Shown here piece after piece: positions 1 to 53,085 of a stretch of DNA of 53,085 nucleotides (position 1 is the stretch's first letter; each line of letters starts with the position of its first letter). Below the pieces are notes generated by a model. That model ran no database searches, was not told the DNA's origin, and worked only from the letters and a program-made list of their open reading frames with translations. The DNA comes from Fusobacterium perfoetens (GTDB lineage: Bacteria > Fusobacteriota > Fusobacteriia > Fusobacteriales > Fusobacteriaceae), in contig NZ_JADYTX010000011.1 of the NCBI RefSeq assembly GCF_021531475.1, forward strand, positions 1-53,085, in the 5' to 3' direction. A program made the translations under genes and the position numbers.

Positions 1-51
1 AGAAGTCCAATAGAATATAGGAAATTTAAAGAAAAAAATGTTGATAATTAA
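1..51 (+). CDS. IS3-family transposase, C-terminal fragment
   Basis: Frame 1 from the window edge reads RSPIEYRKFKEKNVDN and then stops. The SPIEYR core matches the C-terminal S/T-P-x-x-Y-R tail usual in IS3-family OrfB (DDE) transposases. Only 16 codons are present and the catalytic domain lies outside the window. The family call rests on this short motif plus the terminal repeat that follows 10-22 bases after the stop. Confidence 0.55.
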   Translation, partial: RSPIEYRKFKEKNVDN

Positions 52-73
52 ATTGAGTACTTGACAGGGTACA
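1..73 (+). mobile_element. 3' end of an IS3-family insertion sequence
   Basis: The first 51 bases are the end of a transposase frame. After its stop come about 22 bases that finish in TTGACAGGGTACA (61-73). Read inward this end is TGTACCCTGTCAAG, starting TGTA as IS3-family terminal repeats commonly do. From base 74 on, the sequence is an open PTS gene, so the junction is at 73/74. The rest of the element lies left of the window, so the matching left repeat and any target duplication cannot be seen. Confidence 0.6.
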
Positions 74-269
74 GATCAGCTATACCGATAGCAAATAATA
101 AACTTAAATTTGCGAAAACAGCGTTTCCTGCTGCGTTAATAAAAGCTAAATCTAGCATATCCTTAGAACCGAATCTTAATAATAATGCCGCCACTGGTAA
201 AACTGCTATTGGTAACATTAAAGATTTACCTAATAGTTGTAACTTTGAAAAAATATTTGTCTCCTTCAT
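48..269 (-). pseudogene. PTS EIIC (glucose/N-acetylglucosamine type), interrupted by IS
   Basis: The first 65 codons read as the N-terminus of a glucose/GlcNAc-type PTS permease: a basic start, then the SLMLPIAVLPVAALLLRFGS first membrane segment and a second segment ending LLFAIGIA. In the family the next residues lead into the V/A-x-KD-x-xGAAALAG region. Here the frame instead runs into the IS terminal repeat at base 73, and eight IS-encoded residues (LYPVKYSI) precede a stop. The remaining EIIC and any EIIB/EIIA domains are missing from the window, so this copy cannot make a working transporter. The start ATG at 269 follows a GGGGG-rich ribosome site. It is divergent from a ROK regulator that probably controlled it. 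Confidence 0.75.
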
Positions 270-291
270 AAAAACCCCCTACTTTTAATTA

Positions 292-371
292 TTTCATAGT
301 TGAAATATTATATATAGTATATTTATACTACATTTTTCAAAATTTGTCAAACATTTTTTTCAACTTTGAAA
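292..371. promoter_or_regulatory. two TTTCA-N4-TGAAA dyads, candidate ROK operators
   Basis: The divergent intergenic region holds two 14-bp inverted repeats with identical arms: TTTCATAGTTGAAA at 292-305 and TTTCAACTTTGAAA at 358-371, centred 66 bp (about six helical turns) apart. A degenerate relative (TTTCAAAATTTGTC) lies near 335-348. ROK repressors such as NagC bind paired dyads and can loop DNA, so these are good candidates for binding by the adjacent regulator. Binding itself is inference. A TATAAT box at 432-437 may be the regulator's own -10. Confidence 0.5.
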
Positions 372-473
372 TAATAGAATTTTAACTTTTGTTTTATAAA
401 AAGTTTAGTAGAAAAAAAATTTTTTTTGGTTTATAATATATGAAAAGATAATTTTTATTTTATAGGAGATATT

Positions 474-1628
474 TTGAACATTAAATTAGATTCGTTAAAA
501 AAATTAAATAGAGGTCTTATTCTTTCTTCTCTGAAAAATAATAGTTTTACAAGAGTTGAGCTTCAAAAATATACAGGTCTTGCAGCTGGAACTTTATCTA
601 ATATTATGAAAGAGTTAGTAATGGAAAATATAATTTTAGAGACAGAAGAAAATAGTTCTAGCAGGGGAAGAAAAGGAACAAAACTATCAATAAACTATGA
701 TTATAAATATGTTATTGGGATAAAAATAAAAAGAGGGACTATGATAGGAAGTCTTAACTCTTTAGATGGTGTATCTTTAGAAAATATTACTTTAAATATA
801 CCAGATAAATCTCCAGAAACTATTGTTGATTTAATAGTAAAAATTTATAATCAGTTAAAAGGGGATAAATCTATTCTTGGATTAGGGATAGCTTTTCCGG
901 GACAGATTGATTCTAATGAGGGAATTGTAACTTTTTCAGCTTTTTATAATTGGGAAAAAATAAAATTAAGAGAGCTTATTCAAAAAAAAATAGATTGTGC
1001 TGTCTTTATTGAAAACGACGTTAGAGCAATGGCATTATCAGAAAAAGATTTTATAGATTCTGATATAAAAAATATGATTTATATAAATATTGATAGAGGG
1101 GTTTCTTGTGGAATTATTTTTAATAACACTCTTCTTTTGGGAGATAACTTTGTAGCTGGTCAGTTAGGACATTCCTTTGTGGAGGATAATGGAAAAATCT
1201 GTAATTGTGGAAAAATTGGTTGTCTTGAAACTATTATGACAAATCCAAGAATGTTAGAAGAATATTTAGAAAAAACTAATCATAAGTTTTCTAATAATGA
1301 ACATATTGGTTTTTCTTTTTTTGTGGAGAAAATAGAGGATAAAGATGAAGTAGCTTTAAAAATTCTTGATCATGCTATCCACTCTCTTGCTGTGGTTGTA
1401 GGAAATCTTTCTAATATTTTAAATATTTCTACAATAATCGTTGGGGGAGATGTTACAAAATGTGAAGAGGTATTTTTTAAAAGTTTCTTTAAACATATGA
1501 GTTCAGTCTGTATTCCTTATGTAACAGAAAACTTAAATATAAGAAAATCTAAATTTGAGCATAATGATAATACTATTGGTGCTGTCTATGTTGTACTTAA
1601 TCAGTTTTTTATAGGAAATATTTTATAA
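474..1628 (+). CDS. ROK-family transcriptional repressor (NagC/XylR-like)
   Basis: A 384-residue sugar-responsive regulator. Residues about 10-65 form a winged helix-turn-helix (FTRVELQKYTGLAAGTLSN). From about 75 to the end it has the ROK sugar-kinase-like fold. Visible signatures are the END sugar-binding motif with Asp182, the GQLGH histidine at 233, and the zinc motif CNCGKIGC at 243-250, matching the family CxCGxxGC. The start is TTG at 474, chosen because TAGGAGAT sits 4-9 bases upstream and no better start is in frame. It is divergent from the broken PTS EIIC gene with paired dyads between, so it probably senses the phosphosugar imported by that PTS. With the transporter disrupted, it may now be left without its main target. 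Confidence 0.85.
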   Translation: MNIKLDSLKKLNRGLILSSLKNNSFTRVELQKYTGLAAGTLSNIMKELVMENIILETEENSSSRGRKGTKLSINYDYKYVIGIKIKRGTMIGSLNSLDGVSLENITLNIPDKSPETIVDLIVKIYNQLKGDKSILGLGIAFPGQIDSNEGIVTFSAFYNWEKIKLRELIQKKIDCAVFIENDVRAMALSEKDFIDSDIKNMIYINIDRGVSCGIIFNNTLLLGDNFVAGQLGHSFVEDNGKICNCGKIGCLETIMTNPRMLEEYLEKTNHKFSNNEHIGFSFFVEKIEDKDEVALKILDHAIHSLAVVVGNLSNILNISTIIVGGDVTKCEEVFFKSFFKHMSSVCIPYVTENLNIRKSKFEHNDNTIGAVYVVLNQFFIGNIL

Positions 1629-1632
1629 GGAG

Positions 1633-1841
1633 ATTACTGCAAATTTAAGAAATATAAGATTAAAAATTACTACAGATTACGAAAAATTGATTTATTTAAA
1701 GCTCATCTCATTAAAATCACAAAACTCGCTTTGCTCAAACAGTTGTGATTTTTAGCATTCGATGTCGCTTTATAAATCTGATTTTTCTCCATAATTTTCG
1801 TAATTTTTAATCTATATTTTTTATCTTTAAAATGCAGTAAT
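1633..1841. repeat. 209-bp near-palindromic MITE-like element
   Basis: The element starts ATTACTGCA and ends TGCAGTAAT. Its two halves are imperfect inverted copies almost to the centre: the left has ATATAAGATTAAAAATTAC and GATTTATTTAAAGC, and the reverse complement of the right half has ATATAGATTAAAAATTAC and GATTTATAAAGC. The middle has AAAATCACAA facing TTGTGATTTT around CTCGCTTTGCTC. No protein is encoded. Such structures are typical of non-autonomous miniature transposons or REP-like repeats. It lies just after the ROK gene stop and before a bidirectional terminator. Confidence 0.65.
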
Positions 1842-1860
1842 TTTTATTTTTTGTAAAAAA

Positions 1861-1888
1861 ATGCTAAAGAGATTTTTCTCTTTAGCAT
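1861..1888. terminator. bidirectional terminator between ROK gene and ptsI
   Basis: Perfect 12-bp stem ATGCTAAAGAGA / TCTCTTTAGCAT around TTTT. On the minus strand it is followed by a run of T, directly after the ptsI stop. It can also stop plus-strand transcription from the ROK gene. Confidence 0.85.
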
Positions 1889-1899
1889 TTAATAATTAA

Positions 1900-3630
1900 T
1901 TATCTATTGTAAGTAGCTTTGTTGAATTTAGTAATTTCCTCCATTACTTCTTCAGCAGTAGCACAGTCTAAAACTCTTTCTACTAAAGCTTCACATTCTG
2001 CTTTATCAAGAGCTAGTACATTTCTTTTAATTCTAGGTACAGAGATAGCTGACATTGAGAAAGCGTCTAGTCCCATTCCAAATAATACAGCAGTAGCGTT
2101 TTCGTCTCCAGCAAATTCTCCACACATAGAAATTGTTATATTTTCAGCGTGAGCCCCATCTATTGCACATTTAATAGCTTGAAGTACAGCTGGGTTGTAA
2201 GAGTTGTAAAGTTTAGAAATTTTTTCATTTCCTCTATCAACTGCAAGAGTATATTGAGTTAAGTCATTAGTTCCTATTGAGAAGAAGTCACATTCTTTAG
2301 CAAATGATCTAGCTCTAAATGCAACAGCTGGAGTTTCAACCATTATACCAAGTTGAACGTTTTCATCAAAAGCTATTCCTTCAGCTCTTAATTCTTCCAT
2401 ACATTCTTTTAATAATTCTCTAGATTTTCTAACTTCAGTAAGAGATATAATCATAGGTAACATGATTTTTACATATCCGAAAGCAGATGCTCTTAATAAT
2501 GCTCTAAATTGAGTTTTTAAGATTTCAGGTCTGTCAAGGCAAACTCTTAAAGCTCTCCATCCTAAGAATGGGTTTTCTTCTTTTGGAAGTTCCATGTATG
2601 GTAAAGATTTATCTCCACCGATATCCATTGTTCTTATTGTAACAGGTTTTCCTTCTAAAGATTCTACAACAGCTTTGTAAGCTTCAAATTGTTCATCTTC
2701 ACTTGGGAATCTGTCGTTATTCATAAATAAAAATTCTGTTCTGTAAAGTCCGATTCCTTGTGCTCCATTTTTAAGAACTCCGTCGATATCTTTTGGAGAA
2801 CCGATGTTTGCCCAAGCTCCAACTTTTCTTCCATCACGAGATACAGCATCTTTATCTTTTAATTGTTTTAATAATTCTTTTTCAGCTAAAAACTCGTCTC
2901 TTTTTGCTGAATAAGTTTTAACTTCATCTTCAGTTGGGTTAAGTATAACAGTTCCTTCTAATGCATCAACTATTATATCTTCTCCAGATTTAACTTCTGC
3001 GTATTTATCCCCAGTTCCAACAACAGCAGGTATTTCTAAAGATCTAGCCATAATAGATGAGTGAGCAGTTTTTCCTCCTATTTCTGTAACAAAAGCTAAT
3101 ACGTTGTCAAGGTCTAGTTGAGCAGTATCAGATGGAGTAAGGTCTTTAGTGATTATAATAGAATCTTTTGGTAAATTTGATAAATCTAGGATAGTAGTTC
3201 CAGTAACATTGTATAACCATCTTTTTCCAATATCTTTAAGGTCAGCTGCTCTTTCTCTTAAATATGGATCTTCTAAGCAACCTAACATTTCACAGTAACC
3301 TTGGATTCCTTGTTCTAAAGCATTTTCAGCTGTTATATTTTCATCTTCGATTAATTCAACAACTTCATCAAATAAATCTTCATCTTCTAATAAAGTGATA
3401 TGTCCGTCAAAAATACTTGCTTTATCTTCTCCAAGTTTTTTTGCAGTTTTCTCTCTTATTGCAAGAAGTTGTTCTTTAGAAGCATCTCTTCCAGCAAGAA
3501 GTCTTGCTTTTTCAGCTTCAGTATCTTCGATATTATCTTTATTGATAACTATCTCATTTTCTTTGTATAAAAAAATCTTCCCAATAGCAACACCAGGTGA
3601 TGCAGGAATACCATTAATAACTATACTCAT
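1900..3630 (-). CDS. ptsI: PTS enzyme I (phosphoenolpyruvate-protein phosphotransferase)
   Basis: A 576-residue cytosolic enzyme that takes phosphate from phosphoenolpyruvate onto a histidine and passes it to HPr, feeding all PTS permeases. The N-terminal domain carries the phospho-histidine motif GGKTAHSSIMARS with His190. The C-terminal PEP-binding barrel contains the GLYRTEFLFM and GTNDLTQYTLAVDRGN motifs and the catalytic Cys in ISMCGEFAGD. Length matches the family (about 570-575). The ATG follows AAGGATGG. It lies 69 bases downstream of ptsH on the same strand, with a terminator-like hairpin between them. Confidence 0.97.
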   Translation of the reverse strand: MSIVINGIPASPGVAIGKIFLYKENEIVINKDNIEDTEAEKARLLAGRDASKEQLLAIREKTAKKLGEDKASIFDGHITLLEDEDLFDEVVELIEDENITAENALEQGIQGYCEMLGCLEDPYLRERAADLKDIGKRWLYNVTGTTILDLSNLPKDSIIITKDLTPSDTAQLDLDNVLAFVTEIGGKTAHSSIMARSLEIPAVVGTGDKYAEVKSGEDIIVDALEGTVILNPTEDEVKTYSAKRDEFLAEKELLKQLKDKDAVSRDGRKVGAWANIGSPKDIDGVLKNGAQGIGLYRTEFLFMNNDRFPSEDEQFEAYKAVVESLEGKPVTIRTMDIGGDKSLPYMELPKEENPFLGWRALRVCLDRPEILKTQFRALLRASAFGYVKIMLPMIISLTEVRKSRELLKECMEELRAEGIAFDENVQLGIMVETPAVAFRARSFAKECDFFSIGTNDLTQYTLAVDRGNEKISKLYNSYNPAVLQAIKCAIDGAHAENITISMCGEFAGDENATAVLFGMGLDAFSMSAISVPRIKRNVLALDKAECEALVERVLDCATAEEVMEEITKFNKATYNR

Positions 3631-3668
3631 AAATATTTACCATCCTTAATTAATTTTTTGGAAAAAAA

Positions 3669-3694
3669 GAGAGGAGAATAATTTTCCCCTCTCT
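3669..3694 (-). terminator. hairpin between ptsH and ptsI, probable partial terminator
   Basis: On the minus strand AGAGAGGGGA pairs with TCCTCTCT across a short AT loop and is followed by TTTTTTT. It lies between the ptsH stop and the ptsI start. It would let part of the transcripts end after ptsH, giving more HPr than EI; that effect is inference. Confidence 0.7.
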
Positions 3695-3699
3695 ACTAA

Positions 3700-3963
3700 T
3701 TAGTCTTTTAAATTAGCAAGAAGTTCAGCTAACTTTTCAATTGCTTCAGCTTCATCTTCTCCAGTAGCATAAACAGTAACTTTAGTTCCTTTTTTGATTC
3801 CTAGAGAAAGAAGTTTTAAAAGAGAAGTTCCTTTAACTTTTTTTCCTTCTTCATTTTCAACTTCAATAGCTGATTTGAAAGTTTTTGCTAAACTAACAAA
3901 TTCATTTCCTGGTCTTGTATGTAACCCAGTTTCGTTTGTGATTTCAACAGTTTTAGATAACAT
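3700..3963 (-). CDS. ptsH: PTS phosphocarrier protein HPr
   Basis: An 87-residue phosphocarrier between EI and the sugar-specific EIIA domains. The active-site motif ETGLHTRPG places the phosphorylated histidine at residue 15, as in all HPr proteins. The regulatory serine region is present as GTSLLKLLSLGI with the serine at residue 47, equivalent to Ser46, so regulatory phosphorylation by an HPr kinase is possible but no kinase gene is seen here. The ATG is preceded by GGGAGG. It is first in the ptsHI unit, with its own promoter and a dyad upstream. Confidence 0.97.
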   Translation of the reverse strand: MLSKTVEITNETGLHTRPGNEFVSLAKTFKSAIEVENEEGKKVKGTSLLKLLSLGIKKGTKVTVYATGEDEAEAIEKLAELLANLKD

Positions 3964-4024
3964 TATTTTAACCTCCCAAATATCAAAGTAATACTTTTAT
4001 TTATAAAATTTAATAAAATTATTC

Positions 4025-4066
4025 CTGTATTATCAACATGATATATGATAATACAGAAAATGTCAA
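4025..4066 (-). promoter_or_regulatory. ptsHI promoter overlapped by an 11-bp-arm inverted repeat
   Basis: On the minus strand TTGACA (4061-4066), a 17-base spacer and TATCAT (4038-4043) form a near-consensus promoter pointing at ptsH. A perfect inverted repeat CTGTATTATCA / TGATAATACAG (arms 4025-4035 and 4046-4056, 10-base centre) covers most of the spacer, the -10 box and the likely start. It has no T-run after it on the minus strand, so an operator is more likely than a terminator. Confidence 0.7.
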
Positions 4067-4133
4067 TAAAAAAACATATTTACCCTGTATTTGTCGAGAA
4101 AATAACCTGTTTAAGTTCAAAATTGTACCAAAT

Positions 4134-5945
4134 CTAATCTTTTTTGAAATGTTTTCTTCTTTCTGCATCTGTCAAATATCTTTTTCTAAGTCTGATGAAA
4201 TTAGGTGTAACTTCTACGTATTCATCATCAGAGATATAGTCAAGAGCTTGCTCAAGAGTTAATTTTCTTGGTGGTGCAAGTTTAACTGCCTCATCAGAAC
4301 CAGATGCTCTTGTATTTGTAAGTTTTTTAGTTTTACAAGCATTAACTATTAAGTCGTTTTCTTTTGCGTGTTCTCCAACAACCATACCTTCATAAATATC
4401 TACTCCAGGTCCGATGAATAATTCTCCTCTTTCTTGGATAGCGTTAAGAGCATAAGCGATAGAAACTCCAGTTTCTGTAGCAATAAGAACACCTTTTTTT
4501 CTACTTGCAATAGGTCCTTTGTATGGTTCAAAATCATAGAAAGAGTGATTTAATATTCCAGAACCTTTAGTATCTGTTAAAAATTCATTTCTATATCCAA
4601 TAATTCCTCTTGCAGGGATTTTAAATTCTAAACGAGTATAACCATCTTGTCCTGGAGTCATTGAAATAAGTTCTCCTTTTCTTGAACCAAGTTTTTCGAT
4701 AACTATTCCAGTGAAAGAATCTTCAACGTCGATTAAAGCCATTTCAATTGGCTCATAAGTTTTTCCATCAATTTCTTTTAAGATAACTTTTGGTTTTGAA
4801 ACTTGTACTTCAAATCCTTCTCTTCTCATATTTTCAAGAAGTATAGATAATTGAAGTTCTCCTCTACCTTTAACAACGAAAGCGTCTGGAGAATCAGTAG
4901 CTTCTACTTTCATACTTACGTTCTTTTGTAATTCTTTTTGAAGTCTGTCCCAAATATTTCTTGATGTAACATATTTTCCATCTTTTCCAGCAAAAGGAGA
5001 AGAGTTTACCATAAATGTCATTGAAAGAGTTGGTTCGTCAATGTCGATTAATGGTAGAGCAACTGGATTATTTATATCAGCAACAGTTTCTCCAATATCT
5101 ATATTAGAAAGTCCAGCGATAGAAACGATTTCTCCACAGTATGCTTCATCAACTTCAACTTTGTTAAGTCCTTCATATCCATAGATTATAGATATTTTAC
5201 TCTTAACCATACTTCCATCTCTTTTTATAAGCATAACTTCTTGATTTCTTCTCATTTTTCCGTTGTGAAGTTTTCCAACAGCAAGTTGACCAACATAGTT
5301 ATCATATTCTATATTAGTGATTAAGAATTGAAGAGGTTTTTCAACATCTCCAGATGGATCGTCAACTTCACTTAAAATAGTTTCAAATAATGGAACCATA
5401 TTTGTGTCAGTATCTTCTAATTCTCTTTTAGCAAATCCACCTTTTCCAGATGCATAAAGAACTGGGAAATCAAGTTGGTGTTCATTTGCATTAAGTTCGA
5501 TAAATAAATCATAAACCATGTAAAGAACTTCTTCAGGTCTAGCATTTGGTTTGTCAACTTTGTTAACAACAACGATTGGTCTGTGTCCTTGTTCTAATGC
5601 TTTTTTCAAAACATATTTAGTTTGAGGCATTGGTCCTTCAAATGCGTCAACTAATAAAATTACAGAGTCAACCATTTTCATAATTCTTTGTACTTCTCCA
5701 CCGAAGTCAGCATGTCCTGGAGTGTCGATTATGTTGATTTTATAATCTTTGTATTTTACAGAAGCGTTTTTAGAGAAAATTGTGATTCCTCTTTCACGTT
5801 CAATATCATTAGAGTCCATAACTCTTTCAGATACTTTTTCAAGTTCGTGAGCTCCAAAAACTCCAGCTTGTTTCAAAAGACAGTCAACAAGAGTAGTTTT
5901 ACCATGGTCAACGTGGGCAATGATTGCGATATTTTTGATTTTCAT
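4134..5945 (-). CDS. typA: ribosome-associated GTPase TypA/BipA
   Basis: A 603-residue translational GTPase of the EF-G superfamily that acts on ribosomes, known for roles in 50S assembly and stress or cold growth. GTPase motifs are visible: [10 protein letters not shown] (residues 10-19), DTPGH (74-78) and NKVDK (128-132), followed by the EF-Tu domain 2-like barrel, EF-G-like domains and the BipA-specific C-terminal domain ending in a basic tail. Length is the family norm. The ATG follows GGATGGAG. It starts 24 bases after the truB stop, so the two form an operon. Confidence 0.96.
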
Positions 5946-5969
5946 AAATCTCCATCCTTATATAATAGT

Positions 5970-6836
5970 TTAATAATATTTATATCCTTTTAATCTTTCA
6001 GAAACTACATTTGCAAGTCCTAAAAACTCGCAAGTTTCTTCATCATAGATTTTATAAAATCCATCACTTAAATTTTTAACAACTAAAGTATTTCCATTTA
6101 AAAATAAAGTTTTATTTTTTTCTCCACTGATTTCATAATGTGGGTAGTTAAAATAGTTCTCAACAGTTCTAGCAAAAGAAAAATTATTTTCACTAGCCAT
6201 ACTTTCAATATCTTCAAGAGTAAAACTTTTTTCAATATCCTCTCTTCCAACAGAAGTTCTAACAAGTGATGTCATTGTAGCAAAAGTTTTAAGCTCCATA
6301 CCAATATCAAAAATCAAAGAACGAATGTAAGTTCCTTTCGATACTTTACAAGAGATTTTGGCATTTACTCCATCAAACTCTAAAAGATCTAGAGAGTAAA
6401 TTGAAACATCTCTAGCCTCTCTTTCAATAACCTCTCCACGACGTGCCAAATCATAAAGTTTTTGACCGTTGATTTTTATGGCAGAGTACATCGGTGGCAC
6501 TTGCTTAATATCTCCTTTAAATTTTTCTAAAGTTTCTTTTAACATATCAGTTGTGATACTGAAATTTTCACAAGAATCTATTACTTTTCCTTCAATATCA
6601 TAAGTATCAGTGGCAACACCAAGTTTAAAAGTTGCAACATATTCTTTTTCTAGTTTTTCAATATCTTGGACAAGTCTTGTGGCTTTTCCAGTGCATACAA
6701 CCAAAACTCCAGAGGCAAGTGGATCTAAAGTTCCAGTGTGTCCGATTTTTTTTATTTTTAAAATTTTTCTAAGTTTTCTGATAACATCAAATGATGTTAT
6801 ACCAGATGGTTTATTTATATTAATAATTCCGTCCAA
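5970..6836 (-). CDS. truB: tRNA pseudouridine-55 synthase TruB
   Basis: A 288-residue enzyme that converts U55 of the tRNA T-loop to pseudouridine. The catalytic motif GHTGTLDPLASGVL places the nucleophilic Asp at residue 38. The YSA(I/V)K and RGxYIRSL-like motifs (VSKGTYIRSL) are also present. The start is TTG at 6836: MDGIININKPSG aligns with the usual family start and GAGG lies 8 bases upstream. It is first in a truB-typA unit with its own promoter. Confidence 0.95.
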   Translation of the reverse strand: MDGIININKPSGITSFDVIRKLRKILKIKKIGHTGTLDPLASGVLVVCTGKATRLVQDIEKLEKEYVATFKLGVATDTYDIEGKVIDSCENFSITTDMLKETLEKFKGDIKQVPPMYSAIKINGQKLYDLARRGEVIEREARDVSIYSLDLLEFDGVNAKISCKVSKGTYIRSLIFDIGMELKTFATMTSLVRTSVGREDIEKSFTLEDIESMASENNFSFARTVENYFNYPHYEISGEKNKTLFLNGNTLVVKNLSDGFYKIYDEETCEFLGLANVVSERLKGYKYY

Positions 6837-6867
6837 CTTATCAACCTCATTTTCAATTTTACATAAT

Positions 6868-6896
6868 ATTATATCATAAAAATCAAAATATGGAAA
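6868..6896 (-). promoter_or_regulatory. truB-typA promoter
   Basis: On the minus strand TTTCCA (6891-6896) and TATAAT (6868-6873) are 17 bases apart, about 30 bases before the truB start. The -10 is a perfect match and the -35 matches 4 of 6. Confidence 0.55.
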
Positions 6897-6903
6897 ACAA
6901 AAA

Positions 6904-6924
6904 ATAGAGAGAATTTCTCTCTAT
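6904..6924 (-). terminator. terminator after the M16 protease gene
   Basis: A perfect 9-bp stem ATAGAGAGA / TCTCTCTAT with a 3-base loop. On the minus strand a TTTTTTG run follows. It separates the M16 gene from truB. Confidence 0.8.
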
Positions 6925-6955
6925 CTTTTATTTGTACTATTTAAGTTGAAAAAGT

Positions 6956-9718
6956 TTATTTTTCATTCTCTGGATAAAGAATAACTTGGATATAATTGTC
7001 ATTTTTAAGTAGTTCTTTTTGGAAGTTTCTTATATTTTCCTCTGTGACTAAAGAGTTATATTCTTCAGGAGTAAGATATTTATAGTCATCATCATATGAT
7101 TTTTTAGTCAAATATTTCAACCAAAACTCACTCATTTTAAGATTGTTTTCATAAGAAAGTTTGTAATTTTCTTTTATACTATCCAAAGCTTTTAAATTTA
7201 TATATCCATGTAATATTTTATTTATCTCAAAATGAAGTTTATCAAGTACCATTTTTTCTTTTTTAGGATCTGTTGAGAAGAAAATATTTAGATATCCCTT
7301 TTCATATTTTGAGAAACGTGGACTTACACTTATTCCATAAACTCCAGATATTTTTTCTCTTATCTCCTCTACAAAAGTAATTCTCATTATTTTGGCAACA
7401 GCAGATGTCAAAACTTTATTTTCAGGAGTAAATGGTTTATGTATAGGATAATTAATATCAACCAATATTTTTTTATCATTTCCTTTTATAACTTCTCCAC
7501 ATACAATATCACTAGGATATTCTAATCCAATGTCTTGCCAACTACTTTCACGAGGAATATCTGTTGGAAGAGAGGCAAAATATTTTTCAAGTATAGGAAT
7601 AATATCTTTTTCTTTGATAGAACCTACAACAATACCAGTGTATCCATCAAAGTTTTTAAATTTTTTGGAGAAAACTTCAAGCATATTTTCTTCGCTTAAA
7701 TATTCAATATCTCCCTCTTTGATAGAAGTTTTCTTTGGGTGATTGTCAAATAAAAGTTCAACCATCTTATCTTCAAATAAGTTTTGTGGCTCGTTATCAC
7801 GATTTTTTATCAAAAGTTTTAAAGCATTCATATTAGTTTCATATAGATTTGATGAAAGTTTTGGTTTTCTTACTAGATAAGAAAAATATTTCATCGCCTC
7901 ATTTAGAGATTGTTTATCACTTATTATAGTTATCTCTTCAGAGTAAGAACGAATCTTTGGACTTATAGTAAAGTTTTTACCTTTGTAATAAGCATTTATA
8001 GTTTCAAGATTTATATTTTCTACTCCAGAAGATTTTATAAGATTACTAGCAAGTAGAGAGTTTACAGTATCAGTATAAGAAAGATTTGATGTTCCACCCT
8101 CTCTAAATAATCTTAAATATATTTGATTTTCTTTTAAATTAGTTTCTTTAAATAAAACTTTCATTCCATTTGAAAGTAAAATTTCTCTATAATTTCCTTT
8201 ATTTGTTACAGATTTTACACTACCAACTTGTAAAAGAGGTTCTTTTAGATTTATATCCATTTGGACATCTTTATCTTTTTCTAGATTAGAATTTTTTGCT
8301 TTATTAACTATATTTTCAAAATCTTTTTCTGTTATATTAATCTCATCTTTTTCTGGTAGAAGTAAGATGAAACGAGTATTATCTTCATAGATTTTTTTAG
8401 CTACATTTTTAATATCATTCATTGTAATTTTATCAGAATATTTTTTAAAGATTGAAAGAGTATCATCAACATCTAAGAAAATATCGTTATTAACAATAGA
8501 ATTTGTAATATTTTTTACGATAAGAGAGTTTACAAAAGCCTCTTTATTACGAACTTCACTTTCTAAAGTTTTTAGTATATTTTCTTTTTCAAGGGATAGT
8601 TCAACATCTGTAACTCCAAAATCTTTTATATATTTTAAGATTTCTATTGAAGTTTTAACTCCCAGTTCAATTTTATTTTCGTCCATAACCGAAGATATTG
8701 TGATAATATTATCATTCATATACAAGTCATCACTCATACTTCCTGAAAATAAAGGTTTTTCTTCTGTGAAAGATTTTTTATCAAAACGATTTTTTATTAA
8801 ATTTTTTAAAATATCATAAGCTAAACTTTCTTTGATAGATTCCTCTGTGTATTTTTTTTCTTTTTCCATTCTTGTTGCCATAATAAATTCAGGGACTACA
8901 ATCTCTTTATCTCTAAATATTAGATAATCAGTAGGTAATTCTTTTAGGTTATAACTTTCTGGAGCTGTATATGGCTTTGTATCTGGAAATTCAAAATATT
9001 TTTTTATAGTTTTTTCAGCATATTTTTGGTCGATATCTCCAACTACAACAACAGAGATATTTTTAGCTCTATACCATTTGTCATAATATGATTTCATAAG
9101 ATTATGATCACTATTTTTTATAATCTGCATATCTCCAATAGGAAATCTTTCTACATATCTTGATTCATCATAGAGAGCTTTTTTCCAAAAGTTTGTAATT
9201 CTTTCTCTAAATCCTTGAGAAAGACGCCACTCTTCGACTATTATCTCTTTTTCATTGTTAATATCCTCGTCAGTTAAAGAGGCATCAAATACCATCTCTT
9301 TTAAAATCTCAACACCTTTTTCAAATTTTTCTCTGTCATCAGTAGGCAGATGAAGTTTATATACAGTTTCATAAAAAGATGTGTGAGCATTAAGGTCTCC
9401 ACCAAATGAAAGACCGATTGATTCAAAATATTTTACAATTCCATTTTTTTCATAATTTTTAGTACCATTAAAAGTCATATGTTCAAGGAAGTGAGCTATC
9501 CCTTTTTGATTTTCTTCTTCTTGTAAAGAACCGGCTTTTATAATAACATTTATAGAAACTCTATTGGCTGGTTTTTTATTTTTATAGTAATAATATGTAA
9601 TTCCGTTATCTAGTTTTTTTATTTTTAAGTCCTTTGAATTTTCAACGATTTCTTTTGAAAATAGAGAGGAAAAAATAATAAACATAAATGCAAAAATAAG
9701 TTTTTTTGTATAATTCAC
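6956..9718 (-). CDS. exported M16-family zinc protease (PqqL-like, two-module)
   Basis: A large metallopeptidase of the insulinase/pitrilysin family, about 920 residues, similar in size to E. coli PqqL. The N-terminal module has the inverted zinc motif HFLEH, and a downstream NNEKEIIVEEW segment supplies the further Glu ligand. A second, inactive-type M16 module begins near GNYREILLSNGMKVLF. I chose the GTG at 9718 because AAAGGTGA lies just upstream and the product then opens with a clean signal peptide (KKLIFAFMFIIFSSLFS). The frame extends up to TTG at 9781 but that start has no ribosome site. Probably periplasmic or outer-membrane associated; substrate unknown. Confidence 0.85.
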   Translation of the reverse strand: MNYTKKLIFAFMFIIFSSLFSKEIVENSKDLKIKKLDNGITYYYYKNKKPANRVSINVIIKAGSLQEEENQKGIAHFLEHMTFNGTKNYEKNGIVKYFESIGLSFGGDLNAHTSFYETVYKLHLPTDDREKFEKGVEILKEMVFDASLTDEDINNEKEIIVEEWRLSQGFRERITNFWKKALYDESRYVERFPIGDMQIIKNSDHNLMKSYYDKWYRAKNISVVVVGDIDQKYAEKTIKKYFEFPDTKPYTAPESYNLKELPTDYLIFRDKEIVVPEFIMATRMEKEKKYTEESIKESLAYDILKNLIKNRFDKKSFTEEKPLFSGSMSDDLYMNDNIITISSVMDENKIELGVKTSIEILKYIKDFGVTDVELSLEKENILKTLESEVRNKEAFVNSLIVKNITNSIVNNDIFLDVDDTLSIFKKYSDKITMNDIKNVAKKIYEDNTRFILLLPEKDEINITEKDFENIVNKAKNSNLEKDKDVQMDINLKEPLLQVGSVKSVTNKGNYREILLSNGMKVLFKETNLKENQIYLRLFREGGTSNLSYTDTVNSLLASNLIKSSGVENINLETINAYYKGKNFTISPKIRSYSEEITIISDKQSLNEAMKYFSYLVRKPKLSSNLYETNMNALKLLIKNRDNEPQNLFEDKMVELLFDNHPKKTSIKEGDIEYLSEENMLEVFSKKFKNFDGYTGIVVGSIKEKDIIPILEKYFASLPTDIPRESSWQDIGLEYPSDIVCGEVIKGNDKKILVDINYPIHKPFTPENKVLTSAVAKIMRITFVEEIREKISGVYGISVSPRFSKYEKGYLNIFFSTDPKKEKMVLDKLHFEINKILHGYINLKALDSIKENYKLSYENNLKMSEFWLKYLTKKSYDDDYKYLTPEEYNSLVTEENIRNFQKELLKNDNYIQVILYPENEK

Positions 9719-9802
9719 AGCTATCACCTTTATAATATATTTTTCAATTAAAAACGTATCACTTTTTTTTATTTTAGTCAAGTTTATTATAAAAAAGTTT
9801 CA

Positions 9803-9885
9803 AAAAATGAAAACGGACAACCAACAGGTTGCCCTTCATTTGAAAACTTCGTAATTGCCAATCTAACGAGACCAGCTTTATTTGT
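9803..9885 (-). ncRNA. candidate ~80-nt small RNA behind the MazF-like gene
   Basis: A promoter inside the 3' end of the upstream toxin-like gene should start a transcript near 9885. The transcript would end at a strong hairpin (9816-9835) followed by a T-rich tail. I see no good protein frame with a ribosome site in it. The stretch is less AT-rich than neighbouring spacers, consistent with a structured RNA. Its family is not recognised. It could be an independent sRNA, a 3' UTR-derived RNA or an RNA regulator of the toxin-like gene. Confidence 0.45.
9816..9835 (-). terminator. terminator of the candidate small RNA / MazF-like gene
   Basis: On the minus strand GGGCAACC pairs with GGTTGTCC (one G-U pair) around TGTT, followed by GTTTTCATTTTTT. 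Confidence 0.75.
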
Positions 9886-9891
9886 ACCTAC

Positions 9892-9920
9892 ATTATATAC
9901 TATTTTTCTTCTTTTGGCAA
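9892..9920 (-). promoter_or_regulatory. promoter at the 3' end of the MazF-like gene
   Basis: On the minus strand TTGCCA (9915-9920) and a perfect TATAAT (9892-9897) are exactly 17 bases apart. The -35 lies in the last codons of the MazF-like gene and the -10 just past its stop, so the transcript would be downstream of the coding region. Confidence 0.6.
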
Positions 9921-10508
9921 GTTATTTTTTAATTTTTCGATTTGTTTTATTAAATCTTCATTTTCCCTTGTTAGTTTATTTCTTGTTTCAATCAACCTTG
10001 TTATAGCTTTCTTATCAGAAGTAATTGTATCATTTAATTTTTTAAATGTTTTATATAAACCAACAGAACCTATTAATTTTTCGTTTATCTCTTCCATTAG
10101 AATATCATTATCAGAAAGGTTACAAATAAAATTTCCAAGTCTTGCTTTGCTAACAGTAACGATATTAGAAAGTAAGATATTTCCACTTAAAAAAGTAGTA
10201 TTACCAGAATTATCTGTATAACTATATGTATTATTAGGGATAGCAACACAAACAGTAGGGATAGCTCCACCATTAGTAATAGGTGCAACGATAGTGTTAT
10301 TAGAATTTTTATTACCTAAATCATTTTGTAAGATGATACAAGGTCTATTTTTAGATTCTTCTGAGCCTATTCCTTCTCCAAGTTCACAAAAATAAACTTG
10401 TCCACGGAATACTACTCTTTTTCCTGCCGTTTTAACTTTGGCATTAAGAAATAACATATTTTTTAACCAATCTATAAATTTATTAGCTTTTTCTAATTCA
10501 ATTAACAT
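9900..10508 (-). CDS. orphan MazF/PemK-like endoribonuclease with C-terminal coiled coil
   Basis: A 202-residue protein with a PemK/MazF core at about residues 33-145. The typical motifs are RGQVYFCELG, GSEESKNRPCIILQND and TIVAPIT, followed by the VTVSKARLG strand. The family cleaves mRNA at short sequences. It is longer than a classic MazF (about 110-120): about 30 extra N-terminal residues and a charged coiled-coil tail from about 150. AAGGAG precedes the ATG. There is no neighbouring antitoxin gene: upstream is an acyltransferase gene, downstream only a candidate small RNA. Standalone extended PemK-like proteins are known in Firmicutes, so a role other than classical toxin-antitoxin is possible. 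Confidence 0.8.
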   Translation of the reverse strand: MLIELEKANKFIDWLKNMLFLNAKVKTAGKRVVFRGQVYFCELGEGIGSEESKNRPCIILQNDLGNKNSNNTIVAPITNGGAIPTVCVAIPNNTYSYTDNSGNTTFLSGNILLSNIVTVSKARLGNFICNLSDNDILMEEINEKLIGSVGLYKTFKKLNDTITSDKKAITRLIETRNKLTRENEDLIKQIEKLKNNLPKEEK

Positions 10509-10548
10509 CTATACTCCTTATATTATGAATTATTTAATTTTTATTTTT

Positions 10549-11493
10549 TTAGAAATTTTTTACAAAATCATTCATTTCTTTGCTAAGTAAACCTTTTTTA
10601 TACTTGCTATTTAATTTCCATCTATCATAAGACCACATCCATTGCTCTGGATATTCTCTCATAACAATTTCCATCTCATTAAACATATTTTGTACTGTAC
10701 GTTGTACATTTTCTTTGAAAGATAAATTTTCATCTTCAGATTTTTCAATTTTCTTTATATGAACTTCTGTTATATTTTCTTTATTAAGTACACAATACAT
10801 CAGATAGAAAGGTCTTTTATATTTTAGAGCAATACTTGCAACCCCAGTTGGAGCAGTAGTTTTTTCTCCAAAGAAAGTAATATCAGTACCATTACTATCT
10901 CTATGGTCAGTAAGAAGAATTGGATTCATTCCCTCTTTAGCATATTTTATAAGCTCTCTACTTGTAGTTTTGCTTTTTTGTAAAAGAACAATATTAAATC
11001 TAGTTCTATTTTTTATAACCAAATCATTGATATATGGATTTGTTCTATCTTTTGCCACTGTAACAATAGGCATTCTACTTGCAAGTTTTACAGGAGCTTC
11101 CATATTTCCAAAGTGCATAGCTCCAAATACAGCTGGTCCATTTTTTATAATCTCATTTAAAAGTTCTTCATCAACTATTTTAAAATTTGAGTCATTTTCT
11201 AAATATTTATCAAGCCACATATTTACAAAAAATGCTCTACTCATAGTTTTAACAGATTCAATCCCAAGCTCTTTTATTTCTTCGTTAGTTTTTTCAGGAA
11301 AAGCAAGTTTAAGATTAAGTATAGTTATATTTCTAACCTCTTTTACAACTTTAAAAGTTAGGACAGCGAAAAATTCTCCGATTTTAAATCTAGTTTTTTC
11401 AGGAAGTCCCATAAATAATATTTCAAAAAATCTAATTAATAGATATTGAATATAGTAGATTAAATTTTTAAAAAAACCTCTATTGTTTGCCAT
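10549..11493 (-). CDS. lipid A biosynthesis acyltransferase, LpxL/HtrB family (copy 1)
   Basis: A 314-residue inner-membrane protein of the lysophospholipid/lipid A acyltransferase family that adds a secondary acyl chain to lipid A or a related glycolipid. The catalytic H-x4-D/E motif appears as MHFGNME, followed by the later ILLTDHRDSNGTD and PTGVASIALK blocks and the C-terminal PEQWMWSYDRWK motif. An N-terminal hydrophobic stretch anchors it. I prefer the second ATG (11493), 7 bases from GGAAAGG, over the one at 11499, which touches that site. The next gene upstream is a clear paralogue, 14-ish bases away, so the two are co-transcribed. Confidence 0.88.
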   Translation of the reverse strand: MANNRGFFKNLIYYIQYLLIRFFEILFMGLPEKTRFKIGEFFAVLTFKVVKEVRNITILNLKLAFPEKTNEEIKELGIESVKTMSRAFFVNMWLDKYLENDSNFKIVDEELLNEIIKNGPAVFGAMHFGNMEAPVKLASRMPIVTVAKDRTNPYINDLVIKNRTRFNIVLLQKSKTTSRELIKYAKEGMNPILLTDHRDSNGTDITFFGEKTTAPTGVASIALKYKRPFYLMYCVLNKENITEVHIKKIEKSEDENLSFKENVQRTVQNMFNEMEIVMREYPEQWMWSYDRWKLNSKYKKGLLSKEMNDFVKNF

Positions 11494-11506
11494 TTTCATT
11501 CCTTTC

Positions 11507-12430
11507 CTATTTTAGAGTTTTAGCAAAATCTGCTAAATCTTTTCTAAGAGTTCCTTTTTTATATTGTCTATAGAAAGTCCATCTATCATGCATCCACATC
11601 CATTGATCTGGATGAGCAAGGATAACTTTTTCCATTTCGTGTATCATATTTTGAGTGGTAATTTGTACTTTATCTTTAAATGCTAAAGTTTCATCTTCAC
11701 ATTTTTTAATCTCTTTTATAAAAGCACGTGTTGAAAAATCTTTTTGATATACACAGTAAACTAAAAATAGTGGACGGTCAAATTTACAAGCTATACTTGT
11801 GATACCTGTTGGAGATGTTGTTGGCTCTCCAAAAAAAGTAACATCAGTTCCACTACCTTTTTGGTCAGTAAGAATAGCGATATTTCTACCTTGTTTTGCA
11901 TATTTTACAAGCTCTCTACCAACACTTGGACTTCTTTGAAGTAAAGTTATATTAAAACATTTTCTATTTTTTATAATCTCTTTGTTAACATAAGGATTGT
12001 TTTGAGTTTTTCCAACTGTAACCACATTTAATTCCTCAGCTATCTTAAGTAACCCCTCCATATTTCCAAAGTGCATATTTGCAGCAGTCAATGGAGTATT
12101 ATTTTTCATAACATCAACCATTTTAGGATCGTCAACTATAAAATTTTCTTTTTTATTTACATATTTATCAAGCCATAAAGTTCCAACAAAAGCTTTTCCA
12201 ATAGCTTTATAGGAATTTTTAGCAATCTCCTCAAGTTCACTTAAAGATTTATCAGGGAAAACGTGCTTAAGATTTATTAACGTTGTAATTCTTCTTGATT
12301 TTAAAAGTTTGTAAGATAAAATTGAAAGACTTTCGGCAATTTTAAATCTAGTTTTTTCAGGAAAAATCATAAGAGTTCCCTTTAAAATTTTAAATAGAAT
12401 ATATTGTATAAAAAAATTAAAATTTTTCAT
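11507..12430 (-). CDS. lipid A biosynthesis acyltransferase, LpxL/HtrB family (copy 2)
   Basis: A 307-residue paralogue of the following gene, with the same blocks: NMHFGNMEG (catalytic H and E), AILTDQKGSGTD, SPTGITSIACKFDRP and HPDQWMWMHDRW. The start is ATG 12430, which has GGAGG six bases upstream. A longer frame to a TTG at 12457 would place that ribosome site inside the gene. It is first of the tandem acyltransferase pair. Two different members in tandem suggest two secondary acylation steps with different acyl-chain or position preference; the exact substrate of either cannot be read from sequence. Confidence 0.88.
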   Translation of the reverse strand: MKNFNFFIQYILFKILKGTLMIFPEKTRFKIAESLSILSYKLLKSRRITTLINLKHVFPDKSLSELEEIAKNSYKAIGKAFVGTLWLDKYVNKKENFIVDDPKMVDVMKNNTPLTAANMHFGNMEGLLKIAEELNVVTVGKTQNNPYVNKEIIKNRKCFNITLLQRSPSVGRELVKYAKQGRNIAILTDQKGSGTDVTFFGEPTTSPTGITSIACKFDRPLFLVYCVYQKDFSTRAFIKEIKKCEDETLAFKDKVQITTQNMIHEMEKVILAHPDQWMWMHDRWTFYRQYKKGTLRKDLADFAKTLK

Positions 12431-12506
12431 TTTTTCCTCCATTAAAAATAATAACAACTGATATTATATCATATTTTTTGAAAACTATAAAATAATATTT
12501 ATTCCT

Positions 12507-12535
12507 TGACATAAAGTGTAATATAACATACAATG
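12507..12535 (+). promoter_or_regulatory. glpP promoter
   Basis: TTGACA (12507-12512), 17-base spacer, TACAAT (12530-12535), about 32 bases before the glpP ATG. It is one of the best consensus promoters in the window. Confidence 0.8.
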
Positions 12536-12566
12536 GAAATAGATGAAAAAAAAGCGAGGTTGAAAA

Positions 12567-13127
12567 ATGAATATAAGAGAAATATTAGAAAGAAACCCGG
12601 TAATACCGGCATTAAAAAATGATGATAATTTAAAAGAGGCTATTGAAAGTAGTAGTGAGATTGTTTTTTTAATAATGGCAAACCTTATGAATGTAAAAGA
12701 TATTGTTACAGAATTAAAGAAAGCAGGAAAGTTGGTTTTTGTCCATGTGGATATGATAGAGGGATTGTCGTCTTCTAATTACGGAGTAGAATATCTTATA
12801 AAAGCTATAGAACCAGATGGGATTATTACCACAAAACACAATATGGTAAATTTTGCTCGTAAAAATAATATTGCAGTTATTCAAAGATATTTTATTTTAG
12901 ATTCTTTTTCATTTAAAAATACTATTTCTTATATTAGAGAAAATAAACCAGACGCAATTGAAATACTTCCAGGTCTTATGCCAAAAATAATTAAAAGAAT
13001 ATGTAAGCTTGTAAATGTTCCTGTTATTACAGGAGGACTTATTGATGATAAGGAAGATATAATGAACGCTCTAAAAGCTGGAGCAGAGGGTGTATCTACT
13101 ACTAAAATGGAGCTTTGGTCAATATAA
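12567..13127 (+). CDS. glpP: glycerol-3-phosphate-responsive antiterminator GlpP
   Basis: A 186-residue member of the GlpP family: a small TIM-barrel-like protein that binds glycerol-3-phosphate and prevents early termination of glycerol-utilisation mRNAs. Recognisable segments are NPVIPALKND near the start, VFVHVDMIEGLSSSNYGVEYL, DGIITTKHNMV, QRYFILDS, EILPGLMPKIIKRI and PVITGGLI with the C-terminal GAEGVSTT. No glpF, glpK or glpD is in the window, so its targets must lie elsewhere. It has its own promoter and terminator and so stands alone. Confidence 0.92.
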   Translation: MNIREILERNPVIPALKNDDNLKEAIESSSEIVFLIMANLMNVKDIVTELKKAGKLVFVHVDMIEGLSSSNYGVEYLIKAIEPDGIITTKHNMVNFARKNNIAVIQRYFILDSFSFKNTISYIRENKPDAIEILPGLMPKIIKRICKLVNVPVITGGLIDDKEDIMNALKAGAEGVSTTKMELWSI

Positions 13128-13146
13128 ATAATAAAAATAAAATTTT

Positions 13147-13178
13147 GCAGAGGGATAATAACCTTTGCATTTTTTTAT
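13147..13178 (+). terminator. glpP terminator
   Basis: TGCAGAGG pairs with CCTTTGCA (one G-U pair) around GATAATAA, followed by seven T. Confidence 0.85.
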
Positions 13179-13236
13179 TATATTATAGTAGATTTATGAT
13201 ATAATAGGCTATAATATTTTAATTATGGAGAGTTTT

Positions 13237-15291
13237 ATGGAAAATAACTATGAAATCATTTTTAAAAATTTAGAAGATATAGAAACTTTAACACCTAAAG
13301 AGTTTAAAAATCTTGATTCTTTAGATATTTTGACGTTAAAAGATTTGTTATATTATTTTCCAAGAGCCTATGATGATAGAACAAATATAAAAAAAATAGA
13401 GGAACTTAGAGGGAATGAGTATGTTGTTTTAAAAGTTCAGTTTTTATCAATTACAAATCCATATCTTCCCTCAAGAGTTAAGATGACAAAAGCAAGAGCC
13501 ACTGATGGAACAGGAGTTATAGATGTAGTTTGGTTTCAAATGCCGTACCTTGCAAAAAGTCTAAAGATTGGAGAGGAATATATTTTAATCGGTCAAGTAA
13601 AAGCTGGGTATAATTTCCAGATGACTAACCCTGAATATAAAAAGCTTACCAATCAAAAAGAGATGGAAAAAGGGGAAATCCTACCTATATATAGTACAAC
13701 AAAAAATTTTACTCAGAACTCTCTAAGAAAGATTTTAAAAAAGAATTTAAAAGAGTTTTCTAATTGTCTTCAAGAAAATATTCCAAGTGAAATAATAGAA
13801 AAATATAAAATATTAGATAGAAAAAAAGCTCTTAAAGAAATCCATTTTCCAGAAAATAGGAAGTTTTTAGAAGAGGCAAAAAGAAGATTTGCTATTGAGG
13901 AACTTTTGGTTTTAGAGATGGGGATTTTACAAAACAGATATCTTGGTGGAGATATATTTGAGAGAAAATATAATCTTTTGGATAAACGGGAACTTGTAAA
14001 AAAATATCTAAAAAGTCTTAATTTTACTTTGACTAATGCACAGAAAAAAGTAATAACAGAGATTTATAAGGAGTTAAATGAGGGAAGATTTATCAATCGT
14101 CTTATTCAAGGGGACGTTGGTAGTGGAAAAACTATTGTTGCAATGACTTTACTATTATATATAGTAGAAAATGGATATCAAGGGGTTATAATGGCTCCAA
14201 CAGAAATTCTTGCTACACAACATTATCTTTCTATAAAAAATGATTTTGAAAATTTAGGAGTGAGAACAGAACTTTTAACAGGAAGTGTAAAGGGAAAGAA
14301 AAAAGAGAAACTTCTTGAAGAGATAAAAAACGGAGAAGTAAAACTTATAATAGGTACTCACGCTCTTATTGAAGATAATGTAGAATTTAAAAATCTTGGG
14401 CTTATAGTTATAGATGAGCAACATCGTTTCGGTGTTGTCCAAAGAAAAAAATTAAGAGATAAGGGGATACTTTCAAATCTTTTGGTAATGAGTGCCACTC
14501 CGATTCCACGTTCTTTGGCTCTTAGTATCTACGGAGATTTAGATGTATCAATAATTGATGAATTACCACCGAGAAGAAAACCTATAAAAACTAAATGGAT
14601 AAATAATGATGCAGATCTTCAAAAAGTATATAATTTTATTGCTAAGAAATTAAAAGATGGAAGACAAGCATATTTTATAGTGCCACTTATTGAGGACAGT
14701 GATAAAATCTCTGCAAAATCTGTGGAAGAATATAAATCTGAGATTGAAAATGTTTTCTCAGATAGAAAGATTGGTATTCTCCACGGAAAAATGAAAAATA
14801 GTGAAAAAGACCAAGTTATGCAAGATTTTAAAAATAAAAAAATAGATATACTTCTTTCGACCACTGTTGTAGAGGTAGGAGTAAACGTTCCTAATGCCTC
14901 AATAATTACAATTATAAATGCAGAGAGATTTGGTTTGTCGTCACTTCATCAACTTCGTGGAAGAGTAGGAAGAGGGGAACATCAGTCATATTGTTTTTTA
15001 ATTTCTCACAGTGATAATGACAATACAAAAGCTCGTATGAGAATAATGGAAAAAACAAATGATGGATTTGAGATAGCTGAGGAAGATTTAAGGCTTAGAA
15101 AAGCTGGAGAGATATTTGGAACAAAACAGTCTGGACTTAGTGATTTGAAATTTATTGACATCACCCAAGATGTAAAAACTATAAAAATGGTAAAAGAAAT
15201 CTGTATAGAATATCTAAATAAAAACAGTGGAATTATAGATAATGAGTATTTGCTTAGAGATATTCAAGATAAATTTAAAGAAACTATTTAA
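13237..15291 (+). CDS. recG: ATP-dependent DNA helicase RecG
   Basis: A 684-residue superfamily 2 helicase that remodels stalled replication forks and branched DNA. The N-terminal wedge/OB domain is followed by helicase motifs: GDVGSGKT (Walker A), IVIDEQH (motif II), MSATPIPRSLAL (III), STTVVEVGVNVPNAS (V) and HQLRGRVGRG (VI), then the RecG-specific DGFEIAEEDLRLRKAGEIFGTKQSG block. I chose ATG 13237, seven bases from GGAGAG. The in-frame ATG at 13225 has no ribosome site and would precede it. Slightly short against the 690-residue norm but all motifs are present. Confidence 0.96.
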   Translation: MENNYEIIFKNLEDIETLTPKEFKNLDSLDILTLKDLLYYFPRAYDDRTNIKKIEELRGNEYVVLKVQFLSITNPYLPSRVKMTKARATDGTGVIDVVWFQMPYLAKSLKIGEEYILIGQVKAGYNFQMTNPEYKKLTNQKEMEKGEILPIYSTTKNFTQNSLRKILKKNLKEFSNCLQENIPSEIIEKYKILDRKKALKEIHFPENRKFLEEAKRRFAIEELLVLEMGILQNRYLGGDIFERKYNLLDKRELVKKYLKSLNFTLTNAQKKVITEIYKELNEGRFINRLIQGDVGSGKTIVAMTLLLYIVENGYQGVIMAPTEILATQHYLSIKNDFENLGVRTELLTGSVKGKKKEKLLEEIKNGEVKLIIGTHALIEDNVEFKNLGLIVIDEQHRFGVVQRKKLRDKGILSNLLVMSATPIPRSLALSIYGDLDVSIIDELPPRRKPIKTKWINNDADLQKVYNFIAKKLKDGRQAYFIVPLIEDSDKISAKSVEEYKSEIENVFSDRKIGILHGKMKNSEKDQVMQDFKNKKIDILLSTTVVEVGVNVPNASIITIINAERFGLSSLHQLRGRVGRGEHQSYCFLISHSDNDNTKARMRIMEKTNDGFEIAEEDLRLRKAGEIFGTKQSGLSDLKFIDITQDVKTIKMVKEICIEYLNKNSGIIDNEYLLRDIQDKFKETI

Positions 15292-15366
15292 AAAACTTTT
15301 AAAAATTAAAAAAGTATGATAAAATGAGGAGTACAATTTGAAAAATTTTAAGGAGGAAACGGGAGA

Positions 15367-17082
15367 ATGAGATTTAGTAATTACTACATAAAAACTCTTA
15401 AAGAAACCCCAAAAGAAGCTGAAGTAGCAAGTCATAAACTACTTTTAAGAGCTGGAATGATTAAAAAAATGGCAAGTGGAGTTTATTCATACTTACCTAT
15501 GGGTTATAGAACTTTGAGAAAAGTAGAAAACATAGTAAGAGAAGAGATGAATAGAGCAGGGGCTATCGAGTTATTTATGCCAGTTTTACTACCAGCTGAG
15601 ATTTGGCAAGAATCTGGAAGATGGGACGTAATGGGAGCAGAAATGATAAGACTTAAGGATAGACATGAAAGAGATTTTGTCCTTGGGCCAACTCACGAAG
15701 AAGCTATAACAGATATCGTAAGAAATGATATTTTTTCTTATAAATCTTTACCAGTAAATTTATATCAAATCCAAACTAAATTTAGAGATGAAAGAAGACC
15801 TAGATTTGGACTTATGAGAGGAAGAGAATTTCTTATGAAAGACGCTTATTCTTTCTCAGTAGATAGAGCAGGACTTGATAAAGAATTTGATAATATGCAA
15901 GAAGCTTATTCAAAAATATTTACAAGATGTGGATTAGATTTTAGAATTGTTGACGCTGATTCAGGTGCAATCGGTGGAAGTGGTTCAAGAGAATTCCACG
16001 TTATGGCAAATTCTGGGGAAGATGAATTAATTTTCTGTGACCACTGTCATTATGGAGCTAACGTAGAAAAAGCCACTGATGTTATAACTTCTTTACCAAA
16101 AGAAGAATTAAAAGAGGCTGTTCTTGTAGATACACCAAATATTGCAAAAATAGAAGATGTTGTAGAAGCTCTTAATGTAGAAATAGAAAGAACAGTAAAA
16201 GCTATAATGTATAAAGACGTTGTTAACGACGCTCCTTATATGGTACTTATCAGAGGAGATATTGAAGTTAACGAAGTAAAAGTTAAAAACTTAATCAATA
16301 CTATTGATATAGCAATGTTAACTGACGAAGAAATTGCAAAACTTGGACTTTTCAAAGGGTTCATCGGACCATATGGAATGGATTTAAAAGCTAAAGGAAT
16401 AACAGTTATAGCTGACCCATCAGTTACAGAGATTCCTAACCACACAGCTGGAGGAAATAAACCAGATACTCACTACTTAAATGTAAACTATGGAAGAGAT
16501 TATGAAGCTGATATAGTTGCTGATGTAAGAAGAGTTAAAGAGGGAGATACTTGCTCAATCTGTGGAAAACCACTAAGAGTTGCAAGAGGAATAGAATGTG
16601 GACATATCTTTAAACTTGGTAAAAAATATTCTGAAGCTATGCACGCTGTTGTATTAGATGAAAATGGAAAAGAAGTTGTTATGGAAATGGGTTGCTATGG
16701 AATTGGAATTTCAAGAACTATGGCAGCAGCAATAGAACAAAATAATGACGAAAATGGAATTATTTGGCCAACAGCTATCGCTCCATTTATAGTTGATGTT
16801 ATCGCTACTAATATGAAAGATGAAGCTCAAGTTAAATTAGCTGAAGAATTATTAGAAGCTTTAGAATCAAATGGAATCGAAACAATCTACGACGATAGAA
16901 ACGAAAGAGCAGGATTTAAATTTAAAGATGCTGACTTAATTGGATTCCCATTCAAAGTAGTTTGTGGTAAAAAATCTTCTGAAGGAATAGTTGAGTTAAA
17001 AATAAGAAGAACTGGAGAAACTTTAGAAGTAGCAAAAGAAAATGTTGTAGAAACAGTAAAAGAATTAATGAAAAAATATTAA
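15367..17082 (+). CDS. proS: prolyl-tRNA synthetase (bacterial type)
   Basis: A 571-residue class II aminoacyl-tRNA synthetase charging tRNA-Pro. Motif 2 is seen in TKFRDERRPRFGLMRGREF and motif 3 in the GCYGIGISRTMAAAIEQ region. Between them, about residues 225-400, lies the editing (YbaK-like) insertion typical of the bacterial-type ProS, which hydrolyses Ala-tRNA-Pro. The C-terminal anticodon-binding domain follows. AAGGAGG is upstream of the ATG. No T-box leader is visible in the 75-base gap after recG. Confidence 0.97.
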   Translation: MRFSNYYIKTLKETPKEAEVASHKLLLRAGMIKKMASGVYSYLPMGYRTLRKVENIVREEMNRAGAIELFMPVLLPAEIWQESGRWDVMGAEMIRLKDRHERDFVLGPTHEEAITDIVRNDIFSYKSLPVNLYQIQTKFRDERRPRFGLMRGREFLMKDAYSFSVDRAGLDKEFDNMQEAYSKIFTRCGLDFRIVDADSGAIGGSGSREFHVMANSGEDELIFCDHCHYGANVEKATDVITSLPKEELKEAVLVDTPNIAKIEDVVEALNVEIERTVKAIMYKDVVNDAPYMVLIRGDIEVNEVKVKNLINTIDIAMLTDEEIAKLGLFKGFIGPYGMDLKAKGITVIADPSVTEIPNHTAGGNKPDTHYLNVNYGRDYEADIVADVRRVKEGDTCSICGKPLRVARGIECGHIFKLGKKYSEAMHAVVLDENGKEVVMEMGCYGIGISRTMAAAIEQNNDENGIIWPTAIAPFIVDVIATNMKDEAQVKLAEELLEALESNGIETIYDDRNERAGFKFKDADLIGFPFKVVCGKKSSEGIVELKIRRTGETLEVAKENVVETVKELMKKY

Positions 17083-17117
17083 TTTGTATTTGAAAGTTAA
17101 TAAAAAATAAATTTTAT

Positions 17118-17198
17118 GGGTTGTTGTGAATTTAAGATATAGATTGAAAGTTACTTGGGTGATTTTTGTAGTTTATATTTGGGGAAATGCGACAGCCC
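17118..17198 (+). other. long-stem imperfect inverted repeat after proS
   Basis: GGGTTGTTGTG (17118-17128) can pair with TGCGACAGCCC (17188-17198) as RNA using several G-U pairs, and TATTTTTTAG follows. The roughly 59-base interior is AT-rich and partly self-complementary. It could be a weak proS terminator or a decayed repeat element; I cannot tell which. Confidence 0.3.
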
Positions 17199-17225
17199 TA
17201 TTTTTTAGGAAAAGATAAAGAAAAA

Positions 17226-17256
17226 AGCTGTACAAATCAAGATGATTTGTAACAGC
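17226..17256. terminator. bidirectional terminator between proS and the symporter gene
   Basis: AGCTGT-ACAAATCA pairs with TGATTTGTA-ACAGC around AGA. A-run upstream and T-run downstream suit both directions. It serves the convergent proS (+) and symporter (-) genes. Confidence 0.85.
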
Positions 17257-17285
17257 CTTTTTGTTGAGTGATAGGGTATTATATT

Positions 17286-18467
17286 TTATTTATTTGCTTT
17301 ATCAAGAGAAAATCCTGCAAATTTATTAACGATTAATGCTAATGCTCCGTCACCAGTTACGTTACAAGCAGTACCGAAACTGTCTTGAGCTAGGTATAGA
17401 GCTATCATAAGAGATGATAATTCAGCGTTAAATCCAAGCATAGATTGGATAAGTCCAAGAGCAGCCATTACAGCTCCACCAGGAACTCCAGGTGCTGCGA
17501 CCATTGTAACTCCAAGCATTAGGATAAATCCAAAATAAGAACCGAATGAGAAATTCATTCCTTCTAACATCATTATTGCTAGAGAACAACTTGTTAAAGT
17601 AATTGTACTTCCTGATAAATGGATAGTAGCAAATAACGGAACTGTAAATTCAGCGATACCATCATTAGCACCATTTTTCTTAGTTTGAGCTAAAGTTACA
17701 GGAATAGTTGCTGCTGATGATTGAGTTCCAACAGCTGTGAAGTATGCTGGTAACATATTTCTTATTAAAGATATAGGATTTTTTCCATTTAGAGAACCAG
17801 CCACTGTATATTGGAATAAAAGTATTAATATATGTAGAGTGATGATTACTACGAAAACTTTTGCAAAAACAGCTATTATCATTTCAACTTTTCCAGCATA
17901 AGTCATATTTGCAAATATTCCAGAAATATGGAATGGTAAAAGAGGAATAATAACTGATTTTATTGTTCCTTCAACAATAAGTTGAAACTCGTCCATAAAT
18001 TTTTTGACAGTATCTTCTTTTAAATAAGCAATTCCAAGTCCTAAAACGAATGCTAAAACTAGAGCTGTCATAACGTCCATTAAAGGAGCTATTTTTATAT
18101 TAATAAGTGATTTTACTAAAGCTTCTTCAGGGTTAGTAGTATCGTGAAGGATGAAAGATCCAACGTTTAAAAGTTTAGGAAAAATATTAGTATCTACAAC
18201 ATAAGCAAAACTACCAGCAATAATTGTAGAAACATAAGCTAAAACAGTAGATCCACCTAATAATTTACCAGCACTTTTTCCAAGATTTCCAATACCTGGT
18301 GCTACGAAACCAACAATAATAAGTGGAATAATAAATCCTAAAAAGCTACCGAAGATATTATTAAAAGTAGCTAATAACTCAACCACAAATAAAACTTTCA
18401 TCTTTCCAATAGCGATACCTGCAAGAATACCTAATATTAATTTAGGCAGTAAACCAAATTTTTTCAT
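17286..18467 (-). CDS. dicarboxylate/amino acid:cation symporter (DAACS family)
   Basis: A 393-residue inner-membrane transporter of the sodium:dicarboxylate symporter family, which imports glutamate, aspartate, serine/threonine or C4-dicarboxylates with Na+ or H+. The hydrophobic profile gives about eight membrane segments plus re-entrant loops. Family signatures are the serine-rich GTQSSAATIPVT (hairpin 1) and AQDSFGTACNVTGDGALAL near the C-terminus, where the usual N-(M/V)-x-GD motif binds cation and substrate. The substrate cannot be fixed from sequence. The ATG follows GGGAGGGA. A 19-bp palindrome lies in its leader. Confidence 0.9.
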   Translation of the reverse strand: MKKFGLLPKLILGILAGIAIGKMKVLFVVELLATFNNIFGSFLGFIIPLIIVGFVAPGIGNLGKSAGKLLGGSTVLAYVSTIIAGSFAYVVDTNIFPKLLNVGSFILHDTTNPEEALVKSLINIKIAPLMDVMTALVLAFVLGLGIAYLKEDTVKKFMDEFQLIVEGTIKSVIIPLLPFHISGIFANMTYAGKVEMIIAVFAKVFVVIITLHILILLFQYTVAGSLNGKNPISLIRNMLPAYFTAVGTQSSAATIPVTLAQTKKNGANDGIAEFTVPLFATIHLSGSTITLTSCSLAIMMLEGMNFSFGSYFGFILMLGVTMVAAPGVPGGAVMAALGLIQSMLGFNAELSSLMIALYLAQDSFGTACNVTGDGALALIVNKFAGFSLDKANK

Positions 18468-18480
18468 AAAATCCCTCCCC

Positions 18481-18499
18481 TTGAATGTCCGTCATTCAA
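18481..18499. promoter_or_regulatory. 19-bp palindrome upstream of the symporter gene
   Basis: TTGAATG-TCCGT-CATTCAA, a perfect 7-bp-arm inverted repeat directly upstream of the symporter ribosome site and in the divergent gap with hflX. It could be an operator or a 5' mRNA hairpin. No cognate regulator is adjacent. Confidence 0.4.
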
Positions 18500-18568
18500 A
18501 AATGTTTGTATGCGTAGATGATACAACATTTGGGAGAAAAAAGCAAGCAAAATTTTTAAGGAGGATAT

Positions 18569-20356
18569 ATGATTGGTGGAAATACCTTGGGAATCAAGGA
18601 TTATCTGTTAAAAGAATTAGAAAATTTTTTAGAAGAAAAGATAGAAAAAGGAAAATTTTTAAGTGAAGAGATATTTTTAAAAATAGTTGAGATAAGTCAC
18701 AATATAAATAAAGAGATAAGTGTGGCTATAGATAGAAATGGAAAAATAATAGATATAAATATTGGAGATAGTGGAAGTGCCACTCTACCAAAAGTTACAT
18801 CAAAGGATAGAAAACTTTGTGGAGTGAGAATTATTCACACTCACCCTAGTGGAAATGCAAAACTATCAGATGTGGATATCTCAGCTCTTATTGAGTTAAA
18901 GCTTGATGCTATGTCAGCCATAGGAATTAATAAAGATGGAAGTATCAATGGAATTTCTATGGGATTTTGTAAAGTGGTTGATAATAATATTCTTCACGAA
19001 GAATATATGTCGAGAAATCTTCATACAGTGGAAAATTATAATTTCTTGGCAAAAATCCAAGAGATTGAAAAAGAGTTAAGAGCGAGAATTATAGATGAAG
19101 ATTACAAAGAGTATGCAATCTTAGTTGGAAGAGAATCAGAGGAAAGTTTGGCAGAGTTAAAAGAGCTTGCCAGTGCTTGTGATATAGAAACAGTGCATAT
19201 TATGTTACAAAAAGGAAGTAAGATAGATAAAAGTTTCTATATCGGTAGTGGAAAAGTTATCGAACTTGCTAGAGCAAAACAGATAAGAGCAGCTAACCTT
19301 ATAATTTTTGATGAGGAACTTTCAGGTATCCAAATAAGAAACCTTGAAGATAATATCGGTTGTAGAGTAATTGATAGAACATCTTTGATTTTGGAAATTT
19401 TTGCTAGAAGAGCGAGAACTAAAGAGGCAAAAATCCAAGTAAAACTTGCTGAGTTAAAATACAAGGGAACAAGACTTATAGGTTTTGGAACTGAGCTTTC
19501 AAGAATTGGAGGAGGTCTTGGAAATAGAGGACTTGGAGAAACAAAACTAGAGCTTGATAGAAGAAAAATAAAAGATGAGATAGCTAGTCTTAGAGATGAG
19601 CTTGAAAAAATAAAAAAAATAAGAGGAACACAAAGAGAGAGAAGAGAAAAATCTAATATGGGAAAAATCTCTTTGGTTGGATATACAAACGTTGGAAAAT
19701 CTACTCTTAGAAACTTGATTGTAAAAAATTATTGTAAAGATAACTCTAATAAAACTGAAGACGTTTTTGCTGAAAATATGTTATTCGCAACACTTGATAC
19801 AACAGTTAGAGTTGTAGAATTAAAGGATAAAAAAGAGGTAGCTGTAATAGATACAGTCGGATTTATAAGAAAATTACCTCACGATTTAGTTGAAGCTTTT
19901 AAATCAACACTTGAAGAAGTAATTTTCTCAGATGTTTTAATCCACGTTGTAGATTCGTCAAGTGAAAATCTATACAAAGAAATCTCTGTAGTAGAGGGAG
20001 TTTTAAAGGAACTTGGTTGTGATGATAAACCAACTATCTTAGCACTTAACAAAACTGATAAGGTAGAGACAGAAAAACTTTTAGAGATAAAAGAAAAACT
20101 AGCTAACTACGAGATAGTTGAGATAAGTGCAAAGGAAAATATAAATATAGATACTTTACTTGAAAAAGCTATTGAAAAACTACCAGAAACACTAAAAAAA
20201 GTTGAATATTTGATTCCATATCAAGATACAGCAATCTCAGCTTATATTCATAACAACGCATCTGTGGTCAGTGAAGAGTATCAAGGAGAGGGAATTTATC
20301 TAGTAGCTATGGTAGATGAAAAGGTTTATAACAAATGCAAAAAATATGAAAAATAA
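18569..20356 (+). CDS. hflX: GTPase HflX with N-terminal JAMM-like domain
   Basis: A 595-residue protein, about 170 residues longer than E. coli HflX. The HflX part begins near residue 180: the N-terminal subdomain, the glycine-rich GFGTELSRIGGGLGNRGLGE linker, then a G domain with GYTNVGKST, DTVGFIRKLPHDL and NKTDK. HflX splits stalled or hibernating ribosomes. The extra N-terminus holds H90-T-H92-P...S100-D-V-D103, which fits the JAMM/MPN zinc pattern HxHx7Sx2D, with Glu49 in KEISVAID a possible further ligand. Similar long HflX proteins occur in Clostridia, to my recollection. The ATG follows AAGGAGG. Whether this domain is catalytic is unknown. Confidence 0.92.
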   Translation: MIGGNTLGIKDYLLKELENFLEEKIEKGKFLSEEIFLKIVEISHNINKEISVAIDRNGKIIDINIGDSGSATLPKVTSKDRKLCGVRIIHTHPSGNAKLSDVDISALIELKLDAMSAIGINKDGSINGISMGFCKVVDNNILHEEYMSRNLHTVENYNFLAKIQEIEKELRARIIDEDYKEYAILVGRESEESLAELKELASACDIETVHIMLQKGSKIDKSFYIGSGKVIELARAKQIRAANLIIFDEELSGIQIRNLEDNIGCRVIDRTSLILEIFARRARTKEAKIQVKLAELKYKGTRLIGFGTELSRIGGGLGNRGLGETKLELDRRKIKDEIASLRDELEKIKKIRGTQRERREKSNMGKISLVGYTNVGKSTLRNLIVKNYCKDNSNKTEDVFAENMLFATLDTTVRVVELKDKKEVAVIDTVGFIRKLPHDLVEAFKSTLEEVIFSDVLIHVVDSSSENLYKEISVVEGVLKELGCDDKPTILALNKTDKVETEKLLEIKEKLANYEIVEISAKENINIDTLLEKAIEKLPETLKKVEYLIPYQDTAISAYIHNNASVVSEEYQGEGIYLVAMVDEKVYNKCKKYEK

Positions 20357-20370
20357 TCTATAAAATCTGC

Positions 20371-20399
20371 TTGAATAAATAAGAAAAATGTGATATAAT
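20371..20399 (+). promoter_or_regulatory. pyr operon promoter
   Basis: TTGAAT (20371-20376), 17-base spacer, perfect TATAAT (20394-20399). The transcript would start near 20406 and run through the leader peptide and attenuator before pyrB. Confidence 0.75.
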
Positions 20400-20441
20400 C
20401 TCTAAAATCGTGAAAAAATAAGGGGAGGTATTGCAAAAGCG

Positions 20442-20564
20442 ATGGAAAGATTTTATGAAAAAACTTTTAATATTTTCAATATAAAAAATCTTTTTACTTT
20501 TTTATTTTTTCAAAAAACCATTTATAATTATTTTAATATATCAGGAATAAGAGTTACATTTTAA
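20442..20564 (+). CDS. PyrL-like pyr operon leader peptide (40 codons)
   Basis: A 40-codon frame between promoter and terminator, rich in Phe, Tyr and Ile (for example NIKNLFTFLFFQ). Its mRNA has long U-rich runs just upstream of an intrinsic terminator. Its stop codon lies inside the terminator hairpin. This is the layout of the enterobacterial pyrBI leader, where UTP shortage slows polymerase in the U-rich tract, the ribosome keeps up and blocks hairpin formation, and pyrBI is transcribed. Start ATG 20442 is 13 bases after GGGGAGG, a long but usable spacing. Function is inferred from layout; the peptide itself has no recognisable homology. Confidence 0.65.
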   Translation: MERFYEKTFNIFNIKNLFTFLFFQKTIYNYFNISGIRVTF

Positions 20565-20587
20565 ATGTAATTTTTATTCCTTTTTTT
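20543..20587 (+). terminator. pyr attenuator (intrinsic terminator)
   Basis: AGGAATAA pairs with TTATTCCT, with an inner TTACATTT/AAATGTAA stem, followed by seven T. It sits immediately before the pyrB ribosome site and overlaps the end of the leader peptide, so a translating ribosome would disrupt it. Confidence 0.8.
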
Positions 20588-20605
20588 ATGAGGAAGGGGA
20601 TAACT

Positions 20606-21676
20606 GTGAGAAATTTTATTTCAATGAAAGAATTTGACAGGGAAGAGATTTTAGAAATTTTGGAAAGAGCTAGAGAATTGGAAGAAAATCCAAATCAAGA
20701 TTTGATTAAAAACAAAATAGCTGCGACACTTTTCTTTGAACCATCTACAAGAACTAGATTGTCTTTTACTTCAGCTTGTTTTAGAATAGGAGCGAAAGTT
20801 TTAGGATTTGATAGTCCAGATGCCACTTCACTAAAAAAAGGGGAAAGCCTAAGAGATACTATAAAAATGATAAATGGATATTCTGATATAGTTATTATGA
20901 GACATTTAAGAGACGGAGCAGCAAAATTTGCTGGAGATGTGTCAGATATTCCTGTTATAAATGCAGGAGACGGAGCTAATGAACACCCAAGTCAAACACT
21001 ACTTGACCTTTACACAATTAAAAAAGAGTTCGGAACTTTAGACGGACACACAACAGCTTTTGTAGGGGATTTAAAATATGGAAGAACAGTTCACTCACTT
21101 GCAAAAGCATTATCAAAATTTGAATGTAAAAAATTCTACTTTGTAGCTCCAGATGAATTACAAATCACTCAAGAGATTTTAGATGAGTTAGATGAAAAAG
21201 GGATTGAATATGAATTAGTTAGCGACTACAAAGATATTTTAAAAGAAGTTGACGTACTTTATATGACAAGAATCCAAAGAGAGAGATTTGAAGTTCCAGA
21301 ACTTTATGAAAAATTAAAAAATGTTTACATAATCTCAAAAGATACAATAGTTGGGAAATGTAAAGAGAATATGATAATACTTCACCCATTACCAAGAGTA
21401 AATGAAATAAATATAGATTTAGATGAAACTAAACATGCACTTTATTTCAAACAAGCTAAAAATGGCGTGCCTATAAGAGAGGCAATGATAGGAATAGCAC
21501 TTGATAAACTTAAATTAAATTATAAAGATAAAGCAAAAAATGAAATAATTAAATCGGAAAAACAAGTTTGCAATAATCATAATTGTATAACAAAATTTGA
21601 AGAAACTGACAATAAAATTGAAATAAAAAATGGTAAAAAATTCTGTTACTATTGTGGTAGAGAAATAAAAGATTAG
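20606..21676 (+). CDS. pyrB: aspartate carbamoyltransferase with fused PyrI-type zinc domain
   Basis: A 356-residue enzyme joining carbamoyl phosphate to aspartate, the first committed step of pyrimidine synthesis. The catalytic part has FFEPSTRTRLSF (carbamoyl phosphate site), GANEHPSQTLLD and ILHPLPRVNEI. About 35 residues at the C-terminus form C322-x4-C327-x19-C347-x2-C350 (CNNHNC...CYYC), matching the zinc domain of the separate regulatory chain PyrI, but the PyrI nucleotide-binding domain is absent. PyrB-PyrI fusions are known in Thermotoga. I chose GTG 20606 because GGAAGGGG lies six bases before it; the ATG at 20588 would place that site in the gene. Confidence 0.93.
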   Translation: MRNFISMKEFDREEILEILERARELEENPNQDLIKNKIAATLFFEPSTRTRLSFTSACFRIGAKVLGFDSPDATSLKKGESLRDTIKMINGYSDIVIMRHLRDGAAKFAGDVSDIPVINAGDGANEHPSQTLLDLYTIKKEFGTLDGHTTAFVGDLKYGRTVHSLAKALSKFECKKFYFVAPDELQITQEILDELDEKGIEYELVSDYKDILKEVDVLYMTRIQRERFEVPELYEKLKNVYIISKDTIVGKCKENMIILHPLPRVNEINIDLDETKHALYFKQAKNGVPIREAMIGIALDKLKLNYKDKAKNEIIKSEKQVCNNHNCITKFEETDNKIEIKNGKKFCYYCGREIKD

Positions 21677-21686
21677 GAGGGTATAG

Positions 21687-22493
21687 ATGTTTTTAGAAGA
21701 TTGCAAAGTCTTAGAAAATAGACAAGTTTTTGGAAATTACTACTTAATGAAATTAAAAGGTGAAAAATCAATAAATGTAGCTAGAGCAGGACAATTTTAT
21801 ATGCTACAATGTAAAGGACAAGGAACAATATTAAGAAGACCTATAAGTCTACATTACATTAACAAAAAAGATAACACTATTGAATTTTATTATGAAGTAA
21901 AAGGATTAGGAACTGTTGAGTTTAGTCAATTAAAAGAGGGAGATACATTAAATCTTCAAGGACCTTTAGGAAATGGATTTACTACTGATGTAACAGGAAA
22001 AACAATAGTAGTTGTTGGTGGAGGAATGGGAATCGCTCCTACAAAACTATTAATAGAAAGATTAAAAGAAAATGGAAATAAAGTAATATTTATCTGTGGA
22101 GGAAGAAGTCACGGAGCTGTGGCAATCCTTAAAAATATAGATACTGAGGGAGTTGAAACATATATAACTACTGATGATGGTTCTTGTGGAACAAAAGGAA
22201 ATGTTACAATACCTCTAAGAGAAATTTTATCAAAAGGTGGAGTTGACGCAGTATATACTTGTGGACCTCACAAAATGTTAGAATTTGTTGGAAAAGTAGC
22301 TGGAGAGTTTGGAGTTTACTGTGAAGTATCTTTAGAAGAGAGAATGGCTTGTGGAGTAAAAGCTTGTGTAGGTTGCTCAATTCTAACTAACGAGGGAATG
22401 AAAAAAGTTTGCCACGACGGACCAGTATTTGATAGTAAAATAATAATTGATATCAATCCAAAAAATCCATTACCTTGTGATTGTAATAAATAG
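21687..22493 (+). CDS. pyrK: dihydroorotate dehydrogenase electron transfer subunit
   Basis: A 268-residue FAD and [2Fe-2S] protein that passes electrons from dihydroorotate oxidation (PyrD) to NAD+. The flavin-binding RRPISLHY and NAD-binding GGGMGIAPTKLL motifs are present. The iron-sulphur ligands are C222-x4-C227-x2-C230-x11-C242 in CGVKACVGCSI...VCHDG. It starts 10 bases after pyrB with GGAGG at optimal distance and is followed by pyrD, its structural partner. Confidence 0.95.
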   Translation: MFLEDCKVLENRQVFGNYYLMKLKGEKSINVARAGQFYMLQCKGQGTILRRPISLHYINKKDNTIEFYYEVKGLGTVEFSQLKEGDTLNLQGPLGNGFTTDVTGKTIVVVGGGMGIAPTKLLIERLKENGNKVIFICGGRSHGAVAILKNIDTEGVETYITTDDGSCGTKGNVTIPLREILSKGGVDAVYTCGPHKMLEFVGKVAGEFGVYCEVSLEERMACGVKACVGCSILTNEGMKKVCHDGPVFDSKIIIDINPKNPLPCDCNK

Positions 22494-22502
22494 GAGGAAA
22501 AA

Positions 22503-23426
22503 ATGAATAGATTAAAAGTTAATTTTTTAGGAGTAGAATTTGACAATCCAATAGTTACATCATCTGGTTGCTTTGGATTTGGACTTGAATATAAAGATTA
22601 TTTTGACCCAAATGAACTTGGAGGAATTACATTAAAAGGTTTAACACTAGAACCAAGAACAGGAAATATGGGACCAAGAATAGCTGAAACACCTTGTGGA
22701 ATTTTAAACTGTGTTGGACTAGAAAACCCAGGAATTGAAGTTTTTGAAAAAGAAATCATACCAAAACTAAAAAAAGAGGGAGTTACAACAAGACTTATTG
22801 CTAACATAAACGGAAGTACAGTTGACCAATATGTTGAGATTGCAAAAAGAGTAAACGAAATTGAAGAGATAGATTTAGTAGAACTTAATATCTCTTGTCC
22901 AAACGTAAAAGATGGAGGAATGGCTTTTGGAGCAAATCCAGAAGTTGCTGGAAGAACTACAAGAGAAGTTAAAAAAGTTTTAACTAAAAAACCTCTAATT
23001 GTAAAACTTTCTCCAAATGTAACAAATATAGTTGAGATTGCAAAAATTGTTGAAGCTAATGGAGCTGACGCAATATCAATGATAAATACATTACTAGGAA
23101 TGAGAATAGATATAAAAACTGGAAAACCAATCTTAGGAAATACTATGGGAGGAATGTCTGGACCAGCAGTAAAACCTATCGCAGTAAGAATGGTTTATCA
23201 AGTGGCACAAAATGTAAATATCCCAATAATTGGAATGGGAGGAATTAATTCTTGGGAAGATGCTGTTGAATTTATAATGGCAGGGGCAACAATGGTATCA
23301 ATCGGAACTGGAATTTTCCCAAATCCTGTACTTCCAGTAGAAGTTAAAGCAGGACTTCAAAAATATGCTGAAGAAAACAATTTAGAAAATATTCAAGATA
23401 TAAGAGGAATAGCTTTTAGAAAATAA
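22503..23426 (+). CDS. pyrD: dihydroorotate dehydrogenase, class 1B catalytic subunit
   Basis: A 307-residue FMN enzyme oxidising dihydroorotate to orotate. The catalytic cysteine lies in ELNISCPNVKDGG, characteristic of class 1 enzymes. The SGPAVKPIAVRMVYQV and GMGGINSWEDAVEFIMAGA blocks bind FMN. The adjacent pyrK marks it as the NAD-dependent 1B type, suited to anaerobic growth. GGAGG lies 5 bases before the ATG, nine bases after pyrK. Confidence 0.96.
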   Translation: MNRLKVNFLGVEFDNPIVTSSGCFGFGLEYKDYFDPNELGGITLKGLTLEPRTGNMGPRIAETPCGILNCVGLENPGIEVFEKEIIPKLKKEGVTTRLIANINGSTVDQYVEIAKRVNEIEEIDLVELNISCPNVKDGGMAFGANPEVAGRTTREVKKVLTKKPLIVKLSPNVTNIVEIAKIVEANGADAISMINTLLGMRIDIKTGKPILGNTMGGMSGPAVKPIAVRMVYQVAQNVNIPIIGMGGINSWEDAVEFIMAGATMVSIGTGIFPNPVLPVEVKAGLQKYAEENNLENIQDIRGIAFRK

Positions 23427-23456
23427 CAATAACAAAAAGTTTAAGGAGTGATAGAG

Positions 23457-24185
23457 ATGATAAATGCAAAGGACAGATTAATAATAGCACTAGATTTCCC
23501 TACAATGGATAAAGCAGTAGAATTAGTAGAAAAATTAGGAGATACAGCATCTTTTTATAAAGTTGGTTTAGAATTATTCTTAAACTCAAAAGGAAAAATG
23601 GTAGAATACTTAGCTGAGAAAGGTAAAAAAATATTTTTAGACCTTAAATTCCACGATATACCAAATACAACAGCGATGGCATCAGTTTTCGCTGCAAAAG
23701 AAAATGTATTTATGTTTAACGTACACGCAACTGGTGGGAAAAAAATGATGTCTAAAGTTGTAGAAGAAGCTAAAAAAATAAATGAAAAATCACTTTTAAT
23801 AGCTGTAACAATTCTTACAAGCTTATCAGAAGAGGAAGTAAAAGAAACTTTCTTAACTGAAGCGAGCATTAAAGAACTTGCTATGAACTTAGCAAGACTT
23901 ACAAAAGAAGCTGGAATGGACGGAGTAGTTTGCTCTCCTTGGGAAGCTAAATATATAAAAGAAGCTTTAGGAAAAGAATTTAGAACTGTATGTCCAGGTG
24001 TAAGACCAGCTTGGTCAGCAACTAACGACCAAACAAGAATAATGACTCCAAAAAATGCTATATTAAATGGTTGTGATTTCTTAGTAGTTGGAAGACCAAT
24101 AACTAAAAATGAAGACCCAGTTAACGCTACAAAATTAGTTCTAGCAGAAATAGAAGAAGGACTAAAAGAAGGTGGTCTATGCTAA
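23457..24185 (+). CDS. pyrF: orotidine 5'-phosphate decarboxylase
   Basis: A 242-residue enzyme making UMP from OMP. The catalytic block FLDLKFHDIPNTTAM and the phosphate-binding GVRPAWSATNDQTRIMTP and VGRPIT segments are all present (group 1 type). Start ATG 23457 has AAGGAG eight bases upstream; a GTG at 23448 lies within that site. The 3' end overlaps the next gene by 7 bases, indicating translational coupling. Confidence 0.95.
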   Translation: MINAKDRLIIALDFPTMDKAVELVEKLGDTASFYKVGLELFLNSKGKMVEYLAEKGKKIFLDLKFHDIPNTTAMASVFAAKENVFMFNVHATGGKKMMSKVVEEAKKINEKSLLIAVTILTSLSEEEVKETFLTEASIKELAMNLARLTKEAGMDGVVCSPWEAKYIKEALGKEFRTVCPGVRPAWSATNDQTRIMTPKNAILNGCDFLVVGRPITKNEDPVNATKLVLAEIEEGLKEGGLC

Positions 24186-25384
24186 TAAAAAACGGATTGG
24201 TAGAAGTTGACGGACAAATAAAATTTCAAGATATATTAATAGAAAATGAAAAAATAAAAGAGATAGCTGATGAGATAAATATCATCAGTGAAGAGGTAAT
24301 AGATGCTCAAGGTGGATATATTTTACCTGGAGTTATCGACCCTCACGTTCATATGAGAGACCCGGGGCTAACTCATAAAGAGGATTTTGAAACTGGAAGT
24401 ATGGCTTGTGCAAAAGGTGGAGTGACAACTTTTTTAGATATGCCAAATACAATTCCAAATACAATAACTGAAGAAGCTCTTCTTGATAAAAAAAGAGATG
24501 CCGTTGGCAGAAGTTATGTTGATTACGGATTTTATTTCGGTGGAAGTAAAAACGACAACTCTTTAGAAGTAGCAAAAGTAAAAGATATGGCAGTGGCTAC
24601 AAAAGTATTTATGAATGTTTCAACAGGAAATATGCTTGTAGAAGATGAAAAAATATTAGAAAATATTTTTAAATCTTCAAAACTTGTGGCAGTTCACGCT
24701 GAGGGAGAAATGGTAGCAAAAGCTATCGAGCTATCAGAAAAAGCAAAAACTCCAGTATATCTTTGTCATTTATCAACAAAAGAAGAGATAGAAATGGTAA
24801 GAGAGGCTAAAGCAAAAGGTTTAGAAATTTATGCTGAGGTAACTCCACATCATCTATTCTTAAATCAAGAATATGTAGGAAGTGACAATCTTCTTAGAAT
24901 GAAACCAGAACTTAAAACTAAAGAGGACAACGAAGCTCTTTGGGAAGGAATAGTTGACGGAACTGTTGATACAATAGGAACAGACCACGCTCCTCACACT
25001 TTAGCTGAAAAAACAGAAAAATTAACTTTTGGAATACCAGGAGTTCAATTTTCTTTAGAAATGATGTTAAAAGCTGTAAAAGGAGAAAGAATAACTTTAG
25101 AAAAACTTAAAGAAATTATGTGTGAAAATCCAGCTAAAATATTTGGAATAAAAAATAAAGGAAAATTAGAAGTTGGATATGACGCTGATATAGTTATCGT
25201 TGATATGAAAAATGAAGAAAAAATAACTAACGAAGAAGTAGTTTCAAAATGCGGTTGGACACCTTATAACGGAAGAACTAGAGGTGGAAAAGTTATGGCT
25301 ACTTTAGTTAGAGGAAATGTAGTTTACAACGAAAGAAGAATTAAAAAATTTATAAATAATAAAATTGGTAAGGAAGTGATGTAA
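24179..25384 (+). CDS. pyrC: dihydroorotase
   Basis: A 401-residue zinc amidohydrolase that closes carbamoyl aspartate to dihydroorotate. The metal motif DPHVHMRDPG lies near residue 55, with later ligands in VAHAEGE, CHLST and the catalytic Asp in GTDHAPH. It is the class I type (about 400-430 residues), as in Firmicutes. The ATG overlaps the end of pyrF. Confidence 0.95.
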   Translation: MLIKNGLVEVDGQIKFQDILIENEKIKEIADEINIISEEVIDAQGGYILPGVIDPHVHMRDPGLTHKEDFETGSMACAKGGVTTFLDMPNTIPNTITEEALLDKKRDAVGRSYVDYGFYFGGSKNDNSLEVAKVKDMAVATKVFMNVSTGNMLVEDEKILENIFKSSKLVAVHAEGEMVAKAIELSEKAKTPVYLCHLSTKEEIEMVREAKAKGLEIYAEVTPHHLFLNQEYVGSDNLLRMKPELKTKEDNEALWEGIVDGTVDTIGTDHAPHTLAEKTEKLTFGIPGVQFSLEMMLKAVKGERITLEKLKEIMCENPAKIFGIKNKGKLEVGYDADIVIVDMKNEEKITNEEVVSKCGWTPYNGRTRGGKVMATLVRGNVVYNERRIKKFINNKIGKEVM

Positions 25385-25387
25385 AAG

Positions 25388-26011
25388 ATGGATAGAGCAA
25401 GAGGAGTAGCACATTCATTATTATCAGTAGGAGCTGTAAAATTAAACGTAGGACAACCATTTACATTTGTATCTGGAATAAAAAGTCCAATATACTGTGA
25501 CAACAGAAAAATGATAGGATATCCAGAAGAAAGAAAAGTAGTAGTTGATGGATTCGTTGAAGTTTTAAAAGATAAAGAATTTGATGTAGTAGCTGGAACT
25601 GCAACAGCTGGAATCCCTTGGGCTGGATTTATAGCTGAAAGATTAAACGTACCAATGGCTTACATTCGTTCTGAGAAAAAAGACCACGGAGCTGGAAGAC
25701 AAATCGAAGGAGCAGACTTTGAAGGGAAAAAAGTTATCGTTATAGAAGACTTAATCTCTACTGGTGGAAGTTCTATAAAAGCTGTTGAGGCAGCTAAAGC
25801 AGCTGGAGCTACTGAAGTTGAAGTTGTAGCAATATTCTCATATCAATTTACAAAAGCTGAAGAAAACTTTAAAAATGCAGGAGTTAAATTAACTAACCTT
25901 TCTGATTTCACAACATTAATCGGACTTGCAACAGAACAAAACTACTTAAACAAAGAAGAACAAGAAATCGCTTTAAAATGGAATAAATCTCCTAACACTT
26001 GGGGAGTTTAA
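25388..26011 (+). CDS. pyrE: orotate phosphoribosyltransferase
   Basis: A 207-residue enzyme transferring phosphoribosyl from PRPP to orotate. The PRPP-binding motif VIVIEDLISTGGSS and the flexible loop RSEKKDHGAGRQIEG are clear. It is last in the pyrB-K-D-F-C-E unit and is followed by a strong terminator. carA/carB and pyrR are not in the window. Confidence 0.96.
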   Translation: MDRARGVAHSLLSVGAVKLNVGQPFTFVSGIKSPIYCDNRKMIGYPEERKVVVDGFVEVLKDKEFDVVAGTATAGIPWAGFIAERLNVPMAYIRSEKKDHGAGRQIEGADFEGKKVIVIEDLISTGGSSIKAVEAAKAAGATEVEVVAIFSYQFTKAEENFKNAGVKLTNLSDFTTLIGLATEQNYLNKEEQEIALKWNKSPNTWGV

Positions 26012-26066
26012 TTTTAAAAAGTAAAAAAATAGTATAAAGATAAAAATCTTTTTAAAGAGTGATGAA

Positions 26067-26111
26067 AAGACAAGGACTATAATATTTAAGCCTTGTCTTT
26101 TTTCTTTTTTT
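26067..26111 (+). terminator. pyr operon terminator
   Basis: AAGACAAGG pairs with CCTTGTCTT across a 15-base AT loop, followed by a long T-rich run. Confidence 0.88.
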
Positions 26112-26131
26112 TGTGAGAGTTTTTAATTTTA

Positions 26132-26160
26132 TTGTAAAAATTTATTGTCTATGTTAGAAT
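26132..26160 (+). promoter_or_regulatory. promoter of the CtlX-like gene
   Basis: TTGTAA (26132-26137), 17-base spacer, TAGAAT (26155-26160). A transcript start near 26167 would exclude the in-frame ATG at 26164 and supports the start at 26197. Confidence 0.6.
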
Positions 26161-26196
26161 AAAATGATTGATAAAATTAGGAGGGCGAAATTTAAA

Positions 26197-27120
26197 ATGA
26201 GAGATTTTTTGACAAATAGAGTATTAATGGTTAGACCCATAGCTTTTACATATAATGAGGAAACAGGAGCAGATAATCTTTATCAAAAAAATGACAATCA
26301 AGATAGAAAAATTCTTGAAGAAAAGGCTGAAAAAGAGTTTGATACTTTGGTGGAAAAGCTTAGAAGTGAAAGTATAGAAGTTTTGGTTATCCAAGACAGT
26401 TTGACGCCGCATACACCAGATAGTATTTTTCCAAATAACTGGTTTAGCACACACGAAGATAATAAGGTGGTGCTATATCCAATGTATGCTGAAAATAGGA
26501 GACTTGAGAGAACTGATAAAATTTTTGACTTTGTAAAAGATAAAAATCAAATAGAAAAAATAGATTTTACAAAATATGAAAATGAGGGAAAATTTTTAGA
26601 GGGTACTGGTAGTATGTGCCTTGATAGAAAAAATAAAATAGCTTATGCCAATATCTCTAAAAGAACAGATAAAGAGTTATTTGAGAAATTTTGTGAAAAG
26701 TTGGGATATAAAGGGATTAGCTTTTCTGGAAGTCAAACAGTAAATGGTGTAAAAGCTCCAATCTATCATACAAATGTTATGTTAACTATTGGAGAGGAGT
26801 ATGTAATAATCTATCTGTCAGCTATTGAAGATGAAAAAGAGAGAGAAATAGTTAAAAATTCTTTTATAAACTCTGGAAAAAAGATAATAGAAATCTCTGG
26901 AGAACAAACAAAAAATTTTTTGGGAAATGCAATAGAACTTAGAAAAAAAGATGGTTCTAAAATTCTTGTAATGTCAAAAACTGCTTATGATTCGTTAGAT
27001 GATGAGCAAAAAAATATTATAGAGGAAAGTGCTAAAATAGTTTACTCAGATATTCCAACTATAGAAAACTATGGTGGAGGTTCTGCTAGATGTATGATAG
27101 CAGAGTTTTTCTTAGATTAA
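26197..27120 (+). CDS. arginine deiminase-related hydrolase (CtlX/amidinotransferase family)
   Basis: A 307-residue protein of the guanidine-modifying (amidinotransferase/DDAH/arginine deiminase) superfamily, closest in my reading to CtlX-type citrulline-utilisation hydrolases. Signatures are VLMVRP at the start, DSIFPNNWFSTH, FLEGTGSM, APIYHTNVM with the catalytic His, and the C-terminal GGGSARCM with the nucleophilic Cys. The substrate (citrulline, arginine or a methylated arginine) is not fixed. Start ATG 26197 is 12 bases after AGGAGG and lies downstream of the predicted transcript start, unlike ATG 26164. Followed 12 bases later by a YdcF-like gene, probably co-transcribed. Confidence 0.85.
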   Translation: MRDFLTNRVLMVRPIAFTYNEETGADNLYQKNDNQDRKILEEKAEKEFDTLVEKLRSESIEVLVIQDSLTPHTPDSIFPNNWFSTHEDNKVVLYPMYAENRRLERTDKIFDFVKDKNQIEKIDFTKYENEGKFLEGTGSMCLDRKNKIAYANISKRTDKELFEKFCEKLGYKGISFSGSQTVNGVKAPIYHTNVMLTIGEEYVIIYLSAIEDEKEREIVKNSFINSGKKIIEISGEQTKNFLGNAIELRKKDGSKILVMSKTAYDSLDDEQKNIIEESAKIVYSDIPTIENYGGGSARCMIAEFFLD

Positions 27121-27132
27121 AAAGGAGAAAAG

Positions 27133-27885
27133 ATGTTTTATATAATCAAAGTAATATCACTTTTGATATTTTCGCCACTTTTATTTATTGGTGGGTTTTT
27201 ATTTTTTGGAAAAATTTTATGTAAAAATGGAAAGAAAATCATAGGAAGATTAGCCTATATTTTTGGAGTGGTTTTATTTTTACTTTCTTGTGAATTTTCA
27301 ACAGATTTTTTAACAGTGGCTTTAGAAAATAATTATAAAATTAGTACAGAAAAAGAGATAGATAGTAGTGATGTATATATTTTACTTGGGGGAGGAATAA
27401 AAAGTCATACTTTAGTTGGAAATATTCCTAAAAATAGTGTGATGGTAAGATTAATGACAACAGCTAAACTATATCATCAAAATCCAAAACCTATTATTAT
27501 AACTGGGGGAATGGTATTAGATAAAACAGTCAGTGAAAGTTCAGTTTATAAGAAAGATTTAGTGGCAGTAGGTATTCCAGAAAAGGATATAATTTTGGAA
27601 GAGAGAAGTAGAAATACAAAGGAAAATGCAATTTATACCAAAGAAATAATGAGAGAGAAAAATTATACTAGAGGGGTAATTGTAACTTCTGCTATCCATA
27701 TGACTAGAAGTATGAAAGTATTTGAAGAGGAGGGATTTGAGTTTTATCCTATTCCTTGTGGTTTTGTCGGACAGACTGAGATAGTTGGTATCCAAAATTT
27801 TATCCCTAACTATACAACTTTGAAAAATACTTTTGCTGTGTTATGGGAATATTTTGGAATGATTTATTATAAGATTAGATATTAG
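27133..27885 (+). CDS. YdcF/SanA/ElyC-family membrane protein (DUF218)
   Basis: A 250-residue protein with two N-terminal membrane segments (about residues 3-30 and 40-55) and a DUF218 domain outside or at the membrane: DVYILLGGGIKSHT, PIIITGGMV, ERSRNTKENAIYTKEIM and VTSAIHMTRSMKVFEEEG. Family members (ElyC, SanA) affect envelope integrity and peptidoglycan precursor or enterobacterial antigen metabolism; the biochemical activity is unsettled. GGAG precedes the ATG. Confidence 0.85.
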   Translation: MFYIIKVISLLIFSPLLFIGGFLFFGKILCKNGKKIIGRLAYIFGVVLFLLSCEFSTDFLTVALENNYKISTEKEIDSSDVYILLGGGIKSHTLVGNIPKNSVMVRLMTTAKLYHQNPKPIIITGGMVLDKTVSESSVYKKDLVAVGIPEKDIILEERSRNTKENAIYTKEIMREKNYTRGVIVTSAIHMTRSMKVFEEEGFEFYPIPCGFVGQTEIVGIQNFIPNYTTLKNTFAVLWEYFGMIYYKIRY

Positions 27886-27979
27886 AAAAAAATGTTATAA
27901 AATAAAAAAATAAATAACGCATATAAATTATATAATTTTATTTTTTTATTAAAAAAAGATAAAATAAAAAACAAAGATA

Positions 27980-28008
27980 TTGTAAAAAAGTATAAAAAAT
28001 AGTATAAT
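27980..28008 (+). promoter_or_regulatory. promoter of the Rrf2 gene
   Basis: TTGTAA (27980-27985), 17-base spacer, perfect TATAAT (28003-28008), about 40 bases before the ATG. Confidence 0.6.
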
Positions 28009-28048
28009 GAAAAAAGTATTTTAATTATTCGAGATTTGGAGGGATAAA

Positions 28049-28450
28049 ATGAAATTTTCATTAGAAAGTGATTACGAAGTAAGGATAGTTCTACAATTAT
28101 ATATTTCACCTAACAAAAGAGAAAAATCAAGCCAAGTATTGGAAGAGTGTCGTATTCCTCCAAAGCTAGGTCAGAGGACAATAACAAAACTTGTAAAAGC
28201 AAATGTACTTCGCTCCATAAGAGGAAATAACGGTGGAGTGGAAGTTATAAAAAAACCAGAGGATCTTTCATTGTATGAAGTAATAAGTGCAGTGGAAGAT
28301 TTGACAATAAAAAAATGTATAGATAACCCAGAGAATTGTCGTTGGAAATGTGTGGATTGCTCTTTATATAAAAATGTTGTTAGAATCAAAAAAAGATTTC
28401 TACAAGATTTAAAAGACGTAAAGTTTAAAGAATTAATAGAACAGATGTAA
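28049..28450 (+). CDS. Rrf2-family transcriptional regulator with four C-terminal cysteines
   Basis: A 133-residue winged-helix regulator. The Rrf2 HTH spans about residues 5-65 (KLGQRTITKLVKANVLRSIRGNNGGVEV). Four cysteines at 90, 97, 101 and 104 could bind an iron-sulphur cluster, as in IscR, NsrR and RsrR, so sensing of iron, oxygen, nitric oxide or redox is plausible. GGAGGG lies before the ATG. No terminator is visible after it and the phase-variable fimbrial promoter starts 55 bases later, making it a candidate regulator of that operon. Confidence 0.88.
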   Translation: MKFSLESDYEVRIVLQLYISPNKREKSSQVLEECRIPPKLGQRTITKLVKANVLRSIRGNNGGVEVIKKPEDLSLYEVISAVEDLTIKKCIDNPENCRWKCVDCSLYKNVVRIKKRFLQDLKDVKFKELIEQM

Positions 28451-28504
28451 TTTAATTAAGAATAAAATACTTAAAAAAGAACAGAAAAAAAAATAAAAAA
28501 AACC

Positions 28505-28534
28505 TTGACAAACCAAATGGGGGGGGGGTATAAT
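28505..28534 (+). promoter_or_regulatory. fimbrial operon promoter with G10 tract in the spacer
   Basis: Perfect TTGACA (28505-28510) and perfect TATAAT (28529-28534) are separated by 18 bases that include ten consecutive G (28519-28528). In this AT-rich genome such a G run is striking. Loss of one G would give the optimal 17-base spacing; other lengths would weaken the promoter. This matches known slipped-strand phase-variable promoters (for example Bordetella fim, Neisseria porA). That expression actually switches is inference. Confidence 0.85.
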
Positions 28535-28546
28535 TGTCCAGTTAAA

Positions 28547-28565
28547 TTCTACCGTGATAGTAGAA
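28547..28565. promoter_or_regulatory. 19-bp dyad at the start of the fimbrial leader
   Basis: TTCTAC-CGTGATA-GTAGAA, perfect 6-bp arms, beginning about six bases after the expected transcript start. It is placed where a repressor would block transcription, or it could be a 5' hairpin protecting the mRNA. A further GGGAGAT...ATCCCCC hairpin lies at about 28576-28592. Confidence 0.4.
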
Positions 28566-28658
28566 AAAGAAATTGGGAGATTATATCCCCCTTTTATGTT
28601 GTAAAATTGGATTATTAGAAATGAATAATAGAAAAAATAAGATTTTGAGGTGGGAGTT

Positions 28659-29393
28659 ATGTTTACTAAGAGAAAAATATTTTTAACTTTTTTATTTTTT
28701 ATGATTTGGGTATGTAGTTTTTCATATATAAATATTTCTCCAACAACATTGGATAAAAATATAAAAGCTGGAGCTTATCAAGAATTTACTTTTTATAATG
28801 ATACAACTATACCATTTCGTTATAAAATAACTCCTGTAGCAATGACGGATAATAAACTTGTAAAAGATATGAGTAAATGGGTTGAAGTTTATCCTAAGAT
28901 AGTAACTGTAAATCCTACTGAATCAAAAAAATTTAAAGTATATGTAAAAGCTGATAAAAATGCTGAGACTGGAGATTATGGAACTTTCTTAAATATTAGA
29001 CAGATGTCAGCACCAAAGTTAAAGGGAGAGGAAGAACAAAACATAGGTGCTGGAATGGTAATAATGGTAAATCTTAATATGGGGATTTATGGATATGTAG
29101 GAGAGAAAGAGCCTAAGATAGAAACAACAGAGCCAACTGTATATAAAAAAGGTGAGAAAAGTTTTCTAAAAATGAAACTTGCAAATAAAACAAATAGACT
29201 TGTAAGACTAAAAATAGAAGTAGAGGGAAAAAGAAATTATTTTTATACAATAGGAGAAACAAGAGCTTTTAAAGGACAAACTTTAGAGTTTGACCACGAG
29301 ATAAATAGAATAGGAAAAAGTAAAGCTAGTAAAGTAATAATCACTGATGTAGAAACTGACAAAGTAATAAAAGAGATAAAAATAAAAAAATAG
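28659..29393 (+). CDS. periplasmic fimbrial chaperone (PapD-like)
   Basis: A 244-residue exported protein: signal peptide KIFLTFLFFMIWVCSFS, then an Ig-like domain reading ISPTTLDKNIKAGAYQEFTFYNDTTIPFRYKITP and a proline/serine-linked strand VTVNPTESKKFKVYVKADK, as in PapD-type chaperones where the first strands bind pilin subunits. A second Ig-like domain follows from about residue 145. The size matches CFA/I-type CfaA (about 238). The ATG 28659 is chosen because GAGG lies eight bases upstream; GTG 28650 overlaps that site. It is first in the operon, as in class 5 fimbrial operons. Confidence 0.75.
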   Translation: MFTKRKIFLTFLFFMIWVCSFSYINISPTTLDKNIKAGAYQEFTFYNDTTIPFRYKITPVAMTDNKLVKDMSKWVEVYPKIVTVNPTESKKFKVYVKADKNAETGDYGTFLNIRQMSAPKLKGEEEQNIGAGMVIMVNLNMGIYGYVGEKEPKIETTEPTVYKKGEKSFLKMKLANKTNRLVRLKIEVEGKRNYFYTIGETRAFKGQTLEFDHEINRIGKSKASKVIITDVETDKVIKEIKIKK

Positions 29394-29463
29394 CCTAAAA
29401 ATAGCTCTTATATAAGAACTATAAACTATAAAAAACGTATATAAAAAAATAGGAGGGATTTTT

Positions 29464-30015
29464 ATGAAAAAATTATTATTTGTAACAGCATTATTAGCAA
29501 TGGGAACTATGGCAATGGGAGAAAATCCTACTCAAAATGCAGAATCAAAAGCAGAGGTATTAGTAAAAGCTCAAATAGTTGATGATTTATTTAAAATTAC
29601 TGATATTGATGGCAATCCATTAGTACTAGACTTTAAAGAATTACCAAAAATGAATTATACTAATAATATAGCAAAAGCATCAGTAGAGTACAAAGTTACA
29701 GCTAAAGAAGCAATAGTAGATAGCGCAGTAGAATTAGCAATGTCATTAACATCTTTTGAAAACCCTGAAAGCAAAGATGGAGTAAGTAAAGTAATACTAA
29801 AAAATGAAGATAGTACAGCAGCTCAACAAGATCCAATAGAAAATGACCCTAATAGAATAGAGGCAAACTTAGGACTAGACAAAGCAACTAAAAAAATGGA
29901 AATTAATCAAACAACAGTAGTAGGAAAAATTAACGGAACAATAAACACTGATCTTTCTGATAAAAATACAGGAGATTATTCTGGTAAAGTTTTCTTAGTT
30001 GCAACAGTTAAATAA
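29464..30015 (+). CDS. putative major fimbrial subunit (CS1/CFA/I-like)
   Basis: A 183-residue exported protein with signal peptide KKLLFVTALLAMGTMAMG. The mature start EVLVKAQIVDDLFKITDIDGNPLVLDF resembles CS1-type pilins (T-x-x-V-x-A-x-V-x-x-x-x-x-L-x-x-x-DG-x-x-L). It has no cysteines, as in CS1-type pilins, and the end GDYSGKVFLVATVK resembles their C-terminal strand. Position after the chaperone, AGGAGGG before the ATG and a terminator directly after it all suit an abundant structural subunit. Assigned by pattern and context, not by search. Confidence 0.65.
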   Translation: MKKLLFVTALLAMGTMAMGENPTQNAESKAEVLVKAQIVDDLFKITDIDGNPLVLDFKELPKMNYTNNIAKASVEYKVTAKEAIVDSAVELAMSLTSFENPESKDGVSKVILKNEDSTAAQQDPIENDPNRIEANLGLDKATKKMEINQTTVVGKINGTINTDLSDKNTGDYSGKVFLVATVK

Positions 30016-30036
30016 TAAAAAATAAAATAAACTATA

Positions 30037-30063
30037 AAAAGGGCTATTGCTTATAGCCCTTTT
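30037..30063 (+). terminator. terminator between pilin and usher
   Basis: GGGCTAT/ATAGCCC stem with TGCTT loop, flanked by AAAA and TTTT. Partial read-through would give many pilin mRNAs per usher mRNA. Confidence 0.85.
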
Positions 30064-30100
30064 CTATTAAAAATATAAAAAATAATTAATGGAGAATTTT

Positions 30101-32608
30101 ATGAAGAAGATAACCACGATTTTATTTTTATTGTTAAGTTCTCTTACATTTGCTAGTAACCTCGGTGGAACGAAACTAGCTTATGACGGGGTAGAATTTT
30201 TTATAAGTGATGAGGAAGAAAGAATAGGGGCTTATACCTTAGAATTAAAAGGGATACCTTATAGTTATACATATACAGTAATAAAGGAAGGGGACGAGTA
30301 TTTTTTCCCTCTTTTTGAATTTATAAGAGCAGTCGGAGTTGAGAACTATAAATATGACAGAGGAGTTCTTACTATTTTTTTTAATGCTAACGAAGATAAA
30401 AGAGTAATAGACCTAAGAAAATTAGATGAAAGTTCTTATATATTTGAAGACAATGATTATTTTATCTGTGAAAAATTATTTAAAGAATATTTTTTCCAAG
30501 AGTTTAGAATTGACAAAGAGAATTTTACAATAAAAACAAATCCAAATTTTATTTTACCAAAAGAGATGAAATATATTTTGGATAATAAAACTAGAGAGCT
30601 AAAAGAGGAGCTTAATAAGGAGATTTTACTTTACAAGGGAGAAAGAGAACTATTTGATATAGGAAACTTAAGAATAAACCTTGAAAAAGAGATGATAAAA
30701 TCTTCTGATGGTGGTGGAAGAAAATATGACTGGTCAGGTTCTTTAGAGTATAGTGGATCACTTTTATTTGGAAACTTTATAACAGAGTACGATTTAAAAG
30801 AGAAAAAATTTAAAGATTTTGAATTAAACTACTATGGAATAAAAGAGGACTATGAATTAAGTATTGGAGTTTATGGAGAGGACAGAGAAAAACAACTGAC
30901 TTTTAGAAAAGATAGAGGATATTCTCTTAATGATGGTAGAGAATATATAATTGAAGAAAGAGTGCCAGTTGGAAGTAAGGTAGAACTTATCTATGGACTA
31001 TTCCCAATAGATGTACAAGATGAAGTAGGAGGAAAGGTTACTTTCGTCAATAGTCTTATTAAATCAGGTAGAGAATTTATTTTAAAAATCTATGAACCTA
31101 ATGGAAAGATTTGGGAAAAACTTGTAAAAATAAACGAAGACTATAACCAACAGAAAAAAGGTGAATTTGGTTATGATATTTCCATAAGAGAGGATAAAGA
31201 ATCTAAAAGAAATAAAGCTGACTTAAATATTTACTATGGATATACAGATAATCTAACTATGGGATTTTCTTGGAATCAATATCCAGAGGAGTATGAAAGA
31301 GGTTGGACATATATAAAAGAGATGGGGACAGAACTTATCTATTCAAACTCAATAGATGGAAATCCTTATACACTTTCTTATGAATATACAAGAGGAATAA
31401 ACAAAGATGAATTTGAAACTGAAAGTTTAAAAGGAAAGTATAAACATAGATATTTCTTGGATACAGATATAAAAAACTTTGGGATTACTTATGAACAATT
31501 TGATAATGGACGTTACTATGAAGAAAAAAGAGAAATCTATATAGATGTTGACTACGACCTTACAGAAAATATAACATTGACTGGAAGTTTGGAAGATACT
31601 AAGTATCACGAAAAAGATAGAGATGATGAGACAGATTATTATTACGGTTTGGAGTTTAGTAAGAGCTGGAACTCACTTTTAGCAAGTTATGAGATAGAAA
31701 ATAATAAAAAAGGTGAAACAAGACATAGTTTAGATTTTTATTATACAGGATTTAAAGATTTTACAGTAAGACTTGAAAATACTTTAGATGAGGATAATAA
31801 ATATGAGGGAGAATTAAAAATAAATAATACAAGATGGATGGACAATCTTGATTTCTCTATGGGAATGAGATATTCAGAGGATAAACGAGCTGAGTATATG
31901 GTTGAATTTACATTGAAGTTTGACAACTGGTTAGAATTTGGAAGTTCTGCTGAGAAAAATGGAGATAAGAGAACTTATGTAGGAATTGATAGAGTAATAA
32001 GTCTTAAAAATCCATTACAAAATATGAACTCTCTTGAAAATACAACTATAAAAACAATAGCTTTCTTAGACAGAAATGATAATAATAAGATTGATAAAGA
32101 TGAAGAAAAATTATCAGATGTAGAAGTAAGTCTTGGAGAAAAAAAAGTAGTAACAGATGAAGATGGAGAGGCATATATCTATGGTATCCCAAGTTATACT
32201 GATTACGAAATAACAGCTTTGAGTAGAAGACCGAGCCACGACGGAAAAGCTACAAAAATAAAAGTAAGAGGAATGGGAAGTTCTGAAGTAAAAGCCTATA
32301 TTCCTATAAAACCTTTGATCACTTTTATGGGAGAAGTTAAATTTGATAAAGATCAATCAATATTATCTGATACAAGAATAAAACTTAATAAAATTTCAAC
32401 AAAAGAAACTGGAAAAATAATTCCAGTTGAATCAAATGGAGAGTTCTATATAGATAGTTTAACAGCTGGAAAATATATGATAGAGGTTGAGTATCTAGGA
32501 GAGGACTACAATATAAAAAGATATAAAAGACAGATAGATTTAACTTATACAGATGAAAATGCTGGAGATAACTATTACTTATTTGAATTAGAGGAGGTAA
32601 AGAAATGA
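30101..32608 (+). CDS. outer-membrane usher-like protein
   Basis: An 835-residue exported protein with signal peptide (KKITTILFLLLSSLTFA). The N-terminal 140 residues form a small folded region. A long middle with alternating aromatic strands fits a beta-barrel, and PVGSKVELIYGLFPIDVQDEVGG may be the plug. Near residue 650 an SdrD B/carboxypeptidase-regulatory-like domain reads FLDRNDNNKIDKDEEKLSDV...VTDEDGEAYIYGIP, followed by a second such domain. Size and operon position match the CFA/I usher CfaC (about 870). ATG 30101 is six bases after GGAG; ATG 30089 has no site. The stop overlaps the next start as ATGA. Confidence 0.65.
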   Translation: MKKITTILFLLLSSLTFASNLGGTKLAYDGVEFFISDEEERIGAYTLELKGIPYSYTYTVIKEGDEYFFPLFEFIRAVGVENYKYDRGVLTIFFNANEDKRVIDLRKLDESSYIFEDNDYFICEKLFKEYFFQEFRIDKENFTIKTNPNFILPKEMKYILDNKTRELKEELNKEILLYKGERELFDIGNLRINLEKEMIKSSDGGGRKYDWSGSLEYSGSLLFGNFITEYDLKEKKFKDFELNYYGIKEDYELSIGVYGEDREKQLTFRKDRGYSLNDGREYIIEERVPVGSKVELIYGLFPIDVQDEVGGKVTFVNSLIKSGREFILKIYEPNGKIWEKLVKINEDYNQQKKGEFGYDISIREDKESKRNKADLNIYYGYTDNLTMGFSWNQYPEEYERGWTYIKEMGTELIYSNSIDGNPYTLSYEYTRGINKDEFETESLKGKYKHRYFLDTDIKNFGITYEQFDNGRYYEEKREIYIDVDYDLTENITLTGSLEDTKYHEKDRDDETDYYYGLEFSKSWNSLLASYEIENNKKGETRHSLDFYYTGFKDFTVRLENTLDEDNKYEGELKINNTRWMDNLDFSMGMRYSEDKRAEYMVEFTLKFDNWLEFGSSAEKNGDKRTYVGIDRVISLKNPLQNMNSLENTTIKTIAFLDRNDNNKIDKDEEKLSDVEVSLGEKKVVTDEDGEAYIYGIPSYTDYEITALSRRPSHDGKATKIKVRGMGSSEVKAYIPIKPLITFMGEVKFDKDQSILSDTRIKLNKISTKETGKIIPVESNGEFYIDSLTAGKYMIEVEYLGEDYNIKRYKRQIDLTYTDENAGDNYYLFELEEVKK

Positions 32609-33096
32609 TGAAAAAATTTATTGGAATATTTTTTCTGATTTTTAATATAGGTCTATATGCAGAGGGAGAAAATATAATAGTACCAATGATACCTTTACTT
32701 CCAAGTATGCCTGCAAATCCTGAGGCAGAGGGAAAACCAGTGCCTCTTGAAACAAAAACAATAATAATGAAGATGGAAACAGAGATAGAAGTACCATTAG
32801 AAATAATATCTGATACAGAGATACAAGCTTTGATAATAGATGATCAAAGAGCTGTTGTTCCCTTTGAAATAGAGATGAATAAAGAGCCTGATAAAAAAGA
32901 TTATTATAAGCTAAACTATAGTGAAACAGAGATAGATATTGACGAAGATGGAGAAGTTGATACTAAAATTTATTCAAATGAATTTATAAATTCAAAGATA
33001 GAAAAAGAAAATTATGTTGTTATAGAGGGAAAAAATATTTCAAAAGAGGGGTATCACGAAAAAATTATATATTTAACAGTGGAAACTCACGATTAA
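32605..33096 (+). CDS. small exported protein, putative minor fimbrial subunit
   Basis: A 163-residue protein with signal peptide (KKFIGIFFLIFNIGLYA), a proline-rich segment (VPMIPLLPSMPANPEAEGKPVP) and a beta-rich remainder ending EGYHEKIIYLTVETHD. It overlaps the usher stop by four bases; a second ATG at 32608 is equally usable with GAGGAGG upstream. I recognise no family. Location between usher and giant adhesin and a pilin-like last strand suggest a minor pilin or adaptor. Confidence 0.6.
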   Translation: MMKKFIGIFFLIFNIGLYAEGENIIVPMIPLLPSMPANPEAEGKPVPLETKTIIMKMETEIEVPLEIISDTEIQALIIDDQRAVVPFEIEMNKEPDKKDYYKLNYSETEIDIDEDGEVDTKIYSNEFINSKIEKENYVVIEGKNISKEGYHEKIIYLTVETHD

Positions 33097-33108
33097 TTAG
33101 GAGGAAAA

Positions 33109-33576
33109 ATGAGAAAGTCAATTTTAACTATGATATTTTTACTTATCACAACATTTTCTTATTCAGAGATAAAAGTATCTGTTTTTGAAAATATGAAATT
33201 TGAAAATATGAATACTAAAAATATGAGAAATAGTATAGTTGGAAGAGGAGTTTTGGAAATCCAAGCTGATGAGGAAGATTTTGGAAAAATAATAGAGCTT
33301 ACATTTGTTGAGAAAAGTTTGATGACAAATGGAAAAAATCCTGTGATGATAAGAAAAATAGAGGTAGAAGATAAATATAAAAAATTTGTTTTAAACTCTA
33401 AGATAACACATATAGAGTTTACAGCAGTTCTTAATCAAAGAAGAATAAAAGCCGAAAGTAAACCAGCTGATGTTGTAGAGGGAAAATATGTGGGAGGAAT
33501 TCCTATTATGATATCAGTGTATAAGGGAGAAAATACTAACGAAAAACAAGAGGCAAAAAATAAGGTGATAAAATAA
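33109..33576 (+). CDS. small exported protein, putative minor fimbrial subunit
   Basis: A 155-residue protein with signal peptide (KSILTMIFLLITTFSYS), no cysteines and a beta-rich body. The segment VEGKYVGGIPIMISVYK near the end resembles the last strand of the major subunit in this operon. No family is recognised. GGAGG precedes the ATG, and its stop overlaps the next start by one base (TAATG), which points to coupled translation with the giant gene. Confidence 0.6.
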   Translation: MRKSILTMIFLLITTFSYSEIKVSVFENMKFENMNTKNMRNSIVGRGVLEIQADEEDFGKIIELTFVEKSLMTNGKNPVMIRKIEVEDKYKKFVLNSKITHIEFTAVLNQRRIKAESKPADVVEGKYVGGIPIMISVYKGENTNEKQEAKNKVIK

Positions 33577-36500
33577 TGAAAGGGCTAAAAAAATTTTTAT
33601 TTTTCTTTTTAATTCTATTCGCTTTTGGATTTTCTAATGAGAATAAAGATTCAAAAGTTGTACTTGATAAAGTAAGAGAAACATCACAATTAAAAATAGG
33701 TGTAACTAAAATAAAATCAAAAGAACTACCAATGGAGTTTGATGTAGAGAGTAAAAAAGTCTATGGAGAGATAGAAATAACTGATAATGATCTTGTATTT
33801 GTATCTGAAACTTTAGATGAGATACCCTCTATTTCAACTACTAATGGTAGAAGAGTGATAAATAATATAAATAAATATCTTACAAAAAATATAAAAGAAT
33901 CTCCAAAATTTAATTATCAGATTGTAGATGGAAAAACTGAGTCTGGTGAAAAAAATGGAAAAAAATACCTTTTGATAGATTGTAAAGAACAACTATCTAG
34001 TGTGTATGTGTATGTTTTGGAGAAGGGAAGTTATAAGATAAAGAATGTTTATAAAGGGGCTTTTAAACAATTATTTTTAAGGACAGTTAATGAAACTTAT
34101 GGAAATCTTAATATAGAATCAGATATCATAAATAAAGATTATAGAAAAATAACAATAAAATCAGGAAATTTATATGTATCAAAGCCACTAAATTATAATT
34201 TAGAAGATACTGAAGTTAAAGCTGGTATTAATCTTAGTGGGAAATTTCCTGAAAGAGTTTTATACGAAACTTTAAAACAAGAAGGCGGAGGTAAAAATTT
34301 ATATATAAGAGCAATTGTTACTTCAAAATATGGAAAAGATGAAAAAGAGATAAAACTTTCAGAGTCAAATGGGGGATATTCAGATTATAAAGCTATTCTA
34401 ACTTTGAAAGATAGTACAGGACAAGACTCTACTTTAATAGGTATTATTTCAAGTGATGAACACAATAGTGAAAAATATCTTTCAATATTTATAAAAAGAC
34501 CAAGACCATTTGAAGATGATGAATACAAAGTGGAATTAAAATATGGATATTATGGTGGAATATTTAATGGTACTTTTTATGAATTGATTAATCATAGATT
34601 TAATATTAATATAAAAGGAGATGGAGAACAATTTTTACCAATAGGAACAGATGGAAAAATTCTTTTTGATAAACCAGAGCCATTTTTAACGAAATCTCCT
34701 ACAATAATAGGAGGAAATGTAAATGGAGAAAAAGAAACTCCTAATATAGATAATTCATATATATTAAAAGAAGAGTATAGAAATACTGGAAAATTTTTAA
34801 AAAAGCCTTTAAACGGAGAGATGACAGTAAATAAAATACAAGATGGTGTGGATTTAAAAATATCTTTGGATACTTCTACAATAGAAGGATTAAATGAATC
34901 AGCTACCAAAACAATAAAGCTGAAAACTAATGGAACAGATATTTGGGATGGGAAAATAGCTGAAACTACATTTAATCTTTATGATGTATTAGGTAAAAGT
35001 ATAGGAAAAATAGGAGTATTTTCAGATAGTGAAACAGATGAATATTATAAGATAAAAATAACTGGATGGGATAATTCATTTACTCATCAAGTAGTAGAGG
35101 CTAAAATTACTTTAATTTATGAGAAAGTTATAAATAGAGGAAAACATGAAAAAAGAAAAATAATAAAAAAAGACACTTATACTATTATAATAAGTCCTAG
35201 AGAGGAAATAATACCAGCAAATACAAGAGGAACTTTAATTATAACTAATCCAAAGTGGCTTTCAGGGCATGATATATTTATAGATGATTTTAATAAAGTA
35301 GGGATAAGAGAAAATACAAAACACGATGCATTTGATGGAACTTTTGTAAAAGAACAACTTATGTGGTCAGGAAAAATACCTGAAAAATTTGTAACAATAA
35401 ATAAAAAAGAGGCTTGGGTTAACTGGGGTAAAAATCCAAGACTTATAATAAGAGGAGATAATGGTTTTGGAGAGAAAAAAACAGAACCTGAGATTTATGA
35501 TTATAAAACAGGAAATTTTAAATCAGTTGGTTTATCTGGAGATGAAGGTTGGAATGAAATAAAAAGTGTAAAAGGAAAACATATAGGATGGATTTATTTT
35601 TCAATAACAGATAGAGATGAAGATTCTAAAACTTTTGTGATTGGTTTTTGCGGCGGAGTAACGAATCCATTATATGGAAGACAAATGGAAGATATAACAG
35701 AAGAAACAGGAAATGTAATATACAGATTTGAATTTGCTTATCAAGTACAAGTTGGAAATGAATGGATAGATAAAAAAGTAGATGTATTGGATTTAGTTAT
35801 ACAACCGGAACTTCCAGTTAGTAGTCCTAAAATAAAATTAAATAATCCTCTTGTTTACTATGATTATAATTCAAGTAGTGCAATAAGTAATATTATTCAC
35901 AATAGAAGAGTTCATCTTGCAAAAGACGAGGCAACAACTTTAAATAATAATGGCTCAAAATTTATAAAAAATATTAGTTTAGATGGAGAAGAGTGGATAA
36001 TACCTAGTAGTGAAGTCAGAGATTATCCTTGGGAAACATTAGGAAAGCATAAATTAAGTATTAATAGAGGAACAAATGAGGTAATAAAAATAACTAAAGA
36101 AGATGGAGGAACAAACTCTTCTACTTATTTAAGAGGAGATGGAGTTAATGCTATAAATGGAAGTAAAAATGAGGTGATGTTTTCTTATGATGGCGGAAAT
36201 AGATATCTAAACTTTGGTTTATCTAAATATAATTTTGATGGAGAAAAAATAAATGATATAGTTATTACAAACTATGATGATAAATCATTTGAAAGTAGAA
36301 TAACTTACTCAGTGGATATTCCACCATTTGAAGGAATACATTATGTAGGAAATTATGATATTAGACCAAGACAAAGCTATACAAAAGATTATGAATATAA
36401 TCCTAAAATAGCTTATACTGAGGATGTTATAATAAATTATGGAATAGTTGGGTTTAGAAATCTAGATACTAGAATAACAGAGCAATCTGGTGGAGAAGGA

Positions 36501-38726
36501 ATAGATTTAAGGACTACAACAAAGGTAAAACTTGTAAGTGAAAAAAATCCAAACTATGTAATAACAGGAGCAAGACTTTATTTTGAAAAAGATGAGGCGG
36601 ATGCTATAAAAGAAAAAAATCCAATAGAAACAAGTATCTTTAAAGGAGAAAATGAAAAAGCTACATCTGCTATGTTAAAATTATTTATTCCAAGACAAGA
36701 AAGACTAATCCCACAAGGAAAATTTAAAATACTTGTAGATGATGAAATTAATAAAGAAAAAAATAATAAAAATCCTTTAAGAGTAGGTGTGACTGTAAAA
36801 GGAAATGACGAAAAATATTATACTTATATTGGTGCTAACAAAAGAGGAGAAATAGGAAAAGATCTTTATTTAAATTTAAAAACTAAACGTTTTGTTGAAA
36901 CTATAATTGAATTTGAAAATCCAAATTTAAAAACTGATGCTCAAGGAGAAAACTGGATAAAATTAAATAAAAGTAATTTTGAGAGTGGAACTCTTTCAAG
37001 AGACATAGAAGGATCAAATATTTGGGGAAGAGTAAGAGGAGATATAATAGATATCCCTATAAAAAAAGCTGATGGGACTTTATATAATTTAAAAATGACT
37101 TTATTTGATGAAAATAAGGAAAAAGTTTTAATAGATAATCTTAATACTAAAGATGGAAGTAAAAAAATTGAATTTGGAACAAATAAAAATTTTATAATAG
37201 GACGTGAAAATTTAGAGGATAATTATATAAGATTTACTTTAGATAATGGATATGAAATTTCAGATATAGGTAAAGAAATAAAATTCTATATAAGATATCT
37301 TGATACTACAACAAATGAAAAAGGAGATTTTTTATTTGACCAAAGATATATAGTTAAATTTAAAAAAGAAGCTAAATATAAAGGAGACACAACAATTATT
37401 TTAAAAAATCCTATAACAGCATTGAGTAATTTGAATGATGATGGAATGATAGATGTAACAAATATAAAATCATTAGGAAAAGATAATAGTAATACAAAAT
37501 TAGATTTTATAAAATGGTATAAAATTATAAATCCAATAAAATATCCAGAGACTAATCTAGTTTCTGTAACAAGAATAGAGGATAATACAGAAATACAAGA
37601 TTATAATAAATTTTTAAAATTACAAAAGGGAGTTCTATATTTTGGAATACCTAATAATAAAGCAGATTTTGAAACTATATTCGGAAAGTATGATGGAGAA
37701 AAAATAGAAAAATCTTTTGAACTTAAATTTGCCTCAGATAATAGTAATTCTTATAGACTAAATATTATTATAGAGAAGTTTGATCCAAAATATTATGGAA
37801 AAGTATTTAGAGGAAGTGGCGAAACAGATTATGGTGATTATAAAGAGATAAATGAAGTTGGAATAGGAAATATAGATTTAACTAAATCTAATATTGAAAA
37901 AGACGGATATGTTTATGTAGATTTGGGCACTTCATACAGAGATTATTTAAGATATGAAAGTTTACCAAAAGTATTGTTAAAAGAAGAGTTAAATATTAAA
38001 GAAAATGGAGAAGTCCAAGCGATACCCAAAAATTCTATTTATGCAAAACCATTAGTTGGAGAAATAGTTTTAAAAAATGGCAGTGAATATATTTCTCTTA
38101 ATACTAAAGGAAAAGAAGTAAAATATACTGAAGATGGGTCGATAGCTCCGAAAGAATACTCACTTAAATTAAAATTAAGTATAAAAGAGTATAAAAAACT
38201 AAAACCTGATACAGAATATGAAATATTTAATAATGGTGAACAAAATGTTTTAACTATAGGAACAGATAAACTAAATGATAATATAATATTTAATAAAACA
38301 CTTAGTTTTAATACTATAGGACCAAGTTTAAAAATTACAAACGGAATTATTGATTTTGGAAAGATAAAACCTAAAAATGAAGAAGGACCTATAATTAATA
38401 AAGAAGGAAAAACTACTACTCCATTAGAAGTTAGAATAACAGGAACTTTGGATAAGGATTTAGGAATAACAAATCAAGAATTGATAGTTGAAAAAGATAC
38501 TATTTTTATAAATCAAGTAAATGCTCATGGAATTCCTATGGAAAACGGAGGAAAATTAAAAGTAAAAGACTTAAAAACAGTAAAAAAAGATTCTACTATT
38601 CAGACAGATCAAAGTATTCTAGAGCGTTATGATGTACAAGGTATATTAGAAGTAGACAAAAATATTTCAGAAGAGTATTATGGAAATTATAAAGGAAGTG
38701 TTACAGTAGTATATACATTCTATTAA
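33576..38726 (+). CDS. 1716-residue exported protein, putative fimbrial tip adhesin
   Basis: A giant secreted protein: signal peptide KKFLFFFLILFAFGFS, then about 1550 residues of beta-rich, Lys/Glu/Asn-rich sequence with no recognised domain, and a C-terminal region (about 1585-1716) starting GPSLKITNGIIDFGKIKPK and ending YYGNYKGSVTVVYTFY. This ending resembles pilin domains, as two-domain tip adhesins (FimH, CfaE) carry at their C-terminus. It is last in the chaperone-pilin-usher order, the place of the tip adhesin in CS1-like operons, though about five times larger than CfaE. There is no cell-wall or membrane anchor. Function is inferred from position and the C-terminal strand. Confidence 0.55.
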   Translation: MKGLKKFLFFFLILFAFGFSNENKDSKVVLDKVRETSQLKIGVTKIKSKELPMEFDVESKKVYGEIEITDNDLVFVSETLDEIPSISTTNGRRVINNINKYLTKNIKESPKFNYQIVDGKTESGEKNGKKYLLIDCKEQLSSVYVYVLEKGSYKIKNVYKGAFKQLFLRTVNETYGNLNIESDIINKDYRKITIKSGNLYVSKPLNYNLEDTEVKAGINLSGKFPERVLYETLKQEGGGKNLYIRAIVTSKYGKDEKEIKLSESNGGYSDYKAILTLKDSTGQDSTLIGIISSDEHNSEKYLSIFIKRPRPFEDDEYKVELKYGYYGGIFNGTFYELINHRFNINIKGDGEQFLPIGTDGKILFDKPEPFLTKSPTIIGGNVNGEKETPNIDNSYILKEEYRNTGKFLKKPLNGEMTVNKIQDGVDLKISLDTSTIEGLNESATKTIKLKTNGTDIWDGKIAETTFNLYDVLGKSIGKIGVFSDSETDEYYKIKITGWDNSFTHQVVEAKITLIYEKVINRGKHEKRKIIKKDTYTIIISPREEIIPANTRGTLIITNPKWLSGHDIFIDDFNKVGIRENTKHDAFDGTFVKEQLMWSGKIPEKFVTINKKEAWVNWGKNPRLIIRGDNGFGEKKTEPEIYDYKTGNFKSVGLSGDEGWNEIKSVKGKHIGWIYFSITDRDEDSKTFVIGFCGGVTNPLYGRQMEDITEETGNVIYRFEFAYQVQVGNEWIDKKVDVLDLVIQPELPVSSPKIKLNNPLVYYDYNSSSAISNIIHNRRVHLAKDEATTLNNNGSKFIKNISLDGEEWIIPSSEVRDYPWETLGKHKLSINRGTNEVIKITKEDGGTNSSTYLRGDGVNAINGSKNEVMFSYDGGNRYLNFGLSKYNFDGEKINDIVITNYDDKSFESRITYSVDIPPFEGIHYVGNYDIRPRQSYTKDYEYNPKIAYTEDVIINYGIVGFRNLDTRITEQSGGEGIDLRTTTKVKLVSEKNPNYVITGARLYFEKDEADAIKEKNPIETSIFKGENEKATSAMLKLFIPRQERLIPQGKFKILVDDEINKEKNNKNPLRVGVTVKGNDEKYYTYIGANKRGEIGKDLYLNLKTKRFVETIIEFENPNLKTDAQGENWIKLNKSNFESGTLSRDIEGSNIWGRVRGDIIDIPIKKADGTLYNLKMTLFDENKEKVLIDNLNTKDGSKKIEFGTNKNFIIGRENLEDNYIRFTLDNGYEISDIGKEIKFYIRYLDTTTNEKGDFLFDQRYIVKFKKEAKYKGDTTIILKNPITALSNLNDDGMIDVTNIKSLGKDNSNTKLDFIKWYKIINPIKYPETNLVSVTRIEDNTEIQDYNKFLKLQKGVLYFGIPNNKADFETIFGKYDGEKIEKSFELKFASDNSNSYRLNIIIEKFDPKYYGKVFRGSGETDYGDYKEINEVGIGNIDLTKSNIEKDGYVYVDLGTSYRDYLRYESLPKVLLKEELNIKENGEVQAIPKNSIYAKPLVGEIVLKNGSEYISLNTKGKEVKYTEDGSIAPKEYSLKLKLSIKEYKKLKPDTEYEIFNNGEQNVLTIGTDKLNDNIIFNKTLSFNTIGPSLKITNGIIDFGKIKPKNEEGPIINKEGKTTTPLEVRITGTLDKDLGITNQELIVEKDTIFINQVNAHGIPMENGGKLKVKDLKTVKKDSTIQTDQSILERYDVQGILEVDKNISEEYYGNYKGSVTVVYTFY

Positions 38727-38732
38727 AATTTA

Positions 38733-38776
38733 ATGTTGTAGATGTTTAATAAAAGTTTTATATCTGCAACATTTTT
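38733..38776 (+). terminator. terminator after the giant adhesin gene
   Basis: ATGTTGTAGAT pairs with ATCTGCAACAT (one G-U pair) across an 18-base AT loop, followed by five T. Confidence 0.75.
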
Positions 38777-38798
38777 ATAAAAAATTGGGAGATAGATT

Positions 38799-41700
38799 AT
38801 GAAAAATAAAATGAAAATATTTTTTATTATGTTGGCGATGACTTCATTGGTTTATTCTAAAGAAAATACAGTCGATAAAATAGAAAAGTTTAACTCTAAT
38901 CTTGTGGTACAAGGTAAAGATATAACAGAAAGAATAGATTATACTTTATATCCTCAAAATATTACTTTAATTCCAAATGGGGCAACTAATGAAGAGATAG
39001 AAAAAATAAAAGAAAAAAATAAGAATGAGTTATTTCCTAAACAAAGTTTTAACTATAAAACTAATACAATTGAAAATGGATTACATAATGGGAAAACAGA
39101 TGCTAAGTTGGCTATTTATGCAGAAGATGGAGCTACTATTCATAATATAGGGAAAATTTTGTCTTATGATCAAAAAATCAATACAAACTATGGAGGAGTT
39201 TTAATTACAGGAATAGATAATCCTTTAAAAAGAAATGATAATTTAATAGGATTAAAGGGAGATATAGATTCTTTTGTAAGTTTTATAAATGATGGTCAAA
39301 TAGAGATGGGAGCTACTGAACATGTATTAGCAGTTCCTGTTAATATTGCAGGTTTAATACCAACAAGTATTACTTTTGCAGATTATGGCAAATATATAAT
39401 TAATGCAGCTTTTAGTGATATTAAAAATAATGGAACTATAACTAATGGAATAGATAGCACTAAATATATTAAAGCTGTAGATGTTGGAGTTTTGAATGGT
39501 GGAAGAATAGATACTGATAGAAGAGCGGTAAATTTAGAACAAGGTAGTGTAGAAAATACAGGTCTAATTAATTTAGAAAGAATAAAACAATTTGAACTTA
39601 TTGATGGAGTTGCCGTAGATTTACTCCAAATAGGAGTTCATTTTTATAGAGACGACTATGGGATTAATATTTTAAATGAATCTACTCTAGGAAAATCTAA
39701 AAATAGTATAAATAGTGGAAAAATATTTATTGGAGGAGATATTTATTCACAAGGATATTCTGGAATAGGAGTATCAGCTTTAGGAGCAGACTTTATAGGA
39801 GAACATAATAAATACGGTATAAATAGCAAAAATTCTACATTTATTAATACAGGTACAATAGAGGTTGAAAGAGATTTTGCGAAAGCTCTAGATGATAATA
39901 ATAATATTGTTGATCTATATTTATTTTATAAAAATTTTCTTAAATTAGGGCTTTTATCATTTACAAATTTAACAGAGACAAGTATTGGTATTAATATTAA
40001 TGGTGGAGAATTTTATAATAATGGTGGAACAATATCTGTTGGAGTAAATGAAAGTAAAAATATGGTGACTCAACTTAGAAAAGGAAGAGCCATAGCAGTA
40101 GCAGGAGAAAATGGTGCTAATATTTATTTTAATACTAATATTGAAAATAAAAATCCTATTTTAAGTACAGATAAAGAAGAAATAAAATCTACTATTAATC
40201 TTGAAGGAATACACGTTTATGCTACATGGTTAGAAGGAGGATCAACTGCTACTTTTAATGGTCTTACAGAAATAAATTTTAATATGCCACCAATAGCTTT
40301 ACCAGACAATGCTACAGAAGAACAAAAAAAAGACTATGAAGAGGCAGTTGCAGATTATGAAAATAGAAGAAATAAAGAGATATTTCATACTGAAGATACG
40401 AGTAAAGTAGTAATCAATGGAACAATTAGAGCTAATGGAGACTTCAGTATAGACAATACTAAAAACAATATAGAGATAGGTGGCGGATATAAAAAAGGTC
40501 CTATTATGGAGAATGGAAAAGTTGTAGTATATGAAGTAGTTGTAACTCCTGGTAAGATAATTTCTATTGGGAAGATAGGACTTAATGGAGATTTAAAAGT
40601 AGATACTACTAATTTCGTAGGAATGTTAGAAAAGGATATGAAAAAATATATTGACCATAAATATGTTGAGGCTGATGGTGGAATAACAGGAAATGGAAAT
40701 CTTGTATCAAGCTCTTATTTATTTGATATAAAAACAGATAAAACAAATAATTCTATAAGTTTAACTGATGTTAATAGAAAAAATTTCAATACAATAGTTG
40801 AAAATAAAGAGCTTGGAAAAATTTTAGAAGATTCTTATGAAGGAGTTTCTGGAGAAAAATTAGACTTCTATAAATATATCTCACTTGGAGATAACTATGA
40901 AAGTTTCTCTGAAAGATTAAATGAAATTACAGGAATAGACAATATAACTACCTTAGAGGCACAAGTAGTAGATATTACAAAAGATTTAAACAGACAATAC
41001 AAAGGATTTATAAAAAATAATAAGGAAGAGGGAGTTGTATTTAGTTATTTAAACAGTAAATCTGAAATAGGAGAACAAGGAAAATATTCAGGTTTTGAAA
41101 GAGAAAGTAATGGATTTATGTCTGGATATAATAAATATGTTTTAGATAATTTAAGAGTTGGAGCAGGTCTATCTTATATGAAATCTAGCATAGATTATAC
41201 AGATGAAAGTTCAAATAAAATAGAAACTTGGAATGCAAGAGCTTATTCTGAATATAAGATAAAAAATATAAATTTATTAAGTGATATATCTTTTGGATAT
41301 AACCAAAGTGAAAATAAAAGATTTGGTGGAGATAATTTACATAGTGGAGATGTAAATATCTATACTTTAGGATTTAATAACTCTCTATACAAAAACTATA
41401 ATATTACTGATAGATTTAGTGTAAATCCTAGTATCAATCTAGACTTTACTTATTATTATCAAGATGATTATAAGGAAGATAATGGAAAATTCTCTGTAAA
41501 TGGAGATAAGACTAATGGGTATTATGGAACTTTAGGAACAGCAGTAGATTTAAAATATGATATTTTTGCTAGTGGTAATAATAAAATATCATTAGTTGGT
41601 GGAATGGAATATTCTTATGATATTTTAAGTAGTACAGAGGATATAGATTTAGAAAATATTATAGGTAAGTTTTCTGAAGAAAAAAGAGAGCTAGATAAAA

Positions 41701-41834
41701 ATTCATTAGTTTATAATTTAGGAGTAGAATACACTTATAATGATGATTACTCTGTTGGATTAAAATATTCAAAAGAGATTGTAAATGATGTTGATAATGA
41801 AAAAATAGGTTTAGATTTTACTTATAAATTTTAG
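38799..41834 (+). CDS. type Va autotransporter
   Basis: A 1011-residue outer-membrane protein. Signal peptide KIFFIMLAMTSLVYS, then a passenger of about 700 residues with beta-helix-like repeats of the INNG/NNGTI kind (for example DIKNNGTITNGI, FYNNGGTISVGV, STFINTGTIEVE). A linker leads to an about 260-residue autotransporter barrel with alternating aromatic strands from RQYKGFIKNN, ending DFTYKF with a terminal Phe, the usual BAM recognition end. The passenger activity is unknown; adhesion is typical. It is separated from the fimbrial genes by a terminator and followed 23 bases later by a second autotransporter. Confidence 0.88.
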   Translation: MKNKMKIFFIMLAMTSLVYSKENTVDKIEKFNSNLVVQGKDITERIDYTLYPQNITLIPNGATNEEIEKIKEKNKNELFPKQSFNYKTNTIENGLHNGKTDAKLAIYAEDGATIHNIGKILSYDQKINTNYGGVLITGIDNPLKRNDNLIGLKGDIDSFVSFINDGQIEMGATEHVLAVPVNIAGLIPTSITFADYGKYIINAAFSDIKNNGTITNGIDSTKYIKAVDVGVLNGGRIDTDRRAVNLEQGSVENTGLINLERIKQFELIDGVAVDLLQIGVHFYRDDYGINILNESTLGKSKNSINSGKIFIGGDIYSQGYSGIGVSALGADFIGEHNKYGINSKNSTFINTGTIEVERDFAKALDDNNNIVDLYLFYKNFLKLGLLSFTNLTETSIGININGGEFYNNGGTISVGVNESKNMVTQLRKGRAIAVAGENGANIYFNTNIENKNPILSTDKEEIKSTINLEGIHVYATWLEGGSTATFNGLTEINFNMPPIALPDNATEEQKKDYEEAVADYENRRNKEIFHTEDTSKVVINGTIRANGDFSIDNTKNNIEIGGGYKKGPIMENGKVVVYEVVVTPGKIISIGKIGLNGDLKVDTTNFVGMLEKDMKKYIDHKYVEADGGITGNGNLVSSSYLFDIKTDKTNNSISLTDVNRKNFNTIVENKELGKILEDSYEGVSGEKLDFYKYISLGDNYESFSERLNEITGIDNITTLEAQVVDITKDLNRQYKGFIKNNKEEGVVFSYLNSKSEIGEQGKYSGFERESNGFMSGYNKYVLDNLRVGAGLSYMKSSIDYTDESSNKIETWNARAYSEYKIKNINLLSDISFGYNQSENKRFGGDNLHSGDVNIYTLGFNNSLYKNYNITDRFSVNPSINLDFTYYYQDDYKEDNGKFSVNGDKTNGYYGTLGTAVDLKYDIFASGNNKISLVGGMEYSYDILSSTEDIDLENIIGKFSEEKRELDKNSLVYNLGVEYTYNDDYSVGLKYSKEIVNDVDNEKIGLDFTYKF

Positions 41835-41857
41835 GACAGACCTTTCTAGGAGGAAAG

Positions 41858-44209
41858 ATGAATAAAATTATAAAAATAATAATACCTGCATTGATATTCT
41901 CTCTCACAGGTTGTGGAGGAGGGGGAGGTGGTGGCGGAGGTAGCAACGTCACAATTCGTCCGAATATTCCTAATCCACCAAGTATAGCAATTCCAAATAT
42001 AAATGACGGAAGTTACGATAATGAAAATGTGATAAATACTGATAAACCAATCTCTTGGTCAGTGTCTAAAAAAGGAGAAAAGGTTATTGGAGTTTCTGGG
42101 AAAAATATTGATATTTCAGGAGAGATAAAAATAACAGATATAGGAGCTAAAAATATAGAGATAAATAGTCTAAATAATTATTCTTTTGGAATTTTCTCAG
42201 AAAATGGAAATGTAAATAATAAAGCAGAGGTAATTTTATCAGGAGATAAAACTAATGGAATTTTTGGTAAAGATTCAGACATTACAAATAATTTAGAGAT
42301 AAAATCAGAAAAAATAGAAGTAACAAAAATGGAAAAAATAGACCCAAATGAAGTAATAGGGATTTTTTCAACAGGAAGTAGTGGAATAGTCCGTAATAAT
42401 GGAAGTATAAATCTATCATCAAATAATAAATCTATTGGAATGTATTTAGATAGTTCTTTGGGAGTAAATAATAAAACAATCAATGTAACTTCTAATAATC
42501 TTGCAATAGGTATGTTTGTTGTTGGAAAAAATGGAAGTGCTATTAATAATAATAAGATAAATGTTGATAGCAAAAAAAATGGTTATGGAATGGTAGCAGG
42601 ATATGGAGCAACAGCAAAAAATAATGGAACTATCAATATTAAAAATAAAGGTTATGGAATGTATGCTTTTTCAGGAGGATATGCTTTAAATGGAGAGGGA
42701 GCAGTGATAAATCTATCTTCAGTAGCTGATGGAGCAATGTTAGCTGATGGAAATGGTTCAATAGTAGAAAATAGAGGAACTATCAATATAGATAAAGATA
42801 ATACTATTATAAAAAAAGGCGAAGAATTAAAAGCTATAAATGGCGGAAGAATAATTAATAAAGGTGTTATCAATAAAAATGGAGATCTATTTTTATCTAT
42901 GGATAGAGGATTTTACCAAATAGGAACATCAGAAAATGGAAGTTATGGAAAAATAAAAAGTAAAAATCTAAGTATAGATGGAAATTTAGAAATAGATTCT
43001 ACTATAACTAAAGGAAGTTATAAAGAGGAATATCTATTAGAAGATGTTTTTGAAGCAGAAAAATTAACCTTAGATAAAAATACAAATGTCTTGTCGAATT
43101 CTATTTTATATGATGCTTTATTAGAGAAAAATTCCTTTGGAAATATAGATGGAAAGTTAGTAAAAAATGGCAAAGAGTTAAAAGATTTTGTCAAAGATGA
43201 TTTAGATCCAACTGCTAATATTTTTAATAAATATTATAATGAAGAAGATTACTTAGCTTTAGATGAGGCATCTAAAAATATTTTAGATAGAATAGATTTA
43301 TCAAATGACAAGGGATTGGAAAAAAGTTTAGAGGAGTTAACGCCTAGAATTTATGGAAATATCCAAAAGGAGATTTTGGATATAAATAGTTTATTTGAAG
43401 AAAATAGAATTAATTCTCTTGAAAATATTGGAAATAAAGAGAATAATTTTGTGTTGCTAGAAAATTATCAAAAAGTTGAGCCAGATAGAAATATTTTAGG
43501 TTATAAAAATTTAACTTCAGGATTTTTAGGGACAAAATCTCTGAGAAAAGATAATTATCTATCAGTAGGATATGGATATTCAAACATTGATTATGATAAT
43601 GATGATGATTCTAAAATCCATTCTATTAATGTAGGAATAGATAAAATTATAGAAGAAAATGATACTATATTTAAAGTTGGGTTTGGGGGATTATATAACT
43701 ATCATAAAAATACTAGAAAGTATGGAAGTCAAGAGATTAAATCTAAATTTGATTCTTATGGAATAAATTCTTATTTTGAAGTTTCTAAAATTTTTAAAAA
43801 TAAAAATATAGATTTTGTGCCTTTTGTAGGAGCTAGTTTAGGATATTATTCTTCTGAAAGTTTTGATGAAAATATAAATAATTTTATATTAGATATAGAA
43901 AAACAAGATTTTATATCTTGTGAACCTAGATTAGGTGTTGAAATTAGAAAGAGTATAAAGGATTTAGAAATTTTCTCTAAATTATCATACTCTTATGAAT
44001 TGGGAAATATGGATAAAAATTTAGATTATACCTATAGAAATTTAAATGAGAGAAATAAGATAGAAAACTTAGAAGAAAAAGATAGTTTAGATTTTAAGAT
44101 AGGTAGTAAATATTCCAATGAAAATATATGGGTATCTACTAATCTAGGGAAAGATTTTGGAGAAAATGATAATAGATATGTAGAGTTTAACTTTGGATAT
44201 AGATTTTAA
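41858..44209 (+). CDS. autotransporter with lipoprotein signal and poly-Gly linker
   Basis: A 783-residue autotransporter. The N-terminus IIPALIFSLTGC is a lipoprotein signal with lipobox LTGC, so Cys19 should be lipidated. Nine glycines follow at once. The passenger (about 60-380) has beta-helix-like repeats (VRNNGSINLSSNNKSIGM, INNNKINVDSKKNGYGMV, AKNNGTINIKNKGYGM). The C-terminal barrel, from about residue 520, ends VEFNFGYRF. A lipidated N-terminus on a type V passenger is known for a few proteins such as NalP and could hold the passenger at the cell surface. AGGAGG precedes the ATG. It forms a pair with the preceding gene. Confidence 0.88.
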   Translation: MNKIIKIIIPALIFSLTGCGGGGGGGGGSNVTIRPNIPNPPSIAIPNINDGSYDNENVINTDKPISWSVSKKGEKVIGVSGKNIDISGEIKITDIGAKNIEINSLNNYSFGIFSENGNVNNKAEVILSGDKTNGIFGKDSDITNNLEIKSEKIEVTKMEKIDPNEVIGIFSTGSSGIVRNNGSINLSSNNKSIGMYLDSSLGVNNKTINVTSNNLAIGMFVVGKNGSAINNNKINVDSKKNGYGMVAGYGATAKNNGTINIKNKGYGMYAFSGGYALNGEGAVINLSSVADGAMLADGNGSIVENRGTINIDKDNTIIKKGEELKAINGGRIINKGVINKNGDLFLSMDRGFYQIGTSENGSYGKIKSKNLSIDGNLEIDSTITKGSYKEEYLLEDVFEAEKLTLDKNTNVLSNSILYDALLEKNSFGNIDGKLVKNGKELKDFVKDDLDPTANIFNKYYNEEDYLALDEASKNILDRIDLSNDKGLEKSLEELTPRIYGNIQKEILDINSLFEENRINSLENIGNKENNFVLLENYQKVEPDRNILGYKNLTSGFLGTKSLRKDNYLSVGYGYSNIDYDNDDDSKIHSINVGIDKIIEENDTIFKVGFGGLYNYHKNTRKYGSQEIKSKFDSYGINSYFEVSKIFKNKNIDFVPFVGASLGYYSSESFDENINNFILDIEKQDFISCEPRLGVEIRKSIKDLEIFSKLSYSYELGNMDKNLDYTYRNLNERNKIENLEEKDSLDFKIGSKYSNENIWVSTNLGKDFGENDNRYVEFNFGYRF

Positions 44210-44267
44210 CTAGAATATTAAATAAATTTGAAAGGGTCAAATTGCCCCCTAAAAAATATAAAAAGCA

Positions 44268-44296
44268 TTGAAATTCCAAGGATAAAATGGTATAAT
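44268..44296 (+). promoter_or_regulatory. toxI promoter
   Basis: TTGAAA (44268-44273), 17-base spacer, perfect TATAAT (44291-44296). The transcript would start near 44303, nine bases before the first antitoxin repeat. Confidence 0.8.
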
Positions 44297-44311
44297 ATAG
44301 AAAATAAAAAG

Positions 44312-44452
44312 GCGGTGTACCCTACCAGTAAGTGGGAACTAAAAAAAGCGGTGTACCCTACCAGTAAGTGGGAGCTAAAAAAGCGGTGTACCCTACCAGC
44401 AAGTGGGAGCTAAAAAAGCGGTGTACCCTACCAGCAAGTGGGAGCTAAAAAA
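44312..44452 (+). ncRNA. toxI: type III antitoxin RNA (ToxI-like tandem repeats)
   Basis: Four direct repeats, starting at 44312, 44348, 44383 and 44418, of 36, 35, 35 and 35 bases. Each reads GCGGTGTACCCTACCAG, then TAAG or CAAG, TGGGAGCT (GGGAACT in the first) and a run of A. There are no spacers between units, unlike CRISPR. CCC and GGG within each unit can pair. In type III toxin-antitoxin systems each repeat is cut by the toxin in its A-rich part, folds into a pseudoknot and inhibits the toxin. The short frame across the repeats is an artefact. Confidence 0.88.
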
Positions 44453-44459
44453 GTTATGT

Positions 44460-44485
44460 AAAGGAGTGTTTATAAACACTCCTTT
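44460..44485 (+). terminator. terminator between ToxI repeats and toxN
   Basis: A 12-bp perfect stem AAAGGAGTGTTT / AAACACTCCTTT with a 2-base loop and only a short T-rich tail. In ToxIN loci a leaky terminator here keeps antitoxin RNA in excess over toxin mRNA. Confidence 0.85.
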
Positions 44486-44505
44486 ATTATATATGGAGGT
44501 ATATT

Positions 44506-45006
44506 TTGGATAAGAAAAAACTAAAATTTTATATAGTTACAGAAGAGTATATGTCCTATTTAAAAAAATATGATGAAAAAGTGATGGATAACAGAGGAAT
44601 AAAAAATAAAAGACCATATATAGGAGTTTTATTTGAAATTGATAGGAAAAAATATCTTGCCCCCCTTTCATCTCCTAAGCCAAAACATCTGACAATGAAA
44701 AATAGTTTAGATTTTGTAAAAATAAACCAAGGAGAATTTGGAGTTATAAACCTTAATAATATGTTCCCTGTCATTGAAGAGGTAATCATAGAAAAAAATA
44801 TTAATTTGGAAGAAGATAATAAATATAAAGAACTTTTGGTCAATCAACTTGATTGGTGTAATAAAATGGAGAATAGAGATAATATTTATAGAAAAGCTGA
44901 AAAATTATATAAAGAAATTTTAAATAAGAAAGAGCAGAGTAGATTTTGGAATAGATGTTGTAATTTTTCTTTACTGGAAGAAAAAGCCATAGAATTTATT
45001 CTTTAA
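44506..45006 (+). CDS. toxN: type III toxin ToxN/AbiQ-family endoribonuclease
   Basis: A 166-residue endoribonuclease of the ToxN/AbiQ family, which halts growth or aborts phage infection when freed from its RNA antitoxin. Family features are LKFYIVTEEYMSYLKKYDEKV at the start (quoted only in part as the KFY...YL...D pattern), RPYIGVLFEI, the central APLSSPKPKH with Ser55, Ser56 and Lys58, the NQLDWCN segment and the RCCNFSLLE ending. The start is TTG 44506 with GGAGG six bases upstream; a weak start would keep toxin low. It directly follows the RNA repeats and terminator, the standard type III order. Confidence 0.9.
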   Translation: MDKKKLKFYIVTEEYMSYLKKYDEKVMDNRGIKNKRPYIGVLFEIDRKKYLAPLSSPKPKHLTMKNSLDFVKINQGEFGVINLNNMFPVIEEVIIEKNINLEEDNKYKELLVNQLDWCNKMENRDNIYRKAEKLYKEILNKKEQSRFWNRCCNFSLLEEKAIEFIL

Positions 45007-45030
45007 AAAAAAGTAAAAAGTTGAGATAAA

Positions 45031-45065
45031 AAGAGCTGTGGCATTAATATTTGCAACAGCTCTTT
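45031..45065. terminator. bidirectional terminator between toxN and pepT-like gene
   Basis: AAGAGCTGT-GGCA pairs with TTGC-ACAGCTCTT around an AT loop, with A and T runs outside, serving the convergent genes. Confidence 0.85.
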
Positions 45066-45075
45066 TAAAGTTATA

Positions 45076-46182
45076 TTATTTTCTGATTAATTCTACAAGA
45101 AGTTTAGTAGTATTTACTAAGTTATCAATAGTGATTTGTTCGTTAACTGTGTGAACTTTATCCATTCCACAACCAAGGTTAACAGCTAAAACTCCTTTTT
45201 CAACCATATTGTTAACGTCACTTCCTCCTCCACTTACAGCAAGTTCTGGAGTAAGACCAGCAGCTACGCAAGCAGCTTTTAAGTCTTTTATGAAAGCGTC
45301 GTCTTCTGTGTATTTATATCCAGAATAAGAGTGAGTTAATTCTCCCTCGAATGTTCCACCGAATTTTTCACAAGCATCTTGGATACATTTCATCATATGT
45401 TCTCCTTGAGCTTTTAATTTAGCATTATCTCTACTACGAGCTTCTCCAAATATAGTAACTTTTTCAGGAACAATATTAGTAGCATAGTTAGCTGTGATAG
45501 TTCCGATGTTTGCAGTAGTTTCTTCATCAATACGAAGAAGTTTCATATTAGAAATAGCGTGAGCAGCTATTTGAATAGCACTGATACCTTTTTCAGGAGC
45601 AACACCAGCGTGAGCACCTTTTCCGATGAAAGTTCCAGTTAATTTTAATTGTCCTGGAGCAGCAGATATTATTTTTCCAGCATCTCCACCACTGTCAAGA
45701 ACAACTCCTTTTTTAGCAGTTATTCTAGAGTAGTCAAGATTTTGAGAACCTTTTAATCCTATCTCTTCAGCTATTGTGAATACAGCCTCGATAGGTGGGT
45801 GGTTGATACCATTTTCTTTAGCATAACGTAAAGCCTCAAGTATACAAACTATTCCAGATTTATCATCAGAACCAAGAACTGTAGTTCCGTCAGTTTTTAT
45901 TATATTTCCCTCAATGATAGGTTTAATTCCTTTTCCTGGTTTTACAGTATCCATATGAGCTGACATAAGGATTGGTTCTAAGCTAGAATCTCCAGCAAGT
46001 TTACAATATAGGTTTCCAACATTTCCACCGATTATTTCCCCAGCATTATCAAAAGATACACAAGCTCCAAGAGCTTTAAAATCTTCAGCTACTTTTAGGG
46101 CGAAATCTTTTTCTTCTAAACTTTCACTGTCTATTTGTACATAAGTTAGAAAAGTATTTACAAGTCTTTCTTGATTTATCAT
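45076..46182 (-). CDS. M20-family peptidase, PepT-like
   Basis: A 368-residue cytosolic zinc aminopeptidase of the PepT-like M20 group. Metal and catalytic residues are visible in SAHMDTV (His, Asp), VLGSDDKSG (bridging Asp), TIAEEIGLKGS (general-base Glu and ligand Glu), VLDSGGDAG and the final DKVHTVNEQ His. A dimerisation domain (GAHAGVAPEKGISAI) sits in the middle. Likely trims di- or tripeptides for amino acid supply. A ribosome site AAGGAG precedes the ATG. It is transcribed alone toward toxN. Confidence 0.9.
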   Translation of the reverse strand: MINQERLVNTFLTYVQIDSESLEEKDFALKVAEDFKALGACVSFDNAGEIIGGNVGNLYCKLAGDSSLEPILMSAHMDTVKPGKGIKPIIEGNIIKTDGTTVLGSDDKSGIVCILEALRYAKENGINHPPIEAVFTIAEEIGLKGSQNLDYSRITAKKGVVLDSGGDAGKIISAAPGQLKLTGTFIGKGAHAGVAPEKGISAIQIAAHAISNMKLLRIDEETTANIGTITANYATNIVPEKVTIFGEARSRDNAKLKAQGEHMMKCIQDACEKFGGTFEGELTHSYSGYKYTEDDAFIKDLKAACVAAGLTPELAVSGGGSDVNNMVEKGVLAVNLGCGMDKVHTVNEQITIDNLVNTTKLLVELIRK

Positions 46183-46293
46183 CAGATCACTCCTTTTTAT
46201 TAGTTTATACCAACTATATTATATTATAAAATGTTAATAAAATAAAGTATTTTTTGAAAAAAATGTATTAATATTAATCAAAAAACTAAAAAA

Positions 46294-46800
46294 TTATTGA
46301 ACTGTTGCTGTAAAATTAGCTAAAATTTTCTCCCATAACCCTTGGTCTTTAAGGATTTTTTCTAAGATTTCACGAACAGCTCCATTGCCTCCAGCCTTAG
46401 AAGATACAAAGTCAGAGATTTCTATAATCTCAGCTACAGAATCACTTGGACAAGCTGAAAATCCACAAAGTTTCATTGGTTTTAAATCTATTAAATCATC
46501 ACCTATATAGGCAGTCTCTTCATAGGTTATACTGTATTTTTCAAGGATTTTTTCCAAATCTTTTATCTTGTCACGACTTCCTTGGACAATATCAGTGATA
46601 CCAAGTTCTGTCCCTCTTCTTTCTACTATCTTAGAAGTTTTACCAGTGATTATAGCAAATTTTATCCCAGCTTTTATACTTTGAGAGATAGCAAGACCGT
46701 CTTTTACATCAAAGGCTTTCATCTCATTCCCAAAGTTATCAATATATAGTTTTCCGTCAGTTAAAGTTCCGTCTACATCAAGAACTACTAATTTTATCAT
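46294..46800 (-). CDS. kdsC: 3-deoxy-D-manno-octulosonate-8-phosphate phosphatase
   Basis: A 168-residue HAD-family phosphatase that removes phosphate from Kdo-8-P on the way to the Kdo of lipopolysaccharide. Motifs: VLDVDGTLTDG (nucleophile Asp), KAFDVKDG, ITGKTSKIVERRGTELGI, the Lys in RDKIKDLEKI, YIGDDLIDLKPM and AGGNGAVREILE, a block typical of KdsC tetramers. GGGAGG lies before the ATG. Divergent from ftsW. Other Kdo genes are not in the window. Confidence 0.93.
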   Translation of the reverse strand: MIKLVVLDVDGTLTDGKLYIDNFGNEMKAFDVKDGLAISQSIKAGIKFAIITGKTSKIVERRGTELGITDIVQGSRDKIKDLEKILEKYSITYEETAYIGDDLIDLKPMKLCGFSACPSDSVAEIIEISDFVSSKAGGNGAVREILEKILKDQGLWEKILANFTATVQ

Positions 46801-46836
46801 AATGACCTCCCTAGTTTTAAATCTATTTTATTATAC

Positions 46837-46899
46837 CATATTTTTTAAGGTAAAATTTATTAAAGTTTTATTACTAAAAAGTGAGATTTGTGGTATAAT
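46837..46899. promoter_or_regulatory. divergent extended -10 promoters for kdsC and ftsW
   Basis: Facing ftsW, TGGTATAAT ends at 46899 with TTACTA 17 bases upstream (46871-46876). Facing kdsC on the minus strand, another TGGTATAAT lies near 46831-46840. Both have the TG extension, which can make up for weak -35 boxes. The left boundary is approximate. Confidence 0.5.
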
Positions 46900-46930
46900 T
46901 AATATTATTTAAAAAATAAAAGGTGAATCA

Positions 46931-48154
46931 GTGAAAGTAGAAAATAATAGTATTTATTATGAAAAAAATCAAGTTGATAAAGAACTTAATTTGGAAAGAT
47001 TGACTGTTGAGATAAAATCAAAAAGAAGATATATATTTTTCTTGGTTGGAACTTTGATGGTTATATCTTTGATTAATCTGTATAGTGTATCTGATTATGA
47101 GGGAAAACTTTTTAGTCTTCCAATGACTCTGCTTTTTATGTTTGTTGGGTCTACTGTTGGTTTTTTTGTAAGTACACTAGATTATCGAAAGTTTAATAAA
47201 AATCTGTTTTTTAGATTTATATATTTTGGCTCTCTAGGTCTTTTGGCTTTTATGGTAATAGCTGGAAGATTTTTTAATGGGCTAGGGATAGTTCGTGAGA
47301 TAAATGGTGCTTACGGTTGGATAAGAATTGGAGGATTAGGGATACAGCCAGCTGAGATATTAAAACTTGCTTTTATAATTCTTCTCGCTATGGTTTTAGC
47401 CAAAGGGGAAACTTTAAAAGAAGGTGTTTGGGTAAGAATAAGAAATAGCTCTGTTGTGTTAGTTCCATTTATACTTCTTATTATTTTTCAAAATGACTTA
47501 GGGACAGCAATACATTATATGGCTATCTATATGATTTTGCTTTTCTTTACAAATATAAAATTAAAAGTGGTATTCTCTGTCATTGGAGGTTTTGGAGCTT
47601 TAGGTTTTGGACTTCTTACTTTTATTTATAAGTATGGAGAAAAGATTGGCGGAGGATATAAAGCAAGAAGAATAATAATGTATGTTGACGGAATAATAAA
47701 CGACGGATATACAGGAAATATCGATATAGGTTATCAAGTGGCACAATCACTTTTGGCTTTTGGAAACGGTGGACTTTTTGGAGTGGGATATGGTAACGGA
47801 GTACAAAAGTTTAGCTACTTACCAGAGATTCATACAGACTTTATAATGGCGTTATTTGGAGAGGAGTTTGGACTTTTTGGAGTTATGCTTATTGTGGCTA
47901 TGTATCTTATTCTTTATAATATATCAATGAATATAGCTATGACTTCAAAGGATTATTTTGGAAAATATCTAGTAGTAGGTGTAGCAGGAATGATAATAAC
48001 ACAAGTCCTTATAAATCTTTTTGTAGCAGTGGGACTTTTACCAGTTTTTGGAATACCTATGCCACTTTTTAGTTATGGGGGTAGTTCGATAATAACTATA
48101 CTAACTGGAATCGGAATAGTACTGAGTGTAAATAATTATACAGCCTCTAAATAA
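46931..48154 (+). CDS. ftsW: SEDS-family peptidoglycan polymerase FtsW/RodA
   Basis: A 407-residue integral membrane protein of the SEDS family, which polymerises peptidoglycan with a partner transpeptidase. After about 45 cytosolic residues come about ten membrane segments. Signature blocks are AYGWIRIGGLGIQPAE, FQNDLGTA (catalytic Asp loop), YQVAQSLLAFGNGGLFGVGYGNG, LPEIHTDFIMALFGEEFG and GLLPVFGIPMPLFSYGGSS. The PEIHTDFI/GxxPxTGxPLPFxSYGG-like ending favours FtsW over RodA but does not prove it. GTG start with AAAGGTGA upstream. Confidence 0.88.
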   Translation: MKVENNSIYYEKNQVDKELNLERLTVEIKSKRRYIFFLVGTLMVISLINLYSVSDYEGKLFSLPMTLLFMFVGSTVGFFVSTLDYRKFNKNLFFRFIYFGSLGLLAFMVIAGRFFNGLGIVREINGAYGWIRIGGLGIQPAEILKLAFIILLAMVLAKGETLKEGVWVRIRNSSVVLVPFILLIIFQNDLGTAIHYMAIYMILLFFTNIKLKVVFSVIGGFGALGFGLLTFIYKYGEKIGGGYKARRIIMYVDGIINDGYTGNIDIGYQVAQSLLAFGNGGLFGVGYGNGVQKFSYLPEIHTDFIMALFGEEFGLFGVMLIVAMYLILYNISMNIAMTSKDYFGKYLVVGVAGMIITQVLINLFVAVGLLPVFGIPMPLFSYGGSSIITILTGIGIVLSVNNYTASK

Positions 48155-48183
48155 TTGACAAAAGTGAAAATAAACTGTATAAT
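48155..48183 (+). promoter_or_regulatory. promoter of the DUF896-asnS unit
   Basis: TTGACA (48155-48160) directly after the ftsW stop, 17-base spacer, TATAAT (48178-48183). Both boxes are perfect. Confidence 0.88.
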
Positions 48184-48214
48184 TATTTCATTGAGATTGG
48201 AGGAAAAATAGAAA

Positions 48215-48403
48215 ATGGAAATGAAAGATATAATAACAAAAGTAAATTATTTTTCAAAGCTTTCTAAAGAGAGAGAACTTACAGTGGAAGAGAAAGCAGA
48301 GAGAGAAAAATATAGAAAACTTTATTTAGAAAAATTTAGAGCTCAAGTAAGAGGGCATTTAGATAGTATAAAAATTGTAGACAGTAAAGATAAATTAAAT
48401 TAG
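48215..48403 (+). CDS. DUF896 (YnzC-like) small protein
   Basis: A 62-residue charged helical protein reading [20 protein letters not shown] and [20 protein letters not shown], the hallmark of the DUF896/UPF0291 family (B. subtilis YnzC, YneC). Members fold as a helical hairpin; the function is unknown. Located 8 bases before asnS under the same strong promoter. GGAGG lies 11 bases before the first ATG. Confidence 0.9.
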
Positions 48404-48411
48404 GGGGCAAG

Positions 48412-49800
48412 ATGAAAGTAACAGTTAGAGAACTTTACAGAAAAGAAAAAGAACTACTAGGAAAAGAGATTGAAATTTCTGGTTGGGTAAGAAAGTTAAG
48501 AGACCAAAAGAATTTCGGATTTATAGAAGTAAATGATGGTTCTTTCTTTAAAGGAATACAAGTAGTATATGGAGCAGAATTAGAAAACTTTGAAGAAATA
48601 TCTCACTTATCTATCTCTTCATCAATAAGAGTTTGTGGAGTATTTAAAGAATCTGAAGGAAAAGGACAATCATCTGAAATTGTTGCAACAAAAATAGATG
48701 TTATCCAAAAAGCAAGCTTAGATTATCCACTACAAAACAAAAGACAAACATTTGAATATTTAAGAGATATTGCACACTTAAGACCAAGAACAAATACTTT
48801 CTCAGCAGTATTTAGAGTAAGATCAGTTCTAGCTTATGCAATACATAAATTTTTCCAAGAACAAAACTTCATATATGTACATACTCCAATTATAACTTCT
48901 TCTGACTGTGAGGGAGCTGGAGAGATGTTTAGAGTTACAACTCTAGACCTTAACAAACTTCCTAAAAAAGAAGATGGAAAAGTTGATGACTCAAAAGACT
49001 TCTTTGGAAAAACAACTAGCTTAACAGTTAGTGGACAATTAAATGCTGAAACTTATTGTTCAGCATTTAGAAATATCTATACATTTGGACCAACATTCAG
49101 AGCTGAAAACTCTAATACATCAAGACACGCTGCTGAATTCTGGATGATAGAACCTGAAATCGCTTTTGCTGACTTAACAGCTAATATGGATTTAGCTGAG
49201 GCTATGGTAAAATATATCATAAAATATGTAATGGACAACTGTCCTGAAGAAATCGCTTTCTTTAACCAATTTATAGAAAAAGGTTTAATCGACAAATTAA
49301 ACAACGTATTAAACAACGAATTTGCAAGAGTAACTTATACAGAGGCAATAGATATATTACTAGCATCTGGACAAAAATTTGACTATCCTGTTAAATGGGG
49401 AATCGACTTACAAAGTGAACACGAAAGATTCTTAGCAGAAAAACACTTTGGAAAACCAGTATTCTTAGTAGACTATCCAAAAGAAATAAAAGCATTCTAT
49501 ATGAAACTTAACGAAGATGGAAAAACTGTAAGAGCTATGGACTTATTAGCACCAGGAATCGGAGAAATCATCGGAGGTTCTCAAAGAGAAGACGACGTTG
49601 AAATCCTAGAAAGAAAAATGGACGAATGTGGACTTAGCAAAGAGGATTACAAATTCTATCTTGACTTAAGAAGATTTGGAAGTTTCCCTCACTCTGGATA
49701 TGGTTTAGGATTTGAAAGAATGATGATGTACATTACAGGTATGACAAATATCCGTGACGTAATCCCATTCCCAAGAACTCCAGGTAATGCTGAATTCTAA
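48412..49800 (+). CDS. asnS: asparaginyl-tRNA synthetase
   Basis: A 462-residue class IIb synthetase. The N-terminal OB-fold anticodon domain ([23 protein letters not shown]) is followed by the catalytic core with [26 protein letters not shown] (motif 2 region, quoted by its FRAENS and RHAAEF parts) and [15 protein letters not shown] (motif 3). AENS and the absence of aspartyl-type features point to Asn. AGGGGG precedes the ATG. Co-transcribed with the DUF896 gene. Confidence 0.97.
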
Positions 49801-49835
49801 TAAAAATTAAAAATATTTTGAAAGGAGATAAAATT

Positions 49836-50867
49836 ATGTTAAAACTTTTGATAGCTGTTTTATATTTTTGTCTCCTTTTTTATTTATATAAAACAAGGGA
49901 CGAAGTAGCTGAAAAAAGACTAAAGAGAAAATTGGCTCGTGTAAAAGGGTATGAAGAGGTAACCTGTGTAAAGGAATATAAAAAACACGTAAAAAATTAT
50001 TCTCTTACAAAACAAGATAATAGAATGAAGATAGAAGAGAGGTTTTTAAAATCTCCCCACGTAAAAGAGAAGATGCGTTATCTTCTTATAACTCCAATAG
50101 ATGAAAGTTTGGAAAATCTCCCTGTCCTTATACTTTTCCACGGTATAAGAGATTATTCTGAGGACTGGATAACAAGGGGACATTTGCTAGAAAATTATCT
50201 TGAGCTTATTGATAAAAAAATCATAAAACCTATGATATTTGTGGTGGCTGACTCTGGTTTTGATAGACAGAGCTGGTATAGTAATTTCTATAAGGATAAT
50301 GACCATAAATATGAAAACTATATTACAGACACACTATATAATGAAGTAAAGAAAATATCTCCTAATGGAAAGATTGGTATAGCTGGATTTTCTATGGGAG
50401 GTTACGCAGCTCTAAAGATAGGACTTAAATATATAGAAAAATTTGATGTGATTGGAAGTTTTTCTGGGGCTGTAAGTATTATAAGAATGAGCCTTAATAG
50501 ACGTGTCTTAAGACTTATGAGATACTTGTATATTCCTAGATTTTTATTTAAGAAAAATCAGGATAAAATAAATTTCTTGAGAATCTTTAGCCCTTGGGGT
50601 TGGAGAATATTAAAACAAGACCCCTATACAATTATAAAAAGAATGAACCCTGAGAAGTTTGTGGGAAAATATATCTATATAAGTGTTGGGGAAGAGGATA
50701 AAGAACCATATCTTATGTTACAACAATGGACTGATATTGTTGGAAGACTAAAAAGATACAAGGTTGATTTTAAGGGATATATCTATAAAAACGAGTATCA
50801 TACTTGGGAATATATATCTAAAGATATTGGAACTTTCTTAAGATATTTTAGTGATAAAGTGAACTAA
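49836..50867 (+). CDS. membrane-anchored alpha/beta-hydrolase (esterase family)
   Basis: A 343-residue protein with an N-terminal membrane segment (LKLLIAVLYFCLLFYLY) and a putative-esterase (EstD/acetyl-esterase-like) alpha/beta-hydrolase domain from about residue 85. It has VLILFHGIRDYSEDW, the nucleophile elbow GFSMGGYAA and a late His in NEYHTWEYI; an acid residue is likely in the VGEEDKE loop. Start ATG 49836 has AAAGGAG eight bases before it; the frame runs up to a TTG at 49818 inside that context. It heads a three-gene envelope cluster, so it may remove acyl groups from a surface glycan; this is inference. Confidence 0.8.
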   Translation: MLKLLIAVLYFCLLFYLYKTRDEVAEKRLKRKLARVKGYEEVTCVKEYKKHVKNYSLTKQDNRMKIEERFLKSPHVKEKMRYLLITPIDESLENLPVLILFHGIRDYSEDWITRGHLLENYLELIDKKIIKPMIFVVADSGFDRQSWYSNFYKDNDHKYENYITDTLYNEVKKISPNGKIGIAGFSMGGYAALKIGLKYIEKFDVIGSFSGAVSIIRMSLNRRVLRLMRYLYIPRFLFKKNQDKINFLRIFSPWGWRILKQDPYTIIKRMNPEKFVGKYIYISVGEEDKEPYLMLQQWTDIVGRLKRYKVDFKGYIYKNEYHTWEYISKDIGTFLRYFSDKVN

Positions 50868-50879
50868 AAAGAGGTCAAA

Positions 50880-51182
50880 ATGAAAAAAATAGTTTTATTT
50901 GTTGTATTTGCTCTTGCCTTTTCCTCTTGTACTGTGATGAGGTATTATGAGCAATATGAATTTTTGATAAAATATGATGAGCTTGTAAGAGATTTTAATA
51001 AAACTTTGGAAGAACCTATGACAAAAAGAGATTTGAAAAAGTTGGATAAGAGATTTGTTATCTTTGAAAGACAACTTTATGAGAGAAATGAAAATTATAA
51101 AAGGCTTGATAAAAATATTGTAGATAGATATTCTAAAGAGATAAGATACTATCGTGGAATTATAAATGATTTGAAAGATTAA
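50880..51182 (+). CDS. small lipoprotein, helical
   Basis: A 100-residue lipoprotein: signal KKIVLFVVFALAFSSC with lipobox AFSSC, then about 80 charged, Tyr-rich residues predicted as helical coiled coil (YERNENYKRLDKNIVDRYSKEI). No family is recognised. It starts 12 bases after the esterase and ends 9 bases before the glycosyltransferase gene, so the three are one unit. It may act as an envelope scaffold for that unit. Confidence 0.75.
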   Translation: MKKIVLFVVFALAFSSCTVMRYYEQYEFLIKYDELVRDFNKTLEEPMTKRDLKKLDKRFVIFERQLYERNENYKRLDKNIVDRYSKEIRYYRGIINDLKD

Positions 51183-51191
51183 GGAGATGTT

Positions 51192-52976
51192 ATGAATATA
51201 TTAATGGCTCTTTCTCAACTGGAAGTAACAGGGGCTGAGGTTTACGGCGTAACTTTGGCTGATGAGCTTATAAAAAGAGGAAATAAAGTATATATTGTTT
51301 CGGATACTTTGACAAAACCAACTGATGCTGAGTATTTTAAAATAGAATTTAATAAGAGAAGTCTTGGGCAAAGAGTAGACCAAGTAAAAAAACTTTTGAA
51401 AATTATAAGAGAAAAAGATATTCAAGTGGTACACGCTCACTCTAGAGCATCTTCTTGGAGTTCGGCAATAGCTTGTAAAATAGCTGGTATCCCTCTTGTA
51501 ACTACTACTCACGGTAGACAACCAATACATTTTAGTAGAAAAGTTATAAAAGGTTTTGGGGATTTTGGGATAACTGTCTGTGAAAATATATATAATCAAC
51601 TTGTGGAATGTCTAGGAGTTAAAGAGGATAAACTTTGTGTATTGAGAAATCCTGTGGGCTTAGAAGAATATAGTTTTTCTAGTATGCCAAAAAATAATAA
51701 AAAAATAATATCAATCATAGGTAGACTATCTGGTCCTAAAGGTGATGTATGCTATGACTTACTTGAAAAAATCTGTGTTGATGATAGTTACACAGTACAA
51801 GTAATCGGTGGTAAAGAGATACCTGAAAGTTTTAAAAAATTTGAAAACAGAGTTAATTTCTTGGGATATGTAAATAATGTACCTGAGGAGATAAAAAAAT
51901 CAGATTTAATAATCGGTGCTGGTAGAGTGGCTATCGAGGGGATTTTATCTGGAAGACCTGTTATAGCTGTGGGAGAACAAGAATATCTAGGGCTTGTAAC
52001 AAGGGAGAGTATAAAAAAATCTCTTGCTAGTAACTTTGGAGACGTTAATCCTAAAGCAAAAGGTGTAGATGTAAGTGGTGTTTTAAAAGATATAGAAAAA
52101 TCTTTTGAGATGGAAGAGGGAGAACTTTTAGAACTAAGAGGAGTAATCGAAGAAAACTTTTCTTTTGATAAGATAATAGACGAGATTGAAAAGATATATG
52201 CAAGACAATATGTACTAAAGAAAAAATATGATATTCCTGTTATTATGTATCATAGAATCATAAGAGAAAATGATGTAAAAGGTGTCCACGGAATCTATGT
52301 ATTGGATAAAGTTTTTGATGAGCAGATGAAATATCTAAAAGAGAGTGGTTATCAAACTATAACTTTTGAAGATATTAAAAATGGAAAATGGAGAGATAGA
52401 TTTAACAAGGGAAATAAATGGATAATGATAACTTTTGATGATGGTTATACAGATAACTATGAGGTGGCTTTCCCAATTCTTAAAAAATATGGATTTAAGG
52501 CAACTATCTATCTTTTAGGAGAGGTAAAATATAATAAGTGGGACGTTGATGTAAAAGAAAATCCTGAAGAAAGATTTGAGCTTATGAGTGATAAACAAAT
52601 CCTAGAGATGCAGGATTATGGAATAGAGTTTGGGGGACATACTCTAACTCACCCTAAATTAGCTGAGCTTGAGATTTCAGATGCTAGACGTGAGATACTA
52701 GAATCAAAAGAGATTTTAGATAAAAAGCTTGGAAGAAATATGAATGTCTTTGCTTATCCTTATGGAAGTCTTAATGAAGAGGTAAAATCTGTTGTAAAAG
52801 AGGCTGGTTATCAGTTTGCTGTGGCGACAGATAGCGGAAGTTTATCTTTTTCTGAGGATTTATTCCAAATAAGAAGAATAGCTATCTTCCCTAAAAATAA
52901 TATGTTTAGCTTTAAAAGAAAGGTTAGCGGAAAATATAATTTTGTTAAGGTAAAGAGAGAGAAGAGAAAGAAATAA
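51192..52976 (+). CDS. glycosyltransferase (GT4-like) fused to NodB polysaccharide deacetylase
   Basis: A 594-residue two-domain protein. Residues 1-345 are a GT-B glycosyltransferase: QLEVTGAEVYGVTLADEL, HAHSRASSW, TTHGRQP, IIGRLSGPKG and AGRVAIEGILSGRPVIAVG, the donor-binding end. Residues about 360-585 are a NodB-type deacetylase with YHRI, ITFDDGYTDN (metal Asp pair) and HTLTHPKL (metal His pair), plus VFAYPYG and a late IRRIAI. No signal peptide or membrane segment is seen. Joined domains suggest that sugar transfer and de-N-acetylation of the same glycan are coupled. AAGGAG precedes the ATG. Confidence 0.88.
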   Translation: MNILMALSQLEVTGAEVYGVTLADELIKRGNKVYIVSDTLTKPTDAEYFKIEFNKRSLGQRVDQVKKLLKIIREKDIQVVHAHSRASSWSSAIACKIAGIPLVTTTHGRQPIHFSRKVIKGFGDFGITVCENIYNQLVECLGVKEDKLCVLRNPVGLEEYSFSSMPKNNKKIISIIGRLSGPKGDVCYDLLEKICVDDSYTVQVIGGKEIPESFKKFENRVNFLGYVNNVPEEIKKSDLIIGAGRVAIEGILSGRPVIAVGEQEYLGLVTRESIKKSLASNFGDVNPKAKGVDVSGVLKDIEKSFEMEEGELLELRGVIEENFSFDKIIDEIEKIYARQYVLKKKYDIPVIMYHRIIRENDVKGVHGIYVLDKVFDEQMKYLKESGYQTITFEDIKNGKWRDRFNKGNKWIMITFDDGYTDNYEVAFPILKKYGFKATIYLLGEVKYNKWDVDVKENPEERFELMSDKQILEMQDYGIEFGGHTLTHPKLAELEISDARREILESKEILDKKLGRNMNVFAYPYGSLNEEVKSVVKEAGYQFAVATDSGSLSFSEDLFQIRRIAIFPKNNMFSFKRKVSGKYNFVKVKREKRKK

Positions 52977-52983
52977 AAATTTA

Positions 52984-53006
52984 GGAGCTGTTAAAAATTG
53001 ATGATT
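52984..53006 (+). other. left half of a possible terminator cut by the IS
   Basis: GGAGCTGTTAAAAATTGATG, directly after the last gene, resembles the left arm of the AGCTGT-type terminators seen at 17226 and 45031. The expected right arm (AACAGCT) is absent because the IS end begins at 53007. Confidence 0.3.
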
Positions 53007-53085
53007 TGTAGTGAACCCATTTTCTTAGACATATATTTTAATTGTTGATTAATAAGGATTGATTCCTGTATGATGCAGGAGTTAA
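53007..53085 (-). mobile_element. 3' end of a second IS3-family insertion sequence
   Basis: The terminal repeat begins TGTAGTGAACCC and continues to TTAGACA at 53031, close to IS3-family (IS150-group) ends of the form TGTA-x-TG-x-CCC...GACA. The transposase stop lies 31 bases inside. It differs from the left-edge element beyond TGTA, so the two elements are not the same IS. The rest lies beyond the window. Confidence 0.65.
53038..53085 (-). CDS. IS3-family transposase, C-terminal fragment
   Basis: On the minus strand the last 15 codons read LTPASYRNQSLLINN before the stop. The TP-x-x-YR-N-Q tail is typical of IS3-family OrfB transposases. The body of the gene lies outside the window. Confidence 0.6.
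   Translation of the reverse strand, partial: LTPASYRNQSLLINN

Follow-up and report, generated by a model that had tools for sequence, protein, structure and literature searches.

A probable porA-type phase-variable promoter with a poly-G spacer precedes a surface-protein operon in Fusobacterium perfoetens

In Neisseria meningitidis, expression of the porin PorA is set by the length of a poly-G tract between the -35 and -10 boxes of its promoter: expression is high with 11 G, 2-fold lower with 10 G and 13-fold lower with 9 G (PMC3639595). The tp0126 promoter of Treponema pallidum, which drives an outer-membrane product, likewise carries poly-G between the two boxes and is reported to perform best at a spacing of 17 nt, while the tprL promoter of the same organism, in which the tract overlaps the -10 region, was stronger with 8 G than with 10 G in an E. 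coli reporter (PMC7864442). Phase-variable promoters are also described for hif of Haemophilus (TA repeats) and fim of Bordetella (reviewed in PMC3899988), where repeat length changes within the promoter of surface (fimbrial) genes. Phase variation is rarely discussed for the Fusobacteriota, and a search of the open-licence full-text literature found no paper dedicated to it in Fusobacterium or Streptobacillus.

We analysed a stretch of 53,085 nt of the Fusobacterium perfoetens genome (hereafter the window). The assembly is a draft of 92 contigs, and tract lengths are given as recorded in it. On the forward strand, a perfect consensus -35 box (TTGACA, 28505..28510) and a perfect -10 box (TATAAT, 28529..28534) flank a spacer of 18 nt (AACCAAATGGGGGGGGGG, 28511..28528), which consists of AACCAAAT followed by ten consecutive G residues (28519..28528). 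This is exactly the architecture claimed in the initial annotation, which proposed a phase-variable promoter for a fimbrial operon. A sigma-70-type consensus scan between positions 20000 and 39000 returned 101 promoter-like sites, a number that matches that in shuffled sequences; within these 19 kb only the promoter at 28505-28534 matched the consensus at 12/12 positions, and the other 100 sites reached at most 10/12. The pattern GGGGGGGG matched three times at overlapping positions, where shuffled sequences gave 0.10, and every match falls inside the G10 tract. Genome-wide, the exact pattern TTGACA-N9-G7 occurs once and its reversed form is absent. The annotation's further claim that such a run is improbable in AT-rich DNA was borne out, since a first-order Markov model predicts 0.005 G10/C10 runs in the window (29% GC). 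The same model predicts 0.19 tracts of at least ten G in the 2.02-Mb genome, where five occur; a pattern search for tracts of at least eight G found only one more.

The locus shares with porA a poly-G tract between the boxes, within the range of 9-11 G, and a surface function of what is driven. As expected of a promoter of this type, the homopolymer holds the boxes at near-functional spacing (16-20 nt) and, with ten residues, exceeds the eight or more that lie far beyond chance. Unlike porA, it has perfect consensus boxes, it precedes a whole secretion and adhesin operon rather than one porin, and its host shares the order, though not the family, of Streptobacillus. The placement of poly-G between -35 and -10 is also that of tp0126, from which the locus differs in its recorded spacing of 18 nt against a reported optimum of 17 nt. 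The promoter differs from hif in its repeat unit and from Bordetella fim, which uses poly-C, in its architecture, and the putative fimbrial proteins are unrelated to those of either system.

By analogy with these systems, we consider it about 80% probable that 28505-28534 is a porA-type phase-variable promoter of the surface operon, switched by slippage of the G tract. The mechanism itself is known from the meningococcus, of which this locus would be a further example. RNA polymerase carrying the housekeeping sigma factor would recognise the two perfect boxes; the G10 tract would slip by one G at replication, moving the distance between the boxes among 17, 18 and 19 nt. Judging from porA and the Treponema promoters, such a change in spacing would alter the strength of transcription, and a population would be a mixture of cells expressing the surface operon at high and low levels. 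The recorded spacing of 18 nt, which a single slip would turn into the canonical 17 nt, is expected to be an active or intermediate state. Both the analogy and the comparative statistics given below strongly support the phase-variable promoter proposed in the initial annotation, and it is from these that we infer slippage at 28519-28528 itself.

Transcription is predicted to start 6-7 nt past the -10 box, giving a 5' leader of about 120 nt (28541..28661, forward strand, as are all features in this paragraph). The leader contains a short 5' hairpin but its overall fold is not significant (z -0.78); as it also lacks an Rfam match, an RNA switch was rejected. The first gene (28662..29393) encodes a secreted, chaperone-like protein that has two Ig-like domains. 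Its mechanically called reading frame begins at a GTG at 28650, and the first good start is the ATG at 28662, which follows a GGGAG Shine-Dalgarno sequence and lies about 128 nt from the promoter. It is followed by a secreted subunit of 183 aa (29464..30015), pilin-like by size and position and without a database match, and by an usher-like outer-membrane protein of 839 aa (30089..32608) that has C-terminal beta-sandwich domains and homologues across the family. Between these two genes lies a stable hairpin (30037..30063; -14.7 kcal/mol, z -3.8), a possible partial terminator or mRNA-processing element. Downstream are two conserved secreted subunits, m1 (32605..33096; 41-53% identity to 15 aligned family homologues) and m2 (33109..33576), then a candidate adhesin of 1716 aa (33576..38726), also secreted, whose N-terminus is common to some relatives, and finally two autotransporters (38799..41834, PF03797, E 2.5e-30; 41858..44209, PF03797, E 2.2e-19, with BigA_beta).

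The genes from 28662 to 44209 are co-directional and separated by no more than about 75 nt; the promoter would express the chaperone-like, subunit and usher-like genes, the two small subunits, the adhesin candidate and probably both autotransporters. That the products are exposed surface proteins, as annotated at the outset, is supported by their signal-peptide-like N-termini, the two autotransporter beta-domains and an usher-like protein in a family-conserved gene order. Upstream of the promoter is a gene for an Rrf2-family regulator with a Cys-rich motif (28049..28450, forward strand, PF02082), a candidate second-layer regulator that may, speculatively, add a sensed layer of control. Since no terminator was found between this gene and the operon, transcription may also enter the operon from the Rrf2 gene. 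Directly behind the surface operon lies a type III toxin-antitoxin locus (44311-45006). It comprises about four ToxI-like direct repeats, each of roughly 36 nt, together with a hairpin terminator and the gene for ToxN (PF13958, E 9e-49).

The genes behind the promoter resemble an operon of the chaperone-usher type, though a divergent one, plus two autotransporters. Most high-scoring family loci contain the chaperone-like, usher-like, m1 and m2 genes as a group, a further chaperone-like gene often being present, and these loci conserve the order chaperone, usher, subunits. This order, with a subunit between chaperone and usher-like gene, and an usher-like protein of about 840 aa are also features of the alternate chaperone-usher pili (CFA/I and the E. 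coli common pilus). In profile comparisons the chaperone-like protein matched EcpE weakly but in register (hhalign E 0.0016), as did the usher-like protein the C-terminus of EcpC alone. Matches to PapD_N at 0.01 or better were found in six of 24 chaperone homologues (best 6.5e-4), all weak. A fold search with a single-sequence model of the chaperone-like protein (pLDDT 60) placed CfaA at ranks 6-7 and gave no match at E <= 0.001. Unlike CFA/I and the common pilus, the locus has no Pfam usher match and no clear pilin match: the Pfam usher model was absent in 24 usher homologues, NCBIfam had none for the window protein, and the 183-aa subunit matched neither PDB sequences nor Pfam. A solved-structure match by sequence was rejected for chaperone, usher and subunit, the hits being limited to Ig-like HYDIN and an SdrD-like C-terminus. 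The term fimbrial in the initial annotation therefore finds weak support in the PapD_N and low-confidence CfaA matches, set against the missing Pfam usher match, and the evidence for a chaperone-usher pilus is suggestive only.

Among the family genomes examined, homologous usher operons carry no poly-G promoter in front, and an orthologous promoter in congeners was likewise not found, the usher homologues of the genus being at most 33% identical and devoid of such a promoter. The promoter is therefore a species-level feature without an orthologue, in a comparison where the species is represented by one genome. In another genus (G026), a homologous usher operon has a G8 tract directly beside the start codon of its chaperone-like gene (L083 13696-13721), where translational phase variation is possible.

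The remaining tracts of at least ten G in the F. perfoetens genome lie in other settings. In a prophage DNA methylase-like gene, a G11 tract causes a frameshift in the assembled sequence (L065 5740-7046, contig C3); this is likely a phase-variable methyltransferase. A G12 tract lies in a short leader ORF (L064 5698-5822, C7) before an acyltransferase-3-like gene, and the other frame reads ...GGGSYKSL... and runs into the TAATG start of that gene. The names methylase and acyltransferase come from reading the translations by eye. Leader ORFs with GGG[SC]Y, like that of C7, recur in the family (G002, G029, G072, G078). Finally, G12 and G10 tracts occur in two related units on the reverse strand (L062 3045-3242, C14; L063 794-953, C62), as AACG12TAGT and AACG10TAGT respectively. 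Each tract is preceded, at a distance of about 50 nt, by a perfect TTGACA-17-TATAAT promoter and followed by a terminator-like AGACC...GGGTCTTTTT hairpin. No Rfam family matched these units, which appear to be transcribed leaders or small-RNA-like units; one of the two precedes a UDP-sugar epimerase-like gene. Taken as a set, the G>=10 tracts are distributed as one would expect if the genome used poly-G for phase variation.

Poly-G spacer promoters are a recurrent kind of element, with hundreds of cases in other bacteria. In the Fusobacteriota, 68 promoters with perfect boxes and a spacer tract of seven or more G were found in 11 of 98 genomes, and the reversed-pattern control gave none. In one Bacilli order (that of G100), 40 of the 385 genomes sampled had perfect poly-G spacer promoters, and 7 of 391 genomes in a Clostridia sample had poly-G spacer promoters, both again with controls of zero. 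A GTDB scan yielded more than 120 among the matches listed. Signal- or membrane-like N-termini were present in 85 of the 114 first ORFs assigned among those GTDB matches, as judged by a rough hydropathy criterion that had no matched control, and in 40 of 47 first ORFs of the Fusobacteriota set. Single Streptobacillus genomes carry 21-22 such promoters. In this genus (G052, G096, G044; L276-L327) the TTGACA-poly-G-TATAAT design occurs as many as 22 times in a genome of 1.66 Mb, and these promoters mostly precede small paralogous families of secreted proteins, such as that with '...DIIGPRYR...'. Spacer promoters with G11 and G14 (L331, L332; G049, G039) stand before short peptides with the bacteriocin-type leader MKI[TV]ELNE..LMTIDGG.

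Differences in tract length between otherwise matching promoters were seen at several levels. Between Streptobacillus species, orthologous promoter regions with 97-98% identity across about 270 nt have G11 in one and G10 in the other, and near-identical paralogous promoters within one genome carry G9 and G11. In the Bacilli order, ten promoter families have an identical spacer flank and differing tract length inside one genome, and some genomes carry 5-20 copies with identical flanks and different tract lengths. Spacer length varies less than in shuffles: its variance was 1.23 against 2.05+-0.27 in the Fusobacteriota (n=60) and 1.79 against 4.44+-0.48 in the Bacilli (n=87), a compression that may come in part from the search pattern, which limits the non-G part of the spacer and sets no upper limit on the tract. 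Tract and flank lengths thus compensate each other, and total spacing is therefore constrained.

Recorded poly-G promoters peak at a spacing of 18-19 nt in all sets. Promoters with perfect boxes and no G tract from the same loci peak at 17 nt (14 of 26), and the poly-G promoters are therefore distributed differently. In a first, Bacillota-rich set, only seven promoters were recorded at 17 nt against 20.4 expected (0 of 5000 shuffles). This hole was spotted post hoc; a second, non-overlapping and likewise Bacillota-rich set, from the Bacilli, was gathered later as a test. Here five were seen against 13.3 expected (0.2% of shuffles), the promoters being partly dependent, as families within genomes. 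Both sets have a second peak at 16 nt beside the hole. The Fusobacteriota set has the peak at 18-19 nt and no hole (10 seen, 9.5 expected at 17 nt). This leaves two readings: either 17 nt gives the strongest expression and tends not to be the state on record, or promoters with a poly-G tract work best at a spacing of 18-19 nt.

The second reading leads to the alternative to which we give appreciable though minority credence, in which the switch is real and its polarity reversed. The poly-G tract, stiff and A-like, would favour 18-19 nt, such that G10 would already be the high state and G9 a weaker one. The peak at 18-19 nt, the contrast with tract-free promoters and the fall in porA expression from 11G through 10G to 9G (PMC3639595) all speak for it, while tp0126 is reported to be best at 17 nt (PMC7864442) and a hole at 17 nt beside a peak at 16 nt in the Bacillota-rich sets is easier to explain if the strongest state is avoided than if the optimum has shifted. 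The same evidence leaves uncertain the statement of the initial annotation that G9 would restore the optimum of 17 nt: tp0126 agrees with it, whereas the recorded spacings, the avoidance of 17 nt in the Bacillota-rich sets and the higher PorA level with 11G than with 10G or 9G do not.

We consider it improbable that the promoter is real and its tract irrelevant, a stable run arisen by chance or drift without regulated switching. The comparison covered one genome of the species and a single tract length is on record, as this explanation would allow; against it stand the excess of G>=10 tracts over the Markov expectation, the hundreds of promoters with compensated spacing and empty reversed controls, and the known instability of such tracts (PMC3639595). 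Equally doubtful is the view that the neighbouring Rrf2 regulator exerts the main control, acting on the dyad TTCTACcgtgataGTAGAA (TTCTAC-N7-GTAGAA, 28547..28565, forward strand), with the G tract tuning or aiding binding as repeats do at nadA. The regulator gene lies directly upstream and encodes clustered cysteines, and the dyad, which might instead form a 5' hairpin, is perfect and near the predicted transcript start. However, the dyad has no second exact copy in the genome, its one-mismatch count is about that of the control, and homologous operons lack an accompanying Rrf2 gene, apart from one weak match; with no regulon signal, the dyad was rejected as an Rrf2 operator. Homopolymers are error-prone, but that the tract or its length is an error of the draft is scarcely credible, as the boxes on either side of the run are perfect and functionally spaced, and G052, an assembly of a single long contig, shows the same design.

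Beyond the single locus, we tentatively propose, as a reading close to balance, that poly-G spacer promoters form a widespread and largely undescribed class recorded one slip off a strong 17-nt state, with populations primed at low or intermediate expression. The promoter at 28505-28534 would represent this class in the Fusobacteriaceae, with a divergent chaperone-usher-like operon under its control. The comparative survey is the more interesting by-product, and its rule, that selection sees spacing and not tract length alone, is simple and testable. For F. perfoetens, a phase-variable promoter at this position would mean that expression of an adhesin and secretion operon differs from cell to cell, which would affect colonisation as well as vaccines and typing schemes based on the proteins of the operon.
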